A stretch of DNA of 64,000 bases, taken from the NCBI RefSeq assembly GCF_016917355.1, contig NZ_CP070304.1, positions 2,728,001 to 2,792,000 on the forward strand, read 5' to 3'. This document shows, in pieces, positions 1 through 64,000 of the stretch. Within the stretch, counting starts at the first letter, position 1. Every line of letters starts with the position of its first letter. The notes under the pieces were generated by a model. The model did not search any database and was not told where the DNA came from. It saw only the letters and a list, made by a program, of their open reading frames with translations. The position numbers and the translations under genes are program-made. The stretch is from Glaciimonas sp. PAMC28666 (lineage in GTDB: Bacteria; Pseudomonadota; Gammaproteobacteria; Burkholderiales; Burkholderiaceae_D).

Positions 1-1
1 A

Positions 2-1528
2 GGCAGTGGTCAGCGCCTCGACTACTTAAAACAGATTTTTGGGGAAGAACCGGCAGCAGGCATGGCCGCGCTAATCGACAAGCAAGGCGCGGATGGCATC
101 AATCGCTATGTCGCCATTATCGAAAACGCCAAAGGCGTCGCCCGAAAAACTGCCACCATCATGGCCGACAACCTGCAAGGCGACCTACAAACAATGCGTT
201 CGTCCTGGGAGGATCTTGGTATCACGGCCTCTGACGCGATTGATCAACCTTTGCGCCGGGTAACGTCCCGGATCGCCGACATCCTGCGCGGCATCAGCAA
301 ATGGATGCAGCACAACCCGGCTTTGACGGCATCGTTACTGAAAATTGCCCTGGGAATTGGCGCGGTGATGGCGGTCACCGGCACGCTGGCGTTAACCCTG
401 GCCAGCATCGTTGTACCTATCGCCGCGCTCAAAATGGCACTGGGATTGCTGGGCCTCAAGGCATGGGGGCTACTGCCAGCATTGCGCAATATCGGTGGGG
501 GCCTGATATCCGTCGGATCGCGTGCTCTGGTCTTGGGCCGCACGCTTGCCGGACCCCTCACCATTCTCGGCCGTATCGTCCAGGGGGCAATGCTGGTCGG
601 TGCGACAATCGCAGGACTACCTCTATGGGGCATTGCCGCTTTAACCGCCGTGCTTGTGGGGGCGGCAATTGCCATCTATAAATTTTGGGGACCCATCAGT
701 AGTTTCTTCATTGGACTGTTCAAAGGTCTGACGCGTGGCATCGGCAGTGCTGCGATGCCCGCATTCAAAGCCCTGGGGAGCGCTTTGTCGTGGCTATGGG
801 AAGGTATGAGGAACTTCGGCGGCATGTTAGTCCATTGCATGCCGTTCCTTGCCCTTCTCGCTAAAGCCTTCGAACCGGTAAAAGTCGCTATCCTCTGGAT
901 TATTGAAGGCTTAAGCTGGTTGTGGCAACCCATGCGCGATACCAGCGCTGCCGCTGAGAGCATGGGCGAAAGAATCGGTAACAGCGTGGGGAAAGTAGTC
1001 GGTTGGATCCTTGCACTACCGGCCAAATTTGCCACGCTCGGCGTCAATATCATCACCGGCCTGATCAATGGTATGACGGGCATGCTGGGATGGGTGCAAG
1101 GAAAGGTCGCTGGCATTGCAGACAGCGTCATTGGCGTGTTTAAAGACAAGCTTGGTATCCGTAGCCCAAGTCGGGTTTTTGCATCCGTGGGCGATCACAC
1201 GATGCAAGGTCTGGCGATCGGTCTGCAACGCAGCGAAGATGCCCCAGTAGCGCAGGTCAGCAGCCTTGCCAAACGCTTAACGCAACTGGGCGCGGGTATC
1301 GCCATTGGTGCCGCCACCATGCCCGCGATGGCGTTTGATACCCGCCCACCGATGGCACCGCCTGGAGCCAACGGCGGCACGGTTATCCAGGGCGACACAA
1401 TCCAGATCACCATCCAGACCACACCCGGCATGGATGGCAACGCGATTGCGCTAGCGGTCGCACAGGCGCTAGACCGGCGCGATCGTGAAAAACGTGCACG
1501 TCAACGTTCCAGTTTGCACGACTATTAA
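2..1528 (+). CDS. Phage tail tape measure protein, C-terminal part (P2 gpT-like)
   Basis: The frame is open to the window edge, so the true start lies upstream and only about the last 509 residues are seen. Tape measure proteins set tail length and fill the tail tube of contractile-tailed phages. A long stretch of hydrophobic, Gly/Ala-rich helices is followed by the segment KLGIRSPSRVF, which is typical of the C-terminus of tape measure proteins. gpU and gpD lie downstream, as in P2-like phages (order T-U-D). An opposite-strand gene separates it from gpU. The identification rests on composition, the C-terminal signature and gene order. Confidence 0.85.
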   Translation, partial: GSGQRLDYLKQIFGEEPAAGMAALIDKQGADGINRYVAIIENAKGVARKTATIMADNLQGDLQTMRSSWEDLGITASDAIDQPLRRVTSRIADILRGISKWMQHNPALTASLLKIALGIGAVMAVTGTLALTLASIVVPIAALKMALGLLGLKAWGLLPALRNIGGGLISVGSRALVLGRTLAGPLTILGRIVQGAMLVGATIAGLPLWGIAALTAVLVGAAIAIYKFWGPISSFFIGLFKGLTRGIGSAAMPAFKALGSALSWLWEGMRNFGGMLVHCMPFLALLAKAFEPVKVAILWIIEGLSWLWQPMRDTSAAAESMGERIGNSVGKVVGWILALPAKFATLGVNIITGLINGMTGMLGWVQGKVAGIADSVIGVFKDKLGIRSPSRVFASVGDHTMQGLAIGLQRSEDAPVAQVSSLAKRLTQLGAGIAIGAATMPAMAFDTRPPMAPPGANGGTVIQGDTIQITIQTTPGMDGNAIALAVAQALDRRDREKRARQRSSLHDY

Positions 1529-1553
1529 CTAACAGATGACATCTATGAAAACT

Positions 1554-2057
1554 TTAAAACATCATCACGTTTGGTCCCGAATCCGGAATATCGGATCCTA
1601 CTTTTCCATGTTGAGGGCATCGCAACCAGAGATACGTATCAAGCTGCAGGATCGTTTTCTTGCCTTCGCCTGCGCAGGAAGCACACAGATAGATTGCTTC
1701 CTCAACTGGGCTTTTGGGGTTCTTACAATGCATCACAATGCCGCCGCGTGCCGTGGTGTAAAGCGCATACCGATGCAAGTCTTCGCTTACCTTTACCGCG
1801 CCATCGAACGCAACCAGCAACTGCGCATACTTTTTTTCAAGCACCGTCTGAAGCTCCACCGACTGCTTATTTTGCACAATCAGCGCAAGATTATCCTGCT
1901 GAACCAATACACTGGCTTGCTGAATATCGAAAAGGCGATCCGTCATCTCTCGCAGCGCGGATGCGATCATGTCATCGTCCCGCACCGCCACGCTGGTTTT
2001 AACGACATCAATACGCGTTTTCAACGCCCCAATTCCACTGAAAATAGCACTCATCAT
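1554..2057 (-). CDS. Hypothetical phage protein with a Cys-rich C-terminus (moron-like)
   Basis: About 167 residues, not assigned to a function. The chosen start has a GGAG ribosome site about ten bases upstream; an ATG one codon later is equally possible. The frame continues upstream of this point but without ribosome-site support. The N-terminal half looks helical and possibly coiled-coil. The C-terminal half holds MHCKNP, CASCAGE and RCPQHG, which together could bind a metal as a zinc ribbon. It sits alone on the minus strand between the plus-strand tail genes T and U, the position and orientation expected of an independently expressed accessory gene. The opposite-strand reading frame over the same stretch looks like a shadow. 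Confidence 0.65.
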   Translation of the reverse strand: MMSAIFSGIGALKTRIDVVKTSVAVRDDDMIASALREMTDRLFDIQQASVLVQQDNLALIVQNKQSVELQTVLEKKYAQLLVAFDGAVKVSEDLHRYALYTTARGGIVMHCKNPKSPVEEAIYLCASCAGEGKKTILQLDTYLWLRCPQHGKVGSDIPDSGPNVMMF

Positions 2058-2164
2058 TCTGCAGTTTCTCCTTTTGTGAATCCGGAAAAATATTCTCCGG
2101 AGAAACGTTCCAACAAAACCGAAAGCGCCTCCAGTCATCACACAAATCACTTAGAAAAAAGAAA

Positions 2165-2674
2165 ATGATGATGGCCCTCGGCATGTTCGTCTTCAGCCTC
2201 CCCACGTTGGCGTATCAGGAACTCCAACGCCAGACCGAATGGAAACACGTCAGCAACGCCCGTGTCGGGGCGCGTGACGCGTTTCAATACACCGGCAAGG
2301 GCGACGACACCATCACGCTCTCGGGCTGGATAGCGCCCGAACTCACCGGTTCGCTCTATGCACTCGACGCATTACACCTGATGGCCGATACCGGCAAGTC
2401 ATGGATCCTGATTCAGGGGACCGGACGGATTTATGGCGCGTATATCATCACCAGCATGACCGAAGGCAAAACCCATTTCGGCATCGACGGCAATCCAGGA
2501 CGGATCGAGTTTGCGATCACGCTCAAATGCACCGATGACGACGTTCACAACGCATTGAACAACCTGGGCAACATCGGCACGCTGCGCGATATGCTCACGC
2601 TTGAAGGGCTGGCCAACAACCTCAATGCGGTCAACGGCATTGGCAGCATCGCCAGTGGTGTGGTAAACCGATGA
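2165..2674 (+). CDS. Phage tail protein gpU (P2-like)
   Basis: 169 residues. P2 gpU family proteins cap or complete the tail tube near the baseplate end. The N-terminus (FSLPTLAYQELQRQTEWKH), the ISGW-like segment TLSGWIAPELTG and the central segment SWILIQGTGRIYGAYII match the family pattern as remembered. Three ATG codons stand in tandem at the start; the first is used here, but any is possible. The stop overlaps the gpD start as ATGA, so the two are translationally coupled. Confidence 0.88.
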   Translation: MMMALGMFVFSLPTLAYQELQRQTEWKHVSNARVGARDAFQYTGKGDDTITLSGWIAPELTGSLYALDALHLMADTGKSWILIQGTGRIYGAYIITSMTEGKTHFGIDGNPGRIEFAITLKCTDDDVHNALNNLGNIGTLRDMLTLEGLANNLNAVNGIGSIASGVVNR

Positions 2675-3894
2675 ACGACCATACCCCGGACTTTCTGGTC
2701 ACCTTAGATGGCCGTGACTTAACTGCGATCATCCGTCCGCGTCTGATCAGCCTGACGCTGACCGAATGCCGCGACGAGTCAGCCGACCAGCTCGACATCG
2801 CGCTCGACGACACCGACGGTCAACTTGCCATCCCGTACAAAGGCGCAAAGATCCATCTACACATCGGCTGGAAACACAGCGGCCTTGTCGACAAAGGCAC
2901 CTTTACCGTCGATGAAGTCGAACACAGTGGCGCACCCGACACCATCACGTTGCGCGCCCGGACTGTCAATCTGATCGATACCTTTCGGCAAGTCGAAGAA
3001 CATAGCTTCCATGACACCACGCTCGGGGCAATCATTGAAGTCATTGCGTTTCGGCAGCAACTCAAAGTAGGAATATCGGACACTCTACGAGACATTTCAG
3101 TTAAACACATCGACCAGACCCGCGAGAGCGACGCCGCCTTCCTGCGCCGCCTTGGCAAACAATACGATGCCGTCGCGACTGTCAAAAACGATACCCTGAT
3201 TTTTACGTCCGCCAGCCGCAGCCAGACCGTCTCCAGCAAGCCATTACCCCTAATCGATATCACACGCCAACTCGGTGACGGCCACCGCTATCACAGCGCG
3301 GAACGCGACAGCTATACCGGCGTGCGGGTATTCTGGCAGAATGACAAGCAAGTCCTGCGTCGCAGTGTGGTGACCGGCCCAACGGGCAACGCCAAACGGC
3401 TGCGCACCACCTATGCAAACGAAGACGATGCGCGTACGGCGGCAGTGGCGGAATGGCTGCGCATCCAACGCGGATTGGCGACGTTTGAACTGACGCTGGC
3501 CGTAGGCAATCCGGAACTGATCCCGCAGTCACCGGTCACGGTATCGGGCTTTAAAGCAACCATCGATAGCGTGGACTGGCTGACAGCGAAAGTCACGCAC
3601 AGCATCGGCAGCAATGGCTTTACCACCGCCATCGAACTGGAAATCAAAACGGAAGAAGCGGAAGTGGAACGCGAAGAGCAGACCGACCCGGATGAAGGAA
3701 TCACCGGCGTCACGGCAGCGTGGCGCGATAAGGTCAGCAAGCAACAAGGGGAGGAACTGGCGGGCGCTCGTGGCAATCCGAAAGCACTTCAACACCTCTA
3801 CGTCAGCAAGCAAAGCGCCAGCCGCGCCGCCAAACTCGAATGGGAGAAAATACGGGAGCGGCGGGAGATTATTGAAGAAAATAGCACGCAATGA
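2671..3894 (+). CDS. Phage late control / baseplate hub protein gpD (P2-like)
   Basis: 407 residues, close to the usual length of P2 gpD. The family forms the hub of the tail baseplate and is related to the gp27/VgrG fold. The N-terminus reads as a tail protein beginning with LDGRDLTAIIRPRLISLTLT. The charged C-terminus (about residues 335-407) is family-typical. It overlaps gpU by four bases. A second, broken copy of its late region (about residues 289-330) lies about 2.8 kb downstream, beyond an inserted cargo gene. Confidence 0.9.
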   Translation: MNDHTPDFLVTLDGRDLTAIIRPRLISLTLTECRDESADQLDIALDDTDGQLAIPYKGAKIHLHIGWKHSGLVDKGTFTVDEVEHSGAPDTITLRARTVNLIDTFRQVEEHSFHDTTLGAIIEVIAFRQQLKVGISDTLRDISVKHIDQTRESDAAFLRRLGKQYDAVATVKNDTLIFTSASRSQTVSSKPLPLIDITRQLGDGHRYHSAERDSYTGVRVFWQNDKQVLRRSVVTGPTGNAKRLRTTYANEDDARTAAVAEWLRIQRGLATFELTLAVGNPELIPQSPVTVSGFKATIDSVDWLTAKVTHSIGSNGFTTAIELEIKTEEAEVEREEQTDPDEGITGVTAAWRDKVSKQQGEELAGARGNPKALQHLYVSKQSASRAAKLEWEKIRERREIIEENSTQ

Positions 3895-4215
3895 AGTGTT
3901 CGTAGATGGAGACAATGAACAAGATTCTTTTGTGTATTAGCTTGGATCAATCGATAGGTGGAATATAACAATGCTATGAGAGCCTTATAGACAAAGGGTC
4001 TTTGATTTTGAATATGGAAATGTACGGTCAAAGGTACTGTCAAAAATAAATGCTTAGAGCTTTGCCGCGCTTGTAACCGCCAGTTACTTATCGGTACGCG
4101 GCTCCTAAACGGCGCGTATCTTTCGATTTATCAAGCCAGCACAATCACGTCCGAAATTTCTCCACGGTCCTCGCGGCAGTCTGAACTTGCTTCAAAGGTA
4201 TTTAAGAAATGCGTT
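3895..4215 (+). other. Intergenic stretch between gpD and the DUF4157 gene
   Basis: About 320 bases lie between the gpD stop and the convergent DUF4157 stop. I see no credible reading frame, no RNA gene and no clear stem with a T-run. The region is richer in A+T than gpD and may mark the edge of the inserted cargo. Confidence 0.5.
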
Positions 4216-6141
4216 TTAGTCAAATATGTTTAAACCCATGCCTTCGGCCTCTTCTGTCTCATCGCTAGCTTTTGATTTATTATGACCGGCAACGGCGAAA
4301 GCTTTTTCTTTCTCTGTGGCATCCTTTTTTGTTAATTCACGTTTATGATTATTGAGAACGCTATAGTCGTTGGCCAATTCGTATAGCGTCGCGGTTCCTC
4401 CTTTGAAGGCAGTTGGATATGCTGCCGGATACGCGAGTATGAAACGGTGAGGAGCCCCTTGCCGGACTTGTGACACTTGCTGCTGCTGCGGCGAGCGTCG
4501 CGTCGTGATCACTGATGAGATGCCGTTGCCTTGGTTGTCGAAAGTCCAGCAGGCGTTATGCAACTCACCAGCGGGTGATACGAGATCGACCCACAACCGG
4601 ATTTGGTAGACATGCTCGCTATAAGTACCTTCCCCCCATTGGGTCTGCAATACATTTCGCAGACTCGTGAAAATGTCAGATGGATTGAGACTAACCTCAG
4701 AAATGGGTTGCAATACCGCCAGATCGGCTACCAGTTTTGCTTTTTTGGGCGGAACTTCGCCATGTTTTCCAGCTAACTGTTCAATTGCTTTTGGTAGATT
4801 TTCATCAACAAAAATATTTTGCCACGTCTTCACCGTTTTCATTTGCGCAGCATATTGTTCACCACCGACTGGCTGCCAGATTGCATCCGCTTTGCCGGTA
4901 TTGTCGGTGCTCCCGGATACTGCGGCACCTGAGGCGGTGTGGGCGGCAGCCATGGTCAGTTCGCGCATGTAGCCCGCGATCTCTTCGTAGCCGTTGACCG
5001 CCTTAGCTAGCGTATTCATAATGGTTTTTACCAATTTGTTAGTTTGACCGATCAACTGATCGCCTTCCGGGAGTTTATTATTCACTTCATTGGCATGGCT
5101 GAGGCAAAATTTGTAGATTTGCTCTTCCAATTCTTTCAACCAGGTACCAATGAGGGGGGGGATTTTTTCCGGCCCCTGCGAGCCAAACTCAGCCATCATT
5201 AATCCGTGGGTAACCTTGCGCTGCATGATTGACGGACCATTGTCTATTGTCATCAACTGCGTCGTGCCTCGGGATGCACTCTGCGTGCCCGTATCGTTAG
5301 CAAACGTAACAAAGGTGAAACCGGCGACACGCTGGGTTACTAAACTTAATACGCATTCCTCTGCCACTAGGTTCCGTGCAACATGGTCGCCCTCGAACTG
5401 CACGGCTTTCTCGCCCATCATGTCAGCCTCTTTCTCCAATGAAGGATCGTCGTTGACCGCGCCCGCCTTGATCTGCAAAGTAGGCCGAACCCGCCCTTGC
5501 GCCTGCTGCACCACATGCCAAGCCTCATGCGGCAAATGCTTCTCCTGGCCCGGCGCAAGATGAATGTCACTGCCTTGTGCATAGGCATGTGCATTCAATT
5601 GCGCCGGTTGCGACGAGTTGTAGTGCACCTTGACGTGATCCATCGACATGCCAGACATCGATTCGATGCCGGATTTAAGCTGGTCGGGCAGGCCGGTATT
5701 GTTTGATTTTGCAGCTGGTGCCTGGGCTAATTGCAATGGGGCTTCAGAGGATGATTTTGCCTGTACCGACTTTTCCATTGCTCGCTCAGGTTGCAGACCA
5801 TCGTGCGATACCTGGTCCTCTTGCCGCTGCACCGGGCCACCGAATAGCGCATCCATTTTCTGACGCTGCGCCACCATACGGGGACTATTCTGGATGGCGT
5901 CCATCTGTGCTTTTTGTTGCAGCACGCGCGGACTGTTGTTGATCATGTCGGCGAATGCTTTCTGCTGCAACATCCGGGGGCTGTTGTTGATCATTTCTTG
6001 CAGTTTGCGCTGCGCTACTGCTACCGGTCGATTGTCTACAAAGCCACCGTCCCGCGTTGTCTGCATGGTCGACGCTCGCTGGGCCATATCAGATTGGCGG
6101 GTCTGATCTTCTTGCACCGGTGCTTGCAGTGGAGCTTTCAT
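4216..6141 (-). CDS. DUF4157 domain protein, possible phage-carried effector or toxin
   Basis: 641 residues. The N-terminal ~100 residues are Gln-rich and hold three copies of a unit containing NSPR-x3-Q. A DUF4157 domain spans about residues 150-250, with the zinc-peptidase-like motif HEAWHVVQQ at about 205-213 and a following E-K-E-A-D segment near 235-240. The remaining ~390 residues are unrecognised. DUF4157 proteins are known from extracellular contractile injection systems and polymorphic-toxin settings, where the domain precedes variable C-terminal modules. Here it is encoded opposite to the tail genes of a contractile-tail prophage, between gpD and a gpD fragment, which suggests inserted cargo. 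Whether the C-terminus is toxic is unknown, and no immunity gene is evident next to it. Confidence 0.75.
   Translation of the reverse strand: MKAPLQAPVQEDQTRQSDMAQRASTMQTTRDGGFVDNRPVAVAQRKLQEMINNSPRMLQQKAFADMINNSPRVLQQKAQMDAIQNSPRMVAQRQKMDALFGGPVQRQEDQVSHDGLQPERAMEKSVQAKSSSEAPLQLAQAPAAKSNNTGLPDQLKSGIESMSGMSMDHVKVHYNSSQPAQLNAHAYAQGSDIHLAPGQEKHLPHEAWHVVQQAQGRVRPTLQIKAGAVNDDPSLEKEADMMGEKAVQFEGDHVARNLVAEECVLSLVTQRVAGFTFVTFANDTGTQSASRGTTQLMTIDNGPSIMQRKVTHGLMMAEFGSQGPEKIPPLIGTWLKELEEQIYKFCLSHANEVNNKLPEGDQLIGQTNKLVKTIMNTLAKAVNGYEEIAGYMRELTMAAAHTASGAAVSGSTDNTGKADAIWQPVGGEQYAAQMKTVKTWQNIFVDENLPKAIEQLAGKHGEVPPKKAKLVADLAVLQPISEVSLNPSDIFTSLRNVLQTQWGEGTYSEHVYQIRLWVDLVSPAGELHNACWTFDNQGNGISSVITTRRSPQQQQVSQVRQGAPHRFILAYPAAYPTAFKGGTATLYELANDYSVLNNHKRELTKKDATEKEKAFAVAGHNKSKASDETEEAEGMGLNIFD
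5860..6003 (-). repeat. Coding repeat: three ~16-residue NSPR units
   Basis: Three tandem units of about 48 bp encode segments with N/Q-NSPR-x-x-x-Q, followed by a related M-D-A-L-F end. They lie in the N-terminal region of the DUF4157 protein at about residues 47-94. Similar NSPR-MVAQRQ segments are familiar in front of DUF4157 domains in other bacteria, so the repeat is probably part of the family's leader region and not a chance duplication. Confidence 0.8.
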
Positions 6142-6400
6142 CTTTTCTCATCTTCGCAGCAACATTAATACTTTGATATTAGCTGGAGACCATCATGAAG
6201 CACAACAGATAGTTGGTTAGGCGGATGCATAAGCGCTTAATGTTCAAAAACGACCATATTTGAACAGTCAAAAATCACATGTTTTTGACGTTCAAAAAGT
6301 AGCCTTTAACATCTTGGTCATGCTCATATTTATTCATACCCTTAATGAACGTCTAGAGGCGCGCTTGTATGCTCGTGGACGAGGTCGGGTATCTGAATAC

Positions 6401-6532
6401 AGCTGGCATATCAACATCTCAGGTTGCAAAGCCCTGATTGATGGCGTTCAAGGATTAGCACCGAAAGTCACGCATAACGTCGGCGGCAGCGGATTTACCA
6501 CGCGGATTGAGCTAAAAAGCAAGATTGAATAA
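6401..6532 (+). pseudogene. Remnant of a second gpD gene (late region)
   Basis: The translated segment ISGCKALIDGVQ, then KVTHNVGGSGFTTRIELK, matches intact gpD (VSGFKATIDSVD, KVTHSIGSNGFTTAIELE) closely in sequence and order. A stop at 6530 interrupts it, and the frame continues as AEIEHQ where gpD has AEVERE. Upstream sequence is not recognisable as gpD. This is a truncated, decayed copy left on the far side of the DUF4157 gene. It most likely records the recombination that put the cargo next to gpD. Confidence 0.8.
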
Positions 6533-6587
6533 GCTGAAATAGAGCATCAACCGGGCGCAAGACAATCTGCGGTAATTCCTAAACAAC

Positions 6588-6616
6588 TTGATCTACTCCC
6601 ATTTTGTACATACAAT
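6588..6616 (+). promoter_or_regulatory. Predicted promoter of brnT
   Basis: TTGATC and TACAAT are separated by 17 bases. The -10 box ends eight bases before the BrnT start codon and no ribosome site is visible in between, so the transcript may be leaderless or nearly so. BrnA antitoxins usually repress their own promoter. Confidence 0.5.
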
Positions 6617-6623
6617 ATAGCTC

Positions 6624-6905
6624 ATGGATATTACATTTGATACTGACAAGAACGAACGTAACATCCGAGATCGAGACCTTAGCTTTGAGCAAGCTGCGGA
6701 TTTTGATTTTGCTACCGCGGAAATTGCATTAGATGAACGCAATGATTATGGCGAAGAGCGCTATATCGCGGTGGGATACCTTGGGCAACGTCTCCACGTG
6801 CTATGTTTTACAGAAAGCAACGCCGGAATACGCGTTATTAGCTTTCGTAAAGCCAATCTAAGAGAAGGAAAGATACATGAAAAACCACTTACCTTTCACC
6901 AATAA
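6624..6905 (+). CDS. brnT: BrnT family toxin
   Basis: 93 residues. It is recognised as BrnT, a RelE-fold ribonuclease toxin, from the N-terminal F-D-x-x-K-N-x-x-N pattern, the central FDFATAEIALDERNDYGEERY segment, and VLCFTES with ISFRKANLRE near the end. BrnT blocks translation by RNA cleavage and is neutralised by BrnA. The gene overlaps the downstream brnA by 29 bases, the usual toxin-first arrangement. It belongs to the prophage cargo block, where such pairs act as addiction or anti-phage modules. Confidence 0.92.
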   Translation: MDITFDTDKNERNIRDRDLSFEQAADFDFATAEIALDERNDYGEERYIAVGYLGQRLHVLCFTESNAGIRVISFRKANLREGKIHEKPLTFHQ

Positions 6906-7161
6906 AGAAGGTGAAGTCCGTGAACTAACAGCCGAGGACTTGGCACGGTTTAAACCGGCGACAGAAGTACTGTCTGATTCGCTGTTAAAAAAACTAGGCG
7001 TCAGCAAACGTGGCCCACAAAAATCTCCGGTTAAAGAGCGCATTACCATTCGCTTGTCGCCGGATGTATTAATGCAGTTCCGCGCTACTGGGGACGGTTG
7101 GCAAACACGCATGGATGCCGCATTGCGCGATTGGTTGAAAGACCATGCGTTAACGCATTAA
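6877..7161 (+). CDS. brnA: BrnA family antitoxin
   Basis: 94 residues. The N-terminal half (LTAEDLARFKPATEVL) is the toxin-binding segment seen in BrnA proteins. The C-terminal half (KERITIRLSPDVLMQFRATGDGWQTRMDAALRDWL) is a ribbon-helix-helix DNA-binding domain. It overlaps brnT and should both neutralise BrnT and repress the operon. A shorter, similar N-terminal segment is encoded immediately downstream. Confidence 0.92.
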   Translation: MKNHLPFTNKEGEVRELTAEDLARFKPATEVLSDSLLKKLGVSKRGPQKSPVKERITIRLSPDVLMQFRATGDGWQTRMDAALRDWLKDHALTH

Positions 7162-7191
7162 GTTGACATTACTAGAATGCAAAGGCGCGCT

Positions 7192-7353
7192 ATGTCTAAG
7201 AAAATAAATCCCGAACAACTCAGCGACGACAATCCGGAATGGAGCGCTGAGGACTTCGCTAAAGCGCGCCCGGCCAAGGACGTTTTGCCAGAGCTTTTTG
7301 GAAAGAAGATAGCTGTAGAGATGCTGAAGCGCCCATCCTGGGCGCGTCCATAA
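7192..7353 (+). CDS. Truncated BrnA-like antitoxin fragment
   Basis: 53 residues from an ATG with AAAGG six bases upstream; an ATG 15 bases earlier is also in frame. The sequence NPEWSAEDFAKARPAKDVLPELFG resembles the N-terminal half of BrnA/BrnA-like antitoxins. The ribbon-helix-helix half is missing and the frame stops at SWARP. It follows brnA closely on the same strand. It could be a leftover of a second system or a small decoy or auxiliary antitoxin; no partner toxin is visible. Confidence 0.55.
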   Translation: MSKKINPEQLSDDNPEWSAEDFAKARPAKDVLPELFGKKIAVEMLKRPSWARP

Positions 7354-7377
7354 AAAATCAAACTATCGCTTTTTCTA

Positions 7378-7680
7378 TCATTTTCCGCCCATGTTAAAAG
7401 TCTGCGGCCCGGTAACGTTGCCCATAACCTGTTGCCCAACCTCGCCATACACCACGATATGAACTCCCAAATCAACGGGCGCAACGCCACCGACGCAATC
7501 GAATGCTTGCGCTTTTGCATGCGAATCCAGGGTTCGAAAGCGGGCGATTAATTCAATTTCTTCTTCGGTCAGTGTGAGCATTTTGGCTGACGACAAAATC
7601 TCATGTAAAACTTTGTCCTCGCCCACTTCGCCGGTCACCGCTGACGTGGTGTCGCCATAAAATCCATTCTGTATTGTCAT
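7378..7680 (-). CDS. Regulator-like protein without a DNA-binding domain
   Basis: 100 residues, function unknown. Its second half matches the XRE-family protein encoded at 8945-9409: LTEEEIELIARFRTLD corresponds to LSKDEKELLSGYRGLD, and VGQQVMGNVTGPQTFNMGG to VGQQVTGDIKSPQTFTIGG. The helix-turn-helix part is absent. It could be an interaction partner or modulator of the XRE protein, or the surviving tail of a degraded regulator. It ends convergently with the small gene at 7192. Confidence 0.65.
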   Translation of the reverse strand: MTIQNGFYGDTTSAVTGEVGEDKVLHEILSSAKMLTLTEEEIELIARFRTLDSHAKAQAFDCVGGVAPVDLGVHIVVYGEVGQQVMGNVTGPQTFNMGGK

Positions 7681-7703
7681 GCTTGTCGCGTCTCCAGATT
7701 GTT

Positions 7704-8768
7704 TTAAATTGCTTCAACTGCTTCATCAAGCCATTTCGAAAAGTTGGTGCCAGCAGTTATTTTCACAATCTCAACCCCCAGTGATTTCGCCTCCTTGAGT
7801 TTTGATGGCCCTGCGTTATCACCGATCACCAGATAGTCCAACGTCATTGATACGGTTTTCCTGATCCGCCAACCAGCGTTCTCTGCAAGCTGTTCCATTG
7901 CTTCTCGCTCGGCGCGCTTAAAGCCAGTGAAGAGAATGCTGGTCGCTTCATTTGGAGCAGCTACGGTGATCGTTTTCTTGGGAGGTCGGATCACTTTAGT
8001 GTCGGTACTAACGCTGACGCTACTTAGCTCAGAAAACCAGTCATTAGCAGTCATTATTTCCCCTGTCTCAGCGCGCGTAAGCGAACCAATAATACGATCC
8101 AATTTAAATGTCCGATTCGCCCTTTTTTCAAGGCAATATCCTTCGACATAGGCATTCCCTTGTCCATTGGTGGCGGCTGTGCACACCTTGACATCACGGT
8201 CGGCAATCTCCCCCTCTGCATTTTTGTATGTAAAATTAATCAGATCGGGTAACTGAATAGAACCCGTGGCTCGATGCGTTTTTTCATTTGCGCGAGATTT
8301 AGTCAAAGCCCGCGTAGCAACGACGTTGTCATTAGCCCATCGTGCTATCACAGCTTTTTCTTTAGCAATCCGGTCGTCCGCCTTCTCTTCGATTTTTCTA
8401 TCATCGCGTGAAACGGTTTTGCTTGTTTGTGAAAGGGGTACGAGCGACTGAGTGCCCTCTGATACGTCCACGTCGCGCGTCCGTCGAGGCACGAAAGACT
8501 TTTTAACCGACAGCGATTCTTCAGGCGTCATTCCTGCTATTTCGGCTTCATCACGCTTCATTGCCTGGTTGATGTGATGCCAGATTGAGAGCACGGGTAA
8601 TCCAAGTTTACGACATTTTTTTCGGTCTGCGATTCCGTGCGCCAACCAATATAGGCTAACTGAACTAGCCACCAGCCCCACAACTCCAAGGGCACCAAGA
8701 AATATGCCCGTGAAACCAATCCAATAGTAGAGAACAATAAGTGCGATGACTCCCAATATCCAAATCAA
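7704..8768 (-). CDS. Membrane protein with WYL-like and BRCT regions
   Basis: 354 residues from a TTG start with GAGG seven bases upstream. The frame is open 18 codons further, but those residues are polar and lack a ribosome site. The N-terminus has about two hydrophobic segments (residues ~2-44). After a charged linker, a WYL-like region includes LINFTYKNAEGE, EGYCLEKRANRTFKLDRI and ends LTRAETGE. The C-terminal ~75 residues form a BRCT-type domain (ILFTGFKRAEREAMEQLAENAG, then DYLVIGDNAGPSKLKEAKSLG). WYL domains bind nucleic acid or nucleotide ligands; BRCT domains bind DNA ends or phosphoproteins. The combination is known from soluble proteins, but a membrane anchor is unusual. Confidence 0.7.
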   Translation of the reverse strand: MIWILGVIALIVLYYWIGFTGIFLGALGVVGLVASSVSLYWLAHGIADRKKCRKLGLPVLSIWHHINQAMKRDEAEIAGMTPEESLSVKKSFVPRRTRDVDVSEGTQSLVPLSQTSKTVSRDDRKIEEKADDRIAKEKAVIARWANDNVVATRALTKSRANEKTHRATGSIQLPDLINFTYKNAEGEIADRDVKVCTAATNGQGNAYVEGYCLEKRANRTFKLDRIIGSLTRAETGEIMTANDWFSELSSVSVSTDTKVIRPPKKTITVAAPNEATSILFTGFKRAEREAMEQLAENAGWRIRKTVSMTLDYLVIGDNAGPSKLKEAKSLGVEIVKITAGTNFSKWLDEAVEAI

Positions 8769-8944
8769 ATTTGTTTCCTCTTTCAGGTCATAGGACGAAA
8801 AAAAAATACACCACTCACACAAGTGATGTATTCGCGTCTATCTCATAGCGAGTACAAATACTAACCCAATATTTGGGTAATTTTTCTAAGCCTTTTCCCT
8901 AACTTTTTGTGACAAAAGTTGATATTTTTTTGCTTTTTTTAGGA

Positions 8945-9409
8945 TTAATCTGAGACCGGCGGCTTCTTTTTCCTGGCCCCGCCGATAGTGAATGTCTGCG
9001 GTGATTTGATATCCCCAGTAACTTGCTGACCAACGTTGCCGTGAAGTTTCACGTGGGTTGTATTACCGGTGGTTGGTGTCGCACTCATCCCGTCAATCAT
9101 GCCGAGGACGCCAGCTTTCCCGCGTATATCTAACCCGCGATAACCGCTCAATAATTCTTTTTCATCTTTACTTAATGCTGATGATGCCTGCTCACCAGTG
9201 AGAATATATTGCACATCAACGCCGATTGCTGCCACCGCTCGCAAATAGAGCGCGTCGGGTGCACGTTCGTCTTGTTCGTACGAAATTTGAGTTCGCTTTG
9301 TTACTCCTCCGACAGCGGAAAAATCCTCTTGATTCATACCCAGACGTACGCGTTCACTTTTCAGCGCATCCCCAACTGTGCTCCTATTTTTACTTTCATG
9401 CATTGACAT
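8945..9409 (-). CDS. XRE-family repressor-like regulator
   Basis: 154 residues from ATG 9409; ATG 9403 is also possible. A helix-turn-helix of the Cro/CI type covers about residues 12-65 (LKSERVRLGMNQEDF, TKRTQISYEQDERAPDALYLRAVAAIGVDVQYIL). The C-terminal tail holds VGQQVTGDIKSPQTF, shared with the protein at 7378. It is divergent from a row of small early genes, and a strong opposite-strand promoter overlaps its start, as expected for a phage immunity repressor (P2 C-like role). The role is inferred from position. Confidence 0.85.
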   Translation of the reverse strand: MSMHESKNRSTVGDALKSERVRLGMNQEDFSAVGGVTKRTQISYEQDERAPDALYLRAVAAIGVDVQYILTGEQASSALSKDEKELLSGYRGLDIRGKAGVLGMIDGMSATPTTGNTTHVKLHGNVGQQVTGDIKSPQTFTIGGARKKKPPVSD

Positions 9410-9431
9410 GTGCAATTTTCTTCACTATAGT
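9403..9431 (+). promoter_or_regulatory. Early rightward promoter over the repressor start
   Basis: TTGACA and TATAGT are 17 bases apart and read towards the small genes from 9466. The -35 box lies inside the beginning of the XRE gene and is flanked by TGCA-N8-TGCA (9399-9414), a candidate operator for that repressor. Confidence 0.65.
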
Positions 9432-9465
9432 TATGCCATCCCTAGCAATTACCAATCATACCATT

Positions 9466-9669
9466 ATGAAAACCTTAACCAGAATGCGCCGCACGCCAAA
9501 AGGGCTGACGTCCAAACCGCTCGGCATTAGATTGACGCCTGATGAAGTCGCGGAAGTGGAGCAGCTGGCCACGAACGAGCAGCGTTCTCGTGCATGGTTT
9601 TTACGCTACTTGATCCTGCGCGGCCTAAGCGACTACAAGCACGACCTTGCAGCTAAACCATACCCATAA
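9466..9669 (+). CDS. Small ribbon-helix-helix-like protein (early phage gene)
   Basis: 67 residues from ATG 9466. An in-frame ATG at 9433 lies immediately after the predicted -10 box and the frame extends further upstream antisense to the XRE gene, so 9466 is preferred. The core KPLGIRLTPDEVAEVEQLATNEQRSRAWFLRYLILRGL has the strand-helix-helix pattern of CopG/Arc-type DNA-binding proteins. It is the first gene rightward of the repressor, a position where P2-like phages place Cox-type regulators. That functional parallel is inference. Confidence 0.7.
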   Translation: MKTLTRMRRTPKGLTSKPLGIRLTPDEVAEVEQLATNEQRSRAWFLRYLILRGLSDYKHDLAAKPYP

Positions 9670-9680
9670 AGGACGCCATT

Positions 9681-9875
9681 ATGTATGCCGACATCAAAAG
9701 AATTCGCAACAACCGCGTCATGGTCCGCATGGATGAATACGAGCATGCCATCGTTGTGTCGCTGGCTAACTATCAAGGCGAATCGGTCGCCACTATCGTA
9801 AGGCAGATCGTTATTAAGAAGGCCCTGGCGATGCTAGCGGAGGACACCCATAGCGTACCCCGGACCGCAGCATAA
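9681..9875 (+). CDS. Small Arc/ribbon-helix-helix-like protein
   Basis: 64 residues, not assigned. The segment NNRVMVRMDEYEHAIVVSLANYQGESVATIVRQIVIKKAL resembles a ribbon-helix-helix fold (RVMVRMDE as the strand and two following helices). The start is preceded by AAAGGACG at a workable distance. It lies 11 bases after the previous small gene on the same strand, so both are likely transcribed from the promoter at 9403. Confidence 0.7.
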   Translation: MYADIKRIRNNRVMVRMDEYEHAIVVSLANYQGESVATIVRQIVIKKALAMLAEDTHSVPRTAA

Positions 9876-9912
9876 ACGAAGACAGCGATTAGTATCTTAT
9901 AAGCAGCCGACA

Positions 9913-10101
9913 ATGCCCCTAGCAGATACCCCGTTAGACGAAAATGAGAGCGACATACTGGAGCGGTTCCGCCAGCAGTATGGTCTGCCGGACTTACAAC
10001 AGGCGACCGAGTGGCTGTTGAAGTCTGAGATACGCATACGAGCCTGTGAGATTACCGGCAGAAACCGGGCCTTGTATCCGGTGGAGAAAAATTCTACATG
10101 A
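9913..10101 (+). CDS. Small phage protein upstream of ogr
   Basis: 62 residues, unrecognised. The middle (ESDILERFRQQYGLPDLQQATEWLLKSEIRIRACEITGR) is mostly helical and could again be a small DNA-binding or adaptor protein. Its TGA stop overlaps the ogr start (ATGA), so the two are probably co-translated. No strong ribosome site is seen in front of the chosen ATG. Confidence 0.6.
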   Translation: MPLADTPLDENESDILERFRQQYGLPDLQQATEWLLKSEIRIRACEITGRNRALYPVEKNST

Positions 10102-10355
10102 GAGTAATCAGCTTGCCTTGCCCCCATTGCCAGCACCGTGTGCGCGCCGCCAAAAGCCGCACGATGTCGAGCCTGATGAAAGAGATCACGTACATGTGCC
10201 AGAACCCCGAATGTGGTCATACCTTTGTGGCGAGTCTCGAAGTCTTGCGCACGTTGTCGATGTCCGCTATTCCGAACCCAGATGTACGGATTCATTTGTC
10301 GCAGCACGTCCGTAATGCTTGCGCCAATCAACTGGCGTTATTCAAGAACGAATGA
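10098..10355 (+). CDS. ogr: Ogr/Delta-type zinc-finger late gene activator
   Basis: 85 residues. Four cysteines (C8, C11, C34, C39; PCPHC and CQNPEC) form the zinc site of the P2 Ogr / P4 Delta family, with the family-typical SSLMKEITYMCQNPECGHTF between and after them. Ogr proteins activate the late tail, head and lysis promoters of P2-like phages by contacting RNA polymerase. In P2 the gene lies directly after D; here it sits among the early genes. A ten-codon frame (10363-10395) follows and is probably not meaningful. Confidence 0.92.
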   Translation: MRVISLPCPHCQHRVRAAKSRTMSSLMKEITYMCQNPECGHTFVASLEVLRTLSMSAIPNPDVRIHLSQHVRNACANQLALFKNE

Positions 10356-10432
10356 GGGCACCATGACCGCGCATCACCTTACCGCGCCGCCGTAATACTC
10401 CGCTAGCGCGCTTCACCTTTTACGTTGTACCC

Positions 10433-10480
10433 GGTCATGCCTGATTTCAGGCATGCGGGATTTGCTCACCCTGAAATAAG
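10433..10480 (+). repeat. 48-bp repeated leader element, copy 1
   Basis: The element opens with a perfect inverted repeat, CATGCCTGA-TT-TCAGGCATG, followed by CGGGATTTGCTCACC and TGAAATAAG. It ends ten bases before the GTG start of the gene at 10490. A second copy lies at 11107-11154 in the same position relative to another small gene. It may act as an operator, a translational control hairpin or a recombination-derived module. Confidence 0.75.
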
Positions 10481-10489
10481 GAAAACACT

Positions 10490-10939
10490 GTGGAATATAC
10501 GAATAAGCAGGTGCTCAAGGATCAGGAAAATACGGAAAACAAAGTCTTAGCGGGCGCTAAAGATGACATCACATCCATCCTTTGCGTAATTCAAAAATTC
10601 AAGTTCGTCGATCAAGTTGAGACCCGCCATCTTATTGATTGCATTAAGAAACAATCCGACATCAGAGACCCCAATAAGACGGTAGATATCACATTGCTCG
10701 TTACGGAAGCCGATGATCATTCGTTCTTTTCTGACGGCACGCATATCGGCGATTTGCGGGTGAAGTTTGTTGAGAATAGCGGTGTCGAATTCCGCGATTT
10801 CCATTCTGGCGATGAGCGTTGTTTTCATAGCATTCCTTCAATTGTTATAAAAGGTATATCGCGACCGGAGCTAATCGGTTACGCGCAAAAGTATATGCAC
10901 AAGACGCTCCTTAAAACCGTCCCCTCGGGAGCAAGTTAA
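10490..10939 (+). CDS. Hypothetical prophage protein
   Basis: 149 residues from a GTG with AAGGA about seven bases upstream. No family is recognised. The protein is acidic and mixed helix/strand. It contains segments VDITLLVTEADDHSFFSDGTHIGDLRVKFV and a C-terminal GYAQKYMHK. It is the first gene after the 48-bp leader element, so its expression may be controlled by that element. It is transcribed with the early phage genes. Confidence 0.6.
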   Translation: MEYTNKQVLKDQENTENKVLAGAKDDITSILCVIQKFKFVDQVETRHLIDCIKKQSDIRDPNKTVDITLLVTEADDHSFFSDGTHIGDLRVKFVENSGVEFRDFHSGDERCFHSIPSIVIKGISRPELIGYAQKYMHKTLLKTVPSGAS

Positions 10940-11106
10940 GTAAATGGCGCTAGTTTGCCTTTGGCGGCTTATGCCTGTTTTGCGGATTTTTCTCCTGCCT
11001 CGGTCTTCTTGGCCGCGCTTGGCGGCTTGAAGAAAACGGACGTCTGTTGCGCTAGTCAGCTTGTCGGATGGATCGTTAGCAATTTTTAAACTTGACCCGC
11101 ATGTCT

Positions 11107-11154
11107 GGTCATGCCTGAGTTTCGGCATGCGGGATTTGCTCACCTTGAAATAAG
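11107..11154 (+). repeat. 48-bp repeated leader element, copy 2
   Basis: It matches copy 1 (10433-10480) except for about five bases, mostly in the loop, where the hairpin arms are CATGCC and GGCATG. The block CGGGATTTGCTCACC is identical. It ends eight bases before the ATG of the small gene at 11163. Bases 10940-11106 before it hold no gene that I can support. Confidence 0.75.
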
Positions 11155-11162
11155 AAAAAACT

Positions 11163-11348
11163 ATGAAAAGCACAATTGTCACGCCCGTCCAGGATCAATT
11201 AAACGATGCTGCCATTCCACCGATGTTGGTTTTATCGGCCTCCAGGTCATCGGATCTCAACAGTCCGCGCTGGGGTGATCTAAAGCGTTATAGGGGGAAA
11301 TCTATGGGTAATTTGGCGCTCGTCAAGCAGGCGAGAGGAGGGCTCTAA
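11163..11348 (+). CDS. Small hypothetical prophage protein
   Basis: 61 residues, unrecognised, with a basic C-terminal half (RWGDLKRYRGKSMGNLALVKQARGGL). It begins directly after the second 48-bp leader element, the same context as the gene at 10490; support comes from that repeated context. It is followed after two bases by the next small gene. Confidence 0.5.
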   Translation: MKSTIVTPVQDQLNDAAIPPMLVLSASRSSDLNSPRWGDLKRYRGKSMGNLALVKQARGGL

Positions 11349-11350
11349 TT

Positions 11351-11569
11351 ATGCCGACAGACCTAACACTTTTGAGGATCAAAAGTATCACGATCGAACC
11401 TGTCAGAACCATTGTTCCTAACGAACCAGGCGACGCGTTTATCTCCTTTCAACGCATCGTTTTTCACTTTCATGATGGTAGTAGGAGCGAAATGACGATT
11501 CATCTGGATGCCGGTATGCACGCATTAGCCCTCGGCGACATAGTGACTCACGACAAGGTGTCCGAATGA
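11351..11569 (+). CDS. Small hypothetical prophage protein
   Basis: 72 residues, unrecognised. The pattern of strands (LRIKSITIEPVRTIV, AFISFQRIVFHFHDGSRSEMTIHL) suggests a small beta-rich domain. A GAGGAGGG ribosome site lies just upstream inside the end of the preceding gene. Its stop overlaps the start of the next tiny gene as ATGA. Confidence 0.6.
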   Translation: MPTDLTLLRIKSITIEPVRTIVPNEPGDAFISFQRIVFHFHDGSRSEMTIHLDAGMHALALGDIVTHDKVSE

Positions 11570-11664
11570 AAAAAGTCCTTCAGAATTTTGGATCAGGGCT
11601 GCTATGCGGTTTCGTCATGTTTGCCCCGGCCTTTGCGGTCGGGTTCGGTTGGGTCAAGGGCTAG
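11566..11664 (+). CDS. Tiny membrane protein (32 residues)
   Basis: The peptide begins MKKVLQNFGSGLLCGFVMF and ends in GWVKG, with one hydrophobic segment. It overlaps the previous gene as ATGA and ends four bases before the next start. The tight packing in the operon is the main reason to call it a gene. Function unknown. Confidence 0.5.
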   Translation: MKKVLQNFGSGLLCGFVMFAPAFAVGFGWVKG

Positions 11665-11667
11665 GTC

Positions 11668-11841
11668 ATGTTCACTAAAAGCGCCTATGCCCTCCTGATA
11701 GACAAACTAGACTTACGCAACTGGTTTGTGTCTCGGTCGCATTTGTTAAATGACAGCCATCGCTTGGCGGTGGGCGAGGTGCTCGATGAGCAACTGGCGC
11801 AATGTATTGCGCGACTGGGTGGCATGGCGGGGGTCTGGTAA
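11668..11841 (+). CDS. Small hypothetical prophage protein (57 residues)
   Basis: Reads MFTKSAYALLIDKLDLRNW through to ARLGGMAGVW. No family recognised. It starts three bases after the tiny membrane protein, and its TAA stop overlaps the next ATG (TAATG), so it fits a translationally coupled chain leading to gpA. Confidence 0.5.
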   Translation: MFTKSAYALLIDKLDLRNWFVSRSHLLNDSHRLAVGEVLDEQLAQCIARLGGMAGVW

Positions 11842-12197
11842 TGGGCGTCTCGCTGATTGATCACCATCCATCGTTTATGCCGGTCACGGACTTGTTCGCC
11901 GAGTGGGATGGCGCCACCGCCACACTGACCACGCCAGATCATGCAAGGGCCAAATTAATAGCTGCGCGCAAGTTGATCAAGCCACGTCAGGATGCGGCGC
12001 GCCTGCAACGCCTGACGGCACAATCGTGGGGAACCACACCGGAGCATGCACGGCGCTATGTGCTGTTTGTGGCTGGCTTGCCGATGACACGATGGGAAAG
12101 TCCAATTCATTCTTTTACCTCGTCGGAACGGGCCGCGATCAAGGCGGCGGTCGTGGCCTCGGTCGGGATGTTTGAACGGGTGATGCATGCAGTCTAA
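11841..12197 (+). CDS. Hypothetical protein upstream of gpA
   Basis: 118 residues starting at the ATG that overlaps the previous stop. The frame opens 13 codons earlier, but the coupled ATG is preferred. Mostly helical, with a basic middle (HARAKLIAARKLIKPRQDAARLQRL). Its end overlaps the gpA start by 11 bases. Small proteins of this kind commonly precede gpA in P2-like phages of Burkholderiales. Function unknown. Confidence 0.65.
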   Translation: MGVSLIDHHPSFMPVTDLFAEWDGATATLTTPDHARAKLIAARKLIKPRQDAARLQRLTAQSWGTTPEHARRYVLFVAGLPMTRWESPIHSFTSSERAAIKAAVVASVGMFERVMHAV

Positions 12198-14019
12198 ACA
12201 CGTCGTTCTGCCTGCCCGTCAACGGCATCTCACTTTCTTACAGTCGGAGCGCTTTGCGCCGGAGTTGGCCCGGTTGCCTTACAAATGGCGCAAGCGCGTC
12301 ATCGGTCAGGCGCTCGACAAAATGGCGTGGTCCTCCTGGTACAAAATTTATGAGTCGATGGCGACGGATTTTGTGCGCGAGTTTGCTGACCGCTATGTGC
12401 CCGCTGGTGTTGATCTGTCGCAGCACGACAGGGACATTGTGGCGACGGCAAAGAAAGCGGCGGCGCATGTCGTCGGGGCGCTGTGGGGCGCGCAGTCGAA
12501 CTTGCATGCATTGCAGGTGATCCGCTGCGAATGTGCGGAATACGGGATCGATGCACCGGAGTTTGACGAACTGAAAGACGTGATCGCACGGGCCGTCAAT
12601 CCGCACTGGTGGCGCGGCCAGTTGCGTAAGCGCATCGGTCGGGCCTTTGAGGCGGGTAACATCCGCCTCGGCTACGTCCATTATCACGGTGAACCTTACG
12701 CAAGCCACGACACGGTCATCGCCAGACTGGCCCAAAACCGCCGCAACGAACTGGCGCTGGACGGACAAAAATTAGAAAACGAACTCGGTCAGCAATTCAC
12801 GCTGGCTGAACTGGCCGGTACCACCACGGCAAACAAGGCGATACGACGAGGAGAGTTGATGCTGCGATTAAATGGCTTTGAAACCATTGCGAAAGAACTG
12901 GGCGATGAAGGCTTGTTTGTGACGTGGACCTGTCCTTCGCACTTTCATGCGACGTTGCATAGTGGTAAGCCGAATCCGAAATATAGCGGGGCAACACCAC
13001 GGGAAGCGAATGCGTATCTGCAAAAAGTGACAGCGCGTTTCCGGTCCGCATTGGCACGACGCGGGATTGGGTTATATGGCTTTCGCATTGCCGAGCCACA
13101 CCACGATGCAACGCCGCACTGGCACATGCTGTTATTTGTTCGACCGACCACCCACTATAAAACGCCGCACATTGTAGACGTGGCTAGCCGCACAACGCGC
13201 TTGATGAAGCGCTACGCGTGGACCGCTGAACGGGGCGAACCGGGTGCGTTTGCACGCCGTTTGGAAGTCGTCCGGATCGACTGGCATAAGGGCAGTGCAG
13301 CCGGATATATCGCGAAATATGTCTCTAAAAATATTGACGGCGCACATGTCGGCGACCATAAAACAAAGGAAGGGTATGTCGTCGTCACCGATTGCGTGGG
13401 CGACCAAGAGTTAGTCCCGTCAGCGCGGATTGATGCATGGTCCGCGTGCTGGGGGATCCGCCAGTTTCAGCAATGGGGTGGCGCACCGGTAACGGTCTGG
13501 CGTGAGTTACGTCGAATAAAAGACGACATGCTGGTGGAAGCACCGGAACCGATGAAGCGTGCATGGAATGCAGCGCAAAAGATCGAAGGGGAAAAACGCG
13601 CTGACTTTGCCGATTATCTGCGAGTACAAGGTGGTCCCCTCGTGCCACGTAAAAATCTGATCATCACGCTGGCGAAAGATGTCACAACCTGCATCGGGCG
13701 TTATGGCGAGACGATTAAATCCACACCGTACGGTGTCCATTGCGCGGCCTTATATGGCGTGGTGTTCAAGTCGGTACGGCACATCTGGACGCCGGTCGCA
13801 TCGGCCACCACCGCATGCGACGGGGCGGCAGTTGCCCTTCCTCGGACTCGTGTAAATAACTGTACGCACCCCGATCCGGCACCAAGAGAAAAACAGCCGG
13901 ACTGGATGATTCCTGATGTGAATAGACTTTCCCAGGACGCCAAATCTACGCTCATTGATGCATGGGCGGCGCTGAAGGCCTGTGCGTATCCGCGAATTTT
14001 TGATGAAAGGAAGGAATGA
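12187..14019 (+). CDS. Replication gene A protein (P2 gpA-like rolling-circle endonuclease)
   Basis: 610 residues. P2 gpA nicks the origin and stays covalently attached to start rolling-circle replication. The metal-binding HUH motif is visible at residues 304-313 (PHHDATPHWH), and the paired tyrosines at 374 and 378 (GYIAKYVSKN) match the YxxxY active site of the family. Length is somewhat shorter than P2 gpA (about 760). It overlaps genes on both sides. In P2 the replication origin lies inside this gene; no origin was located here. Confidence 0.93.
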   Translation: MQSKHVVLPARQRHLTFLQSERFAPELARLPYKWRKRVIGQALDKMAWSSWYKIYESMATDFVREFADRYVPAGVDLSQHDRDIVATAKKAAAHVVGALWGAQSNLHALQVIRCECAEYGIDAPEFDELKDVIARAVNPHWWRGQLRKRIGRAFEAGNIRLGYVHYHGEPYASHDTVIARLAQNRRNELALDGQKLENELGQQFTLAELAGTTTANKAIRRGELMLRLNGFETIAKELGDEGLFVTWTCPSHFHATLHSGKPNPKYSGATPREANAYLQKVTARFRSALARRGIGLYGFRIAEPHHDATPHWHMLLFVRPTTHYKTPHIVDVASRTTRLMKRYAWTAERGEPGAFARRLEVVRIDWHKGSAAGYIAKYVSKNIDGAHVGDHKTKEGYVVVTDCVGDQELVPSARIDAWSACWGIRQFQQWGGAPVTVWRELRRIKDDMLVEAPEPMKRAWNAAQKIEGEKRADFADYLRVQGGPLVPRKNLIITLAKDVTTCIGRYGETIKSTPYGVHCAALYGVVFKSVRHIWTPVASATTACDGAAVALPRTRVNNCTHPDPAPREKQPDWMIPDVNRLSQDAKSTLIDAWAALKACAYPRIFDERKE

Positions 14020-14207
14020 TGAAATTGCTTATGCAGATGTGCGTCTTTTTATTTATGTTTTTTGCAATATGGGGGATTTCTGATGCCCTGCACTTGATGC
14101 TTGATCGATGGAAACTGCGCTTCCATACCGTGATTAACGGGGTGCTGACTGGGGCAGTGATGTACGGCCTGGTGAACGGAATGTTGTGGGGAGCTGGGAT
14201 TGGATAA
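14016..14207 (+). CDS. Small membrane protein downstream of gpA
   Basis: 63 residues with two hydrophobic segments (about 5-25 and 40-60) separated by a short basic stretch (DRWKLRFH). The ATG overlaps the gpA stop. This holin-like layout is common in small phage membrane proteins, but there is no lysis cassette here and the function is unknown. Confidence 0.6.
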   Translation: MMKLLMQMCVFLFMFFAIWGISDALHLMLDRWKLRFHTVINGVLTGAVMYGLVNGMLWGAGIG

Positions 14208-14403
14208 AGTTATACCTGACATTGGCGCGATGGTCGAATTTGATAGTGATCACGGTCGGCAAACTGGTGTCGTGATTGCAATCAGACGCGATATTACTAA
14301 CGCAGAGCTTTGTGCCACGGTCGCGGTCGGCGATGAGGTGGGTCTCACCACAATATCGGTCGCCTTATGCAGATGGGACCGCCGATCAAAAAATATTCTG
14401 TGA
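14200..14403 (+). CDS. Small hypothetical prophage protein
   Basis: 67 residues from a TTG start with GGGGAG upstream, overlapping the end of the preceding gene by eight bases. The sequence has strand-rich segments (GAMVEFDSDHGRQTGVVIAI). No family recognised. Support is the overlap and the ribosome site. Confidence 0.5.
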   Translation: MDKVIPDIGAMVEFDSDHGRQTGVVIAIRRDITNAELCATVAVGDEVGLTTISVALCRWDRRSKNIL

Positions 14404-14452
14404 AAGATTATCGATGAGTTCAAATCAATTAATAAATACAGGAGGTGTCACC

Positions 14453-14707
14453 ATGCGCAACCATCAGGAAAAAATACCCGTCCAAATAAATCAAAGGTTT
14501 ATACGGTTGCCCCAAGTACAGCTAATGGTGGGTTTTTGCAAAACAATGATTTACGCCAAAATTAAAGAGGGTATATTTCCGCGCCAAATCAAACTGGGTC
14601 GTATTTCCGGATGGGTTGAATCGGAGGTTCAGGACTGGATTAATCAACAGATTGAGGAACGGGATGTCACGCCGTATAAAGCTAGTCGGAGGCAATCGCG
14701 TGATTGA
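14453..14707 (+). CDS. AlpA-family phage regulator / excisionase-like protein
   Basis: 84 residues from an ATG with a near-perfect AGGAGG seven bases upstream; the frame is open further upstream without support. The core RFIRLPQVQLMVGFCKTMIYAKIKEGIFPRQIKLG, then ISGWVESEVQDWI, is the winged-helix pattern of AlpA proteins. These activate or control integrase/excision functions in P4- and CP4-57-type elements. Its place on the integrase side of gpA supports a role in the excision decision. Confidence 0.88.
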   Translation: MRNHQEKIPVQINQRFIRLPQVQLMVGFCKTMIYAKIKEGIFPRQIKLGRISGWVESEVQDWINQQIEERDVTPYKASRRQSRD

Positions 14708-14858
14708 TGATTTTCTTGGAAGTTTAATTGCTCCAGTTTTCCAATGTTTGAAACAATTTTTTCGCTTTTGGCTGGCCATCAACATTGTTGAAGAGCGGGC
14801 TGGTGTTGGCGTTTGCAACTTTTGCGAGAGCAGTATTGACCGCTCTTCATCGATACAC

Positions 14859-14886
14859 TTGCAAAAGTACGTCAATGACGTATAAT
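14859..14886 (+). promoter_or_regulatory. Promoter of the HigB/HigA-type operon
   Basis: TTGCAA and a perfect TATAAT are separated by 16 bases. The -10 box ends six bases before the toxin ATG, so transcription probably begins at or next to the start codon and the message would be leaderless. The 180 bases before it hold no supported gene. Confidence 0.65.
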
Positions 14887-14892
14887 TCAGGT

Positions 14893-15207
14893 ATGTACAC
14901 AGTCTCCGAAACAGCGATATTCCAACGCTATGCTAGCGAAATATGGTCCGAAGATGAACGAGTTGCTTTCATTAACTGGATTGCCAATAATCCACTTTCT
15001 GGTGATGTCATCCCCGGAACGAACGGTATGCGTAAGGTGCGATGGGCTGGTTCAGGAAGAGGAAAGCGCGGCGGCGCTCGTGTCATCTATTACAACATGC
15101 TTGAGAATGGTCGGATTTGGTTGATTATTGCTTATACAAAAGCAAAATTTGATAATTTGCCCGCGAAATTTTTGAACAAACTGAAGGAGGAAATTGATCA
15201 TGGATAA
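14893..15207 (+). CDS. RelE/HigB-family toxin
   Basis: 104 residues. The sequence FINWIANNPLSGDVIPGTNGMRKVRWAGSGRGKRGGARVIYYN is the signature of a HigB/RelE-type mRNA interferase subgroup that is always followed by an XRE-type antitoxin. A start six codons earlier (14875) is in frame, but it would overlap the -10 box. It overlaps the antitoxin gene by eight bases. Confidence 0.9.
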   Translation: MYTVSETAIFQRYASEIWSEDERVAFINWIANNPLSGDVIPGTNGMRKVRWAGSGRGKRGGARVIYYNMLENGRIWLIIAYTKAKFDNLPAKFLNKLKEEIDHG

Positions 15208-15490
15208 GGAACTAGAGCAATTCCAAGCTGATTTACTTCAATCGGTAAAGGAAATGAAAGCAGGGAAGGTTGCGCGCTCCACCGTTGTTGCTGTCTCGGA
15301 GATTGCTAAGGCTCGAACACAATCGGGCTTGTCGCAATCGCAGTTCGCGATACTTATGGGTGTTTCTGTGCGTACCTTGCAAGAATGGGAGCAGGGCCGC
15401 CGTAGTCCATCAGGTGCAGCGAGAACGTTATTGAATATAGCTTTGCGTCATCCAGAGGTGTTGCTGGAAGAGTCACAGCACGCGGCATAA
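15200..15490 (+). CDS. HigA/NadS-type antitoxin with helix-turn-helix
   Basis: 96 residues from an ATG with AAGGAGG nine bases upstream. The helix-turn-helix region is IAKARTQSGLSQSQFAILMG-VSVRTLQEWEQGRRSPSG, at about residues 36-73. This subgroup of antitoxins (N-terminal FQADLLQSVKEMKAG) pairs with the RelE/HigB toxin encoded just before it. It should bind the toxin and repress the shared promoter. Confidence 0.9.
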   Translation: MDKELEQFQADLLQSVKEMKAGKVARSTVVAVSEIAKARTQSGLSQSQFAILMGVSVRTLQEWEQGRRSPSGAARTLLNIALRHPEVLLEESQHAA

Positions 15491-15613
15491 TTATTACTAC
15501 ACGGTGCTGGGACTGCGGCAAAGTCGCCCCTAGCGGAAAATTACCCGCCGCCGCGGTTCCCTTTGTTGATAAGGGATCGCCTATGGGAAAAACTGCTAGC
15601 GAACCCTAGTAAC

Positions 15614-16645
15614 TTATGTGCCTAGCCCCACCCAGGGTGGTTTTTTCAGCAGAAAGGCAGCGTTGTTTATGCTATAAGTTCGTTTCAGTTTACCTGTGAT
15701 CTCGTAGACAAGTTGAAGTGCTGCTTCGTAATTCTCCACAGCCTCGAAAATTTCTATGTCGGCTTCCCCATATCGGAGCTTGATCGCTCGATGCTCTTCA
15801 GGCAATTTTGCTAAGACCGACTTCGTGACATTCAACCCAAATTTGCCTGAAGCTGTGGATAGTTTAATGAGGTTATGGCCCCGCGATTCGCTCTCGTTTT
15901 GCCTCAGGAATACTTTGAACGATTTCTCGACTGCCAGATGTAGCTCCCAGCATCCAACCGCAGCCACGGCAGTATCTAAGCTCAATATATCGGCCACTGC
16001 TTTTTCGATATGCCACCACACTCCAGCTGCCATTTTTTCTGCTTCATCTGGAAGGTCCGCTGCAGCTTGAAGAGCAAGGTTTATGCTCCTAGTCCTGGAA
16101 ACGATGAGATCCACACGCTTCTCAATTTTAATGCGCTCACCTTTCGGAAGTGCATCAAAATTGGGGCAGGTCGGGAAGAAAGATTTCAAATTTTCCGATT
16201 CATGGATCGAGTCTGGGAATGTTATCCAACAAGTTTCACCTTCGACGTGTACTTTTGTCACCGCGACTGGTACTTCAATTTTGATCGGCGTCCGGTACAT
16301 TAGCACTATGCCACTGAAAGTTTCACGAACGACCTCGAAGTGGGCGGTGCCATAGCGTTCTTGATACCATTCGCGAATTACAATGACTAAGGCCGTGAAC
16401 CACTCTTTTTCCAAGAAGTTCTCTTTCGAGTCGTTAAATGGCAGTTTCTCAATGCCATCCTTAACAAACCAAATCGCAGACTGGAGAGGGCGCTTGTTAA
16501 GCGGGAGGTTGTTCATCGCAAAATTTGAGTCAAACAGCTCGAGCCAATGGCTGCCAACTTTTACCAATTCTTCCAGATCAAATTTCATTTCGACCTCCAC
16601 CGAGTCTCCTATTTGGTAACCATCATTAAGTTTTAATTTTAACAA
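15614..16645 (-). CDS. Hypothetical protein with a HEPN-like C-terminal region
   Basis: 343 residues, otherwise unrecognised. Residues about 230-262 (GCWELHLAVEKSFKVFLRQN, then GHNLIKL) resemble the conserved core of HEPN domains. The classical R-x4-6-H nuclease motif is not obvious, so catalytic activity is doubtful. It is transcribed alone, towards the toxin-antitoxin operon and next to integrase. This edge of P2-like prophages is known to carry variable anti-phage genes, so a defence role is a reasonable guess only. Confidence 0.6.
   Translation of the reverse strand: MLKLKLNDGYQIGDSVEVEMKFDLEELVKVGSHWLELFDSNFAMNNLPLNKRPLQSAIWFVKDGIEKLPFNDSKENFLEKEWFTALVIVIREWYQERYGTAHFEVVRETFSGIVLMYRTPIKIEVPVAVTKVHVEGETCWITFPDSIHESENLKSFFPTCPNFDALPKGERIKIEKRVDLIVSRTRSINLALQAAADLPDEAEKMAAGVWWHIEKAVADILSLDTAVAAVGCWELHLAVEKSFKVFLRQNESESRGHNLIKLSTASGKFGLNVTKSVLAKLPEEHRAIKLRYGEADIEIFEAVENYEAALQLVYEITGKLKRTYSINNAAFLLKKPPWVGLGT
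15628..15646 (+). terminator. Terminator after the HigB/HigA-type operon
   Basis: A short stem CCACCC-A-GGGTGG (realistically a CCAC/GTGG stem with a small loop) is followed by six T. It overlaps the last codons of the convergent HEPN-like gene. Confidence 0.55.
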
Positions 16646-16666
16646 CTAAATTTTATATGTGCAATC

Positions 16667-17887
16667 TCAGATCAGATCGACGTACTCGTCGTTTCTTATG
16701 GTCATCTCGGGAATTTTATCAATCCAGTCCGCCCATATTTGCAGCATCTGCCGACGTTCTGTCAAATACTCAGCATGGTTGTAAGCGGCTTTAGTCTTGT
16801 TGTCTTCTACATGGGCCAATTGGCGTTCAATCCATTCCGTTCGATAGCCCATTTCATATAACTGCGTCGAGGCCGTAGCGCGAAAGTCATGTCCAGTCCA
16901 TAACCCGGAACTGTAGCCCATATTTTCCAGCGCACGATTGATTGTGGTCGCGCTCATAACGTCACTCGGACGACGAAAATTCGGAAATAGCCACTCACCA
17001 GCGCCGGTAATTCTCTTCAACTCTTCCAAAATAGCTACCGCTTGTTGAGGCAACGGTACCCAGTGCGTCCGGCGCATTTTCATGCGTTCTGCAGGAATTT
17101 TCCATTCTCCTGCCACCAGGTCGAACTCGTTCCATGATGCTTTGCGTAACTCTACCGTACGCACAAAGGTATAGAGTATCAGACGCATTGCAAGAACTGT
17201 TGTCCGGTTACCGCCGTATTCTCTGACCCTTGCCAAAAAATCGCCGATATCTTCCCTTGTCATCGCTTTGCTATGGTTAACCTTTGGTCGATGCAGCGCA
17301 CCTTTTAGGGCCGCAGCCGGATCCCCATCGGCACGTAAAGTGACGACCGCATGGCGAAATACGGCAGAACACCACTGACGCAACATAAGTGCGTAGGAAG
17401 CCGCTCCACGTTTCTCCATAGTTTGCAGAACGTCGAGTAAGTGAGCGGCCGTGACACTTCGGATTGGCAAACGTCCGATTTTAGGAAACGCGTTTTGCTC
17501 GAATGCGCTGGTCATTTGCTTAAGAGAGTAGGGCGTCAGCTTGTCCGCTTTCTTATCCAGCCATTCGCGGGTGACAGCCTCGAATGTAGTGGCCCGCGAA
17601 ACGGCTTGCCGTAATTTGTCTGTTTGCTTTTCGTGTGTGGGATTAATCCCCAGCTTGACCATTTCACGAGCGCGTTCCCTCTCTCGTCGTGCTTCAGAAA
17701 GTGAGATCGCAGGATATTCGCCAATAGTGTAGCGACCGTCTTTTTCTGGTGTTAGCCAGAAACGATAGCGCCAATATTTGGAACCGGAAGGGCGAACCTC
17801 CAAGTACAAGCCGTTACCATCTTGAAGAATGTAAGGTTTGTCGGTCGGTTTGGCGGTGCGGATTTTTGTATCAGTGAGTGATGGCAT
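16667..17887 (-). CDS. Prophage integrase, P4-type tyrosine recombinase
   Basis: 406 residues. The N-terminal arm-binding domain (LTDTKIRTAKPTDKPY, DGNGLYLEV) is of the DUF4102 type. The catalytic domain shows Arg243 (FVRTVELR), His333 and Arg336 (GHDFRAT), His359 (QLAHVED) and the probable nucleophile Tyr369 (AAYNHAEY). This family usually targets tRNA genes; here the junction is the start of trpG. It is encoded on the same strand as trpE, 175 bases downstream of the trpE stop. A 10-bp inverted repeat abuts its start codon. Confidence 0.96.
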   Translation of the reverse strand: MPSLTDTKIRTAKPTDKPYILQDGNGLYLEVRPSGSKYWRYRFWLTPEKDGRYTIGEYPAISLSEARRERERAREMVKLGINPTHEKQTDKLRQAVSRATTFEAVTREWLDKKADKLTPYSLKQMTSAFEQNAFPKIGRLPIRSVTAAHLLDVLQTMEKRGAASYALMLRQWCSAVFRHAVVTLRADGDPAAALKGALHRPKVNHSKAMTREDIGDFLARVREYGGNRTTVLAMRLILYTFVRTVELRKASWNEFDLVAGEWKIPAERMKMRRTHWVPLPQQAVAILEELKRITGAGEWLFPNFRRPSDVMSATTINRALENMGYSSGLWTGHDFRATASTQLYEMGYRTEWIERQLAHVEDNKTKAAYNHAEYLTERRQMLQIWADWIDKIPEMTIRNDEYVDLI

Positions 17888-17932
17888 ACCGGATAACGAG
17901 GATTTGTGTCCTGTAGGTTATCCGGTTTTTTT
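17888..17932. promoter_or_regulatory. Hairpin with T-run abutting the integrase start
   Basis: ACCGGATAAC (17888-17897) and GTTATCCGGT (17917-17926) form a perfect 10-bp stem; AGGA/TCCT can extend it inside. On the plus strand a run of seven T's follows the stem, giving terminator form, but no plus-strand gene ends here. On the minus strand the stem ends directly against the integrase ATG, so it could hide the start codon. It may also be a protein-binding or attachment arm site. Confidence 0.7.
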
Positions 17933-17987
17933 GTTGCTGTCAGTAAACTTTAGTGAACGTCTAAGGATACTATCGCTAGGTTCTACG

Positions 17988-18062
17988 GGGCAGAGAGGCG
18001 AAATGTCGAACGATTACGAGTGCTGCTGAACGTGAATGATAGTTATCGATCATGAGTAACAT
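17988..18062 (-). pseudogene. trpG: 5' fragment of trpG cut by prophage insertion
   Basis: The ATG overlaps the trpE stop (TGATG), as expected for trpE-trpG coupling. The first eight codons read MLLMIDNY, identical to the usual N-terminus of betaproteobacterial and pseudomonad TrpG ([14 protein letters not shown]). The frame then reads HSRSAALVIV and stops at 17988. TrpG is the glutamine amidotransferase subunit of anthranilate synthase. The rest of the gene should lie beyond the left end of the prophage, outside this window. Confidence 0.85.
18039..18062. other. Prophage-host junction (attachment site region)
   Basis: Host sequence can be followed through codon 8 of trpG, and phage sequence begins at about 18,038. 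The shared core is therefore expected within this stretch, probably including ATGATCGATAACTA. The opposite junction is not in the window, so the core length cannot be set. Confidence 0.75.
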
Positions 18063-19576
18063 CAGATTTCTCCATCCAGACCATCTTGCACTTGTTCGGC
18101 GGCGCGGAGGACTGCGCGGGCTTTATTTTCGGTTTCTTCCCATTCGGTCTCAGGTACCGAGTCAGCGACAATACCGGCGGCGGCTTGCACATACAGCATG
18201 CCGTCTTTAATGACACCGGTGCGTATCGCGATGGCGACGTCCATCTCGCCACCAAACGATAAATAGCCGCAAGCGCCGCCGTAAATGCCGCGTTTGGTTA
18301 ATTCCAGTTCGTCGATCACTTCCATCGCCCGCACTTTTGGTGCGCCCGAAAGGGTGCCGGCGGGGAAGGTGGCTTTGAGGACATCCAGATTGGATAAGCC
18401 TGATTTCAACACGCCTTCGACGTTGGACACAATGTGCTGCACGTGAGAATATTTTTCGATGACCATCTGATCGGTGACTTTGACACTGCCTGTTTCGGCA
18501 ATACGCCCGATATCATTGCGGGCCAGATCAATCAGCATCACGTGTTCCGCGATTTCTTTTGGATCGGCCAATAGCTCAATGGCTAACTGTTCGTCGCGCT
18601 CTGGCGTGGAGCCGCGTGGACGGGTTCCTGCCAGCGGACGGATGGTGACTTTACGTTTTCCATCAGCGTTTGCGGTCGGCGCGGCGGTTTGCTCGTTGCG
18701 GACCAGAATTTCTGGCGATGAACCAACAATTTGCATATCGCCAAAATTGTAGAAGTACATATAAGGCGACGGATTTAACGACCGCAATGCGCGATACAGC
18801 ATCAGCGGTGAATCGACGTAGGGCTTTTTGATACGCTGGCCAATTTGGACCTGCATCAAATCGCCCGCCATAATGTATTCCTTGGCTTTGGCAACGGCTT
18901 TAAGATAATCCGGTTTTTTGAATTCGCGGATGGTCTCTGTCCGTACGGATGCGGATGTCACCGGCGCATCGGCCGGACGGCGCAACATGGTGCGCAATTC
19001 TTTCAAGCGCTGGCGCCCTTTGGAAAACGCTTCAGGCTGGGTCGGGTCGGTATACACGATCAGATACAGTTTGCCGGACAGATTGTCGATGACGGCTAAT
19101 TCTTCGGTTAGCAGTAGCTGAATGTCGGGCAGGCCCAAATCATCTTTTGGGGCTGTGTTCGCCAGGCGCTTTTCGATGTGACGCACCGTGTCATAGCCGA
19201 AATAGCCAGCTAGCCCGCCGCAAAAACGCGGCATGCCGGGACGGGTCGCAACCTTGTAGCGGGATTGAAATTCGCTGATAAAGTCGAGCGGATTGCCTTC
19301 CAGGCTCTCGATGATCTTGTCATTCTGAACGACCTCAATGCGAGTGCCGTAACTACGCAGTAGCGTTGAGGCAGGCAAGCCGATGAAGGAGTAACGTCCA
19401 AAGCGCTCACCACCAACCACGGATTCGAGCAAGAACGTATTTTTGCCAGTTTGTTGGGTTTGCGCGAGCTTCAGATACAGCGTTAACGGGGTTTCGAGAT
19501 CAGCCAATGCTTCGGCGATCAGGGGGATGCGGTTGTAGCCTTGTGCGGCCAGCGATTTGAATTCGAGTTCGGTCAT
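18062..19576 (-). CDS. trpE: Anthranilate synthase component I
   Basis: 504 residues, normal length. TrpE makes anthranilate from chorismate with ammonia from TrpG, the first step of tryptophan synthesis. The LLES tryptophan-feedback motif is at residues 49-52. The chorismate-binding C-terminal domain includes [27 protein letters not shown], and [22 protein letters not shown]. It is preceded by a leader peptide with clustered Trp codons and a T-run region. The next operon gene, trpG, is interrupted after eight codons by the prophage. Confidence 0.98.
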
Positions 19577-19684
19577 GTTTCTCTCCAGACCGCTATTGTA
19601 AAACAGCGGTGGTCGACTTTAAAAAAACGTTGTCTGTGATCATCTCTAAAATAGACGAAATTACGGACAGCGGCGATCAGCGGG
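19577..19684 (-). promoter_or_regulatory. trp attenuator region
   Basis: Between the leader peptide stop and trpE lie a minus-strand run of seven T (19621-19627) after a weakly paired stem, and a clear stem ACCGCT/AGCGGT (about 19589-19610) directly before the trpE ribosome site. This layout fits transcription attenuation by ribosome stalling on the leader. I could not fix the alternative pairings by eye. Confidence 0.6.
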
Positions 19685-19771
19685 TTACTTAGCCCAGGAT
19701 TGCCAGCGTCGCCAGAGCCAGGCCTCGGAGGCGGCTAATGGGACAATACGTTTTTTTTCGAGAAACATCAT
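19685..19771 (-). CDS. trpL: trp operon leader peptide
   Basis: A 28-codon frame (MMFLEKKRIVP... ending WQSWAK) contains four Trp codons in nine positions (W18, W20, W23, W26). It lies 108 bases upstream of trpE. This is the hallmark of a ribosome-mediated attenuation leader: scarce charged tRNA-Trp stalls the ribosome and allows read-through into trpE. Either of the two tandem ATGs could be used. Confidence 0.85.
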   Translation of the reverse strand: MMFLEKKRIVPLAASEAWLWRRWQSWAK

Positions 19772-19799
19772 TTAAGAAATTTGGTTAAAAAAGTCGATG

Positions 19800-19911
19800 T
19801 TAATAACAGGTATTAATAATAGGTATTAATAAGTGATATTAATTAGTGGTATTAATATTCGGCATTAATACCTGTTGTTAATGCAGTGATCTTAATACGC
19901 GTGGTGTTAAT
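19800..19911. repeat. 13-bp-period TTAAT array upstream of trpL
   Basis: TTAAT occurs at 19800, 19813, 19826, 19839, 19852, 19865, 19878, 19892 and 19907. Seven copies are exactly 13 bases apart, then 14 and 15. The unit is approximately GGTATTAATAnna. It fills the gap between gph and the trp leader, where the trp promoter or operator should be. Confidence 0.9.
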
Positions 19912-19921
19912 ACTTTTTACG

Positions 19922-20593
19922 TTAGAGCGAAATATAGTGCGCTGCGGAAAGCAGCGTAGGTACTATACCATCGGAATCGACGTTTTGTATAGGTTCGCCA
20001 TGATTGTAACCGTAGGGAACGCTTAACACGCGGCAACCGGCTGCGCGGGCGGCCAGAGCATCATTGGAAGAGTCTCCGATGGCGACAACTTGTGCAGGCA
20101 CGCATTGGAATTCGCGAAAAACTTCCAGAAATGGCATGGGATCAGGTTTTTTCCTGGGAAACGAATCGCCGCCATAGGTCAACTCAAAAAAAGCACTCAA
20201 TCCGGTTGTTTTCATCAAGGGTAGTGCAAACGCAATCGGCTTATTGGTGACGCAAGCCAGCCGTAAGCCCATGGCGCGCATCGCTTGCAGTCCTTCCATG
20301 ACGTCAGGATAGAGCGTGGCGAAATGTCCGTTGATGGCGAGATAATGACGTTGATACGCCGCTAACGCTGCATCGAAATGGGCTTCGACTTGTTCAGCAG
20401 AAAAATCGACGCCCAGGACGCGGCGAATCAGGTTTTCCGATCCCTTGCCGACGAAATTGCTGACAGTTTGCAGCGGTAGCGGTGCCAGATCGAAATCGGC
20501 ACGCATGCGATTGATGGCAACCTGAAAGTCTGGCGCGGTATCGAGCATGGTGCCGTCCAGATCAACAATGACCGCTTTAATGCCGGTCAACAT
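19922..20593 (-). CDS. gph: Phosphoglycolate phosphatase
   Basis: 223 residues from the ATG of MLTGIKAVIVDLDGT; the frame extends upstream but the family starts here. HAD-superfamily features: nucleophile Asp11 and Asp13 in VDLDGT, the lysine motif in PRKKPDPMPF and the acidic motif GDSSNDALAARAAG. It removes 2-phosphoglycolate. It follows rpe on the same strand and precedes the trp leader, the rpe-gph-trpE order common in betaproteobacteria. Confidence 0.95.
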   Translation of the reverse strand: MLTGIKAVIVDLDGTMLDTAPDFQVAINRMRADFDLAPLPLQTVSNFVGKGSENLIRRVLGVDFSAEQVEAHFDAALAAYQRHYLAINGHFATLYPDVMEGLQAMRAMGLRLACVTNKPIAFALPLMKTTGLSAFFELTYGGDSFPRKKPDPMPFLEVFREFQCVPAQVVAIGDSSNDALAARAAGCRVLSVPYGYNHGEPIQNVDSDGIVPTLLSAAHYISL

Positions 20594-20681
20594 GGCGTAT
20601 TCTGCAACTTGCGCGTTATTCCGCGCTTGATACCTTGAGCGGCAACGTTGGTCTTTGTTAAAAGTTCCCTCCCATGCAACG

Positions 20682-21365
20682 TCATACCTTTGCCAATTCG
20701 CCGCGCATTGCATCAATCACTGCCTTGTAATCAGGCTTGCCAAAAATGGCTGAACCCGCAACGAACGTATCTGCTCCTGCGGCCGCAGCCTGGGCGATAT
20801 TTTCTATTTTGATGCCGCCGTCCACTTCCAGCATGATATTACGACCGGAATCGTCAATCATGCGACGCACGATAGCGATTTTTCGCAGGGCTTCATGGAT
20901 GAAAGACTGTCCGCCGAAGCCGGGATTAACCGACATGATCAAGATGATGTCGAGCTTATCCATCACGTGTTCAAGATAGTCCAAAGGTGTTGCCGGGTTA
21001 AACACCAACCCTGATTTACATCCGTGATCGCGGATTAATTGCAGGGAGCGGTCGATGTGCTCCGAGCCTTCCGGGTGGAAAGTGATGATATTTGCACCAG
21101 CTTTGGCGAAATCCGGAATGATGCGATCGACCGGCTTGACCATGAGATGAACGTCTATCGGCACCGTGACATGAGGACGAATTGCTTCGCAGACCAGTGG
21201 GCCGATAGTGAGGTTGGGAACGTAATGGTTATCCATGACGTCAAAGTGGATCATATCTGCACCGGCGCTGATAACATTACGCACTTCTTCGCCCAGACGG
21301 GCAAAATCTGCAGAGAGAATACTTGGGGCGATACGGTAGGTTGGTTTGTTTGGCATGGCGGTCAC
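20682..21365 (-). CDS. rpe: Ribulose-phosphate 3-epimerase
   Basis: 227 residues, full length. Interconverts ribulose-5-phosphate and xylulose-5-phosphate in the pentose phosphate pathway. Family motifs are clear: [14 protein letters not shown] at the start, [37 protein letters not shown] and LEVDGGI, carrying the metal-binding His/Asp residues of the TIM barrel. It is the upstream gene of rpe-gph. The bases between it and apaG (21366-21558) hold no gene; the two are divergent. Confidence 0.98.
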
Positions 21366-21558
21366 TAAATGAGATGATGCATAAAAGATGGGCTATTTTA
21401 CTCCCGGAGTGCCAAATTGGCGGCGTTGTGCTTGCATCGGTCGATAATTTCGTGTGCAATGATCTGCTTGATCCCACAGATCCTGGGAGGCCGTCGCATT
21501 GTGCGTCTGCCAATTCCATAGATGCGCTAAAACTATTGTTTGAAATAAGGAAAATTGC

Positions 21559-21933
21559 ATGTCCGCATACGAATTTACCGTCACAGTCAGAACCCAGTAT
21601 CTGGAAGAGCAATCTGAACCAGATCGGAATCACTATGTCTTTGCCTACGCAATTACCATCAAAAATACCGGTAAGGTGGCAGCGCAACTTATTTCACGCC
21701 ATTGGGTCATTACCAACGCCAATAGCGAAGTCCAGGAAGTCCGCGGTCTTGGCGTAATCGGACACCAACCTTTGCTGCAGCCGGGTGAAAACTTTGAATA
21801 CTCCAGCGGAACTTCGCTGGCAACGCCGCAGGGCTCCATGTCAGGCGAGTTTTTTTGCGTGGCAGAGGATGGCAAACAGTTCGAGTCGCGCGTTCCGGAA
21901 TTTGTTTTATCTCTGCCACGAACGTTGCATTAA
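21559..21933 (+). CDS. apaG: ApaG protein
   Basis: 124 residues, normal length. The family fold is a small beta-sandwich (FTVTVRTQYLEEQSEPDRNHYVFAYAITI, then the segment with SRHWVITNANSEVQEVRGLGVIGHQP). ApaG is linked to Ap4A and magnesium/cobalt phenotypes; its biochemical role is unclear. Divergent from rpe; a GGAAAATTGC stretch precedes the ATG. Confidence 0.96.
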   Translation: MSAYEFTVTVRTQYLEEQSEPDRNHYVFAYAITIKNTGKVAAQLISRHWVITNANSEVQEVRGLGVIGHQPLLQPGENFEYSSGTSLATPQGSMSGEFFCVAEDGKQFESRVPEFVLSLPRTLH

Positions 21934-22001
21934 TGCATGTTTGGGAATGCGGTTGCGCCCACGGTGTAAGTAATATCAGGTGGCAATCAGGCGGGATGAG
22001 G

Positions 22002-22067
22002 CATCAAGCAGGCATCAACCGGACATCAATCAGACATCAATCAGACATCAATCAGACATCAATCCGC
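22002..22067. repeat. 11-bp tandem repeat (CATCAA unit), six copies
   Basis: CATCAA recurs at 22002, 22013, 22024, 22035, 22046 and 22057, exactly 11 bases apart, with the consensus CATCAATCAGA. A degenerate seventh unit follows. It lies between apaG and the convergent small gene at 22150. No coding or terminator role is evident. Confidence 0.9.
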
Positions 22068-22149
22068 CAATCAGGCTGATAACAGTCTGGCGACATTGAT
22101 AATCGTCGTATTGCGTGGGTAAATGTCGTTTGCTTAGCGTTCGATGGCG

Positions 22150-22296
22150 TTACGTTGCGCTTTTATCGCCACTTTTCTTTGGTGGCGGCGATTTACGTGG
22201 TGGTGTGTGATCAGGTTTGGCGCCTGACATGGTCCACCAGACAATAAACACGAATAAGAAGAAGGCCGCACTAGCCTCAAGTATTATTAACCACAT
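22150..22296 (-). CDS. Small single-span membrane protein
   Basis: 48 residues: one N-terminal hydrophobic segment (LIILEASAAFFLFVFIVWW) and a Pro/Lys-rich cytoplasmic-type tail (PPRKSPPPKKSGDKSAT). GAGG stands seven bases before the ATG. Short proteins of this design appear at this position in related bacteria as I remember them, but no function is known. It is divergent from mltA; its ribosome site reaches to the mltA start codon. Confidence 0.75.
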   Translation of the reverse strand: MWLIILEASAAFFLFVFIVWWTMSGAKPDHTPPRKSPPPKKSGDKSAT

Positions 22297-22308
22297 AAAG
22301 AATCCTCA

Positions 22309-23544
22309 ATGTCATTCAAGCGCATAAGTCTACCCGTTTCAGCCCGTATTTCAGCGCTAATTGTCGCCCTCAGCCTCGCAGCGTGTTCCACTTCTCCTCC
22401 ACTCAACTCGCCAACCTCACCGAAATCGCCTGAGAACAAGCTTCCGCCATCAGCTTACACCGGTCCTTTGCCGGATGTAAAAGTGCCTCCTGGCACACTG
22501 CGATTAAGCACATTTTCGGCGATACCGGGCTGGCGCAATGACGATTTACGTTTGGCGATGCCGGCGTTCCTGACGTCTTGCTCAACCATGGCGAGAAGAT
22601 CGGGCTGGACTGAGCCGTGCACGATTGCACGCGATCTCGATGTGACCAGCGAAAGTGGTGTGCGGTCATTTTTTGAGGCGTTTTTTACGCCATACCAGGT
22701 GATAAACGCCGACGGTAGCGACAACGGTCTGGTGACCGGCTACTACGAACCACTGTTGCGCGGGGCGCGCAAGCGCGGGGGTGTTTACCAAACACCTCTT
22801 TATCATGCGCCGGACGATTTACTCACCATAGATTTGGCAAATGTCTATCCCGAGTTAAAAGGATTGCGTTTGCGGGGACGGTTGGTAGGTAATAAGGTGG
22901 TGCCGTATCCGAACCGGGCCGAGCTGGACAAAACAGGTAGTCTTAGCGGCAAAGAAATCGTTTGGGTTGACGATCCGGTAGATGCATTTTTCCTGCAAGT
23001 CCAGGGTTCTGGACGTGTCCAGATGGCCGATGGTCAAATATTGCGGGTCGCTTACGCGGATCAAAATGGGTATCCCTATAAGTCGATCGGGCGTTACCTG
23101 ATCGATAAAGGTGAGCTAACCCTGGCGCAAGCCTCTGCTCAGGGTATTAAAGCCTGGTTGCTGGCGAATCCTTCCCGTCAACAGGAATTACTGAATTCCA
23201 ATCCGAGTTATGTCTTCTTCAAGGAGGAAAAAGTGCTGGATCCGAGCCAAGGGCCGAAAGGTGCGCAAGGGGTGCCGCTGACGGCGCAGCGTTCAATTGC
23301 GGTGGATCCTCACTTCATTCCCTTAGGCGTTCCCGTATTTTTGGCCACTACCCAACCAAATAGCGCTAAGCCGCTCCAGCAATTAGTGGTTGCTCAAGAT
23401 ACCGGCGGCGCGATCAAAGGCGCGGTGCGCGCAGATTATTTCTGGGGGTTTGGGAATGAAGCAGGAGAGAAAGCCGGAAAAATGAAGCAACGGGGCGCAA
23501 TGTGGGTACTGCTCCCGAAGCTGTCGGATATGGCTGGTCGCTAA
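22309..23544 (+). CDS. mltA: Membrane-bound lytic murein transglycosylase A
   Basis: 411 residues. MltA cuts peptidoglycan glycan strands from the outer membrane. A lipoprotein signal ends in LAAC with the lipidated Cys at residue 26. The MltA domain (TGYYEPLLRGARKRGGVYQTPLY, EIVWVDDPVDAFFLQVQGSG) is followed by the C-terminal 3D domain (DTGGAIKGAVRADYFWGFG) with the catalytic Asp region. It ends in a strong terminator. No good ribosome site precedes the ATG. Confidence 0.96.
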   Translation: MSFKRISLPVSARISALIVALSLAACSTSPPLNSPTSPKSPENKLPPSAYTGPLPDVKVPPGTLRLSTFSAIPGWRNDDLRLAMPAFLTSCSTMARRSGWTEPCTIARDLDVTSESGVRSFFEAFFTPYQVINADGSDNGLVTGYYEPLLRGARKRGGVYQTPLYHAPDDLLTIDLANVYPELKGLRLRGRLVGNKVVPYPNRAELDKTGSLSGKEIVWVDDPVDAFFLQVQGSGRVQMADGQILRVAYADQNGYPYKSIGRYLIDKGELTLAQASAQGIKAWLLANPSRQQELLNSNPSYVFFKEEKVLDPSQGPKGAQGVPLTAQRSIAVDPHFIPLGVPVFLATTQPNSAKPLQQLVVAQDTGGAIKGAVRADYFWGFGNEAGEKAGKMKQRGAMWVLLPKLSDMAGR

Positions 23545-23579
23545 TTTAGCGACGAAGTCTGATAACAATTCTTGCATCG

Positions 23580-23612
23580 AAGGTCGGCACAAGCTTGTGC
23601 CGACCTTTTTTT
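23580..23612 (+). terminator. Rho-independent terminator after mltA
   Basis: A perfect palindrome (AAGGTCGGCACAAG and its complement, 23580-23607) is followed by a T-run. It is strong in the plus direction. Confidence 0.9.
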
Positions 23613-23714
23613 GTGGATTTTCGCTATTTTTCGCTATATATATAAGGTCGTTCCGGCAGACCACCCTCATATATATAGATGTCATCGACAACCTGCGCTA
23701 TTTTCGGCCTGAAA

Positions 23715-24152
23715 TCAGCGTAGAACCAGCACCGGAATGGTGGAGTGGGCTAAAACCCTTTGGGTTTTGCTACCAAGAAATAATCGACTTAAACCACTTC
23801 TGCCGTGGGACGCCATAAATATAACGTCACAACCGTATTTTTCGGCGGCATTGATGATTTCTTCATCCGGATTGAATGCTTGTGCCGTAAGCACTTCGCA
23901 CTCGACGCCGGCGGCCTTGGCTGCATCGGCAACTTTTTGTACGTGTAGTTGGGCCAGTGCCAACATATTCTCTTCGTATGTGCCCGGATCTGCCGCCATC
24001 GTGCTCTCTGCCATCGGTGAAAACGGATAAGGTTCCGCGACCGATAAGCCAATCACCTTGCCATTGCCGAATTTTGCAAACTCAATGGCTGCGGCAATTG
24101 CCTTGTCTGATAGAACTGAGCCGTCTGTCGGTACCAAAATGGTTTTGAACAT
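23715..24152 (-). CDS. Universal stress protein (UspA family)
   Basis: 145 residues, single Usp domain. The N-terminus TILVPTDGSVLSDKAI and the C-terminal nucleotide-binding stretch SHGRSGLSRLFLGSKTQRVL are typical of ATP-binding Usp proteins. It is transcribed alone. The spacer to mltA contains TATATATA-rich sequence and no gene. It likely responds to stress or growth arrest; targets are unknown. Confidence 0.95.
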   Translation of the reverse strand: MFKTILVPTDGSVLSDKAIAAAIEFAKFGNGKVIGLSVAEPYPFSPMAESTMAADPGTYEENMLALAQLHVQKVADAAKAAGVECEVLTAQAFNPDEEIINAAEKYGCDVIFMASHGRSGLSRLFLGSKTQRVLAHSTIPVLVLR

Positions 24153-24380
24153 TGTGTCCCCTTTGTTAATAAAGAAAATGTAACACTTTTAAGATGTCGC
24201 AGTTGCAATAATACTTGTTAGGGCAAAGGTTGGACATGTTTGAGCCTGATAAATTCCGCATCTTATGAGGGCAGTTTTATTGCGGTCTTTAATCCGTGGC
24301 CCCTCAACCCTTTCGCCGCATCTGGTATCTTTAAGCCTACAATTAACTTTTACCCCAATCAGCAAAAAACTGGAGACAAC

Positions 24381-25157
24381 ATGTCATACGAAGCAATTTT
24401 GGTTGAAACGCAAGGAAAAGTCGGACTGATTCGGTTGAATCGCCCTAAAGCGTTGAACGCCTTGAATGATCAACTGATGATTGAGCTGGGGCAAGCCCTG
24501 AAAACGTTTGATGCTGATGACGCAATCGGCTGCATTATTATTACGGGCAGCGAAAAAGCATTCGCAGCAGGTGCCGATATCGGCGCAATGGCGGGTTACT
24601 CTTATATGGATGCTTATAAAGGCGATTACATTACCCGTAACTGGGAAGAGATACGTCGTGTTCGTAAGCCAGTGATTGCTGCGGTGGCCGGTTTCGCTTT
24701 AGGTGGCGGATGTGAATTGGCAATGATGTGCGATTTCATCATTGCGGCAGACAACGCAAAATTTGGTCAGCCCGAAATTAAACTAGGTGTCATTCCCGGT
24801 GCTGGCGGGACGCAGCGTTTGCCACGTGCGATATCAAAATCCAAAGCGATGGATATGTGTCTGACAGCGCGCATGATGGATGCGGTTGAGGCAGAGCGAG
24901 CAGGGTTAGTATCGCGGATTGTGCCTTTGGATCAGTTGATGGCAGAAACTTTGGCCGCAGCAACCGTCATTGCCAATATGTCACTGCCGGCAGTGATGAT
25001 GGTGAAAGAGTCGGTTAATCGGGCCTATGAAACCACCTTGACCGAGGGGGTGAATTTTGAGCGTAGACTGTTCCATAGCACCTTCGCGACAGAGGACCAG
25101 AAAGAGGGAATGCAGGCATTTTTAGAGAAGCGTCCGCCAGTTTTCAAAAATCTTTAA
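24381..25157 (+). CDS. Enoyl-CoA hydratase (crotonase family)
   Basis: 258 residues from the ATG with GGAG six bases upstream; the open frame extends 47 codons earlier without support. Catalytic glutamates are in [11 protein letters not shown] and [21 protein letters not shown], and the oxyanion loop is [12 protein letters not shown]. All residues needed for hydration of short-chain enoyl-CoA are present. It probably serves fatty acid beta-oxidation (EchA/PaaF-like). It lies just upstream of the rRNA operon leader. Confidence 0.93.
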
Positions 25158-25361
25158 AAATTGTTATAAAAGCGCTTGCCAGCTTAGAGATGTGTTGCTA
25201 TAGTTCGGCCTCTGTTGAAAACGACGCGAAATACACGAAACAGCGCAAGCGGTTTTGAGGGCGAAGTGGACGATGGAACGAGGTTGTAAAGTGGGGTGTT
25301 TTGAGTGGTAGAAGGAGTTGATTTGGTTTTAAATTGTTGAAAAAAATGATTTAAAAAGAAG

Positions 25362-25390
25362 TTGACGAAAAGCTCGAAACGCTACATAAT
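25362..25390 (+). promoter_or_regulatory. rRNA operon promoter
   Basis: TTGACG and CATAAT are separated by 17 bases, about 290 bases before 16S, with A-rich sequence (UP-element-like) just upstream. The long leader from here to 25678 is otherwise gene-free. Confidence 0.7.
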
Positions 25391-25467
25391 CTCATCTCTC
25401 TGCTGCTGACAAACAAAACGATTTGTTGGTGCTGCGAACACTACGGTGTGACGCAAAACAGAGACAG

Positions 25468-25480
25468 TTCTTTAACAATT
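25468..25480 (+). promoter_or_regulatory. boxA-like antitermination site in the rrn leader
   Basis: GTTCTTTAACAAT matches the NusB/S10-binding boxA consensus. A second copy stands in the 16S-23S spacer. Confidence 0.7.
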
Positions 25481-25678
25481 AACAGCCGATAAGTGTGGGC
25501 GTTTAATGAAAGTGCAGCGTTAATTGCTTCGGTGATTTGCGTATAACTTAAAACATTAAATGTTCACAAAAGAAGAAAAATAGGATATTTCGCAGAGTCA
25601 AATCTGAGAAGTAGCCTGTCAGTATTTTGAGTGAGCGATAGCAGCGATGCTAGGCAGCAATGCCACAAAACAGAGATT

Positions 25679-27214
<1,536 letters not shown>

Positions 27215-27301
27215 GAGTTTGCACGGACATTAAGCGTCCACACTTATCGGTGTGTTAGTTAGAAGAAGAACAGTCATCATTAGGTAGGTGCTAATCAGGA
27301 C

Positions 27302-27378
27302 GGGTCTGTAGCTCAGTTGGTTAGAGCACCGTGTTGATAACGCGGGGGTCGTTGGTTCGAGCCCAACCAGACCCACCA
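27302..27378 (+). tRNA. tRNA-Ile (GAT)
   Basis: 77 bases with encoded CCA. The acceptor GGGTCTG pairs with CAGACCC, and the anticodon loop TTGATAA gives GAT. It sits in the 16S-23S spacer as usual. Confidence 0.98.
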
Positions 27379-27399
27379 CGTGATAGATGTACGATTTAT

Positions 27400-27475
27400 G
27401 GGGGCTTAGCTCAGCTGGGAGAGCACCTGCTTTGCAAGCAGGGGGTCATCGGTTCGATCCCGTTAGCCTCCACCA
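27400..27475 (+). tRNA. tRNA-Ala (TGC)
   Basis: 76 bases with encoded CCA. The acceptor GGGGGCT pairs with AGCCTCC (one G-T pair), and the anticodon loop TTTGCAA gives TGC. It is the second spacer tRNA of the rRNA operon. Confidence 0.98.
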
Positions 27476-27610
27476 TATTTACGTTTGACCCGGCACAACG
27501 CAGGGGCAATCAGTAGAAGTAAAAATCAAACCTAAGTCAGTATTTCATGCGCGTTATAGGGTGAAATAAAAAGGGATTTAGGTTTGATCTTTAGACGATC
27601 ATTGGCTGTT

Positions 27611-27626
27611 TGTTCTTTAACAATTT
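27611..27626 (+). promoter_or_regulatory. boxA-like site in the 16S-23S spacer
   Basis: TGTTCTTTAACAATTT repeats the leader boxA and is expected to keep the antitermination complex working into 23S. The rest of the spacer (27476-27847) shows no gene. Confidence 0.65.
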
Positions 27627-27847
27627 AGAAGAAGTAAAGAATTCGTCCGCAGTGCGACAGCATTGTGGATGGGTATGATTGTATCAAATCAAAAAAGTAT
27701 TAAAGAGTTCTCAAAAGAGTCTGCGCTAGTAATAGTTGCAGACAAATGCGAAAACACTTTGGATACGGCAAACGCTAAAGTAATACTCATAAGTAATAAT
27801 ACTATGACCGGTTTTTAAGCGTGAACGCGTTTAGAAGCTAACGTTAT

Positions 27848-30729
<2,882 letters not shown>

Positions 30730-30900
30730 CCTTAGCAGGTTGTGGGTAAGCTAATGAGATATGTGTTTGCCTGAAAAGTGCAATCATACCCAGTGCGGTG
30801 CCGACATACCCTTGTCAGCATCGCACAAGAAACAAGACCTTTACTTCTTCTAGATTGCGTTGTTTGTTGCCCTATTGGGAACAAATGACACTACAGTTTA

Positions 30901-31015
30901 TGCCTGATGACCATAGCGAGTTGGTACCACCCCTTCCCATCCCGAACAGGACCGTGAAACGACTTTGCGCCGATGATAGTGCTGCAACCAGTGTGAAAGT
31001 AGGTCATCGTCAGGC
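30901..31015 (+). rRNA. 5S ribosomal RNA
   Basis: About 115 bases. TGCCTGA at the start pairs with TCAGGC at the end. The conserved loop CCATCCCGAACAG is present. It completes a standard 16S-Ile-Ala-23S-5S operon. Confidence 0.97.
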
Positions 31016-31024
31016 TCTTATTAG

Positions 31025-31057
31025 AAAACCCTCTCCGAGAAATCGGGGAGGGTTTTT
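31025..31057 (+). terminator. rRNA operon terminator
   Basis: ACCCTCTCCGA and TCGGGGAGGGT form an 11-bp stem with one G-T pair around a GAAA loop, followed by five T. Confidence 0.92.
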
Positions 31058-31670
31058 GCTTGGTGGAATCGATTTAGCACTTATCTTGCAGCACGGCACG
31101 GCACAGCACAGCACGGCACAGCACGGCACAGCACAGCACCCGCCAGCACAGCACAGCATCTTCCAGCACCGCACCCTCCAGCACAGCATGCCTCAGAACA
31201 CTACCCATCTCCGGCGGATCGGAATATCGCACAGCACTCGATCAATTAAGATACGCTATTTAGGTCCCATCGCTGATACCTACAGCATTCTGAAACGCGT
31301 GGTCAAGTGGTTAGCTCTCCAGGACACCTAACCAGATTTCATAGTGGCTTTCCTGCGTTTAGTTCTGGTCACTGAATGAGCGAACATATAACAAAAATAG
31401 AGAACAAATGCACTGAGGCAATGTAAGTTAAGTAATTTCCGCATATTAGGTCATACAAGAGCGTGGATGAGTACATACAAAATTTTAAGATTTGCATCGC
31501 GATCCAAAAAAATGGCCACAATCGTCAGCTGGATATTTGTCCCGATCCCATGTGCAAAGTCTCAGCATGTCCACAATGCACCAAAACCCGCAAACAAGCA
31601 CACAACTACTGGGTTTTTAACCAGTTGTCCTGTATGATTTCAGCTACATTAAGCCTAAGGTGCTACTAAG
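31058..31670 (+). other. Gene-free stretch between the rRNA operon and ruvA
   Basis: About 610 bases hold a short tandem repeat (31089-31139) and related GCAC-rich sequence up to about 31195. A 68-codon frame at 31463 has no recognisable domain or ribosome site and is not called. The ruvA promoter presumably lies near the end. I see nothing else. Confidence 0.55.
31089..31139. repeat. 5-bp tandem repeat (CAGCA/CGGCA)
   Basis: Ten consecutive five-base units alternate irregularly between CAGCA and CGGCA. Degenerate copies continue for another ~55 bases. It lies just after the rRNA terminator. No function is apparent. Confidence 0.9.
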
Positions 31671-32249
31671 ATGATAGGTCGACTCTCCGGGATGTTGCTC
31701 GAAAAAAATCCGCCGCAACTGCTCGTTGATTGCAACGGGGTGGGTTATGAGGTCGCAGTGCCGATGAGCACCTTTTATAATCTTCCCGCCATAGGGGAGC
31801 GCGTCATCTTGCTAACGCATCTGGCGATACGTGAAGATGCGCATGTCCTGTTTGGCTTCGGCAGCGCGGAAGAACGCAACGTATTCAAGCAGTTAATCAA
31901 AATTAGCGGCGTCGGCGCGCGGATGGCTCTTTCGATTCTGTCCGGAATGTCTGTACACGACTTAGCCCAGGCGATTACTCTGCAAGAGGCTGGACGCCTG
32001 ACCAAAGTACCGGGCATTGGTAAAAAAACCGCCGAGCGGTTATTGCTGGAACTAAAAGGCAAACTCGGTGCTGATATCGGCGCCGTCGGCGGCCATCCGG
32101 TTAGTGTCGTGACAGGCGATATTTTGAATGCGTTAGTCGCGTTAGGCTATTCGGACAAAGAGGCTTTGTTGGCTTTGAAGCAAATTCCGGATGACGTCAC
32201 TGTATCTGACGGCATCAAATTAGCCTTAAAAGCGCTATCGAAGTTGTAA
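31671..32249 (+). CDS. ruvA: Holliday junction branch migration protein RuvA
   Basis: 192 residues, full length. The tetrameric RuvA binds four-way junctions and loads RuvB. The N-terminal OB fold starts [20 protein letters not shown]. Two helix-hairpin-helix motifs are [13 protein letters not shown] and [17 protein letters not shown]. The C-terminal RuvB-binding domain ends LALKALSKL. ruvB follows after 138 bases on the same strand; ruvC is not in the window. Confidence 0.98.
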
Positions 32250-32387
32250 AGTGCCGGAATGAGGTCAAAAATGTATGGTTTTCCACCTTTGTCAGGCGGC
32301 GCAGCAAAGGTTTCTCATCGTTCCTTATAATTCCAATTCGGCTGTACTAACTGTATCTAAACCTTTCAGTCCGGCTACAATTCGCCT

Positions 32388-33440
32388 ATGAGCATTCAAA
32401 CCGACGATTTTACCGAGCAGCGAATTATCGCAGCGACGCCGGCCTCTCCAAATGAAGAGGCCATCGAGCGTGCGCTGCGACCGAAGCATCTGGATGAATA
32501 TGTAGGCCAGCAAAAAATTCGTGAGCAGCTGGAAATTTTTATTACTGCAGCGCGTCAGCGTAAAGAGGCATTGGATCACACGCTTCTGTTCGGTCCGCCC
32601 GGGCTTGGTAAAACGACCCTCGCTCACATCATCGCCCGCGAAATGGGGGTAAATTTACGTCAAACCTCAGGCCCGGTGCTTGAACGCGCAGGTGATCTGG
32701 CAGCGTTGCTGACCAACCTTGAAGCGAACGACGTTCTCTTTATCGATGAAATTCATCGGCTTTCACCGGTGGTTGAAGAGATTCTTTATCCTGCTCTCGA
32801 AGATTATCAAATTGATATTATGATCGGAGAAGGTCCGGCTGCGCGCTCAGTCCGCCTGGACTTGCAGCCGTTTACGCTCGTCGGGGCAACTACGCGGGCC
32901 GGCATGCTGACGAACCCATTACGCGATCGGTTTGGGATTGTTGCGAGGCTGGAATTTTATACGCCGGAAGAATTAACCAAGATCGTCACACGGAGTTCGG
33001 CTTTACTTAACGCACCGATAATTGGAGACGGCGCGTTTGAAATTGCTAAGCGCAGTCGCGGCACGCCACGTATTGCTAACCGCTTGCTACGGCGTGTTCG
33101 CGATTATGCAGAGGTGAAGGGTAACGGTGAAATCACCAAGGCCATCGCCGATGCAGCATTAGTCATGTTGGACGTTGATCCTGTAGGTTTCGATGTGATG
33201 GACCGGAAACTGCTCGAAGCGGTACTTTTTAAATTTGGCGGCGGTCCTGTCGGGCTGGATAATTTGGCAGCTGCAATCGGGGAGGAACGTGACACCATTG
33301 AAGACGTGCTGGAACCCTATTTGATACAGCAAGGATTTCTGCAGCGAACCCCGAGAGGTCGGATTGCTACGCCCGCCGCCTACGCCCACTTCGGTGTAAG
33401 CGCGCCAAAGACTGGTCCCAACGGCGAGTTGTGGGGATAA
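32388..33440 (+). CDS. ruvB: Holliday junction helicase RuvB
   Basis: 350 residues, full length. AAA+ motor that drives branch migration with RuvA. Walker [12 protein letters not shown], Walker [11 protein letters not shown], sensor region [12 protein letters not shown], the arginine finger in LRDRFG, and the C-terminal winged helix ([26 protein letters not shown], then [12 protein letters not shown]). No defect seen. Confidence 0.99.
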
Positions 33441-33514
33441 ATGGATGATCTCAAGATTGCAGGTGCAAAATTAACCAGCACCTAAATCAAGACGTTATTG
33501 CATCACCTATATCA

Positions 33515-33967
33515 ACGTTTCAGATATGGATTGATGCCGACGCCTGTCCCAATGTCGTCAAGGAAATATTATTCCGGGTCGCAGATCGACGTCAAATTGT
33601 GATTACGCTTGTTGCTAATAAGTTGTTGCGCGTCCCACCGTCCCGCTTTATCAAAGCGATTCAGGTGCCGGCCCATTTTGATGCTGCCGATCAAGAAATA
33701 GTGCGTTTGTTAAGTCCCGGAGACCTGGTGATTACGGCAGACATTCCGCTGGCCGCCGAAGTACTCGCGGGTGGTGGCGATGCACTTAATCCTCGGGGCG
33801 AGTTCTATACGCGCGACAATATCCAGCAGAGTTTGATGATGCGAAAAATGTTGGAGGAGTTGCGCGAGTCGGGTGTCGATACCGGCGGTCCGGCAACTTT
33901 TAGCCAGAATGATCGACATAGTTTTGCTGCGCAGCTAGATCGATATCTACAAAAATCCCGCGTTTGA
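33515..33967 (+). CDS. YaiI/DUF188 family protein without a canonical start codon
   Basis: The family N-terminus is clearly encoded from 33521 ([19 protein letters not shown]), followed by the expected body ([48 protein letters not shown]). No ATG, GTG, TTG or CTG precedes it in frame back to the stop at 33446; the first usable codon is GTG at 33599, which would delete the conserved DADAC segment. ACG at 33515 is in the position where homologues have ATG, so it is used here as a provisional start. The gene may use a rare start or may have lost its start. The function of the family is unknown (possible nuclease-like fold). Confidence 0.65.
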
Positions 33968-34037
33968 TAAGAAGCTTGTGTAAAAATTAAACGTCACTGA
34001 CAATGTCATAGTCTTCACCAATTAGTGTAAGCGAACC

Positions 34038-34880
34038 ATGCTCATGTCCACCAAAGTCAATCGGTACGCACATCAACTTATCGACGCACGCGCTAGCGCG
34101 CGATTACTACCCCCCTTATCAAATGGCGAGGAATTATTGGTCGTTGACGGATATGACATATCGAAGCGTATCCTGGATGCCAGCATCGATCGTGGAGAGG
34201 TTCCTACAGGACGTAAATTGGGCTTCACGAATCGAACGTTATGGTCGAAATATGGCGTAAATCGTCCGATTGAGTCCCTGATGTGGGCGCATATTTTCGA
34301 TAGTACGGTGCGTTTTGCTGAGGATAATCGCGGAATTCAAAGTCTTGAAGGGGCGGTGCAACCCCGAATCGAGCCTGAGATCGTCTTCAAGTTAGCAACT
34401 ACTCCGGATCCCGATGCGAGTCTCAATGATCTGGCCGATTGCATCGAATGGATGGCACACGCGTTTGAGATAGTGGTGTGCCCGTTTCCGGACTGGAAAT
34501 TTGAGGCTGCGGATGCGATCGCGGCTTTTGGCTTGCACGGCACATTGATTATCGGTGAGCCGCACGTTTTGTCGACCGCAACGAGGCGCAATCTGGGTGA
34601 CATTTTAGCCAATGCCAGCGTTTCTTTATCCTGTTGCACAGAAGCGTCGGTGACGCTATGCGGTGCAGGCTTCGGCAGTGACGTACTCGACAGTCCGCTG
34701 CATGCGTTGTGGCATTTGCATCAGTTACTCAAAACCCAGCCCCAGTTTGCTCCTCTTTCAGCTGGCGAGATCATTACGACGGGTACCTGGACCGATGCCT
34801 ATCCGGTACAACGCGGCCAAACATGGGTGACAGCGTTTTCGGGAGTCGCGTTGCCGGGATTAACCCTATCTTTCACATAG
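34038..34880 (+). CDS. 2-keto-4-pentenoate hydratase / oxaloacetate decarboxylase family protein
   Basis: 280 residues. Related to MhpD-type hydratases of the fumarylacetoacetate hydrolase superfamily: GRKLGFTNRTLWSKYGVNRPIESLMWAHIFD, the metal-binding PRIEPEIVFKL and the C-terminal GEIITTGTWTDAYPVQRGQ are recognisable. The substrate cannot be told; no aromatic catabolism genes are adjacent. Start at 34038 or at the ATG two codons later. Confidence 0.85.
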   Translation: MLMSTKVNRYAHQLIDARASARLLPPLSNGEELLVVDGYDISKRILDASIDRGEVPTGRKLGFTNRTLWSKYGVNRPIESLMWAHIFDSTVRFAEDNRGIQSLEGAVQPRIEPEIVFKLATTPDPDASLNDLADCIEWMAHAFEIVVCPFPDWKFEAADAIAAFGLHGTLIIGEPHVLSTATRRNLGDILANASVSLSCCTEASVTLCGAGFGSDVLDSPLHALWHLHQLLKTQPQFAPLSAGEIITTGTWTDAYPVQRGQTWVTAFSGVALPGLTLSFT

Positions 34881-34922
34881 ACGAAGAAGCACCATTCGTC
34901 GTTCGTAACATCATATGTGAAT

Positions 34923-34961
34923 AAAAAAATGCCGTGCAATACTCCGTTGCGCGGCATTTCT
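34923..34961. terminator. Bidirectional terminator between the hydratase and DUF2147 genes
   Basis: AAATGCCGTGCAA and TTGCGCGGCATTT (34927-34939 / 34947-34959) form a 13-bp stem with one wobble pair. An A-run precedes it, so it best serves the convergent minus-strand gene. Confidence 0.8.
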
Positions 34962-34996
34962 TTGATGCGAATACAGACTTACCAAGCACCCCATTT

Positions 34997-35443
34997 TTAC
35001 TCTTCGCGAATCCAGGTCTGGGTTCGCCCAAGCAGGGGTACTCCGATATATCCACGTACATTCAGCTTTTTGCCATCATCAATAAGCGTCATTTTGCTTT
35101 TATATACTTTGCCATTGGCCGGGTCCAAAATGGTGCCGCCGCTGTAATCAGGTCCGTCCGCTTTCATGCCTTGCAACATCGTTAAGCCAACGATGGGCTT
35201 ATCCTTGTTATCGCCTTCACATTTAATACACTTCGGATTAAGCTCTTCATTCGGTTGGCGGAAAAGTTTTTCGATCTTTCCAGACAATTCGCCGCCCGAA
35301 TCGGTTATTCGAATTAAGGCTGATGGCTTGCCGGACGTGTCATCGATCGTTTTCCATAGTCCGACCGGCGACGTGGTTTGGGCAACGGCGCTGATTGTGA
35401 GAAGCAAGCCGGCCGCGAGGATGCTAACTGAATTTTTTTTCAT
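34997..35443 (-). CDS. DUF2147 family secreted protein
   Basis: 148 residues. A cleavable signal peptide covers about residues 1-21 (MKKNSVSILAAGLLLTISAV, then AQ). The mature part fits DUF2147: SPVGLWKTIDDTSGKPSALIRI, a CIKCEG motif, the segment GLTMLQGMK, GGTILDPANGKVYKSKM, and the end RGYIGVPLLGRTQTWIR. Probably periplasmic; the family has no settled function. AGGGAGA lies seven bases before the ATG. Confidence 0.93.
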   Translation of the reverse strand: MKKNSVSILAAGLLLTISAVAQTTSPVGLWKTIDDTSGKPSALIRITDSGGELSGKIEKLFRQPNEELNPKCIKCEGDNKDKPIVGLTMLQGMKADGPDYSGGTILDPANGKVYKSKMTLIDDGKKLNVRGYIGVPLLGRTQTWIREE

Positions 35444-35545
35444 GCATGTCTCCCTTATTTTTTTGTTGTGCGTAAGCGGAATGGTCTACTTACGCACAAT
35501 GATTATTTACAGGGTGTTCTAATGCAACCAACCTTGTGAGCCGTT

Positions 35546-38365
35546 TTAGTCCTTCAGTTTGGCAAACTGCTCATTTAGTTTAACCAAGACCGCAGTAAAA
35601 TTAGCTACACGCTCCTGTTCTTGTGCAACAACTTGCGCGGGAGCTCGGGCCACAAAGCTTTCGTTACTTAGCTTCGCCTGTGCTTTTGTAATTTCTGCGT
35701 CCAACCGGGTGATTTCCTTGGTAAGGCGTTCACGTTCAGCGGCAACATCAATTTCAACCTTCAGCATGAGCTTAGCATTGCCGACAATGGAAACAGGTGC
35801 AGGAGACTCGGGGAAGTCCTCTAATACTTGCACTTCAGATAACTTCGCCAATCCTTGCAGGTAAGGTACAAATGCTTTCAGTGCTTCCTGATGGTCCGCA
35901 TCTCCAGCAATAATCAGTGGTATCCGCAAGGCTGGAGAGAGTTGCATTTCCCCCCGCAGATTGCGACAAGCATCGGTCAGAGATTTTAATTCGGTCATCC
36001 ACGCTTCGGCCTTTTCATCGATTTTGTCTGGGCGTGCCTCTGGGTAGGATTGACGCATGATCGAATCGCCTGCTGCGTCCATCACATGCCCGGTCAGTGG
36101 CGCAACGCTTTGCCACAGTGCTTCAGTCACAAAAGGAATGATCGGATGGGCAAGTCGTAAAACAGTTTCCAGGACCCGCAACAAGGTTCGCCGGGTGGCT
36201 TGTTGTTGCGCCGGAGAACCATTTTGCATCTGAATTTTTGCCACCTCCAGATACCAGTCGCAATACTCATCCCAGACAAATTTATAGATCGCAGACGAAA
36301 TATTATCGAAACGGTAGTCTGTGAAACCCTTGGCGATTTCCATTTCAGTGCGTTGTAATTGGGAAACAATCCAACGATCCGCATAAGAGAAGTCTAATTT
36401 CTCCTTGTTGCATTCGCCAGCAGTATGACCGTCAAACCCGCAATCTTTGCCTTCCGTGTTCATGAGCACGAAGCGTGTCGCATTCCACAATTTGTTGCAG
36501 AAATTCCGATAGCCATCGCAACGGCTCAGATCGAAATTGATATTGCGTCCGAGCGTGGCAAGGGAGGCGAAGGTAAATCGCAGTGCGTCAGTACCAAAAG
36601 CGGGAATGCCATCCGCAAATTCCTTGCGCGTCGCCTTGGCAATGCTGTCGGCCTGCTTCGGATTCATCAGGCCGGTGGTGCGTTTGGCAACCAAAGTTTC
36701 TACATCAATGCCATCGATCAGGTCGATAGGATCTAATGTGTTTCCCTTCGATTTTGACATCTTCTGGCCGCTACCGTCGCGCACCAGACCGTGAACATAC
36801 ACGGTGCCGAACGGTACTTTTCCAGTGAAGTGGGTAGTCATCATGACCATTCGCGCCACCCAAAAGAAGATGATGTCAAAACCGGTCACCAGGACTGACG
36901 AAGGGAGGAACATTTTGTAATCAGGTGTTTCTTCCGGCCACCCCAACGTGGAAAAAGGGATTAATGCCGAAGAGAACCAGGTATCGAGAACGTCGTCATC
37001 ACGTCGGATTGTCTTATCACCAGCCTGCGCCTGCGCTTCCGCTTCAGTCCGGGCGACGTAGATCTTTCCGTCTTCGTCGTACCATGCGGGAATTTGATGG
37101 CCCCACCACAACTGACGCGAAACGCACCAGTCCTGGATATTGTTGAGCCATTGATTATAAGTTGTGGTCCAGTTCTCCGGCACCATCTTGATCTCACCGC
37201 TTGCGACTTTTTCCAGCGCGACTTCGGCAATCGATTTGCCGGGGAAGTGCGTACCTTCCGGTGCCGGTTTGCTCATCGCAACAAACCATTGGTCGGTCAG
37301 CATCGGCTCGATTACAACGCCGGTGCGGTCTCCGCGTGGAACCATGAGTTTATGTGGTTTGACCGATTCCAGCAGGCCTAGCGCATCCAGGTCAGCGACG
37401 ATTTGTTTGCGTGCGGCAAACCGGTCCATGCCCTGATACTGCTGCGGTGCGAATTCATTGATTTTTGCATCCAGAGTCAGGATGCTCATCTTGTCCAGAC
37501 TGTGCCGTTGACCGACGGCATAATCGTTAAAATCATGCGCGGGGGTGATCTTGACACAGCCGGTACCGAATTCTTTATCGACGTATTCGTCGGCAATGAT
37601 GGGAATTTCTCGACCGCACAATGGCAACATCAGCATCTTGCCAATCAGATGGGTATACCGCTCATCAGTAGGATCAACCGCGACAGCGGCGTCGCCCAGC
37701 ATGGTTTCCGGGCGGGTCGTTGCGACGGTCAAGTGACCACTTCCGTCGACCAATGGATAACGGATGTACCACATCGAGCCGTCTTCTTCTTCGGACACAA
37801 CTTCCAGATCGGAAACAGCGGTGCCAAGCATCGGATCCCAGTTAACCAGGCGTTTGCCGCGGTAGATCAGCCCTTGTTCGAACAGGCGTACAAACACCTC
37901 TGTCACGGTGCCGGATAAACCTGGATCCATTGTGAAATATTCACGGTCCCAGTCAGCGGATGAGCCGAGGCGCCGCATCTGCGCCGTAATGGCGGAGCCG
38001 GACTTTTCTTTCCATTCCCATACTTTTTCGATGAATTTTTCACGACCTAAATCATGACGCGATACTTTTTGCGCATCAAGTTGGCGCTCGACGACAATTT
38101 GCGTGGCGATGCCCGCGTGGTCCGTGCCAGGAATCCAAGCGGTATTAAAACCGCGCATGCGGTGATAACGCACCAGGCCATCCATGATGGTCTGATTGAA
38201 TGCGTGGCCCATGTGCAAGGTGCCAGTGACATTTGGTGGCGGTAACTGGATGCTGAACGACGGTTTGCTTACATCTGTGGTCGCGGCAAAATACCCGCGT
38301 TTTTCCCACTCGCTACGCCAGAATTGTTCAATCTCGGCAGGGTCGAAAGACTTGGCTAATTCCAT
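35546..38365 (-). CDS. valS: Valyl-tRNA synthetase
   Basis: 939 residues, full length. Class I synthetase motifs: the HIGH-type [13 protein letters not shown] at about residues 40-52 and [12 protein letters not shown]. The editing domain includes [15 protein letters not shown]. The C-terminal ~70 residues are a coiled coil ([20 protein letters not shown], ending [10 protein letters not shown]) that binds tRNA. It charges tRNA-Val. Single gene; the spacer upstream (38366-38661) contains no gene. Confidence 0.99.
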
Positions 38366-38661
38366 GATTTAGTGGTGTTATTTGCTAAAACAACGATTAT
38401 AAAGGACGCTGCGGTTTGGTTCGCCACTTGAGGCCAACATATTTAGGCACGTGCACCATAATTGTCGCTACCCACCTTGCATTAACGTCTGAAAATGCAT
38501 TTATCGTCTGGCAATTAATTGGAATTGGAATAACATGCCGTATAAAAAGTTGAAAAAAGGTATAAGCAGGCCTTCCAATATCAGATATAAATCTTTACGC
38601 CGCTCAGGTTGTCGGTGTTAGAATTCAGTTCGCTGACTTGGAATCATTGCAAGTCAACAAA

Positions 38662-38760
38662 ATGCTAGGGGTCCTGATTGCCTCTGTTAATTTATTAACA
38701 GGGCAATCGGGTGAGAAACACCCTCTGAACCTGATCTGGGTAATGCCAGCGAAGGGAAGC
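38662..38760 (+). promoter_or_regulatory. TPP riboswitch (THI element)
   Basis: The conserved strands are present in order: GCTAGGGGTCC, an elongated P3-type hairpin (CTGATTGCC ... GGCAATCGG), GTGAGAAACACCCTCTGAAC and CTGATCTGGGTAATGCCAGC, then GAAGGGAAGC. It lies about 110 bases before thiC and should switch off the thi operon when thiamine diphosphate is abundant. Confidence 0.95.
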
Positions 38761-38791
38761 CGTCGAGTTTGTGGTTGGTCTTATTTTATAA

Positions 38792-40786
<1,995 letters not shown>

Positions 40787-40794
40787 GCCGGATG

Positions 40795-40995
40795 ATGGAA
40801 ATCGAACTTAACGGTGTGGCGCATCAACTCGATGATAGCCAGACGCTGCAACAATTGGTAGCGGCTCTGGCAATGTCCGGTAAGGCGATTGCTGTGGCCG
40901 TCAATCGCCAGGTTGTGCCCGCCCACTTGTGGTCGCAGCATGTCCTGCTTCCAAGCGACAAGGTGGATTTGGTGCGTGCTATCGGTGGTGGTTAA
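40795..40995 (+). CDS. thiS: Sulfur carrier protein ThiS
   Basis: 66 residues with the essential C-terminal Gly-Gly (RAIGGG), the site of thiocarboxylate formation. Ubiquitin-like fold: MEIELNGVAHQL, LVAALAMSGKAIAVAVNRQV. GTG at 40783 (overlapping the thiC stop) or ATG at 40792 could also start it. It delivers sulfur to ThiG. The 200 bases to thiG (40996-41195) contain no gene; thiO, often found in this operon, is absent. Confidence 0.93.
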   Translation: MEIELNGVAHQLDDSQTLQQLVAALAMSGKAIAVAVNRQVVPAHLWSQHVLLPSDKVDLVRAIGGG

Positions 40996-41195
40996 GGTGC
41001 GCTGTCTGGCATAAAAGTGGTGCGAGATGGACTGCTGGCTTGTCGATACTGGTGGGGTGATATTAGTCATCACCAGTAAGCGGTCCGTTGCCAATTTTTC
41101 TGCCGACAAATCTCTCGCACACGATTGTTTGAACGCTAGTGGTTGGGTAACGCTGAGCGTTATCCAGCCAGCAAAGCAATACGAAAGGAAAAATC

Positions 41196-42008
41196 ATGAA
41201 CGTGAACAATACCCTCTCAGAAAGCCAACAAGATGTTGGTTTGATTATCGCTGGAAAAACCTACCGTTCCCGTCTATTGGTGGGCAGCGGAAAATATCGT
41301 GATCTGGATCAAACACGCGCAGCGACTGAAGCCAGCGGTGCTGAAATTATTACTGTCGCGATTCGCCGCGTCAACATCGGTCAGGATCCGAACGCACCGA
41401 ATTTACTGGACGTCGTGCCGCCTTCGCGTTACACGATATTGCCCAATACTGCTGGCTGCTATAACGCGAAAGATGCGGTTTATACGCTGCAATTAGGGCG
41501 GGAATTATTGGGTGGCCACAAGCTGGCAAAACTGGAAGTGCTTGGGGATGAGAAGACCTTGTTTCCAAACATGCCGGAGACCTTGAAAGCCGCTGAAACA
41601 CTGGTCAAGGATGGTTTTGACGTGATGGTGTATTGCAGCGACGATCCGATTCAGGCGCGTATTCTGGAAGAAATTGGATGCGTCGCCATCATGCCGTTGG
41701 CGTCCTTGATAGGGTCCGGCATGGGTATTCTAAACCCGTGGAACCTGTCGCTGATTATCGAACAGGCTAAAGTGCCAGTGTTGGTGGATGCCGGTGTCGG
41801 CACGGCATCTGACGCAGCGATTGCGATGGAACTGGGTTGCGATGGCGTGCTGATGAATACTGCGATTGCGGGCGCGCGCGATCCGATTCGTATGGCCCGC
41901 GCCATGCGACTGGCGGTTGAGGCCGGCCGCGAAGCTTTTCTTGCGGGCCGGATTCCGCGCCGTTTTGCGGCTTCGCCATCGTCGCCGATGGCTGGACGGA
42001 TCAAGTGA
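41196..42008 (+). CDS. thiG: Thiazole synthase ThiG
   Basis: 270 residues, full length. Builds the thiazole phosphate of thiamine from DXP, dehydroglycine and ThiS-thiocarboxylate. Family segments: [46 protein letters not shown]-like [17 protein letters not shown] and the phosphate loop [37 protein letters not shown] precedes the ATG. The DXP substrate comes from Dxs, also encoded in this window. Its end overlaps thiD. Confidence 0.98.
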
Positions 42009-42895
42009 CCGGAAGTCATTCCAGTGCGCTCGATACCGCCTATGGAAAATCGCTTCGACAGCCCTTGACGCCACCCTGCGTTCTGGTGTTTTCGGGCTCA
42101 GATCCAAGTGGCGGGGCCGGTTTGCAAGCTGATATTACCGCGATAGCCGGGCTAGGTGCGCATCCAATGTCGGTGGTGACGGTCTTGACTGTGCAGGATA
42201 ACCAGCGGGTCTTTGGCGTTTATCCTGTGGCTGCTGATCTGGTACACCAACAGGCGCAGGTTTTGGTGGATAGGATTGAGATTTCGGCGGTCAAGCTCGG
42301 GATCGTCGGCAATCGCGCCAACGCTGAAGTGATCGCCGCCATCGTTCGACAGTTGCGCGTACGTCAGCCCGACTTACCAGTGGTATTCGATCCTGTGCTG
42401 GCGAACGGTGCGGGAGAATCTTTGTCGACGGAGGATCCGGTAGCGGCGCTGGCGCCGTTGTTTGCACTGGCAACGGTGATTACGCCGAACCGGATAGAGG
42501 TGAATCGATTATGTCCGACCGGGTGTGGTGAAGACAATTCACCCGATGTGCAGTCCCAACAGTTGTTAGCACGCGGCTGCCAGAACGTTTTATTAAAAGG
42601 CGGACACGGCCCAGAACTGGATCATGTGTTGAATCGTTGGTACACGCCGAATCACCAGCAAAGCTGGCGTTGGCCGCGCTTGTCCGGCGAATTCCATGGC
42701 AGCGGTTGTACGCTGGCGGCGGCATTGGCTGCCCTGCTGGCGCGAGGAATGCCGATGGAGCAAGCGATTGCAGCCGCACAGACTTACTGTCAACAGGCAC
42801 TGACGGCTTCTTACGCAATCGCGGACGGGCAGCGAATACCTAATCGCTTAACTCCGGATTGGTGGCGCAACATTGGTGCAACAGTGATGCCATAG
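42005..42895 (+). CDS. thiD: Hydroxymethylpyrimidine (phosphate) kinase ThiD
   Basis: 296 residues from a GTG that overlaps the thiG stop. Ribokinase-fold family motifs: [40 protein letters not shown] and [17 protein letters not shown] with the catalytic region. It phosphorylates HMP and HMP-P to HMP-PP. The first ~20 residues precede the usual family start, so a later start is possible. No defect seen. Confidence 0.95.
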
Positions 42896-43006
42896 CTACA
42901 GGATGGTTTCAGGTTAGTTACATGTCAGCTACATGTTAGTTACAGGATCGTCACGGGATAGCCAAACTGTAGCGTTGCGATTTTTATGGATGACGAAGGA
43001 GGCGTT

Positions 43007-43642
43007 GTGAAAAAGTTTAATCTGAAAGGTCTTTATATTGTCACGCCGGACTGGGACGATACGGCAAAATTAGTGGCGGTGAGCGAGCAAGCTTTAAAGG
43101 GCGGTGCAGCCTTGTTACAGTATCGCCACAAGACTGCCGATGCCGCGCTCCGTCTGCAGCAAGCGACATTATTGTTGGCCTTGTGTCGTCAATATGAGCG
43201 TCCGTTCATCATCAACGATCACGTCGATCTCTGCCTGGCGCTGGATGCGGATGGTATTCACGTCGGTGGCACGGACGCCAGCGTGGCGGAGATACGCGCC
43301 AGGGTTGGCCCGAATAAAATCGTCGGCGCATCTTGTTACGGCAGCATGGAAATGGCACACGACGCGGTCCTTCTCGGTGCCAGTTATGTTGCTTTCGGCG
43401 GCTTTTATCCCTCTAAAGTCAAAAAGTATGAAGTGAGCACGCAGGCGTCGATTGTGACCAACGCGAAGGCCGCGATCGCTTTGCCGAACGTTGTCATCGG
43501 CGGCATGACGGTGCAAAATGCGGCGCCCCTGGTAGCCGCTGGTGCCGATATGGTGGCGGCGATTAGCAGTGTTTATCTGGGCACAGACCCGTCTGCAGCG
43601 GCGCGCGAATTTGTCGCGCTATTTTCTGATCCGGACTTTTAA
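43007..43642 (+). CDS. thiE: Thiamine-phosphate synthase ThiE
   Basis: 211 residues from GTG 43007, which has GAAGGAGG just upstream. ATG 42986 is in frame, but that ribosome site lies inside its first codons. Joins HMP-PP with thiazole phosphate. Motifs: GLYIVTPDW, ALLQYRHK, PFIINDHVDLCLALDADGIHVGG, VGASCYGS, GGFYPSKVKK. Last gene of the thi operon, followed by a terminator. Confidence 0.95.
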   Translation: MKKFNLKGLYIVTPDWDDTAKLVAVSEQALKGGAALLQYRHKTADAALRLQQATLLLALCRQYERPFIINDHVDLCLALDADGIHVGGTDASVAEIRARVGPNKIVGASCYGSMEMAHDAVLLGASYVAFGGFYPSKVKKYEVSTQASIVTNAKAAIALPNVVIGGMTVQNAAPLVAAGADMVAAISSVYLGTDPSAAAREFVALFSDPDF

Positions 43643-43660
43643 ACTATCAATTACGGCAAT

Positions 43661-43689
43661 AAAAAACGGCGCTATCTGCGCCGTTTTTT
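43661..43689. terminator. Terminator after thiE
   Basis: AAAAAACGGCGC and GCGCCGTTTTTT form a perfect 12-bp stem with a five-base loop. It works in both directions and probably also ends the convergent dps transcript. Confidence 0.93.
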
Positions 43690-43704
43690 ATTATCTAATG
43701 ATGA

Positions 43705-44205
43705 TCAGCCCTCTAGCAAACTCCGCAACATCCATGCATTTTTTTCGTGTAACTGCATGCGTTGAGTCAGCAGATCAGCCGTTGGTTCGTCGGACGCGGC
43801 ATCGACCACAGGGAAGATTGAACGCGCAGTACGAGTGACCGACTCTTGTCCTTCGACCAGTTGCTGAATCATTTCTGTGGCGTTCGGAACGCCCACTGCT
43901 TCAGCGATGGTCGATAATTTGGCAAACGCTGTGTAGGAACCCGGCGCTGGGTAGCCCAACGCACGAATTCGTTCAGCGATCAGATCCACAGCCAGCGATA
44001 GTTCGGTGTATTGACCTTCAAACATCAGGTGCAATGTATTGAACATTGGCCCAGTGACGTTCCAGTGAAAATTGTGTGTTTTCAAATATAACGTGTAAGT
44101 ATCAGCGAGCAATTTGCTGAGGCCGTCTGCAATTTTTTTGCGATCTTTATCGTTGATGCCGATGTTGATAACCGCGACGTTTTTCTTTGCAACTATCTTT
44201 GCCAT
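43705..44205 (-). CDS. dps: Dps family DNA-protection / ferritin-like protein
   Basis: 166 residues. Dodecameric mini-ferritin that oxidises iron with peroxide and shields DNA in starvation. The intersubunit ferroxidase ligands are in [27 protein letters not shown] (His, His, Asp/Glu pattern). The N-terminus is short and lysine-containing. It ends convergently with the thi operon; GGAGTAATGC precedes the ATG. Confidence 0.95.
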
Positions 44206-44364
44206 TGCATTACTCCTTCAGTGGATTACGGGTTTTGGAATTGCCAAAATACTGATAGCATTGTGCGCAGCCATTTTATGTCAATTTGCCGGGTAGTGAA
44301 ACTGCGTGCCTGATTGAGGTTGCCGCGGCCTCCTTGAAGAGAAGGCCGGGCCACCCATGCGCCC

Positions 44365-45633
44365 TCACTCAACCGACATATTTCCCATCGATCGTTCCGA
44401 GCGGCGATGCAACGTGACGGTTAAAGCGACGCCTGCAAGCGCTGCCAGTGCAGCAAATAAAAATACTTCGGGATATCCAAACGCGGTGGCGATTAATCCC
44501 GCCAACGGTCCGGTAATGCCAAGGGCGACGTCCAAAAACATGGAATATGCTCCCAAAGCGCTCCCACGATTATGCTGCGGTACCCGGCGAACCGCTTCCA
44601 CACCGAGCGCAGGAAAGACTAGCGCGAAGCCACTTCCAGTAAGCGCAGCCCCGCACAAGGCTACCCAGGACGCGGTTGAAAAACCTAACAATAGTAAGCC
44701 GAATGCTTCGACCGCAAAGCAGGCTACCGCCACGCGAAAGCCACCAAAACGACCGATTGTTGTACTAAACAGAAGGCGAGCACCTACGAAAAAGCCACCA
44801 AACAAGGTGAGGGCGAAAGCGGCGTTAGACCAATGATGGCTGGCGTAAAACAACGTAATAAAAGTAGCGATAGACCCAAATCCCACTGATCCGAGAGCAA
44901 GGCCGAGGCCATGCGGCAACACCCGGCGCAGCACGTTTCCGAACGGCAGATGCTCACCTTTGATGACTGCCGTCGCTTGCTTGCGGCGCGCCAGATAGTA
45001 TCCAATAATCCCCAGTCCGACGATGACCACGCCGACCCAGGCCAGGCCCCATGCGTGAACAATCACCACGCCCAGCGGCGCCCCGACCGCTAGCGCGCCA
45101 TAAGTGGCTATCCCATTCCAGGAAATCATGCGGGCAGTATGCTGCGAACCGACGCGTCCGATTCCCCAGGCTATCGCACCCGTACCGACCAGGCTTTCCG
45201 AGTAGCCGAGCACCAATCTGCTGAGCATCAATACCACGAGACTCAGCCACGGGACCGACGGTAATAAGGCTGCGACAATTAAAACGCCGCCGCTTACGCC
45301 ACATCCAATCAAACCATACAATACCGATGTTTTAGGCCCAACCGAGTCGGCGATGCGCCCGGCGCGTGGGCGGCTAAGCATGGTCGCCAGATACTGAATA
45401 CTAATCGCAAGACCAGCCAATACGGAACTGTAGCCGAGGTCGACGTGTACGTAACCCGGTAGTACAGCCAACGGCAGTCCGATTGACAGATAGCAGATAA
45501 AAGTAAAAAAAGAGGTGGCAATAATGTGGAAACTGACAGCCCCTTCAGAAAGTGGCTGTAAAACTGGTTGTGGCTGTGCACCAGGCGTGGGAGCGGAGGG
45601 CGTACCGCCTTTCAAGCGGTCTTGTTCGAGCAT
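44365..45633 (-). CDS. MFS transporter (YhhS/YfcJ-like)
   Basis: 422 residues from the ATG of [10 protein letters not shown]; the frame opens 26 codons earlier. Twelve hydrophobic segments can be counted. The loop between helices 2 and 3 ([21 protein letters not shown]) is the MFS motif A, and the family resembles the YhhS/YfcJ arabinose-efflux-type group. The substrate is unknown. No adjacent regulator or enzyme gives a clue. Confidence 0.88.
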
Positions 45634-45877
45634 GGTAGGCAATGGTGAAGAATAATAGTGGAGGATTGAGTTGTTTTGAATAGGCGGCAAAAACCGGGCA
45701 AAACTGGGCAAACGCGGTCACTTTTTAGAAAAATACAGAAAATCTGTTTGCTTTGATGCAATGCAGTATTTTACTCCTCTGGCCGCTTTGTTGCTTGCCG
45801 CGCTCGGACCTGGCCCGGCACCTGTTCCGAATCATATGGCAATAGGCCGTAGCATGCCGCGCAGTTATAATGGTGAG

Positions 45878-48160
45878 ATGCAAAATCTTCTTCAGAACCT
45901 TAATCCCGAACAACTCGCCGCAGTCACATTGCCCGCTCAATCAGCCTTGATTCTTGCAGGTGCCGGATCTGGCAAAACACGCGTATTGATTACCCGTATT
46001 GCATGGCTGATTCAAACCGGGCAAGTATCGCCCACCGGCGTGTTAGCGGTCACCTTTACCAATAAGGCTGCCAAAGAACTGATGGTGCGGTTGTCTGCGA
46101 TGTTGCCAATTAATACACGCGGGATGTGGATCGGGACTTTCCACGGGTTATGCAATCGTCTGTTACGCGCCCATCATAAAGACGCGGCATTGACGCCCAC
46201 GTTTCAAATTCTGGATTCGCAAGATCAGCTGTCGGCGATCAAACGGTTGCTTAAATCATTGAACATCGATGACGAAAAATACCCACCGCGTAGCTTGATG
46301 TATTTTATTAATGGCGCTAAAGATCAGGGTTTGCGTGCGCACGAGGTTGAAGCCAACGATGACTACAACCGTAAGTTTGTTGAGTTATATGCGCTGTATG
46401 ATCAACAGTGCCAGCGCGAAGGAGTGGTGGATTTCGCTGAATTGTTATTACGAACGTATGAATTGATGGTTAGAAATCAGCCACTGCGTGAGCATTATCA
46501 AGCGCGTTTTAAGCATATTCTGGTCGATGAGTTCCAAGACACCAATGATCTGCAATATAAATGGTTGAAACTGATGGCAGGTCAGGGCGGCGTGGTATTT
46601 GCCGTTGGCGATGACGACCAAAGCATTTACGCCTTTCGGGGTGCCAACGTCGGCAATATGAGTACCTTTGAGCGGGAATTTCAGGTCGAAAATTTGATTA
46701 AGCTTGAGCAAAATTATCGCTCGCATGGTCATATTCTGGACTCTGCCAACACGCTGATCGCCAACAACAGCAAGCGTCTCGGCAAGAACCTGCGCACCGA
46801 CGCTGGCCATGGCGAACCGGTAAGAATTTATGAGTCTACGAGCGATTTACTTGAGGCGCAGTGGATAATCGAAGAGGCCAAGAGCCTCATAAACGACGGT
46901 GCCGAACGCAGCCAAATTGCGATTTTGTATCGTTCCAACGCCCAATCCCGGGTGATTGAGCATGCGCTCTTCTCAGCCGGTATTCCGTATCGTGTATATG
47001 GCGGTCAGCGCTATTTCGAGCGGGCTGAAGTAAAGCATGCCATTGCGTATTTGCAGTTGATGGACAATCCGCATAACGATTCAGCATTTTTGCGGGTTGT
47101 GAATTTTCCGACCCGTGGTATCGGTGCGCGCTCGCTGGAGCATTTGCAGGATGCTGCCCGTCAACAAGGTATTTCACTGTATGCGGCGGTGCCTTATGTT
47201 GCGGGAAAGGCCGGTGCTTCGCTTGGCGCATTCCTAAAGTTAATTGAAGGTGCGCGGTTCGAGACGCAACATTTGCCGCTCCCCGAGATGGTGAAAATCA
47301 TGCTCGATGTCAGCGGGCTGATTATCCACTACGGCACTGAAAGAGAAGGCGCTGATCGCATCGAAAATTTGGAGCAATTGGTGAACGCGGCGACCTTATT
47401 CGTTTCAGAGGAAGGGTTTGGGTCCGATGCGCCAGCGTTGCTCGGCCCGCAAGCCGATGTATTGGCAGCGGCCTCGATCACGACCGCGGATGGTATCGAA
47501 ATTATCGACGCGGATGCCCGACTGTCTTTCATCATGTCGCCGTTGTCGGCGTTTTTGTCGCATGCGTCGTTAGAGGCGGGTGATAATCAAGCCAAGACCG
47601 GACAAGATGCCTTGCAACTGATGACGGTGCATTCCTCCAAAGGTCTCGAGTTCGAAGCGGTGTTCATCACCGGACTGGAAGAAGGTTTGTTTCCGCATGA
47701 GAATTCGCAAAAAGAAGATGCTGGTGTCGAAGAAGAGCGGCGTCTGATGTACGTTGCCATCACGCGTGCCAAGAAGCGTCTCTATATGAGTTTTTCGCAG
47801 ACCCGCATGTTACATGGGCAAACACGGTATAACCTGCGGTCACGTTTTTTTGATGAACTGCCGGAAGATGCGCTCAAATGGTTGTCACCCAAAATACAGC
47901 CGCAACAGCCTAGCTGGTTTGCCCATCCGAAAGCAGCGTGGGTTGATGAGCCGCAGTTTGGGGCGAATTCTATTGCGAACAAATTTGCAAAGCAGGATCT
48001 GGGTTGGCGTATAGGTGAAAACGTCGCGCATCAAAAATTTGGCGAAGGTGTGATCGTTAACATCGAAGGCAGTGGCGGCAATGCTCGTGCGCAAATTAAT
48101 TTTGGCAAACATGGAATGAAATTGCTGGATTTAACGGTCGCTAAACTGGAGAAGGTTTAG
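45878..48160 (+). CDS. uvrD: UvrD/Rep-type ATP-dependent DNA helicase
   Basis: 760 residues from the ATG of MQNLLQNLNPEQL; the frame extends upstream without support. Superfamily 1A motifs: LAGAGSGKTRVL (Walker A), VDEFQDTNDLQYKW (II), GDDDQSIYAFRGA (III), LEQNYRS (IV), MTVHSSKGLEFEAVFITGLEEG (V) and EEERRLMYVAITRAK (VI). The C-terminal Tudor-like domain (GENVAHQKFGEGVIVNIEG) is the RNA-polymerase-binding type of UvrD. It unwinds DNA in repair. TTATAAT stands seven bases before the ATG. Confidence 0.93.
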   Translation: MQNLLQNLNPEQLAAVTLPAQSALILAGAGSGKTRVLITRIAWLIQTGQVSPTGVLAVTFTNKAAKELMVRLSAMLPINTRGMWIGTFHGLCNRLLRAHHKDAALTPTFQILDSQDQLSAIKRLLKSLNIDDEKYPPRSLMYFINGAKDQGLRAHEVEANDDYNRKFVELYALYDQQCQREGVVDFAELLLRTYELMVRNQPLREHYQARFKHILVDEFQDTNDLQYKWLKLMAGQGGVVFAVGDDDQSIYAFRGANVGNMSTFEREFQVENLIKLEQNYRSHGHILDSANTLIANNSKRLGKNLRTDAGHGEPVRIYESTSDLLEAQWIIEEAKSLINDGAERSQIAILYRSNAQSRVIEHALFSAGIPYRVYGGQRYFERAEVKHAIAYLQLMDNPHNDSAFLRVVNFPTRGIGARSLEHLQDAARQQGISLYAAVPYVAGKAGASLGAFLKLIEGARFETQHLPLPEMVKIMLDVSGLIIHYGTEREGADRIENLEQLVNAATLFVSEEGFGSDAPALLGPQADVLAAASITTADGIEIIDADARLSFIMSPLSAFLSHASLEAGDNQAKTGQDALQLMTVHSSKGLEFEAVFITGLEEGLFPHENSQKEDAGVEEERRLMYVAITRAKKRLYMSFSQTRMLHGQTRYNLRSRFFDELPEDALKWLSPKIQPQQPSWFAHPKAAWVDEPQFGANSIANKFAKQDLGWRIGENVAHQKFGEGVIVNIEGSGGNARAQINFGKHGMKLLDLTVAKLEKV

Positions 48161-48185
48161 GCAGGAACCGTTGATTCTTTTGGGA

Positions 48186-48214
48186 TCGCCTCCCCAATGT
48201 GCGGGGAAGGCGTT
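48186..48214. terminator. Candidate terminator between uvrD and the convergent membrane gene
   Basis: CGCCTCCCC and GGGGAAGGCG pair with one bulge around a seven-base loop, followed by only three T. Weak but well placed between convergent genes. Confidence 0.45.
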
Positions 48215-48226
48215 TATGGTGAAATG

Positions 48227-48997
48227 TTATTTATCCGATGTCTCTGGCGCACCAAAAATCTGCTTGTAGGTCGGATAGAACGAACAATACATCACGACCG
48301 TTAGCATGATCGATAATGGCAACAATACCATCAGTGTAATCGAGGCATTGCCGACTAGCAGTGCCACTATCACGCTCACAATTGCTGGCAGTAAAACGCC
48401 GAAAACGATCCAGGTAAGCCCGTATACCATAAACGCTTTGGTCTCGCGTTGAACGGCAAAGAAGCTATAAAAAATGGCTTTCAGGACGCTCATTTTTTGC
48501 CAGACGATCAATGGCGCGGCGTACCAGAATCCCATCGCAAACGGTACATACACGGCAGCCGAAAACATCATGGCAAATGTCATATTGGATTCTTGTGCTG
48601 TTTTGGCATCAAGCGGAATCTGACCCGTCATGGCTTCCCAGAAAACCCCGCCATCAATGAGCGCCGACGCGCCAATCGCAATCATGGCGGCAAGTAAATA
48701 CAGGCATCCCAGCAGAAGCAGATTTTTGCATGCAGGAGAACGAAATCCCGTTAGTAGCAAGTTTGGGTAGACGCGTTTGTCGTTCTCAATCTGCACACAG
48801 GCTTGCATAAACGCCATCGAAAAAACTGGCACCAATATCAGCGGCAGCAACTGCCCCAGCACCGGAATGATGCCGACAGCCAGCATCAGGAACATGTACG
48901 ATAGGAACAGAGTCGAGATTTCAGCCGGTTGTTTGCGAAACAGCGCAAAGCCACTTTTTACCCAAATCCAACCAGTTTTTGCAGGCAATTTTTCCAT
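48227..48997 (-). CDS. BPSS1780-family membrane protein
   Basis: 256 residues, multi-span (about six hydrophobic segments). The N-terminus PAKTGWIWVKSGFALFRKQP is characteristic of a family conserved in Burkholderiales. The function is unknown. It sits just downstream of thrB on the same strand, with five bases between, so the two are probably co-transcribed. Confidence 0.88.
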   Translation of the reverse strand: MEKLPAKTGWIWVKSGFALFRKQPAEISTLFLSYMFLMLAVGIIPVLGQLLPLILVPVFSMAFMQACVQIENDKRVYPNLLLTGFRSPACKNLLLLGCLYLLAAMIAIGASALIDGGVFWEAMTGQIPLDAKTAQESNMTFAMMFSAAVYVPFAMGFWYAAPLIVWQKMSVLKAIFYSFFAVQRETKAFMVYGLTWIVFGVLLPAIVSVIVALLVGNASITLMVLLPLSIMLTVVMYCSFYPTYKQIFGAPETSDK

Positions 48998-49002
48998 TAT
49001 AT

Positions 49003-49959
49003 TCAGAACAAGGCCGGAGCCGGGTGAGCGATGCGCTGCCGCAAAATCCGTTCGAAATGCACTGGATCATGCGGCGTCAGCATTTCTGCTGCGCGCGGTA
49101 AATAAAAGTCGTATAGACGCGAAAGCCAGAAGCGCAATGCGGCGGCACGCAGCATTGGTTGCCAGGCGGTTTGATCGTCGGCGCTAAATGGTTGTACTGA
49201 GCGATAACCATCCAACATTGCTGCGACACGAGCGTGATCTAAAATACCCGTATCGACGTCGATGCACCAATCGTTGACGGTAACCGCAAGATCGAATAGC
49301 CAGGTGTCACATCCGGCAAAATAAAAGTCAAAAAATCCCGAAAGCTTGTCGCCATCAAACATCACATTGTTGCGAAACAGGTCGGCATGCACGGGCCCGT
49401 TGCGCAGGTTCTGATAAGCGGCGGTCGTTGCAAAGTCTTCCTGAAACTTGATTTCGGAGCGAAGTAGCTGTTTGATATCGTCTGTCAAAAATGGTAAGAC
49501 AACAGGGGCCGTATCGCGCCACCATGCAAGGCCACGTAAATTTGGCTGGACAATGGGGAAATCTTGAGCGGCCAAGTGCATCCTGGCCAGCATTGCTCCT
49601 ACTTCGCGACAATGCACGGGGCCTGGCGACATCTGGGATTCGCCGCTTAATTTGCTGACGATAGCAGCGGGTTTGCCATGCAGTGCGTTGATGATCGCGC
49701 CGTCCTTGTTGGCAATCGGTGCGGGTACTGCTACGCCGCGCTCAGCCAGATGGCGCATTAATTCAAGATAGAACGGTAATTGTTCGAACGTCAGCTTTTC
49801 AAACACCGTCAGCACGTATTCACCAGCTTCGGTATTAATAAAAAAGTTGCTATTTTCGATACCGGACGAAATGCCTTTAATCGCTGATGCTTTGCCTAGC
49901 GGAAATTGTGAAAGCCATTGGTTAAGGTCTTCCAGGCCGACGGGGGTAAATACTGCCAT
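49003..49959 (-). CDS. thrB: Homoserine kinase
   Basis: 318 residues from the ATG of [12 protein letters not shown]; the frame opens 23 codons earlier. This is the protein-kinase-like (type II) ThrB of proteobacteria. The catalytic Asp is in [16 protein letters not shown] and the metal-binding Asp in [19 protein letters not shown]. It phosphorylates homoserine for threonine synthesis. Neighbour to DUF2782 and polA, as in other betaproteobacteria. No clear ribosome site. Confidence 0.95.
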
Positions 49960-50089
49960 GAGGGAAATAAAAAAAAGAGTGTTTCGAAAAACGTCGAAAG
50001 GACAGGTATTTGTGAGGATGTTCAACAAAGACGCAGCTTGTTGCGTCTTTGTTTCGCTGCGATACTACAAAAAGCAAATGTACCCCGTT

Positions 50090-50560
50090 TTATTGCGCTA
50101 TCGTGGCTGGTGGCATTGGCGCAGTTTTGCTGTCCACGGCCTGCTCCTGGCCTGGAGCTGGGGGCTTTTCTTTCTTTTGACCCCAATCAAACTCCTTAAT
50201 GACCCATCGCGCCCCATTTGCAGGTGCACTTGGCGTATCGCCGGGCAATGACGTGCCCGCAGTTCTCGGAACGATATGGTAAGTGCTGCCTCCGCTATTG
50301 ACTTTAATGTCGGTGACAACGCCTTGCTGGCGTTGCTGCGTGATCGTGCCTTCAGGGGCCTTTTCGTTCTTTTCAATGGTAATGTCGGGCTTTGGACCTT
50401 CTTCCAGATTCTGCAATTCTGGCGGAGGCGGTGCCAGGCTCGCTGGTCGCGGCGCGTCCGCGGGCTGTTGTGCGAGCACCGCAGGCGTCGTAATCGCACC
50501 AACTGCAGCAATAAGGAGCGCTGCGAACGTTGCCACTGGCCAGACTTTGATGTTATTCAT
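50090..50560 (-). CDS. DUF2782 family protein
   Basis: 156 residues from the ATG of MNNIKVWP. A signal peptide or membrane anchor covers about 1-30 (ATFAALLIAAVGAITTPAVL). The mature part carries the DUF2782 features: ITQQRQQGVVTDIKVNSGG, YHIVP, GARWVIKEFDWG. Pro-rich on both sides. Location between thrB and polA is conserved in betaproteobacteria. Function unknown; probably periplasmic. Confidence 0.88.
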   Translation of the reverse strand: MNNIKVWPVATFAALLIAAVGAITTPAVLAQQPADAPRPASLAPPPPELQNLEEGPKPDITIEKNEKAPEGTITQQRQQGVVTDIKVNSGGSTYHIVPRTAGTSLPGDTPSAPANGARWVIKEFDWGQKKEKPPAPGQEQAVDSKTAPMPPATIAQ

Positions 50561-50578
50561 GGTTTTTTTGCATGCCAT

Positions 50579-50889
50579 AGTTGTTCGGGGGTATCAAACT
50601 ATCGGAGAAAAGCTAGATAAGCGTAATGGTTCCATTGTAGCAAACCGCCTGTATTGATAGGGTACTACTCGTCGAACAAGTACATTTTCCAGAAACAAAT
50701 TGCTTTTTCAGGTTATGTTGCGTTACGTGGTCCGCTATGCACAGGTCGTGGATGGAAGGAGAGATTGCGGATCAAGATCGAAGATCAAGGTAAAAAATCA
50801 ATCCACATCAGAATTGGCGACGTTATACCCAGCCATGCGGGCACCGGCCGACATGCGAATGTCGACCGGGTTGCAAATTCGCATGTTTA
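50579..50889. other. Gene-free stretch between DUF2782 and the LOG-family gene
   Basis: About 310 bases. Plus-strand frames here have no recognisable domain or ribosome site. The promoter of the DUF2782 gene is expected near 50600-50660. I see no RNA gene or repeat. Confidence 0.5.
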
Positions 50890-51642
50890 TTACAACAACG
50901 CGCCGGTATCGGTATGCCGTTCCACAGAATCCGCGAGCGATGTTTCGCCTTTGTCATAAAAGTCAAAAACCGCATCGACAATTAGCGCAGGATCATCGAT
51001 CACCTGAATCAAATCCATATCCTTTGCACCGATCATTCCCGTGGTCACCAACGTCGTACGGAACCATTCAAGCAGCCCCTCCCAGAAGGTACTTCCGACC
51101 AAAATGATGGGAATATGCCGACATTTTCCGGTCTGGATCAAAGTGAGCACTTCAGTCAGCTCATCCATGGTGCCAAAGCCGCCCGGCAATACGATATAAG
51201 CGTCTGCATGGCGAACGAAAGCCACTTTACGGGCGAAAAAGTGGCGGAAGCTTAATGAAATATCTTGCCACTTATTATTGCTTTGTTCGTGCGGAAGCTC
51301 GATATTGAGACCAATCGAAGGTGATTTTCCTTCAAAAGCCCCCTTGTTAGCTGCTTCCATCAGGCCGGGACCGCCGCCTGAAATGACCGCAAATCCAGCA
51401 TCCGAAAAGCGACGTGCAATGTCTGAACATTGCGCGTAATACGGGTTGTCTTCTTTGATGCGCGCCGAGCCAAAGATGGACACGGCGGGATGTAACTCGG
51501 ACAGACGTTCGGTTGACTCGATAAACTCTGCCATAATTGTAAACATATGCCACGATTCGCGCGCCTTCTTTGAAGTAGCACGTTCGATGTCTGTCACTTG
51601 CCGCAAGCGCGGCACATTCTTTCCGTTCGAGTTCGATTCCAT
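50890..51642 (-). CDS. LOG-family protein (TIGR00730-type nucleotide hydrolase)
   Basis: 250 residues from the ATG inside CATATG; TTG two codons earlier is also possible. The family signature PGGFGTMDELTEVLTLIQTG and the nucleotide-binding VISGGGPGLMEAANKG are clear. Members cleave nucleoside 5'-monophosphates at the N-glycosidic bond (cytokinin-activating LOG-like). Head-to-head with polA with no gap; AGGG stands about ten bases before the ATG, inside polA. Confidence 0.92.
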   Translation of the reverse strand: MESNSNGKNVPRLRQVTDIERATSKKARESWHMFTIMAEFIESTERLSELHPAVSIFGSARIKEDNPYYAQCSDIARRFSDAGFAVISGGGPGLMEAANKGAFEGKSPSIGLNIELPHEQSNNKWQDISLSFRHFFARKVAFVRHADAYIVLPGGFGTMDELTEVLTLIQTGKCRHIPIILVGSTFWEGLLEWFRTTLVTTGMIGAKDMDLIQVIDDPALIVDAVFDFYDKGETSLADSVERHTDTGALL

Positions 51643-54459
51643 ATGCAAAAAACCCTGCTGTTAGTTGATGGTTCCAGTTACCTTTACCGGGCATTTCACG
51701 CGCTGCCCGACATGCGCAATGCCGACAACGAGCCAACCGGCGCGTTGTACGGCATTTTAAATATGCTTCGCCGTTTGCGACTTGATTACCCTGCAGCTTA
51801 CATTGCCTGCGTGTTCGATGCAAAAGGGAAAACGTTTCGTGACGATATGTATACCGAGTACAAGGCTACACGTGCTTCGATGCCGGAGGACCTGGTTAAA
51901 CAGATTACGCCTATTCACGCTGCAGTGCGCGCAATGGGTTGGCCTATTTTGATGGTTGAAGGGGTCGAGGCGGATGATGTCATCGGCACTTTGACGGTAC
52001 AGGCGGTCGCGCACGGGATGACCGCTGTGGTGTCAACCGGTGATAAGGATCTGGCGCAACTGGTTAATCAGCACGTGACGCTGATTAATACGATGAACAA
52101 CGAAAAGTTGGACCCGCCGGGTGTGGTGGCTAAATTTGGCGTGCCGCCCGAGCGTATTGTCGATTATTTGACCCTGATAGGTGACACGGTTGATAATATT
52201 CCGGGTGTGTCGAAGGTCGGCCCGAAGACTGCGGTGAAATGGCTGGCGCAATACGACACGGTGGATCAGGTGATTGCGAATGCCGCCAACATTGGCGGCG
52301 CGGTAGGTGAAAATCTGCGCAAGGCGATCGATTGGCTGCCGCAAGCCAAGGCGCTCGTAACAGTCAAGACCGATTGCGATCTGAGCGCCCATATGGGTGC
52401 CTTTCCAGATTCGCTGGCGATTTTGCCGCAAGATAGTCAGACATTGATCGCACTTTACACGCGCTACAATTTCAAGACCTGGCTACGGGAGCTGAGTAGT
52501 AGCGTCGCTGCTGCACCTTCTTTGACCGAAAATACAGGCGCGTCGGCTGACGTTGAAAAGGCCGGCTCGATCGGATCTGTGATTGAATCTGTGGTTGGAT
52601 CGGTAGTTGCGGCCGTCGAAAGTCTGGCGCAGAGCAGCCTGTTCCCACAGGCAGTAACCAATTACGAGGCAGTGACAACGGAGCTGCAGCTTGATCGTTG
52701 GATAGCCGCCATTACCGATGCACGGTTAACTTCTGTCGATACTGAAACCACCTCACTCGATCCAATGACTGCACAATTGGTCGGCATTTCGCTCAGTTGC
52801 GCGTTAGGCGAGGCGGCGTATATCCCCGTAGCACATCGGACGCAGGACGCTACGGAACAGCTGTCACTAGCGTTTGTGCTGGGCAAATTGAAATCCTGGC
52901 TGGAAGACCCCAGCAAGTTAAAAGTGGGCCAGAATCTAAAATATGATAGCCATATTTTTGCCAATCAAGGGGTGACGTTGCGTGGAATAGCGCATGACAC
53001 GATGTTGGAATCGTATGTCTTCGAATCTCATCGCCCGCATGATATGGATAGCATGGCGTTACGTCATCTGGGACATAAAACCATCACGTTTCAAGATGTG
53101 TGTGGAAAAGGCGCATCACAGATTTGTTTCGATGAGGTAGAGATCGCGCGCGCCACAGAATATGCCGCGGAAGACGCAGACGTGACTTTGCGCTTGCATC
53201 AGACCATGTGGCCGCACATTGAGGGTGATGAAAAGCTGCGTTTTATTTACGAAAGCATCGAGGTGCCGACGGCGGTTGTTTTACAAAAAATAGAACGCAA
53301 TGGCGTCCTGATCGATGCTGATTTGTTGAAGATTCAATCGAACGAAATAGGTAAGCGCCTGCTGGAAATTGAACAGCAAGCTTACGTATTGGCGGGCCAG
53401 CCATTCAATCTCAATTCACCGAAGCAATTGGGCGAAATTTTCTTTGAAAAGCTGCAATTGCCGATCATCAAAAAGACGCCCTCCGGTGCACCATCAACCG
53501 ATGAAGAAGTGTTGCAGAAACTGGCAGAAGACTATCCGTTGCCAAAGATTTTGCTCGATTATCGTAGTCTTTCAAAATTGAAATCGACCTATACCGATAA
53601 GCTGCCGAAGATGGTCAACCAGTTGACCGGGCGGGTGCATACCAATTATGCGCAAGCGGTGGCGGTCACGGGAAGATTGGCCTCGAACGACCCAAATTTG
53701 CAAAATATTCCGATTCGTACCGCAGAAGGTCGGCGTATTCGAGAAGCATTTGTTGCGCCGAAAAATAGCGTGATCGTCTCTGCTGATTATTCGCAAATCG
53801 AACTTCGCATCATGGCGCATATATCCGGCGACGAAAATATGCTGCGGGCATTTTCGGAAGGTATCGACATTCACCGTGCGACTGGCGCAGAGATTTTCGG
53901 CGTCTTGGCCGCAGATGTCAGCAGTGAGCAACGCCGCTATGCCAAGGTGATTAACTTCGGTTTAATTTACGGCATGAGCGCGTTTGGCCTGGCAGGGAAT
54001 CTGGGTATCGAACGCGCCGCGGCGCAGATGTATATCGAAAAATATTTTATGCGCTTTTCCGGTGTAAAACTATTTATGGATAACACCCGACTGCAGGCCA
54101 AAGCCCAAGGTTATGTTGAAACCGTTTTTGGTCGTCGCTTATGGCTGCCGGAAATTAACTCGCCAAACGGCCCGCGCCGTCAGGGCGCTGAACGTGCAGC
54201 GATTAATGCACCGATGCAAGGCACCGCTGCCGATTTAATTAAATTGTCGATGATTGCCGTACAGGGTTGGCTTGAGGCCGAGCAGTTAGCTTCCAAAATG
54301 GTAATGCAGGTTCACGATGAGCTGGTGCTGGAAGTGCCGCAGCACGAGTTGGAATTAGTCCGGGTAAAGTTGCCGGAACTGATGGCAAGTGTAGCGACAT
54401 TGCGGGTGCCGCTGATTGCCGAAGTGGGTATCGGTAAAAATTGGGACGAAGCGCATTAA
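51643..54459 (+). CDS. polA: DNA polymerase I
   Basis: 938 residues. Three domains: 5' nuclease (LLVDGSSYLYRAFHALPDMR, DDVIGTLTVQA, DKDLAQLV), 3'-5' exonuclease with the intact DxE motif (SVDTETTSLD) and polymerase (VSADYSQIELRIMAHISGDE, the O-helix RRYAKVINFGLIYGMSAFGLA, VMQVHDELVLEVP). It removes primers and fills gaps. A Ser/Val-rich linker at about residues 285-330 is longer than I would expect. The start codon shares the CATATG with the divergent LOG-family gene. Confidence 0.98.
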   Translation: MQKTLLLVDGSSYLYRAFHALPDMRNADNEPTGALYGILNMLRRLRLDYPAAYIACVFDAKGKTFRDDMYTEYKATRASMPEDLVKQITPIHAAVRAMGWPILMVEGVEADDVIGTLTVQAVAHGMTAVVSTGDKDLAQLVNQHVTLINTMNNEKLDPPGVVAKFGVPPERIVDYLTLIGDTVDNIPGVSKVGPKTAVKWLAQYDTVDQVIANAANIGGAVGENLRKAIDWLPQAKALVTVKTDCDLSAHMGAFPDSLAILPQDSQTLIALYTRYNFKTWLRELSSSVAAAPSLTENTGASADVEKAGSIGSVIESVVGSVVAAVESLAQSSLFPQAVTNYEAVTTELQLDRWIAAITDARLTSVDTETTSLDPMTAQLVGISLSCALGEAAYIPVAHRTQDATEQLSLAFVLGKLKSWLEDPSKLKVGQNLKYDSHIFANQGVTLRGIAHDTMLESYVFESHRPHDMDSMALRHLGHKTITFQDVCGKGASQICFDEVEIARATEYAAEDADVTLRLHQTMWPHIEGDEKLRFIYESIEVPTAVVLQKIERNGVLIDADLLKIQSNEIGKRLLEIEQQAYVLAGQPFNLNSPKQLGEIFFEKLQLPIIKKTPSGAPSTDEEVLQKLAEDYPLPKILLDYRSLSKLKSTYTDKLPKMVNQLTGRVHTNYAQAVAVTGRLASNDPNLQNIPIRTAEGRRIREAFVAPKNSVIVSADYSQIELRIMAHISGDENMLRAFSEGIDIHRATGAEIFGVLAADVSSEQRRYAKVINFGLIYGMSAFGLAGNLGIERAAAQMYIEKYFMRFSGVKLFMDNTRLQAKAQGYVETVFGRRLWLPEINSPNGPRRQGAERAAINAPMQGTAADLIKLSMIAVQGWLEAEQLASKMVMQVHDELVLEVPQHELELVRVKLPELMASVATLRVPLIAEVGIGKNWDEAH

Positions 54460-54595
54460 GTTTGATGATTGAAGTTGTCTTGTGCTGAAAAGCCAAGAAA
54501 AATGTAATGGTTGTGTTCAGATGGCATTGCATGGTTCTATGGTCTTTTTAATACGTTGCCACCGTTAGTTTCACCACTTTTTGAGGAGAATTCGA

Positions 54596-55480
54596 GTGCC
54601 GGACTTAAAAAATGATTTCGATAGCCTGGTAGGAAAAGCGCGCTTATCCGACGATGTTGATCGCAGGACTTTTATTAAGGCCGCTCTGGGCACCGGTTTT
54701 GCCGCTGCGGTCTTGCCCGTGTGCGCGCAAACGGTGATCAAGACCGATACCGTTGGACTGACCGCAGGCGCGGTTGAAGTGCAAATTAATGGCCTGACGG
54801 TGCCGATCTATCGGGCCCAACCGGAAGGTAAGCGCAACTTGCCCGTTGTGCTGGTGATCTCCGAAATTTTTGGCGTACACGAGCATATAGCAGATGTGGC
54901 GCGTCGGTTCGCCAAGCTTGGGTATCTGGCGATTGCGCCTGATTTGTTTGTTCGGCAAGGGAATCCTGCAGCGTTTGCGTCGATTGCGGAGTTACAAAAA
55001 GAAGTGATTTCGAAGGTGCCTGACGATCAGGTTATTGGTGATCTGGACGCATGCGTCGCCTGGGCGAAAGAAAATGGCGGTAACGTCGATAAGCTTGCCA
55101 TTAACGGCTTTTGCTGGGGTGGTCGCATCACGTGGTTGTACTGTGGCCACAATCCAAAAGTGACAGCGGGGGCGGCGTGGTACGGTCGTCTGGTCGGTGA
55201 CAAGAGCGCACTCACTCCGCATCAACCTATTGATATCGCCGCCACGTTAAAAGTGCCGGTATTAGGTTTATATGGCGGCAAAGATGAAGGCATTACGCAA
55301 GATAGCATTCAGCAAATGAAGGCTGCGCTTGCGAAGGGGAGCAGTAAATCGACCTTTGTTGTGTATCCGAATTCTGGCCATGCGTTTAACGCCGACTACC
55401 GTCCCAGCTATGTCGAAGCAGACGCCAAGGACGCCTGGAAGCGTGTCATCGAGTGGTTCAAAAGCCACGGTGTAAGTTAA
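54596..55480 (+). CDS. Dienelactone hydrolase family protein, Tat-exported
   Basis: 294 residues from GTG 54596, which has GAGGAG seven bases upstream. A twin-arginine signal (DRRTFIKAALGTGFAAAVLP) covers about residues 22-43. The hydrolase domain has the nucleophile in NGFCWGGRI (a Cys, as in dienelactone hydrolase), Asp in YGGKDEGI and His in NSGHAFNADYRP. Probably periplasmic. The substrate is unknown; the family often hydrolyses lactones or esters. Confidence 0.9.
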   Translation: MPDLKNDFDSLVGKARLSDDVDRRTFIKAALGTGFAAAVLPVCAQTVIKTDTVGLTAGAVEVQINGLTVPIYRAQPEGKRNLPVVLVISEIFGVHEHIADVARRFAKLGYLAIAPDLFVRQGNPAAFASIAELQKEVISKVPDDQVIGDLDACVAWAKENGGNVDKLAINGFCWGGRITWLYCGHNPKVTAGAAWYGRLVGDKSALTPHQPIDIAATLKVPVLGLYGGKDEGITQDSIQQMKAALAKGSSKSTFVVYPNSGHAFNADYRPSYVEADAKDAWKRVIEWFKSHGVS

Positions 55481-55566
55481 GTCGATAAAGTCTTAATCGA
55501 AGATATCAGGAGAAAATGTGCCGGGAGGCAGGGGCTTTTTCGATTAATGTCGATCGCTGAAGATTG

Positions 55567-55613
55567 AAAAAATGTGCGGACCCGTTGCTTTTGCAAACGG
55601 CCGCACATTTTTT
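55567..55613. terminator. Bidirectional terminator between the hydrolase and sulfurtransferase genes
   Basis: AAAAAATGTGCGG pairs with CCGCACATTTTTT, extended by CCGTT/AACGG. It is placed between convergent genes. Confidence 0.9.
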
Positions 55614-55642
55614 AATTCCGTTGTGATTTATTCCATCAGATG

Positions 55643-56509
55643 CTAAGCACCAGTTGCCACCGGGCGGCTTGGATCGGCGCACCATTCACTCCACGAACCT
55701 GGATACAATGCCGCGCCATGCAGGCCAGCAATTTCCAGCGCCAGTAAGTTATGGCAAGCGGTCACGCCTGAACCGCATTGCATCACGGCGGTTTGCGACG
55801 CGCTAATGATGTTATTGAACTCTTCATGTAATTGGTGACCTGGTTTGAAACGGCCGTCAGGTTGTAAATTATCCTTGAAGAAGCGATTCTTGGCGCCGGG
55901 AATATGACCGCCAACGGGGTCGATGGTTTCGTTCTCGCCGCGGAAGCGGTCTGGAGCTCGGGCATCCACCAACGTGCGTTGGGAACTGGTCAGATTGTTC
56001 AAAACATCCTGCGCATCGACACTGACGACCAAGGTCGGCTTGGCACTGATCGTGCCCTTAGGCGTAGTGGGAATGTCAGTTGACAGCACCTGGCCTTCCG
56101 CCTGCCATGCTCCCAGTCCGCCATCAAGTACCGCGACGGATGCATGTCCAATAGAGCGCAACAGCCACCACAGTCGTGCCGCGTACATACCTCCCTGTGC
56201 ATCGTAAGCAATCACTTGCGTATCGTCGCTGATGCCGAGATTGCGCAACGTGGCGATCAAAGCGTCTTGCTCTGGCAGCGGATGGCGCCCTTTGAAAGTG
56301 CCGTCGGCAGTTTGTTTGGCACCGGACAGATCCTGGTCGAGGTGGGCGAAATGCGCCAGGGGAATATGGCCAGCGTCATAGGACGCGCGACCAGCATCCG
56401 GGTTCGCCAAATCATGACGGCAGTCGACAATGACCCAGTTCGGCTGCGCAACATTTTGTAACAGGTTGGCGGCCGAAATTAGTGTGGTGTACGGATGTTT
56501 GTTAGGCAT
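55643..56509 (-). CDS. 3-mercaptopyruvate / thiosulfate sulfurtransferase
   Basis: 288 residues from the ATG with GGAG upstream (MPNKHPYTTL). Two rhodanese domains; the active-site loop of the second is CGSGVTA, which suggests 3-mercaptopyruvate over thiosulfate as donor. The linker has VDARAPDRFRGENETIDPVGGHIPGAKN. It transfers sulfane sulfur to thiols or cyanide. Next gene on the same strand is the Rieske oxygenase, separated by 200 bases. Confidence 0.93.
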   Translation of the reverse strand: MPNKHPYTTLISAANLLQNVAQPNWVIVDCRHDLANPDAGRASYDAGHIPLAHFAHLDQDLSGAKQTADGTFKGRHPLPEQDALIATLRNLGISDDTQVIAYDAQGGMYAARLWWLLRSIGHASVAVLDGGLGAWQAEGQVLSTDIPTTPKGTISAKPTLVVSVDAQDVLNNLTSSQRTLVDARAPDRFRGENETIDPVGGHIPGAKNRFFKDNLQPDGRFKPGHQLHEEFNNIISASQTAVMQCGSGVTACHNLLALEIAGLHGAALYPGSWSEWCADPSRPVATGA

Positions 56510-56717
56510 TGCGATCTCCATTGGTTCTTGCAGGGTGCAGATAACCTATTGTACTCAAGCTTGCGATTTAGTCTGCATTGTTGCCTGGATTGTCTATTGA
56601 AGTAACGCAGGTAACCTGGATCTCGGCAACAAACAGGGTGATTATAGAGTGTTGCTGCCCGTCAACCTTTTATATTTGTTGGGATTAGCGGGCATGACAC
56701 ACAGGCGCTGCGGTTGC

Positions 56718-57836
56718 TTAGCCAGCGCTGGACTCCGGCAACGCGATCTGGCTGCGATACCACTCGTGAAAATGTTGCATGCCATCTTCCATCGGCGACT
56801 GGTATGGCCCAACTTCGCTCGTGCCGCGTGCCATCAGAATCTGGCGACCGGCATCCATGCGAAGCGCAATTTCATCATCTTCGACGCAGGTTTCCATATA
56901 AGCGGCGCGTTCCGCCTCCACCATTTCGCGTTCGAATAATGCAATTTCTTCGGGGTAATAGAATTCAACCACATTCGTGGTCTTCTGCGGTCCGCTTGGC
57001 CACAAAGTGGACACCACCAATACGTGTGGATACCATTCCACCATGATGTTTGGATAGAGCGTGAGCCAGATTGCGCCATACTTGGGCGGTTTGCCGTTAC
57101 CAAATTTAAGAACTTGCTCCTGCCATTTTTTGTAAGCCGCCGATCCGGATTTCGCCAGACCATTGTTGACGCCTACCGTCTGAACGCTGTAATCCTTGCT
57201 AAATTCCCAGGTCAGATCGTCGCAACTGACAAAACTGCCCAGACCGGGATGAAACGGTTCGACGTGATAATCTTCCAGATAAACCTCGATGAAGGTTTTC
57301 CAGTTGTAATCGCATTCATGCACTTCTACGTGGTCGAACAAATAGTTGCTGAAATCCAGGTCTTTCGACACACCAAGTTTATGCAGCTTTTCGCCGACGT
57401 TAAAGCCGTTCTGCTCGAATAGCAAACCGTTCCAGCTTTGTAGCGGTGTATTGGAAAGATTCATGCACGGCGTCTCGCCAAAGTGCGGCGCACCGATCAA
57501 TTCACCCTTCAGATCATAAGTCCAGCGATGGAGCGGGCACACGATGTTGCGCGCATTGCCGCGACCGTCGAGCATTTTGGCTTGACGATGTCGACAGACG
57601 TTAGAAATCAGCGCAATGCCCTCAGGGTTGCGCACTAACATGCGGCCTTCATTTTCGGATGCCATCGTGGCGTAATCGCCGACGTTGGGCACCATTAATT
57701 CGTGGCCGACGTAACGTGGGCCACTATGAAATAGCTGTTGTATTTCGCGTTTTAACAGTGTTTCGTCAAAATAGACGTCGACTGGAAGTTGCGCTTCAGA
57801 CCGCGCCAGTTTGGCAAAAATAGCCAGATCGGACAT
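56718..57836 (-). CDS. Rieske-type aromatic ring-hydroxylating oxygenase, alpha subunit
   Basis: 372 residues. The Rieske [2Fe-2S] ligands are CRHRQAKMLDGRGN and CPLHRWTYDL (C-x-H-x17-C-x-x-H pattern). The mononuclear iron site is in YLEDYHVEPFHPG, with a later acidic ligand. No beta subunit, ferredoxin or reductase is adjacent, so the electron donor and substrate are unknown. Proteins like this are conserved orphan oxygenases in Burkholderiales. Confidence 0.92.
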   Translation of the reverse strand: MSDLAIFAKLARSEAQLPVDVYFDETLLKREIQQLFHSGPRYVGHELMVPNVGDYATMASENEGRMLVRNPEGIALISNVCRHRQAKMLDGRGNARNIVCPLHRWTYDLKGELIGAPHFGETPCMNLSNTPLQSWNGLLFEQNGFNVGEKLHKLGVSKDLDFSNYLFDHVEVHECDYNWKTFIEVYLEDYHVEPFHPGLGSFVSCDDLTWEFSKDYSVQTVGVNNGLAKSGSAAYKKWQEQVLKFGNGKPPKYGAIWLTLYPNIMVEWYPHVLVVSTLWPSGPQKTTNVVEFYYPEEIALFEREMVEAERAAYMETCVEDDEIALRMDAGRQILMARGTSEVGPYQSPMEDGMQHFHEWYRSQIALPESSAG

Positions 57837-58221
57837 TCCCGTCCCCCAAATTAATCTGCACCAACCTAAGAGAGAAAGAATCCGTAAAAACCTGTATCCA
57901 AATAATATAAAATTAAGATGAAGCGGAAATTTCGGACATAACCCAATATTATGCCACAGCTTGCCTCGCTTGCTTCTATTTCACCATAAATTGACAGATA
58001 ATCCCCTAGTAATTCAACGGGTTAGAACCGTTTGCACTAAAATAGACGACCGCATAACTAAGCAATTGGCTAAAGTTGCACGCTTGCCCTTTGTTTACCT
58101 GCAATCTGGCGTTACCATTCCAAAGTTGGATACCGTATTGACTTAATTCAATGGCGATACAGGGCCGCTTGGCCGACGATTGATCGCAGGGCAACACTAT
58201 TTTGAACAGGCTATAACAATT
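57837..58221. other. Gene-free divergent region between the oxygenase and xseB
   Basis: About 385 bases of A+T-rich sequence separate divergent genes. A TTGACA at 57991 has no convincing -10 partner. Presumably holds promoters in both directions, including that of xseB-ispA-dxs. No RNA gene or repeat seen. Confidence 0.5.
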
Positions 58222-58482
58222 ATGGCAAAGAACGTACTTTCTGTCAGTCTTCCGGCATCATTTGAAGCCGCGATGGCTGAATTGGAACAACTTGTCGCTC
58301 AAATGGAAGCCGGCGAATTGCCGCTGGAGGCGTCCGTGGCCGCTTACAAGCGCGGTTCCGAACTCGTAAAATATTGCGCAGTGCAGCTTGATAAGGTTGA
58401 TAACCAAGTCAAATTGTTAGAAGGGGATATGTTAAAACCTTTCGCCACGACCTCAGAGCAAACTGACGGAATCGAAGAATGA
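58222..58482 (+). CDS. xseB: Exodeoxyribonuclease VII small subunit
   Basis: 86 residues from the ATG of MAKNVLSVSLP; the frame opens 14 codons earlier. Helical family pattern SFEAAMAELEQLVAQMEAGELPLEASVAAYKRGSEL. XseB assembles with XseA, not in the window. Its TGA overlaps the ispA ATG (ATGA), giving the classic xseB-ispA-dxs operon. Confidence 0.95.
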   Translation: MAKNVLSVSLPASFEAAMAELEQLVAQMEAGELPLEASVAAYKRGSELVKYCAVQLDKVDNQVKLLEGDMLKPFATTSEQTDGIEE

Positions 58483-59435
58483 CCGGTGCTGAAAATACGA
58501 CTGACACTATAGTGTCGATTAAGGATGTTGGGACGACTGACGATACCTTGGTGTTCTCGGACTGGATGCGTCGGGTTCAGACCGTAACGGAAGTTGCACT
58601 GACAACATTTTTGCCTGCGACGAGTGTCGTTCCGGTGCGTTTGCATCAGGCGATGCGTTACGCCGTTTTGGATGGAGGCAAGCGGATACGGCCTCTTCTG
58701 GTATTTGCTGCGGGAGAATTATTCGGAGCGTCGCACGCCATGCTGGAGCGAGCAGCCACGGCCGTTGAAATGATGCATGCTTATTCGTTGGTGCATGACG
58801 ATATGCCTTGCATGGACGACGATGCGCTACGTCGCGGCAAGCCGACCGTGCATGTAAAATATGATGAGGCAACGGCGTTACTGGTTGGCGATGCATTGCA
58901 GTCGCAGGCATTCATTGTATTGTCTGCCCCTGTTGATTCTGTCGATCCCGTGCGTCAGATGGCGATGTTGCGCTTATTGGCGGATGGTTCGGGATCGTCG
59001 GGCATGTGCGGCGGTCAGGCAATCGATTTGGATAGCGTTGGTGTGCAGTTGTCGTTGGAAGCGCTTGAATTGATGCATCGATTGAAAACCGGTGCTTTAT
59101 TACGGGCTTCTGTCTTGTTAGGTGCCACAAGCGGCAAGACTCTATCCATCCTGGAGGTGCAGGCTTTAGAGAAGTATGGCACGGCGATCGGATTGGCATT
59201 TCAGGTGATCGACGACATTCTTGATGCGACTGCCGACTCGGCAACGTTAGGCAAGACAGCAGGCAAAGATGCGGCGAACAATAAACCAACCTATGTGTCG
59301 ATTCTCGGTCTGGTGGAATCGCAGGTGTTGGCAGAAAAATTGCGTAACGACGCTCACGCGGCAGTTGCGCCCTTCGGCGACAATGCGCGTCGGCTACGTG
59401 CATTGGCAGATTTGATTGTGCAGCGGAAAGCTTAG
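58479..59435 (+). CDS. ispA: Farnesyl diphosphate synthase (polyprenyl synthetase family)
   Basis: 318 residues. Condenses DMAPP/GPP with IPP. First aspartate-rich motif [28 protein letters not shown], the second DDILD motif in [24 protein letters not shown]. Chain length is assumed from operon context (between xseB and dxs). Translationally coupled to xseB. Confidence 0.96.
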
Positions 59436-59439
59436 GCCC

Positions 59440-61311
59440 ATGAATTTACTTAATACAATAAACAGCCCGGCCGACTTGCGCCACCTGACGCGCGCACAGC
59501 TTCGTCCGCTCGCCGATGAGTTACGCGAATTCGTCATTGATTCCGTTTCCCAGACTGGCGGCCATTTGTCGTCGAATCTCGGAACGGTTGAATTAACCAT
59601 CGCGCTGCATTACGTTTTTAATACGCCTGAAGACCGGATCGTATGGGACGTCGGTCACCAGACTTATCCGCACAAAATTCTGACCGGTCGTCGCGATCAA
59701 ATGAAAACCTTGCGGCAGTTCGAAGGTATTTCAGGATTTCCACGCAGGGACGAAAGCGAATACGATACGTTTGGCACCGCCCATTCATCGACTTCCATTT
59801 CGGCCGCGTTGGGGATGGCCCTGGCTGCCAAGACCAAAGGCGAAACGGATCGTCACGCGGTAGCGGTGATTGGCGATGGCGCCATGACCGCTGGAATGGT
59901 GTTCGAGGCGATGAACAACGCTGGCGTGTACGACGATATCAATTTGCTGGTGATTTTAAATGACAACGATATGTCGATTTCGCCGCCGGTCGGCGCGTTA
60001 AATCGGTACCTGGCGCGTTTGATGTCCGGCCAGTTTTATGCCAAGGCAAAAAATGTCGGTAAGTCGATGCTGCCGGGGCCTATGCTGCAATTGGCGAAAC
60101 GGCTTGAAGAGCATGCCAAAGGGATGGTCGTGCCGGCGACGATGTTCGAAGAATTGGGTTTCAATTACATCGGCCCGATAGATGGACACGATTTGGAGTC
60201 ACTGATTCCGACGCTACAAAATCTGAAGCATTTGAAGGGCCCACAGTTTCTGCACGTGGTGACCAAAAAAGGTCAGGGTTATAAGTTGGCGGAAGCCGAC
60301 CCGGTGCTTTATCACGGTCCGGGAAAGTTTAATCCGGCGGTCGGGATCAAGCCGGCGACGTCCAGCAAGATGACTTACACCCAGGTGTTCAGTGACTGGT
60401 TATGCGATATGGCCGCGCAGGATGACAAACTCATCGGGATAACGCCAGCGATGGCGGGCGGTTCAGGATTGGTCGATTTTGAACAGCGCTTCCCGGAGCG
60501 CTACTATGATGTCGGGATTGCTGAACAACACGCGGTGACGTTTGCGGCTGGTTTAGCATGCGAGGGTTTGAAACCCGTAGTCGCGATTTATTCGACTTTC
60601 CTGCAGCGCGCTTATGACCAGCTGATACACGATGTCGCGCTGCAAAATCTGGACGTGACATTTGCGCTGGATCGCGCCGGTCTGGTGGGCGCAGATGGGG
60701 CAACTCACGCTGGAAATTACGATATCGCTTATTTGCGCTGCATTCCCAACATGGTGGTCATGGCCGCATCGGATGAAAACGAATGTCGTCAGATGTTGTC
60801 AACCGCCTATTTCTACAAAGGCCCCGCCGCGGTGCGTTATCCTCGCGGCAGTGGCGTTGGTGCAGTAATCGATCAGGCGCTGACTGGATTGCCGTTGGGC
60901 AAAGGCGAAATCAGGCGTCAAGGCAGCGGCATCGCGATTTTGGCTTTTGGTACGATGCTGGCACCAAGTCTTGAAGCCGCCGAATCATTAAACGCGACCG
61001 TCGCCAATATGCGCTTTATCAAGCCGCTTGACGTTGCGCTATTACTCGAACTGGCAAATTCGCATGATGCGATTGTGACCGTCGAAGAGGGTTCGATCAT
61101 GGGAGGCGCGGGAGCGGCGGTGGCAGAAGCTTTAGCTGCGGCTGGATGTGTTAAGCCGCTGCTAAATTTAGGATTGCCGGATCGATTTATTGATCATGGC
61201 GATGCTACGCAGTTGCTAGCGATGTGTGGTCTGAATGCTGATGGGATTGCTGCGAGTATCCGACAGCGATTTGGAAAAGAAGTGTTGCATCTGGTCGCAG
61301 TGCAGAAGTAA
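59440..61311 (+). CDS. dxs: 1-deoxy-D-xylulose-5-phosphate synthase
   Basis: 623 residues, full length. Thiamine-diphosphate enzyme making DXP for isoprenoids and thiamine. Motifs: ThDP-binding [18 protein letters not shown] with [45 protein letters not shown]. The frame opens eight codons earlier; ATG 59440 is preferred. It supplies substrate to IspA's pathway and to ThiG, and uses the thiamine cofactor made by the thi operon. Confidence 0.98.
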
Positions 61312-61329
61312 AGCGCTTTCCGGTGTCGT

Positions 61330-61369
61330 GTAAGCAGCAGTTACGGCCTTGATCGTAACTGCTGCTTAC
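61330..61369. repeat. Perfect 16-bp inverted repeat after dxs
   Basis: GTAAGCAGCAGTTACG and CGTAACTGCTGCTTAC flank an eight-base loop. No T-run follows, so it is not a standard intrinsic terminator. It could stabilise the 3' end of the dxs message or be a protein-binding site. A short direct repeat (ATGAGCCAATC) follows. Confidence 0.85.
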
Positions 61370-61520
61370 ATGAGCCAATCATGAGCACTGATGAGCCAAT
61401 CGTGAGCCATTCCTGAGACAGCACGGCAGAATTATCCCTGCGCTCGTGTTCTTATCTGCGGTTATGGACGCGTTGGTTGTTTGCTCACAGGATCACCTGA
61501 TCGAAGCAAAAAAGACATTC

Positions 61521-62078
61521 TTAAACATCAGTCCGTCCAACGTTCTTCCACAAAACATCACTCCCCCCATCCAACCGATTCAACACCCGCGACAAAACAA
61601 ACAATAAATCCGATAGCCGATTAACGTAATGTCGGACAGGCACATTCACCGCTTCACTCTTGCCCAGCGTAATGATGCTGCGCTCCGCCCGGCGGCAAAC
61701 TGTCCGGCAAACGTGCGCTTGCGCAGCGGTGCGGGCGCCGCCAGGCAGAATGAATTCTCGTAACGGCGGTACGTCTGCATTGTATTTTTCCAGCAACGCA
61801 TCGAGTCGCGCAATATGTGAGTCCTTGATCATCACATAACCCGGAATACACAGCTCACCGCCAAGATCGAACAAATCATGCTGAATGACAAGTAAATCAT
61901 CGCGTAAAGGATTCGGCAATATCTCGCAAAGCAAAACCCCCAGATGAGAGTTCAATTCATCGACATCGCCGATTGCATGGATGCGCAAACTATCTTTGTC
62001 TGTGCGGCTACCATCGCCGAGGCCGGTGGTGCCGTCGTCACCCGTGCGTGTAGTTATTTTTGAGAGTCGGTTGCCCAT
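61521..62078 (-). CDS. Cob(I)alamin adenosyltransferase, PduO type
   Basis: 185 residues from the ATG of MGNRLSKITTRTGDDGTT; the frame opens ten codons earlier. ATP-binding N-terminus TRTGDDGTTGLGDGSRTDKDS and the RRAERSIITL and YVNRLSDLLFVLSR segments are diagnostic. It makes adenosylcobalamin. No cobalamin-dependent enzyme is adjacent. Divergent from the FAD oxidase gene. Confidence 0.94.
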   Translation of the reverse strand: MGNRLSKITTRTGDDGTTGLGDGSRTDKDSLRIHAIGDVDELNSHLGVLLCEILPNPLRDDLLVIQHDLFDLGGELCIPGYVMIKDSHIARLDALLEKYNADVPPLREFILPGGARTAAQAHVCRTVCRRAERSIITLGKSEAVNVPVRHYVNRLSDLLFVLSRVLNRLDGGSDVLWKNVGRTDV

Positions 62079-62189
62079 GTTATCTGCATATAGAAAGTAA
62101 ATAGCCACTTTACACCAGTGGCCGGATAGCGTGACAAATTCCCGGCAATTGCGATCGAAGAGTAAAATCAGGATAAAACGGAGACCCTA

Positions 62190-63599
62190 ATGAATCACAT
62201 AGTTACATCGGCAGCATTGAAAAAACCACTTCCTGAAGCGCTCATTGTTGGCCTCCAAACCTTATTTGGTGATCGCTTTTCTTCCACCCAAGCCATGCGC
62301 GAACATCATGGAAGTGACGAATCCTCCTATGATCCCATGCTGCCGGATGCGGTCGTGTTCGCTGAATCAACCGAAGAGGTCGCGGCGACCGTCAAATTGT
62401 GCAATGAATATCAAATACCGCTGATCCCCTATGGTTGCGGAACCTCGCTTGAGGGCCACATATTGGCCCTGCAAGGCGGGATTTCGATCGACTTGTCGCG
62501 GATGAACAAGTTGCTGGCGGTGCATGCAGAAGATATGACCGCGACCGTACAAGCTGGTGTTACACGCAAGCAGATCAACCATGAAATTAAAGATAGCGGA
62601 TTGTTTTTCCCGATTGATCCTGGGGCCGACGCCTCGTTGGGCGGCATGGCGGCGACGCGCGCGTCCGGGACCAATGCGGTGCGTTACGGCACCATGCGTG
62701 AAAATACGCTGGCGCTGACTGTCGTGACTTCGGATGGTCGTATTATTAAAACCGGCACCCGGGCAAAAAAATCGTCCGCTGGCTACGATCTGACGCGCAT
62801 ATTTGTCGGTAGCGAAGGTACGTTGGGCGTCATTACCGAAGTCACCGTGCGCCTTTATCCTCAGCCCGAAGCAATTTCCGCTGCGGTGTGCTCGTTCGAG
62901 AGCATCGGGGATGCGGTGAATGCGGTGATACAGATTATTCAACTCGGTGTGCCGATAGCGCGGGTCGAATTTCTGGATGAAAATAGTGTGAGGGCGATTA
63001 ACGCTAACGCCAAATTAGGTCTGCCGGAAAAGCCACTATTGCTGTTTGAGTTTCATGGCAGCGAAAATGGGGTCAAGGAACAAGCGGAGCTGGTGCAGAC
63101 CGTGGTGAATGATTTCCACGCAATTGGTTTTGAGTGGGCGACCCAGCCTGAAGATCGTTCCCGATTGTGGGCTGCGCGACATAACGCCTTCTTTTCGCTA
63201 TTGCAATTGCGCCCCGGTTGCCGTGCGATATCGACCGATTGTTGCGTACCGATTTCCCGTCTGGCCGAGTGCATGCTGACGACCAAAGCAGATTGCGATG
63301 CTAATGGCATGATTTATTCGATACTGGGCCACGTCGGTGATGGTAATTTCCATGTGCAAATGCTGGTTGATCCAGACAACCCGCAAGAGATCGCCTGCGC
63401 CGAAGGAATCAACAGCCGTATGGTGGCGTTAGCGATTGCGATGGATGGAACCTGCACCGGAGAGCATGGGGTCGGCTTGCATAAGATGGATTTTTTGATC
63501 GCTGAACACGGAGATGCTGCGATTGAGACCATGCGTGCGCTGAAGCATGCTTTCGATCCGAAAAACATACTTAACCCAGGGAAAATTATTCGTTGGTGA
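62190..63599 (+). CDS. FAD-linked oxidase, D-lactate dehydrogenase / glycolate oxidase GlcD-like
   Basis: 469 residues. FAD-binding PCMH domain (PYGCGTSLEGHILALQGGIS, PGADASLGGMAATRASGTNAV, FVGSEGTLGVITEVTVRLYP) and the C-terminal FAD-oxidase domain ending CTGEHGVGLHK and FDPKNILNPGKI. It oxidises a D-2-hydroxy acid, most likely D-lactate or glycolate. No GlcE/GlcF partners are visible, which favours a single-subunit dehydrogenase. GGAGACCCTA precedes the ATG. Confidence 0.92.
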   Translation: MNHIVTSAALKKPLPEALIVGLQTLFGDRFSSTQAMREHHGSDESSYDPMLPDAVVFAESTEEVAATVKLCNEYQIPLIPYGCGTSLEGHILALQGGISIDLSRMNKLLAVHAEDMTATVQAGVTRKQINHEIKDSGLFFPIDPGADASLGGMAATRASGTNAVRYGTMRENTLALTVVTSDGRIIKTGTRAKKSSAGYDLTRIFVGSEGTLGVITEVTVRLYPQPEAISAAVCSFESIGDAVNAVIQIIQLGVPIARVEFLDENSVRAINANAKLGLPEKPLLLFEFHGSENGVKEQAELVQTVVNDFHAIGFEWATQPEDRSRLWAARHNAFFSLLQLRPGCRAISTDCCVPISRLAECMLTTKADCDANGMIYSILGHVGDGNFHVQMLVDPDNPQEIACAEGINSRMVALAIAMDGTCTGEHGVGLHKMDFLIAEHGDAAIETMRALKHAFDPKNILNPGKIIRW

Positions 63600-63775
63600 G
63601 TCGGGCGGGCAGCTGTGAAAGCAGGGAAGGACTTTAAGGGAAAGTTGAAAATTGCCTTGAACGCTGAACCTCTGAACCTCTGGGCCGCTGAACTACTCAA
63701 TCTGGACATTTTTACATTGCATCATCACCGCACCACGCAATCGGACCACGAATGAAAATTTCCCCATACGCAATA

Positions 63776-64000
63776 TGCTAAACAAGTCTTCAATTGCGAC
63801 TCGATTACCGCCGGTCCATGCGCTATCGGCATTTGAGGCCGCGGCGCGCCACAATTCATTTGCGCTTGCCGCTGACGAGCTATGCATCACGCCTTCGGCC
63901 TTGTCACACCGCATTCGCTTGCTGGAAGATTTTGTCGGTGAGCGGCTGTTTAGCCGTGAGGGGCGCACCGTCACTTTGTCAGAATTCGGTCGTCGGTATT
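63776..64000 (+). CDS. LysR-type transcriptional regulator, N-terminal part
   Basis: The first ~75 residues are seen before the window ends. The sequence RLPPVHALSAFEAAARHNSF, then ALAADELCITPSALSHRIRLLEDFVGERLFSR, is a LysR helix-turn-helix of the GcvA-like type. A target cannot be named. It is on the same strand as the FAD oxidase, 176 bases after it. Start chosen at the ATG in MLNKSSIATRLPP. Confidence 0.88.

Follow-up and report, generated by a model that had tools for sequence, protein, structure and literature searches.

Results

The trpE end of the junction

The window analyzed here is a stretch of 64,000 nucleotides from a Glaciimonas genome that consists of a single contig of 5.23 Mb (G000:C1:2728001-2792000). 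On the host side of a junction in this window lies trpE, encoding anthranilate synthase component I (18062..19576, minus strand; PF00425, 3.3e-86; PF04715, 1.6e-34), whose 3′ end reads TGATG. The ATG at 18062 overlaps the trpE end and opens a stranded trpG start (17976..18062, minus strand), a frame of 28 residues in which the first eight, MLLMIDNY, are TrpG-like and the remaining 20 are foreign. Translation of this segment therefore confirms a preliminary description of the region, in which trpE was read as passing through TGATG into MLLMIDNY and then into a diverging frame with a stop. The same description had placed an integrase just beyond the stranded start, and a gene for a 406-aa P4-type tyrosine integrase indeed begins at 17887 on the same strand (16667..17887, minus strand; PF13356, PF22022 and PF00589; phrog_1, 4.6e-70), 88 nt from the stop of the stranded frame.

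The integrase carries the arm-type, central and catalytic domains of the P4 type. Residues R243, H333, R336, H359 and Y369 are invariant in the integrase alignment, and we read them as the conserved R-H-R-H-Y catalytic residues. The phage half of the attachment site attR (17888..18045, minus strand) spans the interval from the core to the integrase. It contains an inverted repeat (17888-17897 and 17917-17926) and paired repeats, ACCGGATAAC and ACAGGACA, that are present in the left arm too.

Upstream of trpE, at window positions 19800-19911, are nine copies of TTAAT, the first seven spaced exactly 13 nt apart, which are possibly an operator array; an RNA element search that included the array gave no Rfam match at gathering scores near trpE. 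The window also holds a complete rRNA operon with tRNA-Ile and tRNA-Ala (25679-31015) and a TPP riboswitch (38657-38774), both ordinary.

Gene content of the prophage

The prophage occupies window positions 1..18045 and runs on leftwards to about position 2706203 of the contig, with genes for portal, terminases, capsid, baseplate and sheath and a regulator pair. The window opens within the tape measure gene, of which it holds the 3′ part (1..1528, plus strand; phrog_28, 2.2e-45 on the window part); the 945-aa product starts before the window at L007:14691 and matches PF10145 (5.3e-57 on L007:14691-17528). A tail protein gene (2165..2674, plus strand; phrog_76, 1.3e-61) and a P2 gpD-like tail protein gene (2671..3894, plus strand; PF05954, 1.4e-12; phrog_52, 4.7e-137) come next. 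Further along are a P2 gpA-like replication initiator (12187..14019, plus strand; PF05840, 1.1e-75; phrog_91, 1.7e-148) and an AlpA-like protein (14276..14707, plus strand; PF05930, 1.8e-14) that is a candidate directionality factor. The virion genes present comprise the portal (phrog_68), TerL, TerS, the major head protein, connectors, baseplate, fibre and sheath (phrog_23). A P2-type head, a contractile tail and gpA replication genes thus occur in one element, as in P2-like phages (Peduoviridae), and by its gene content the prophage is complete-looking and P2-like, the label it had been given beforehand.

Some of its genes are less expected. A 641-aa frame on the minus strand (4216-6141) has an eCIS_core domain (PF13699, 6.4e-10), an odd passenger for a P2-like phage. 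Another prophage gene (7704-8822) combines WYL and BRCT domains and is matched weakly by PADLOC models of WYL regulators. At the left prophage end, divergent from the trpG gene described below, is a pair encoding an HTH protein and an M78 peptidase (L006:11712-12586); the HTH_31 match of the former falls below its cut-off, and the pair matches CapH/CapP models weakly. A PADLOC search of the prophage gave weak regulator-type matches only.

The far junction opens an intact trpG

The whole genome contains one TrpG match over the TIGR00566 cut-off, at 2705651-2706211 on the minus strand, approximately 22 kb left of the window. Two further matches, in frames of 393 and 528 aa, are below the cut-off and are probably other glutamine amidotransferases. 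The gene over the cut-off is opened by the left prophage junction (G000:C1, approximately 2706195-2706240), which lies outside the window, reads ATGCTACTGATGATCGACAACTATGACTCC and begins an intact TrpG of 187 aa. The frames that follow in the same left flank read as trpD and trpC from their sequence. Hence the duplicate of the trpG start that had been predicted for the far junction exists. Of the two outcomes entertained beforehand, a full TrpG rebuilt at that junction or a cell lacking TrpG, the first holds at the level of sequence, and loss of TrpG in the lysogen is ruled out by the one intact copy. The sole match over the cut-off being this rebuilt gene, the search gives no second, intact trpE-trpG pair elsewhere in the genome.

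The longest stretch over which the two junctions are identical is an 8-bp core, ATGATCGA, at 18046..18053 (minus strand) in attR and at 2706195-2706202 of the contig, outside the window, in the left junction. The core-to-core distance is 39,851 bp, giving a prophage of 39.85 kb. Because the junction copies around the core differ at three of 24 positions, it is the 8-bp identity that places the crossover point.

An empty site is present in all four congeners examined (G001-G004, taken from a search for relatives), in which trpE runs into trpG through TGATG with no insert. This is the comparison with prophage-free relatives that had been proposed, and it shows an uninterrupted trpE-trpG in each. 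A chance match of MLLMIDNY is thereby ruled out, because trpE overlaps an intact trpG in these four genomes and the remaining trpG of the present genome lies approximately 40 kb off on the same strand. Both junctions, the empty sites and the rebuilt gene agree in placing the prophage inside the 5′ end of trpG, where it splits the trp operon. The phage attachment site attP deduced from both junctions, ATGCTACTGATGATCGATAACTAT, matches the opening 24 nt of the G003 trpG exactly, which suggests, without proving, that the phage-carried trpG start was copied from that of a close relative.

Related integrases occupy the same site in many genera

The integrase used as a single query gave no confirmed relative in collections of genome contigs and viral contigs, and a profile was therefore needed. 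A second case comes from another genus of the same family (G232), whose integrase is 84% identical over the aligned part and sits at the same trpG site, with an intact trpG approximately 40 kb further on. Over much of their length the prophages of the two genomes can be aligned in blocks, with nucleotide identities of 68-80%. In all three arms compared (the attL arm of this genome and the arms of G232), AACAAAATCAATGGGTTAGAAC stands 4 nt before the ATG. In G232, trpE ends approximately 0.9 kb before the trpG-start copy (L190; G232:C1, about 3241330-3242220); as the last part of this interval is an arm very like the attL arm, we read the interval as the likely remnant of an earlier tandem element.

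Searching IMG/VR with a pattern for the trpG start gave 117 stretches, and in 13 of these an integrase instead of trpG comes next (two are split, one has it at +924). In L138, a 10-kb element is bounded by trpE, integrase and trpG. Among the best 80 of 89 matches in a profile scan of GTDB, the exact trpG start precedes the integrase by 165-432 bp in 40; a relaxed start pattern adds eight, three of which (L228, L237 and L257) match the start less closely and lack a trpE within reach. Within the same 80, trpE lies within 3 kb upstream in 31. Six loci (L195, L217, L223, L225, L231 and L234) were judged by eye, and the remaining ones are at other or unread sites, some with too little upstream sequence. 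Record titles of exact-pattern loci include Aquabacterium, Rhodanobacter, Pseudoxanthomonas, Oceanimonas, Acidithiobacillus, Pseudomonas and a Geobacter MAG. A trpG start with an integrase on a contig of an Opitutaceae MAG (L252) reflects either wide transfer or a contaminating contig.

We then asked for trpG in 40 genomes, comprising 36 of the 40 exact-pattern loci (L235, L240, L250 and L252 were left aside) together with L195, L225, L226 and L238, the first three of which have trpE but no start pattern. A full-length, stop-free TrpG match is present in 39 of them, G732 having none. It lies on the same contig and strand, 2.5 to 110 kb downstream of the integrase, in 29 genomes and on another contig in 10, so that in these 10 it cannot be tied to the junction. 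That the gene is intact in 39 of the 40 is not in itself evidence that it functions.

Not all of the elements are large. Four elements of 5-9 kb, among five stretches fetched (the fifth being L449), encode an AAA_25 or DUF3987 protein and resemble satellites; PADLOC gave one weak match on these small elements. A record of Acinetobacter phage TPWB-05 (L443, 4001-4237) ends in the first 78 TrpG residues, annotated as a phage glutamine amidotransferase, and this fragment is probably host sequence that follows a rebuilt start.

In a tree of 42 integrases, 15 at trpG are separated from 14 beside tRNA genes by a branch with support 100/99; these counts include near-copies and leave out thirteen unlabeled rows, four of which (YeP5, L042, L045 and L050) fall on the trpG side. 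The L042 integrase sits behind the end of ychF, and by eye L045 and L050 look the same as L042. Yersinia phage YeP5 (L187) has its integrase in the trpG branch, yet no trpG start upstream; at 3300-3650, upstream of the integrase, this record carries ATGACTATTCTGAGTGAAGATAATTAT, perhaps a modB-type start.

Integration at tRNA genes is usual, though not defining, in the P4-type superfamily, and the site here is trpG instead. Twenty-nine integrases from 294 genomes of the family (L038-L066) include 14 with a tRNA in the locus, one with the exact trpG start (L038) and one with trpE and a truncated start (L053). Another 29 matches from the phylum (L273-L301) have a tRNA within 600 bp upstream in 21 cases and the exact start pattern in none (0/29); one of them (L274) has trpE upstream without the start pattern. 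The preliminary view, which called the start of an anabolic gene an unusual target, needs one correction: trpG is not a one-off, since this integrase branch uses the site in many genera.

Other target genes

Three enteric loci carry the start RILLSN ahead of the integrase, with the end of TruD upstream, and in all three of these genomes surE is intact and over its cut-off. Two Stutzerimonas/Pseudomonas loci carry the start KIIHIDC, and both genomes have intact IMS-family genes; this start is probably that of dinB. The end of ModA precedes the site in L242, whose target is probably modB, judged from that end and from a start read by eye. Three Yersinia integrases of the group (L229, L232 and L267) lie behind the end of a murein endopeptidase (MepA-type) gene, which was tested for L229 and read by eye for the other two.

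Arms and leader of the rebuilt trpG

A paired repeat of the form ACMGGAYAACMTACMGGAYA occurs in both arms, at −74 in attL and at +136 in attR, as would be expected of arm-type integrase sites. The leader that precedes the rebuilt trpG in this genome is AATCAATGGGTTAGAACAAATATG. For a wider comparison, 30 trpG loci were fetched from the checked genomes and one, an uninterrupted copy (L407), was set aside. A leader near AATCAAnAGGWTA, i.e. AATCAANAGGTTA, at −21 to −9 was found in 26 of the 29 rebuilt loci (at most four mismatches in 12), as against none of the 22 relatives whose trpE lies within 300 nt and one of the seven without trpE nearby (L032). By distinct sequence the count is 23 of 26 (four of the 29 rows being identical), and on the contig of the integrase it is 19 of 21. 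This test is partly circular because the consensus was derived from the same rebuilt loci. The stricter pattern TCAAnRGR occurs in 14 of 30 rebuilt loci; among relatives it is present in 1 of 29, and among shuffles in 1.3%. The AGGWTA of the leader is placed where a Shine-Dalgarno sequence could act.

A similar leader precedes surE in two of the three enteric loci, L450 (AAATCAAGAGCTTACGG) and L452, and is less clear in L451. The leader therefore seems to be tied to the element rather than to trpG alone.

Discussion

Proposed mode of integration

These observations are best explained by a P2-like temperate phage that, very probably, integrated at the 5′ end of trpG by means of its own P4-type tyrosine integrase and left trpG rebuilt at the far junction. 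Its circular form, with the joint ATGCTACTGATGATCGATAAC, would bring an attP in which a phage leader precedes a phage copy of the trpG start (ATGCTACTGATGATCGATAACTAT). Recombination within the ATGATCGA core would strand the host ATG behind trpE, and the remainder of trpG would receive a leader, an ATG and about six codons from the phage, with the protein sequence preserved. The leader would then serve as a ribosome-binding site, and trpGDC would be transcribed from phage DNA. Such a lysogen would make TrpG, yet trpG would no longer be translationally coupled to trpE or transcribed together with it until excision by the integrase and AlpA restored the overlapping trpE-trpG.

The part of this scheme most open to another explanation is the leader, which might be an integrase binding site and nothing else, with no part in translation. 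Its fixed distance from the core and its recurrence before surE are what a recombination site would show. Against this, AGGWTA stands about 9-13 nt before the ATG, a possible Shine-Dalgarno place, and both roles may coexist; we regard an exclusively recombinational leader as unlikely, if worth keeping in view.

The fate of trpGDC expression invites a further question. A scan of the left arm for sigma-70 promoters found one site, compared with 1.6 expected in shuffles, a count no better than chance that yields no usable promoter. One might accordingly suppose that the rebuilt gene, though intact, is expressed poorly, and that the strain needs tryptophan or another glutaminase. The left arm without a convincing promoter and the 40 kb that separate trpG from the trpE side favor this silencing, which we nonetheless judge improbable: the frame is intact here, a full trpG is found in 39 of 40 other genomes checked, an AGG-type motif lies in the leader before the rebuilt start, and MLLMID is still encoded by the phage codons.

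Accidental insertion by homologous or illegitimate recombination through short trpG homology, with no dedicated site, would fit the short junction identity (8 bp exact; three mismatches over 24 bp) but is scarcely credible when the same junction occurs with related integrases in many genera (exact pattern in 40 of 80 loci), the integrase behind the stranded start, and when distant integrases of the superfamily often adjoin tRNA genes (14 of 29 and 21 of 29, and the tree).

Site-specific integration at trpG remains the preferred reading. A 40-kb virus can, it appears, sit in an amino-acid operon without evident loss of the enzyme by bringing its own gene start, and the trpG branch provides integrases whose target within a housekeeping gene is both defined and conserved. 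As the site recurs widely, in prophages, in small satellite-like elements and in a tandem insertion, it may have shaped the organization of the trp operon in many Proteobacteria.

The trpE-trpG interval in Pseudomonas

The interval between trpE and trpG is described as a pyocin hotspot (PMC13075995) and as a usual tailocin site (PMC5909648), and the R2 pyocin has been placed there (PMC7344871); one study states that its isolates have no tailocin genes between the two (PMC8319346). R/F-pyocin and tailocin clusters resemble the present element in being phage-derived and in occupying the same interval. Tailocins have tail genes without capsid, terminase and integrase, whereas the prophage described here has all three and is not a tailocin.

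A pyocin-type record from P. aeruginosa (OQ658366) carries AATCAAGAGGTTA before trpG, and in P. caricapapayae a stranded start and an integrase follow lysis- and tail-type ORFs, as judged by eye. We tentatively suggest, as an idea with rather more against it than for it, that the integrase group is specialized on the starts of protein genes (trpG above all, surE as well and, probably, dinB and modB). Its elements would carry a portable leader and first codons, splitting operons and re-wiring downstream genes with the protein unbroken, and its prophages would have founded the Pseudomonas pyocin and tailocin clusters at trpE-trpG, AATCAAGAGGTTA being a fossil phage arm. If true, this history would explain why tailed-phage derivatives are found repeatedly at trpE-trpG. 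The leader is also found within four mismatches in 20 of 29 Pseudomonas loci fetched, including two of the five with trpE within 300 nt; being this widespread, trpE-adjacent loci included, it may be ancestral or native there and not a phage fossil. The link between the prophage site and the hotspot is plausible, if unproven, and the site offers a testable reason for the tailocin hotspot.

Comparison with known systems

The prophage shares with P2 and other Peduoviridae its portal, terminase, capsid, sheath, baseplate, gpD-like and gpA-like genes, and differs from them in its P4-type integrase and its trpG site; P2 itself integrates at other sites. SXT-type ICEs integrate at the 5′ end of prfC and supply a new 5′ end for this target gene. 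They are alike in this element-supplied 5′ end and differ in being conjugative elements with prfC as the target. In a case of altered host expression, an HK022 prophage at torS causes the host gene to be transcribed from a phage promoter and affects host physiology (Carey et al. 2019, PMC6814406); the abstract of that study describes upregulation of a host gene and, in contrast to the present case, not the rebuilding of a gene start. That genomic islands reconstitute the genes they enter has been stated in general terms (PMC12884075), in a paper whose main text does not mention trpG, and a strain-variable region adjoins trpG in X. arboricola (PMC4686621). Among the literature matches listed, from a search with subscription journals mostly outside it, no paper describes trpG-specific integrases.

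The closest parallel is offered by the dusA-associated integrases, where prophages and islands replace the 5′ end of dusA with their own sequence, with imperfect direct repeats (21-bp consensus) and putative promoters before and after integration (Farrugia et al. 2015, PMC4482086). As there, the element at trpG enters at the 5′ end of a protein gene and supplies the replacement, with the frame restored. The target differs, being here the second of two overlapping genes in a biosynthetic operon, and the likeness drawn here is one of mode. Integration at a gene start is therefore already known from dusA; what is new to us is the size of the trpG group and a leader that seems to travel with the element.
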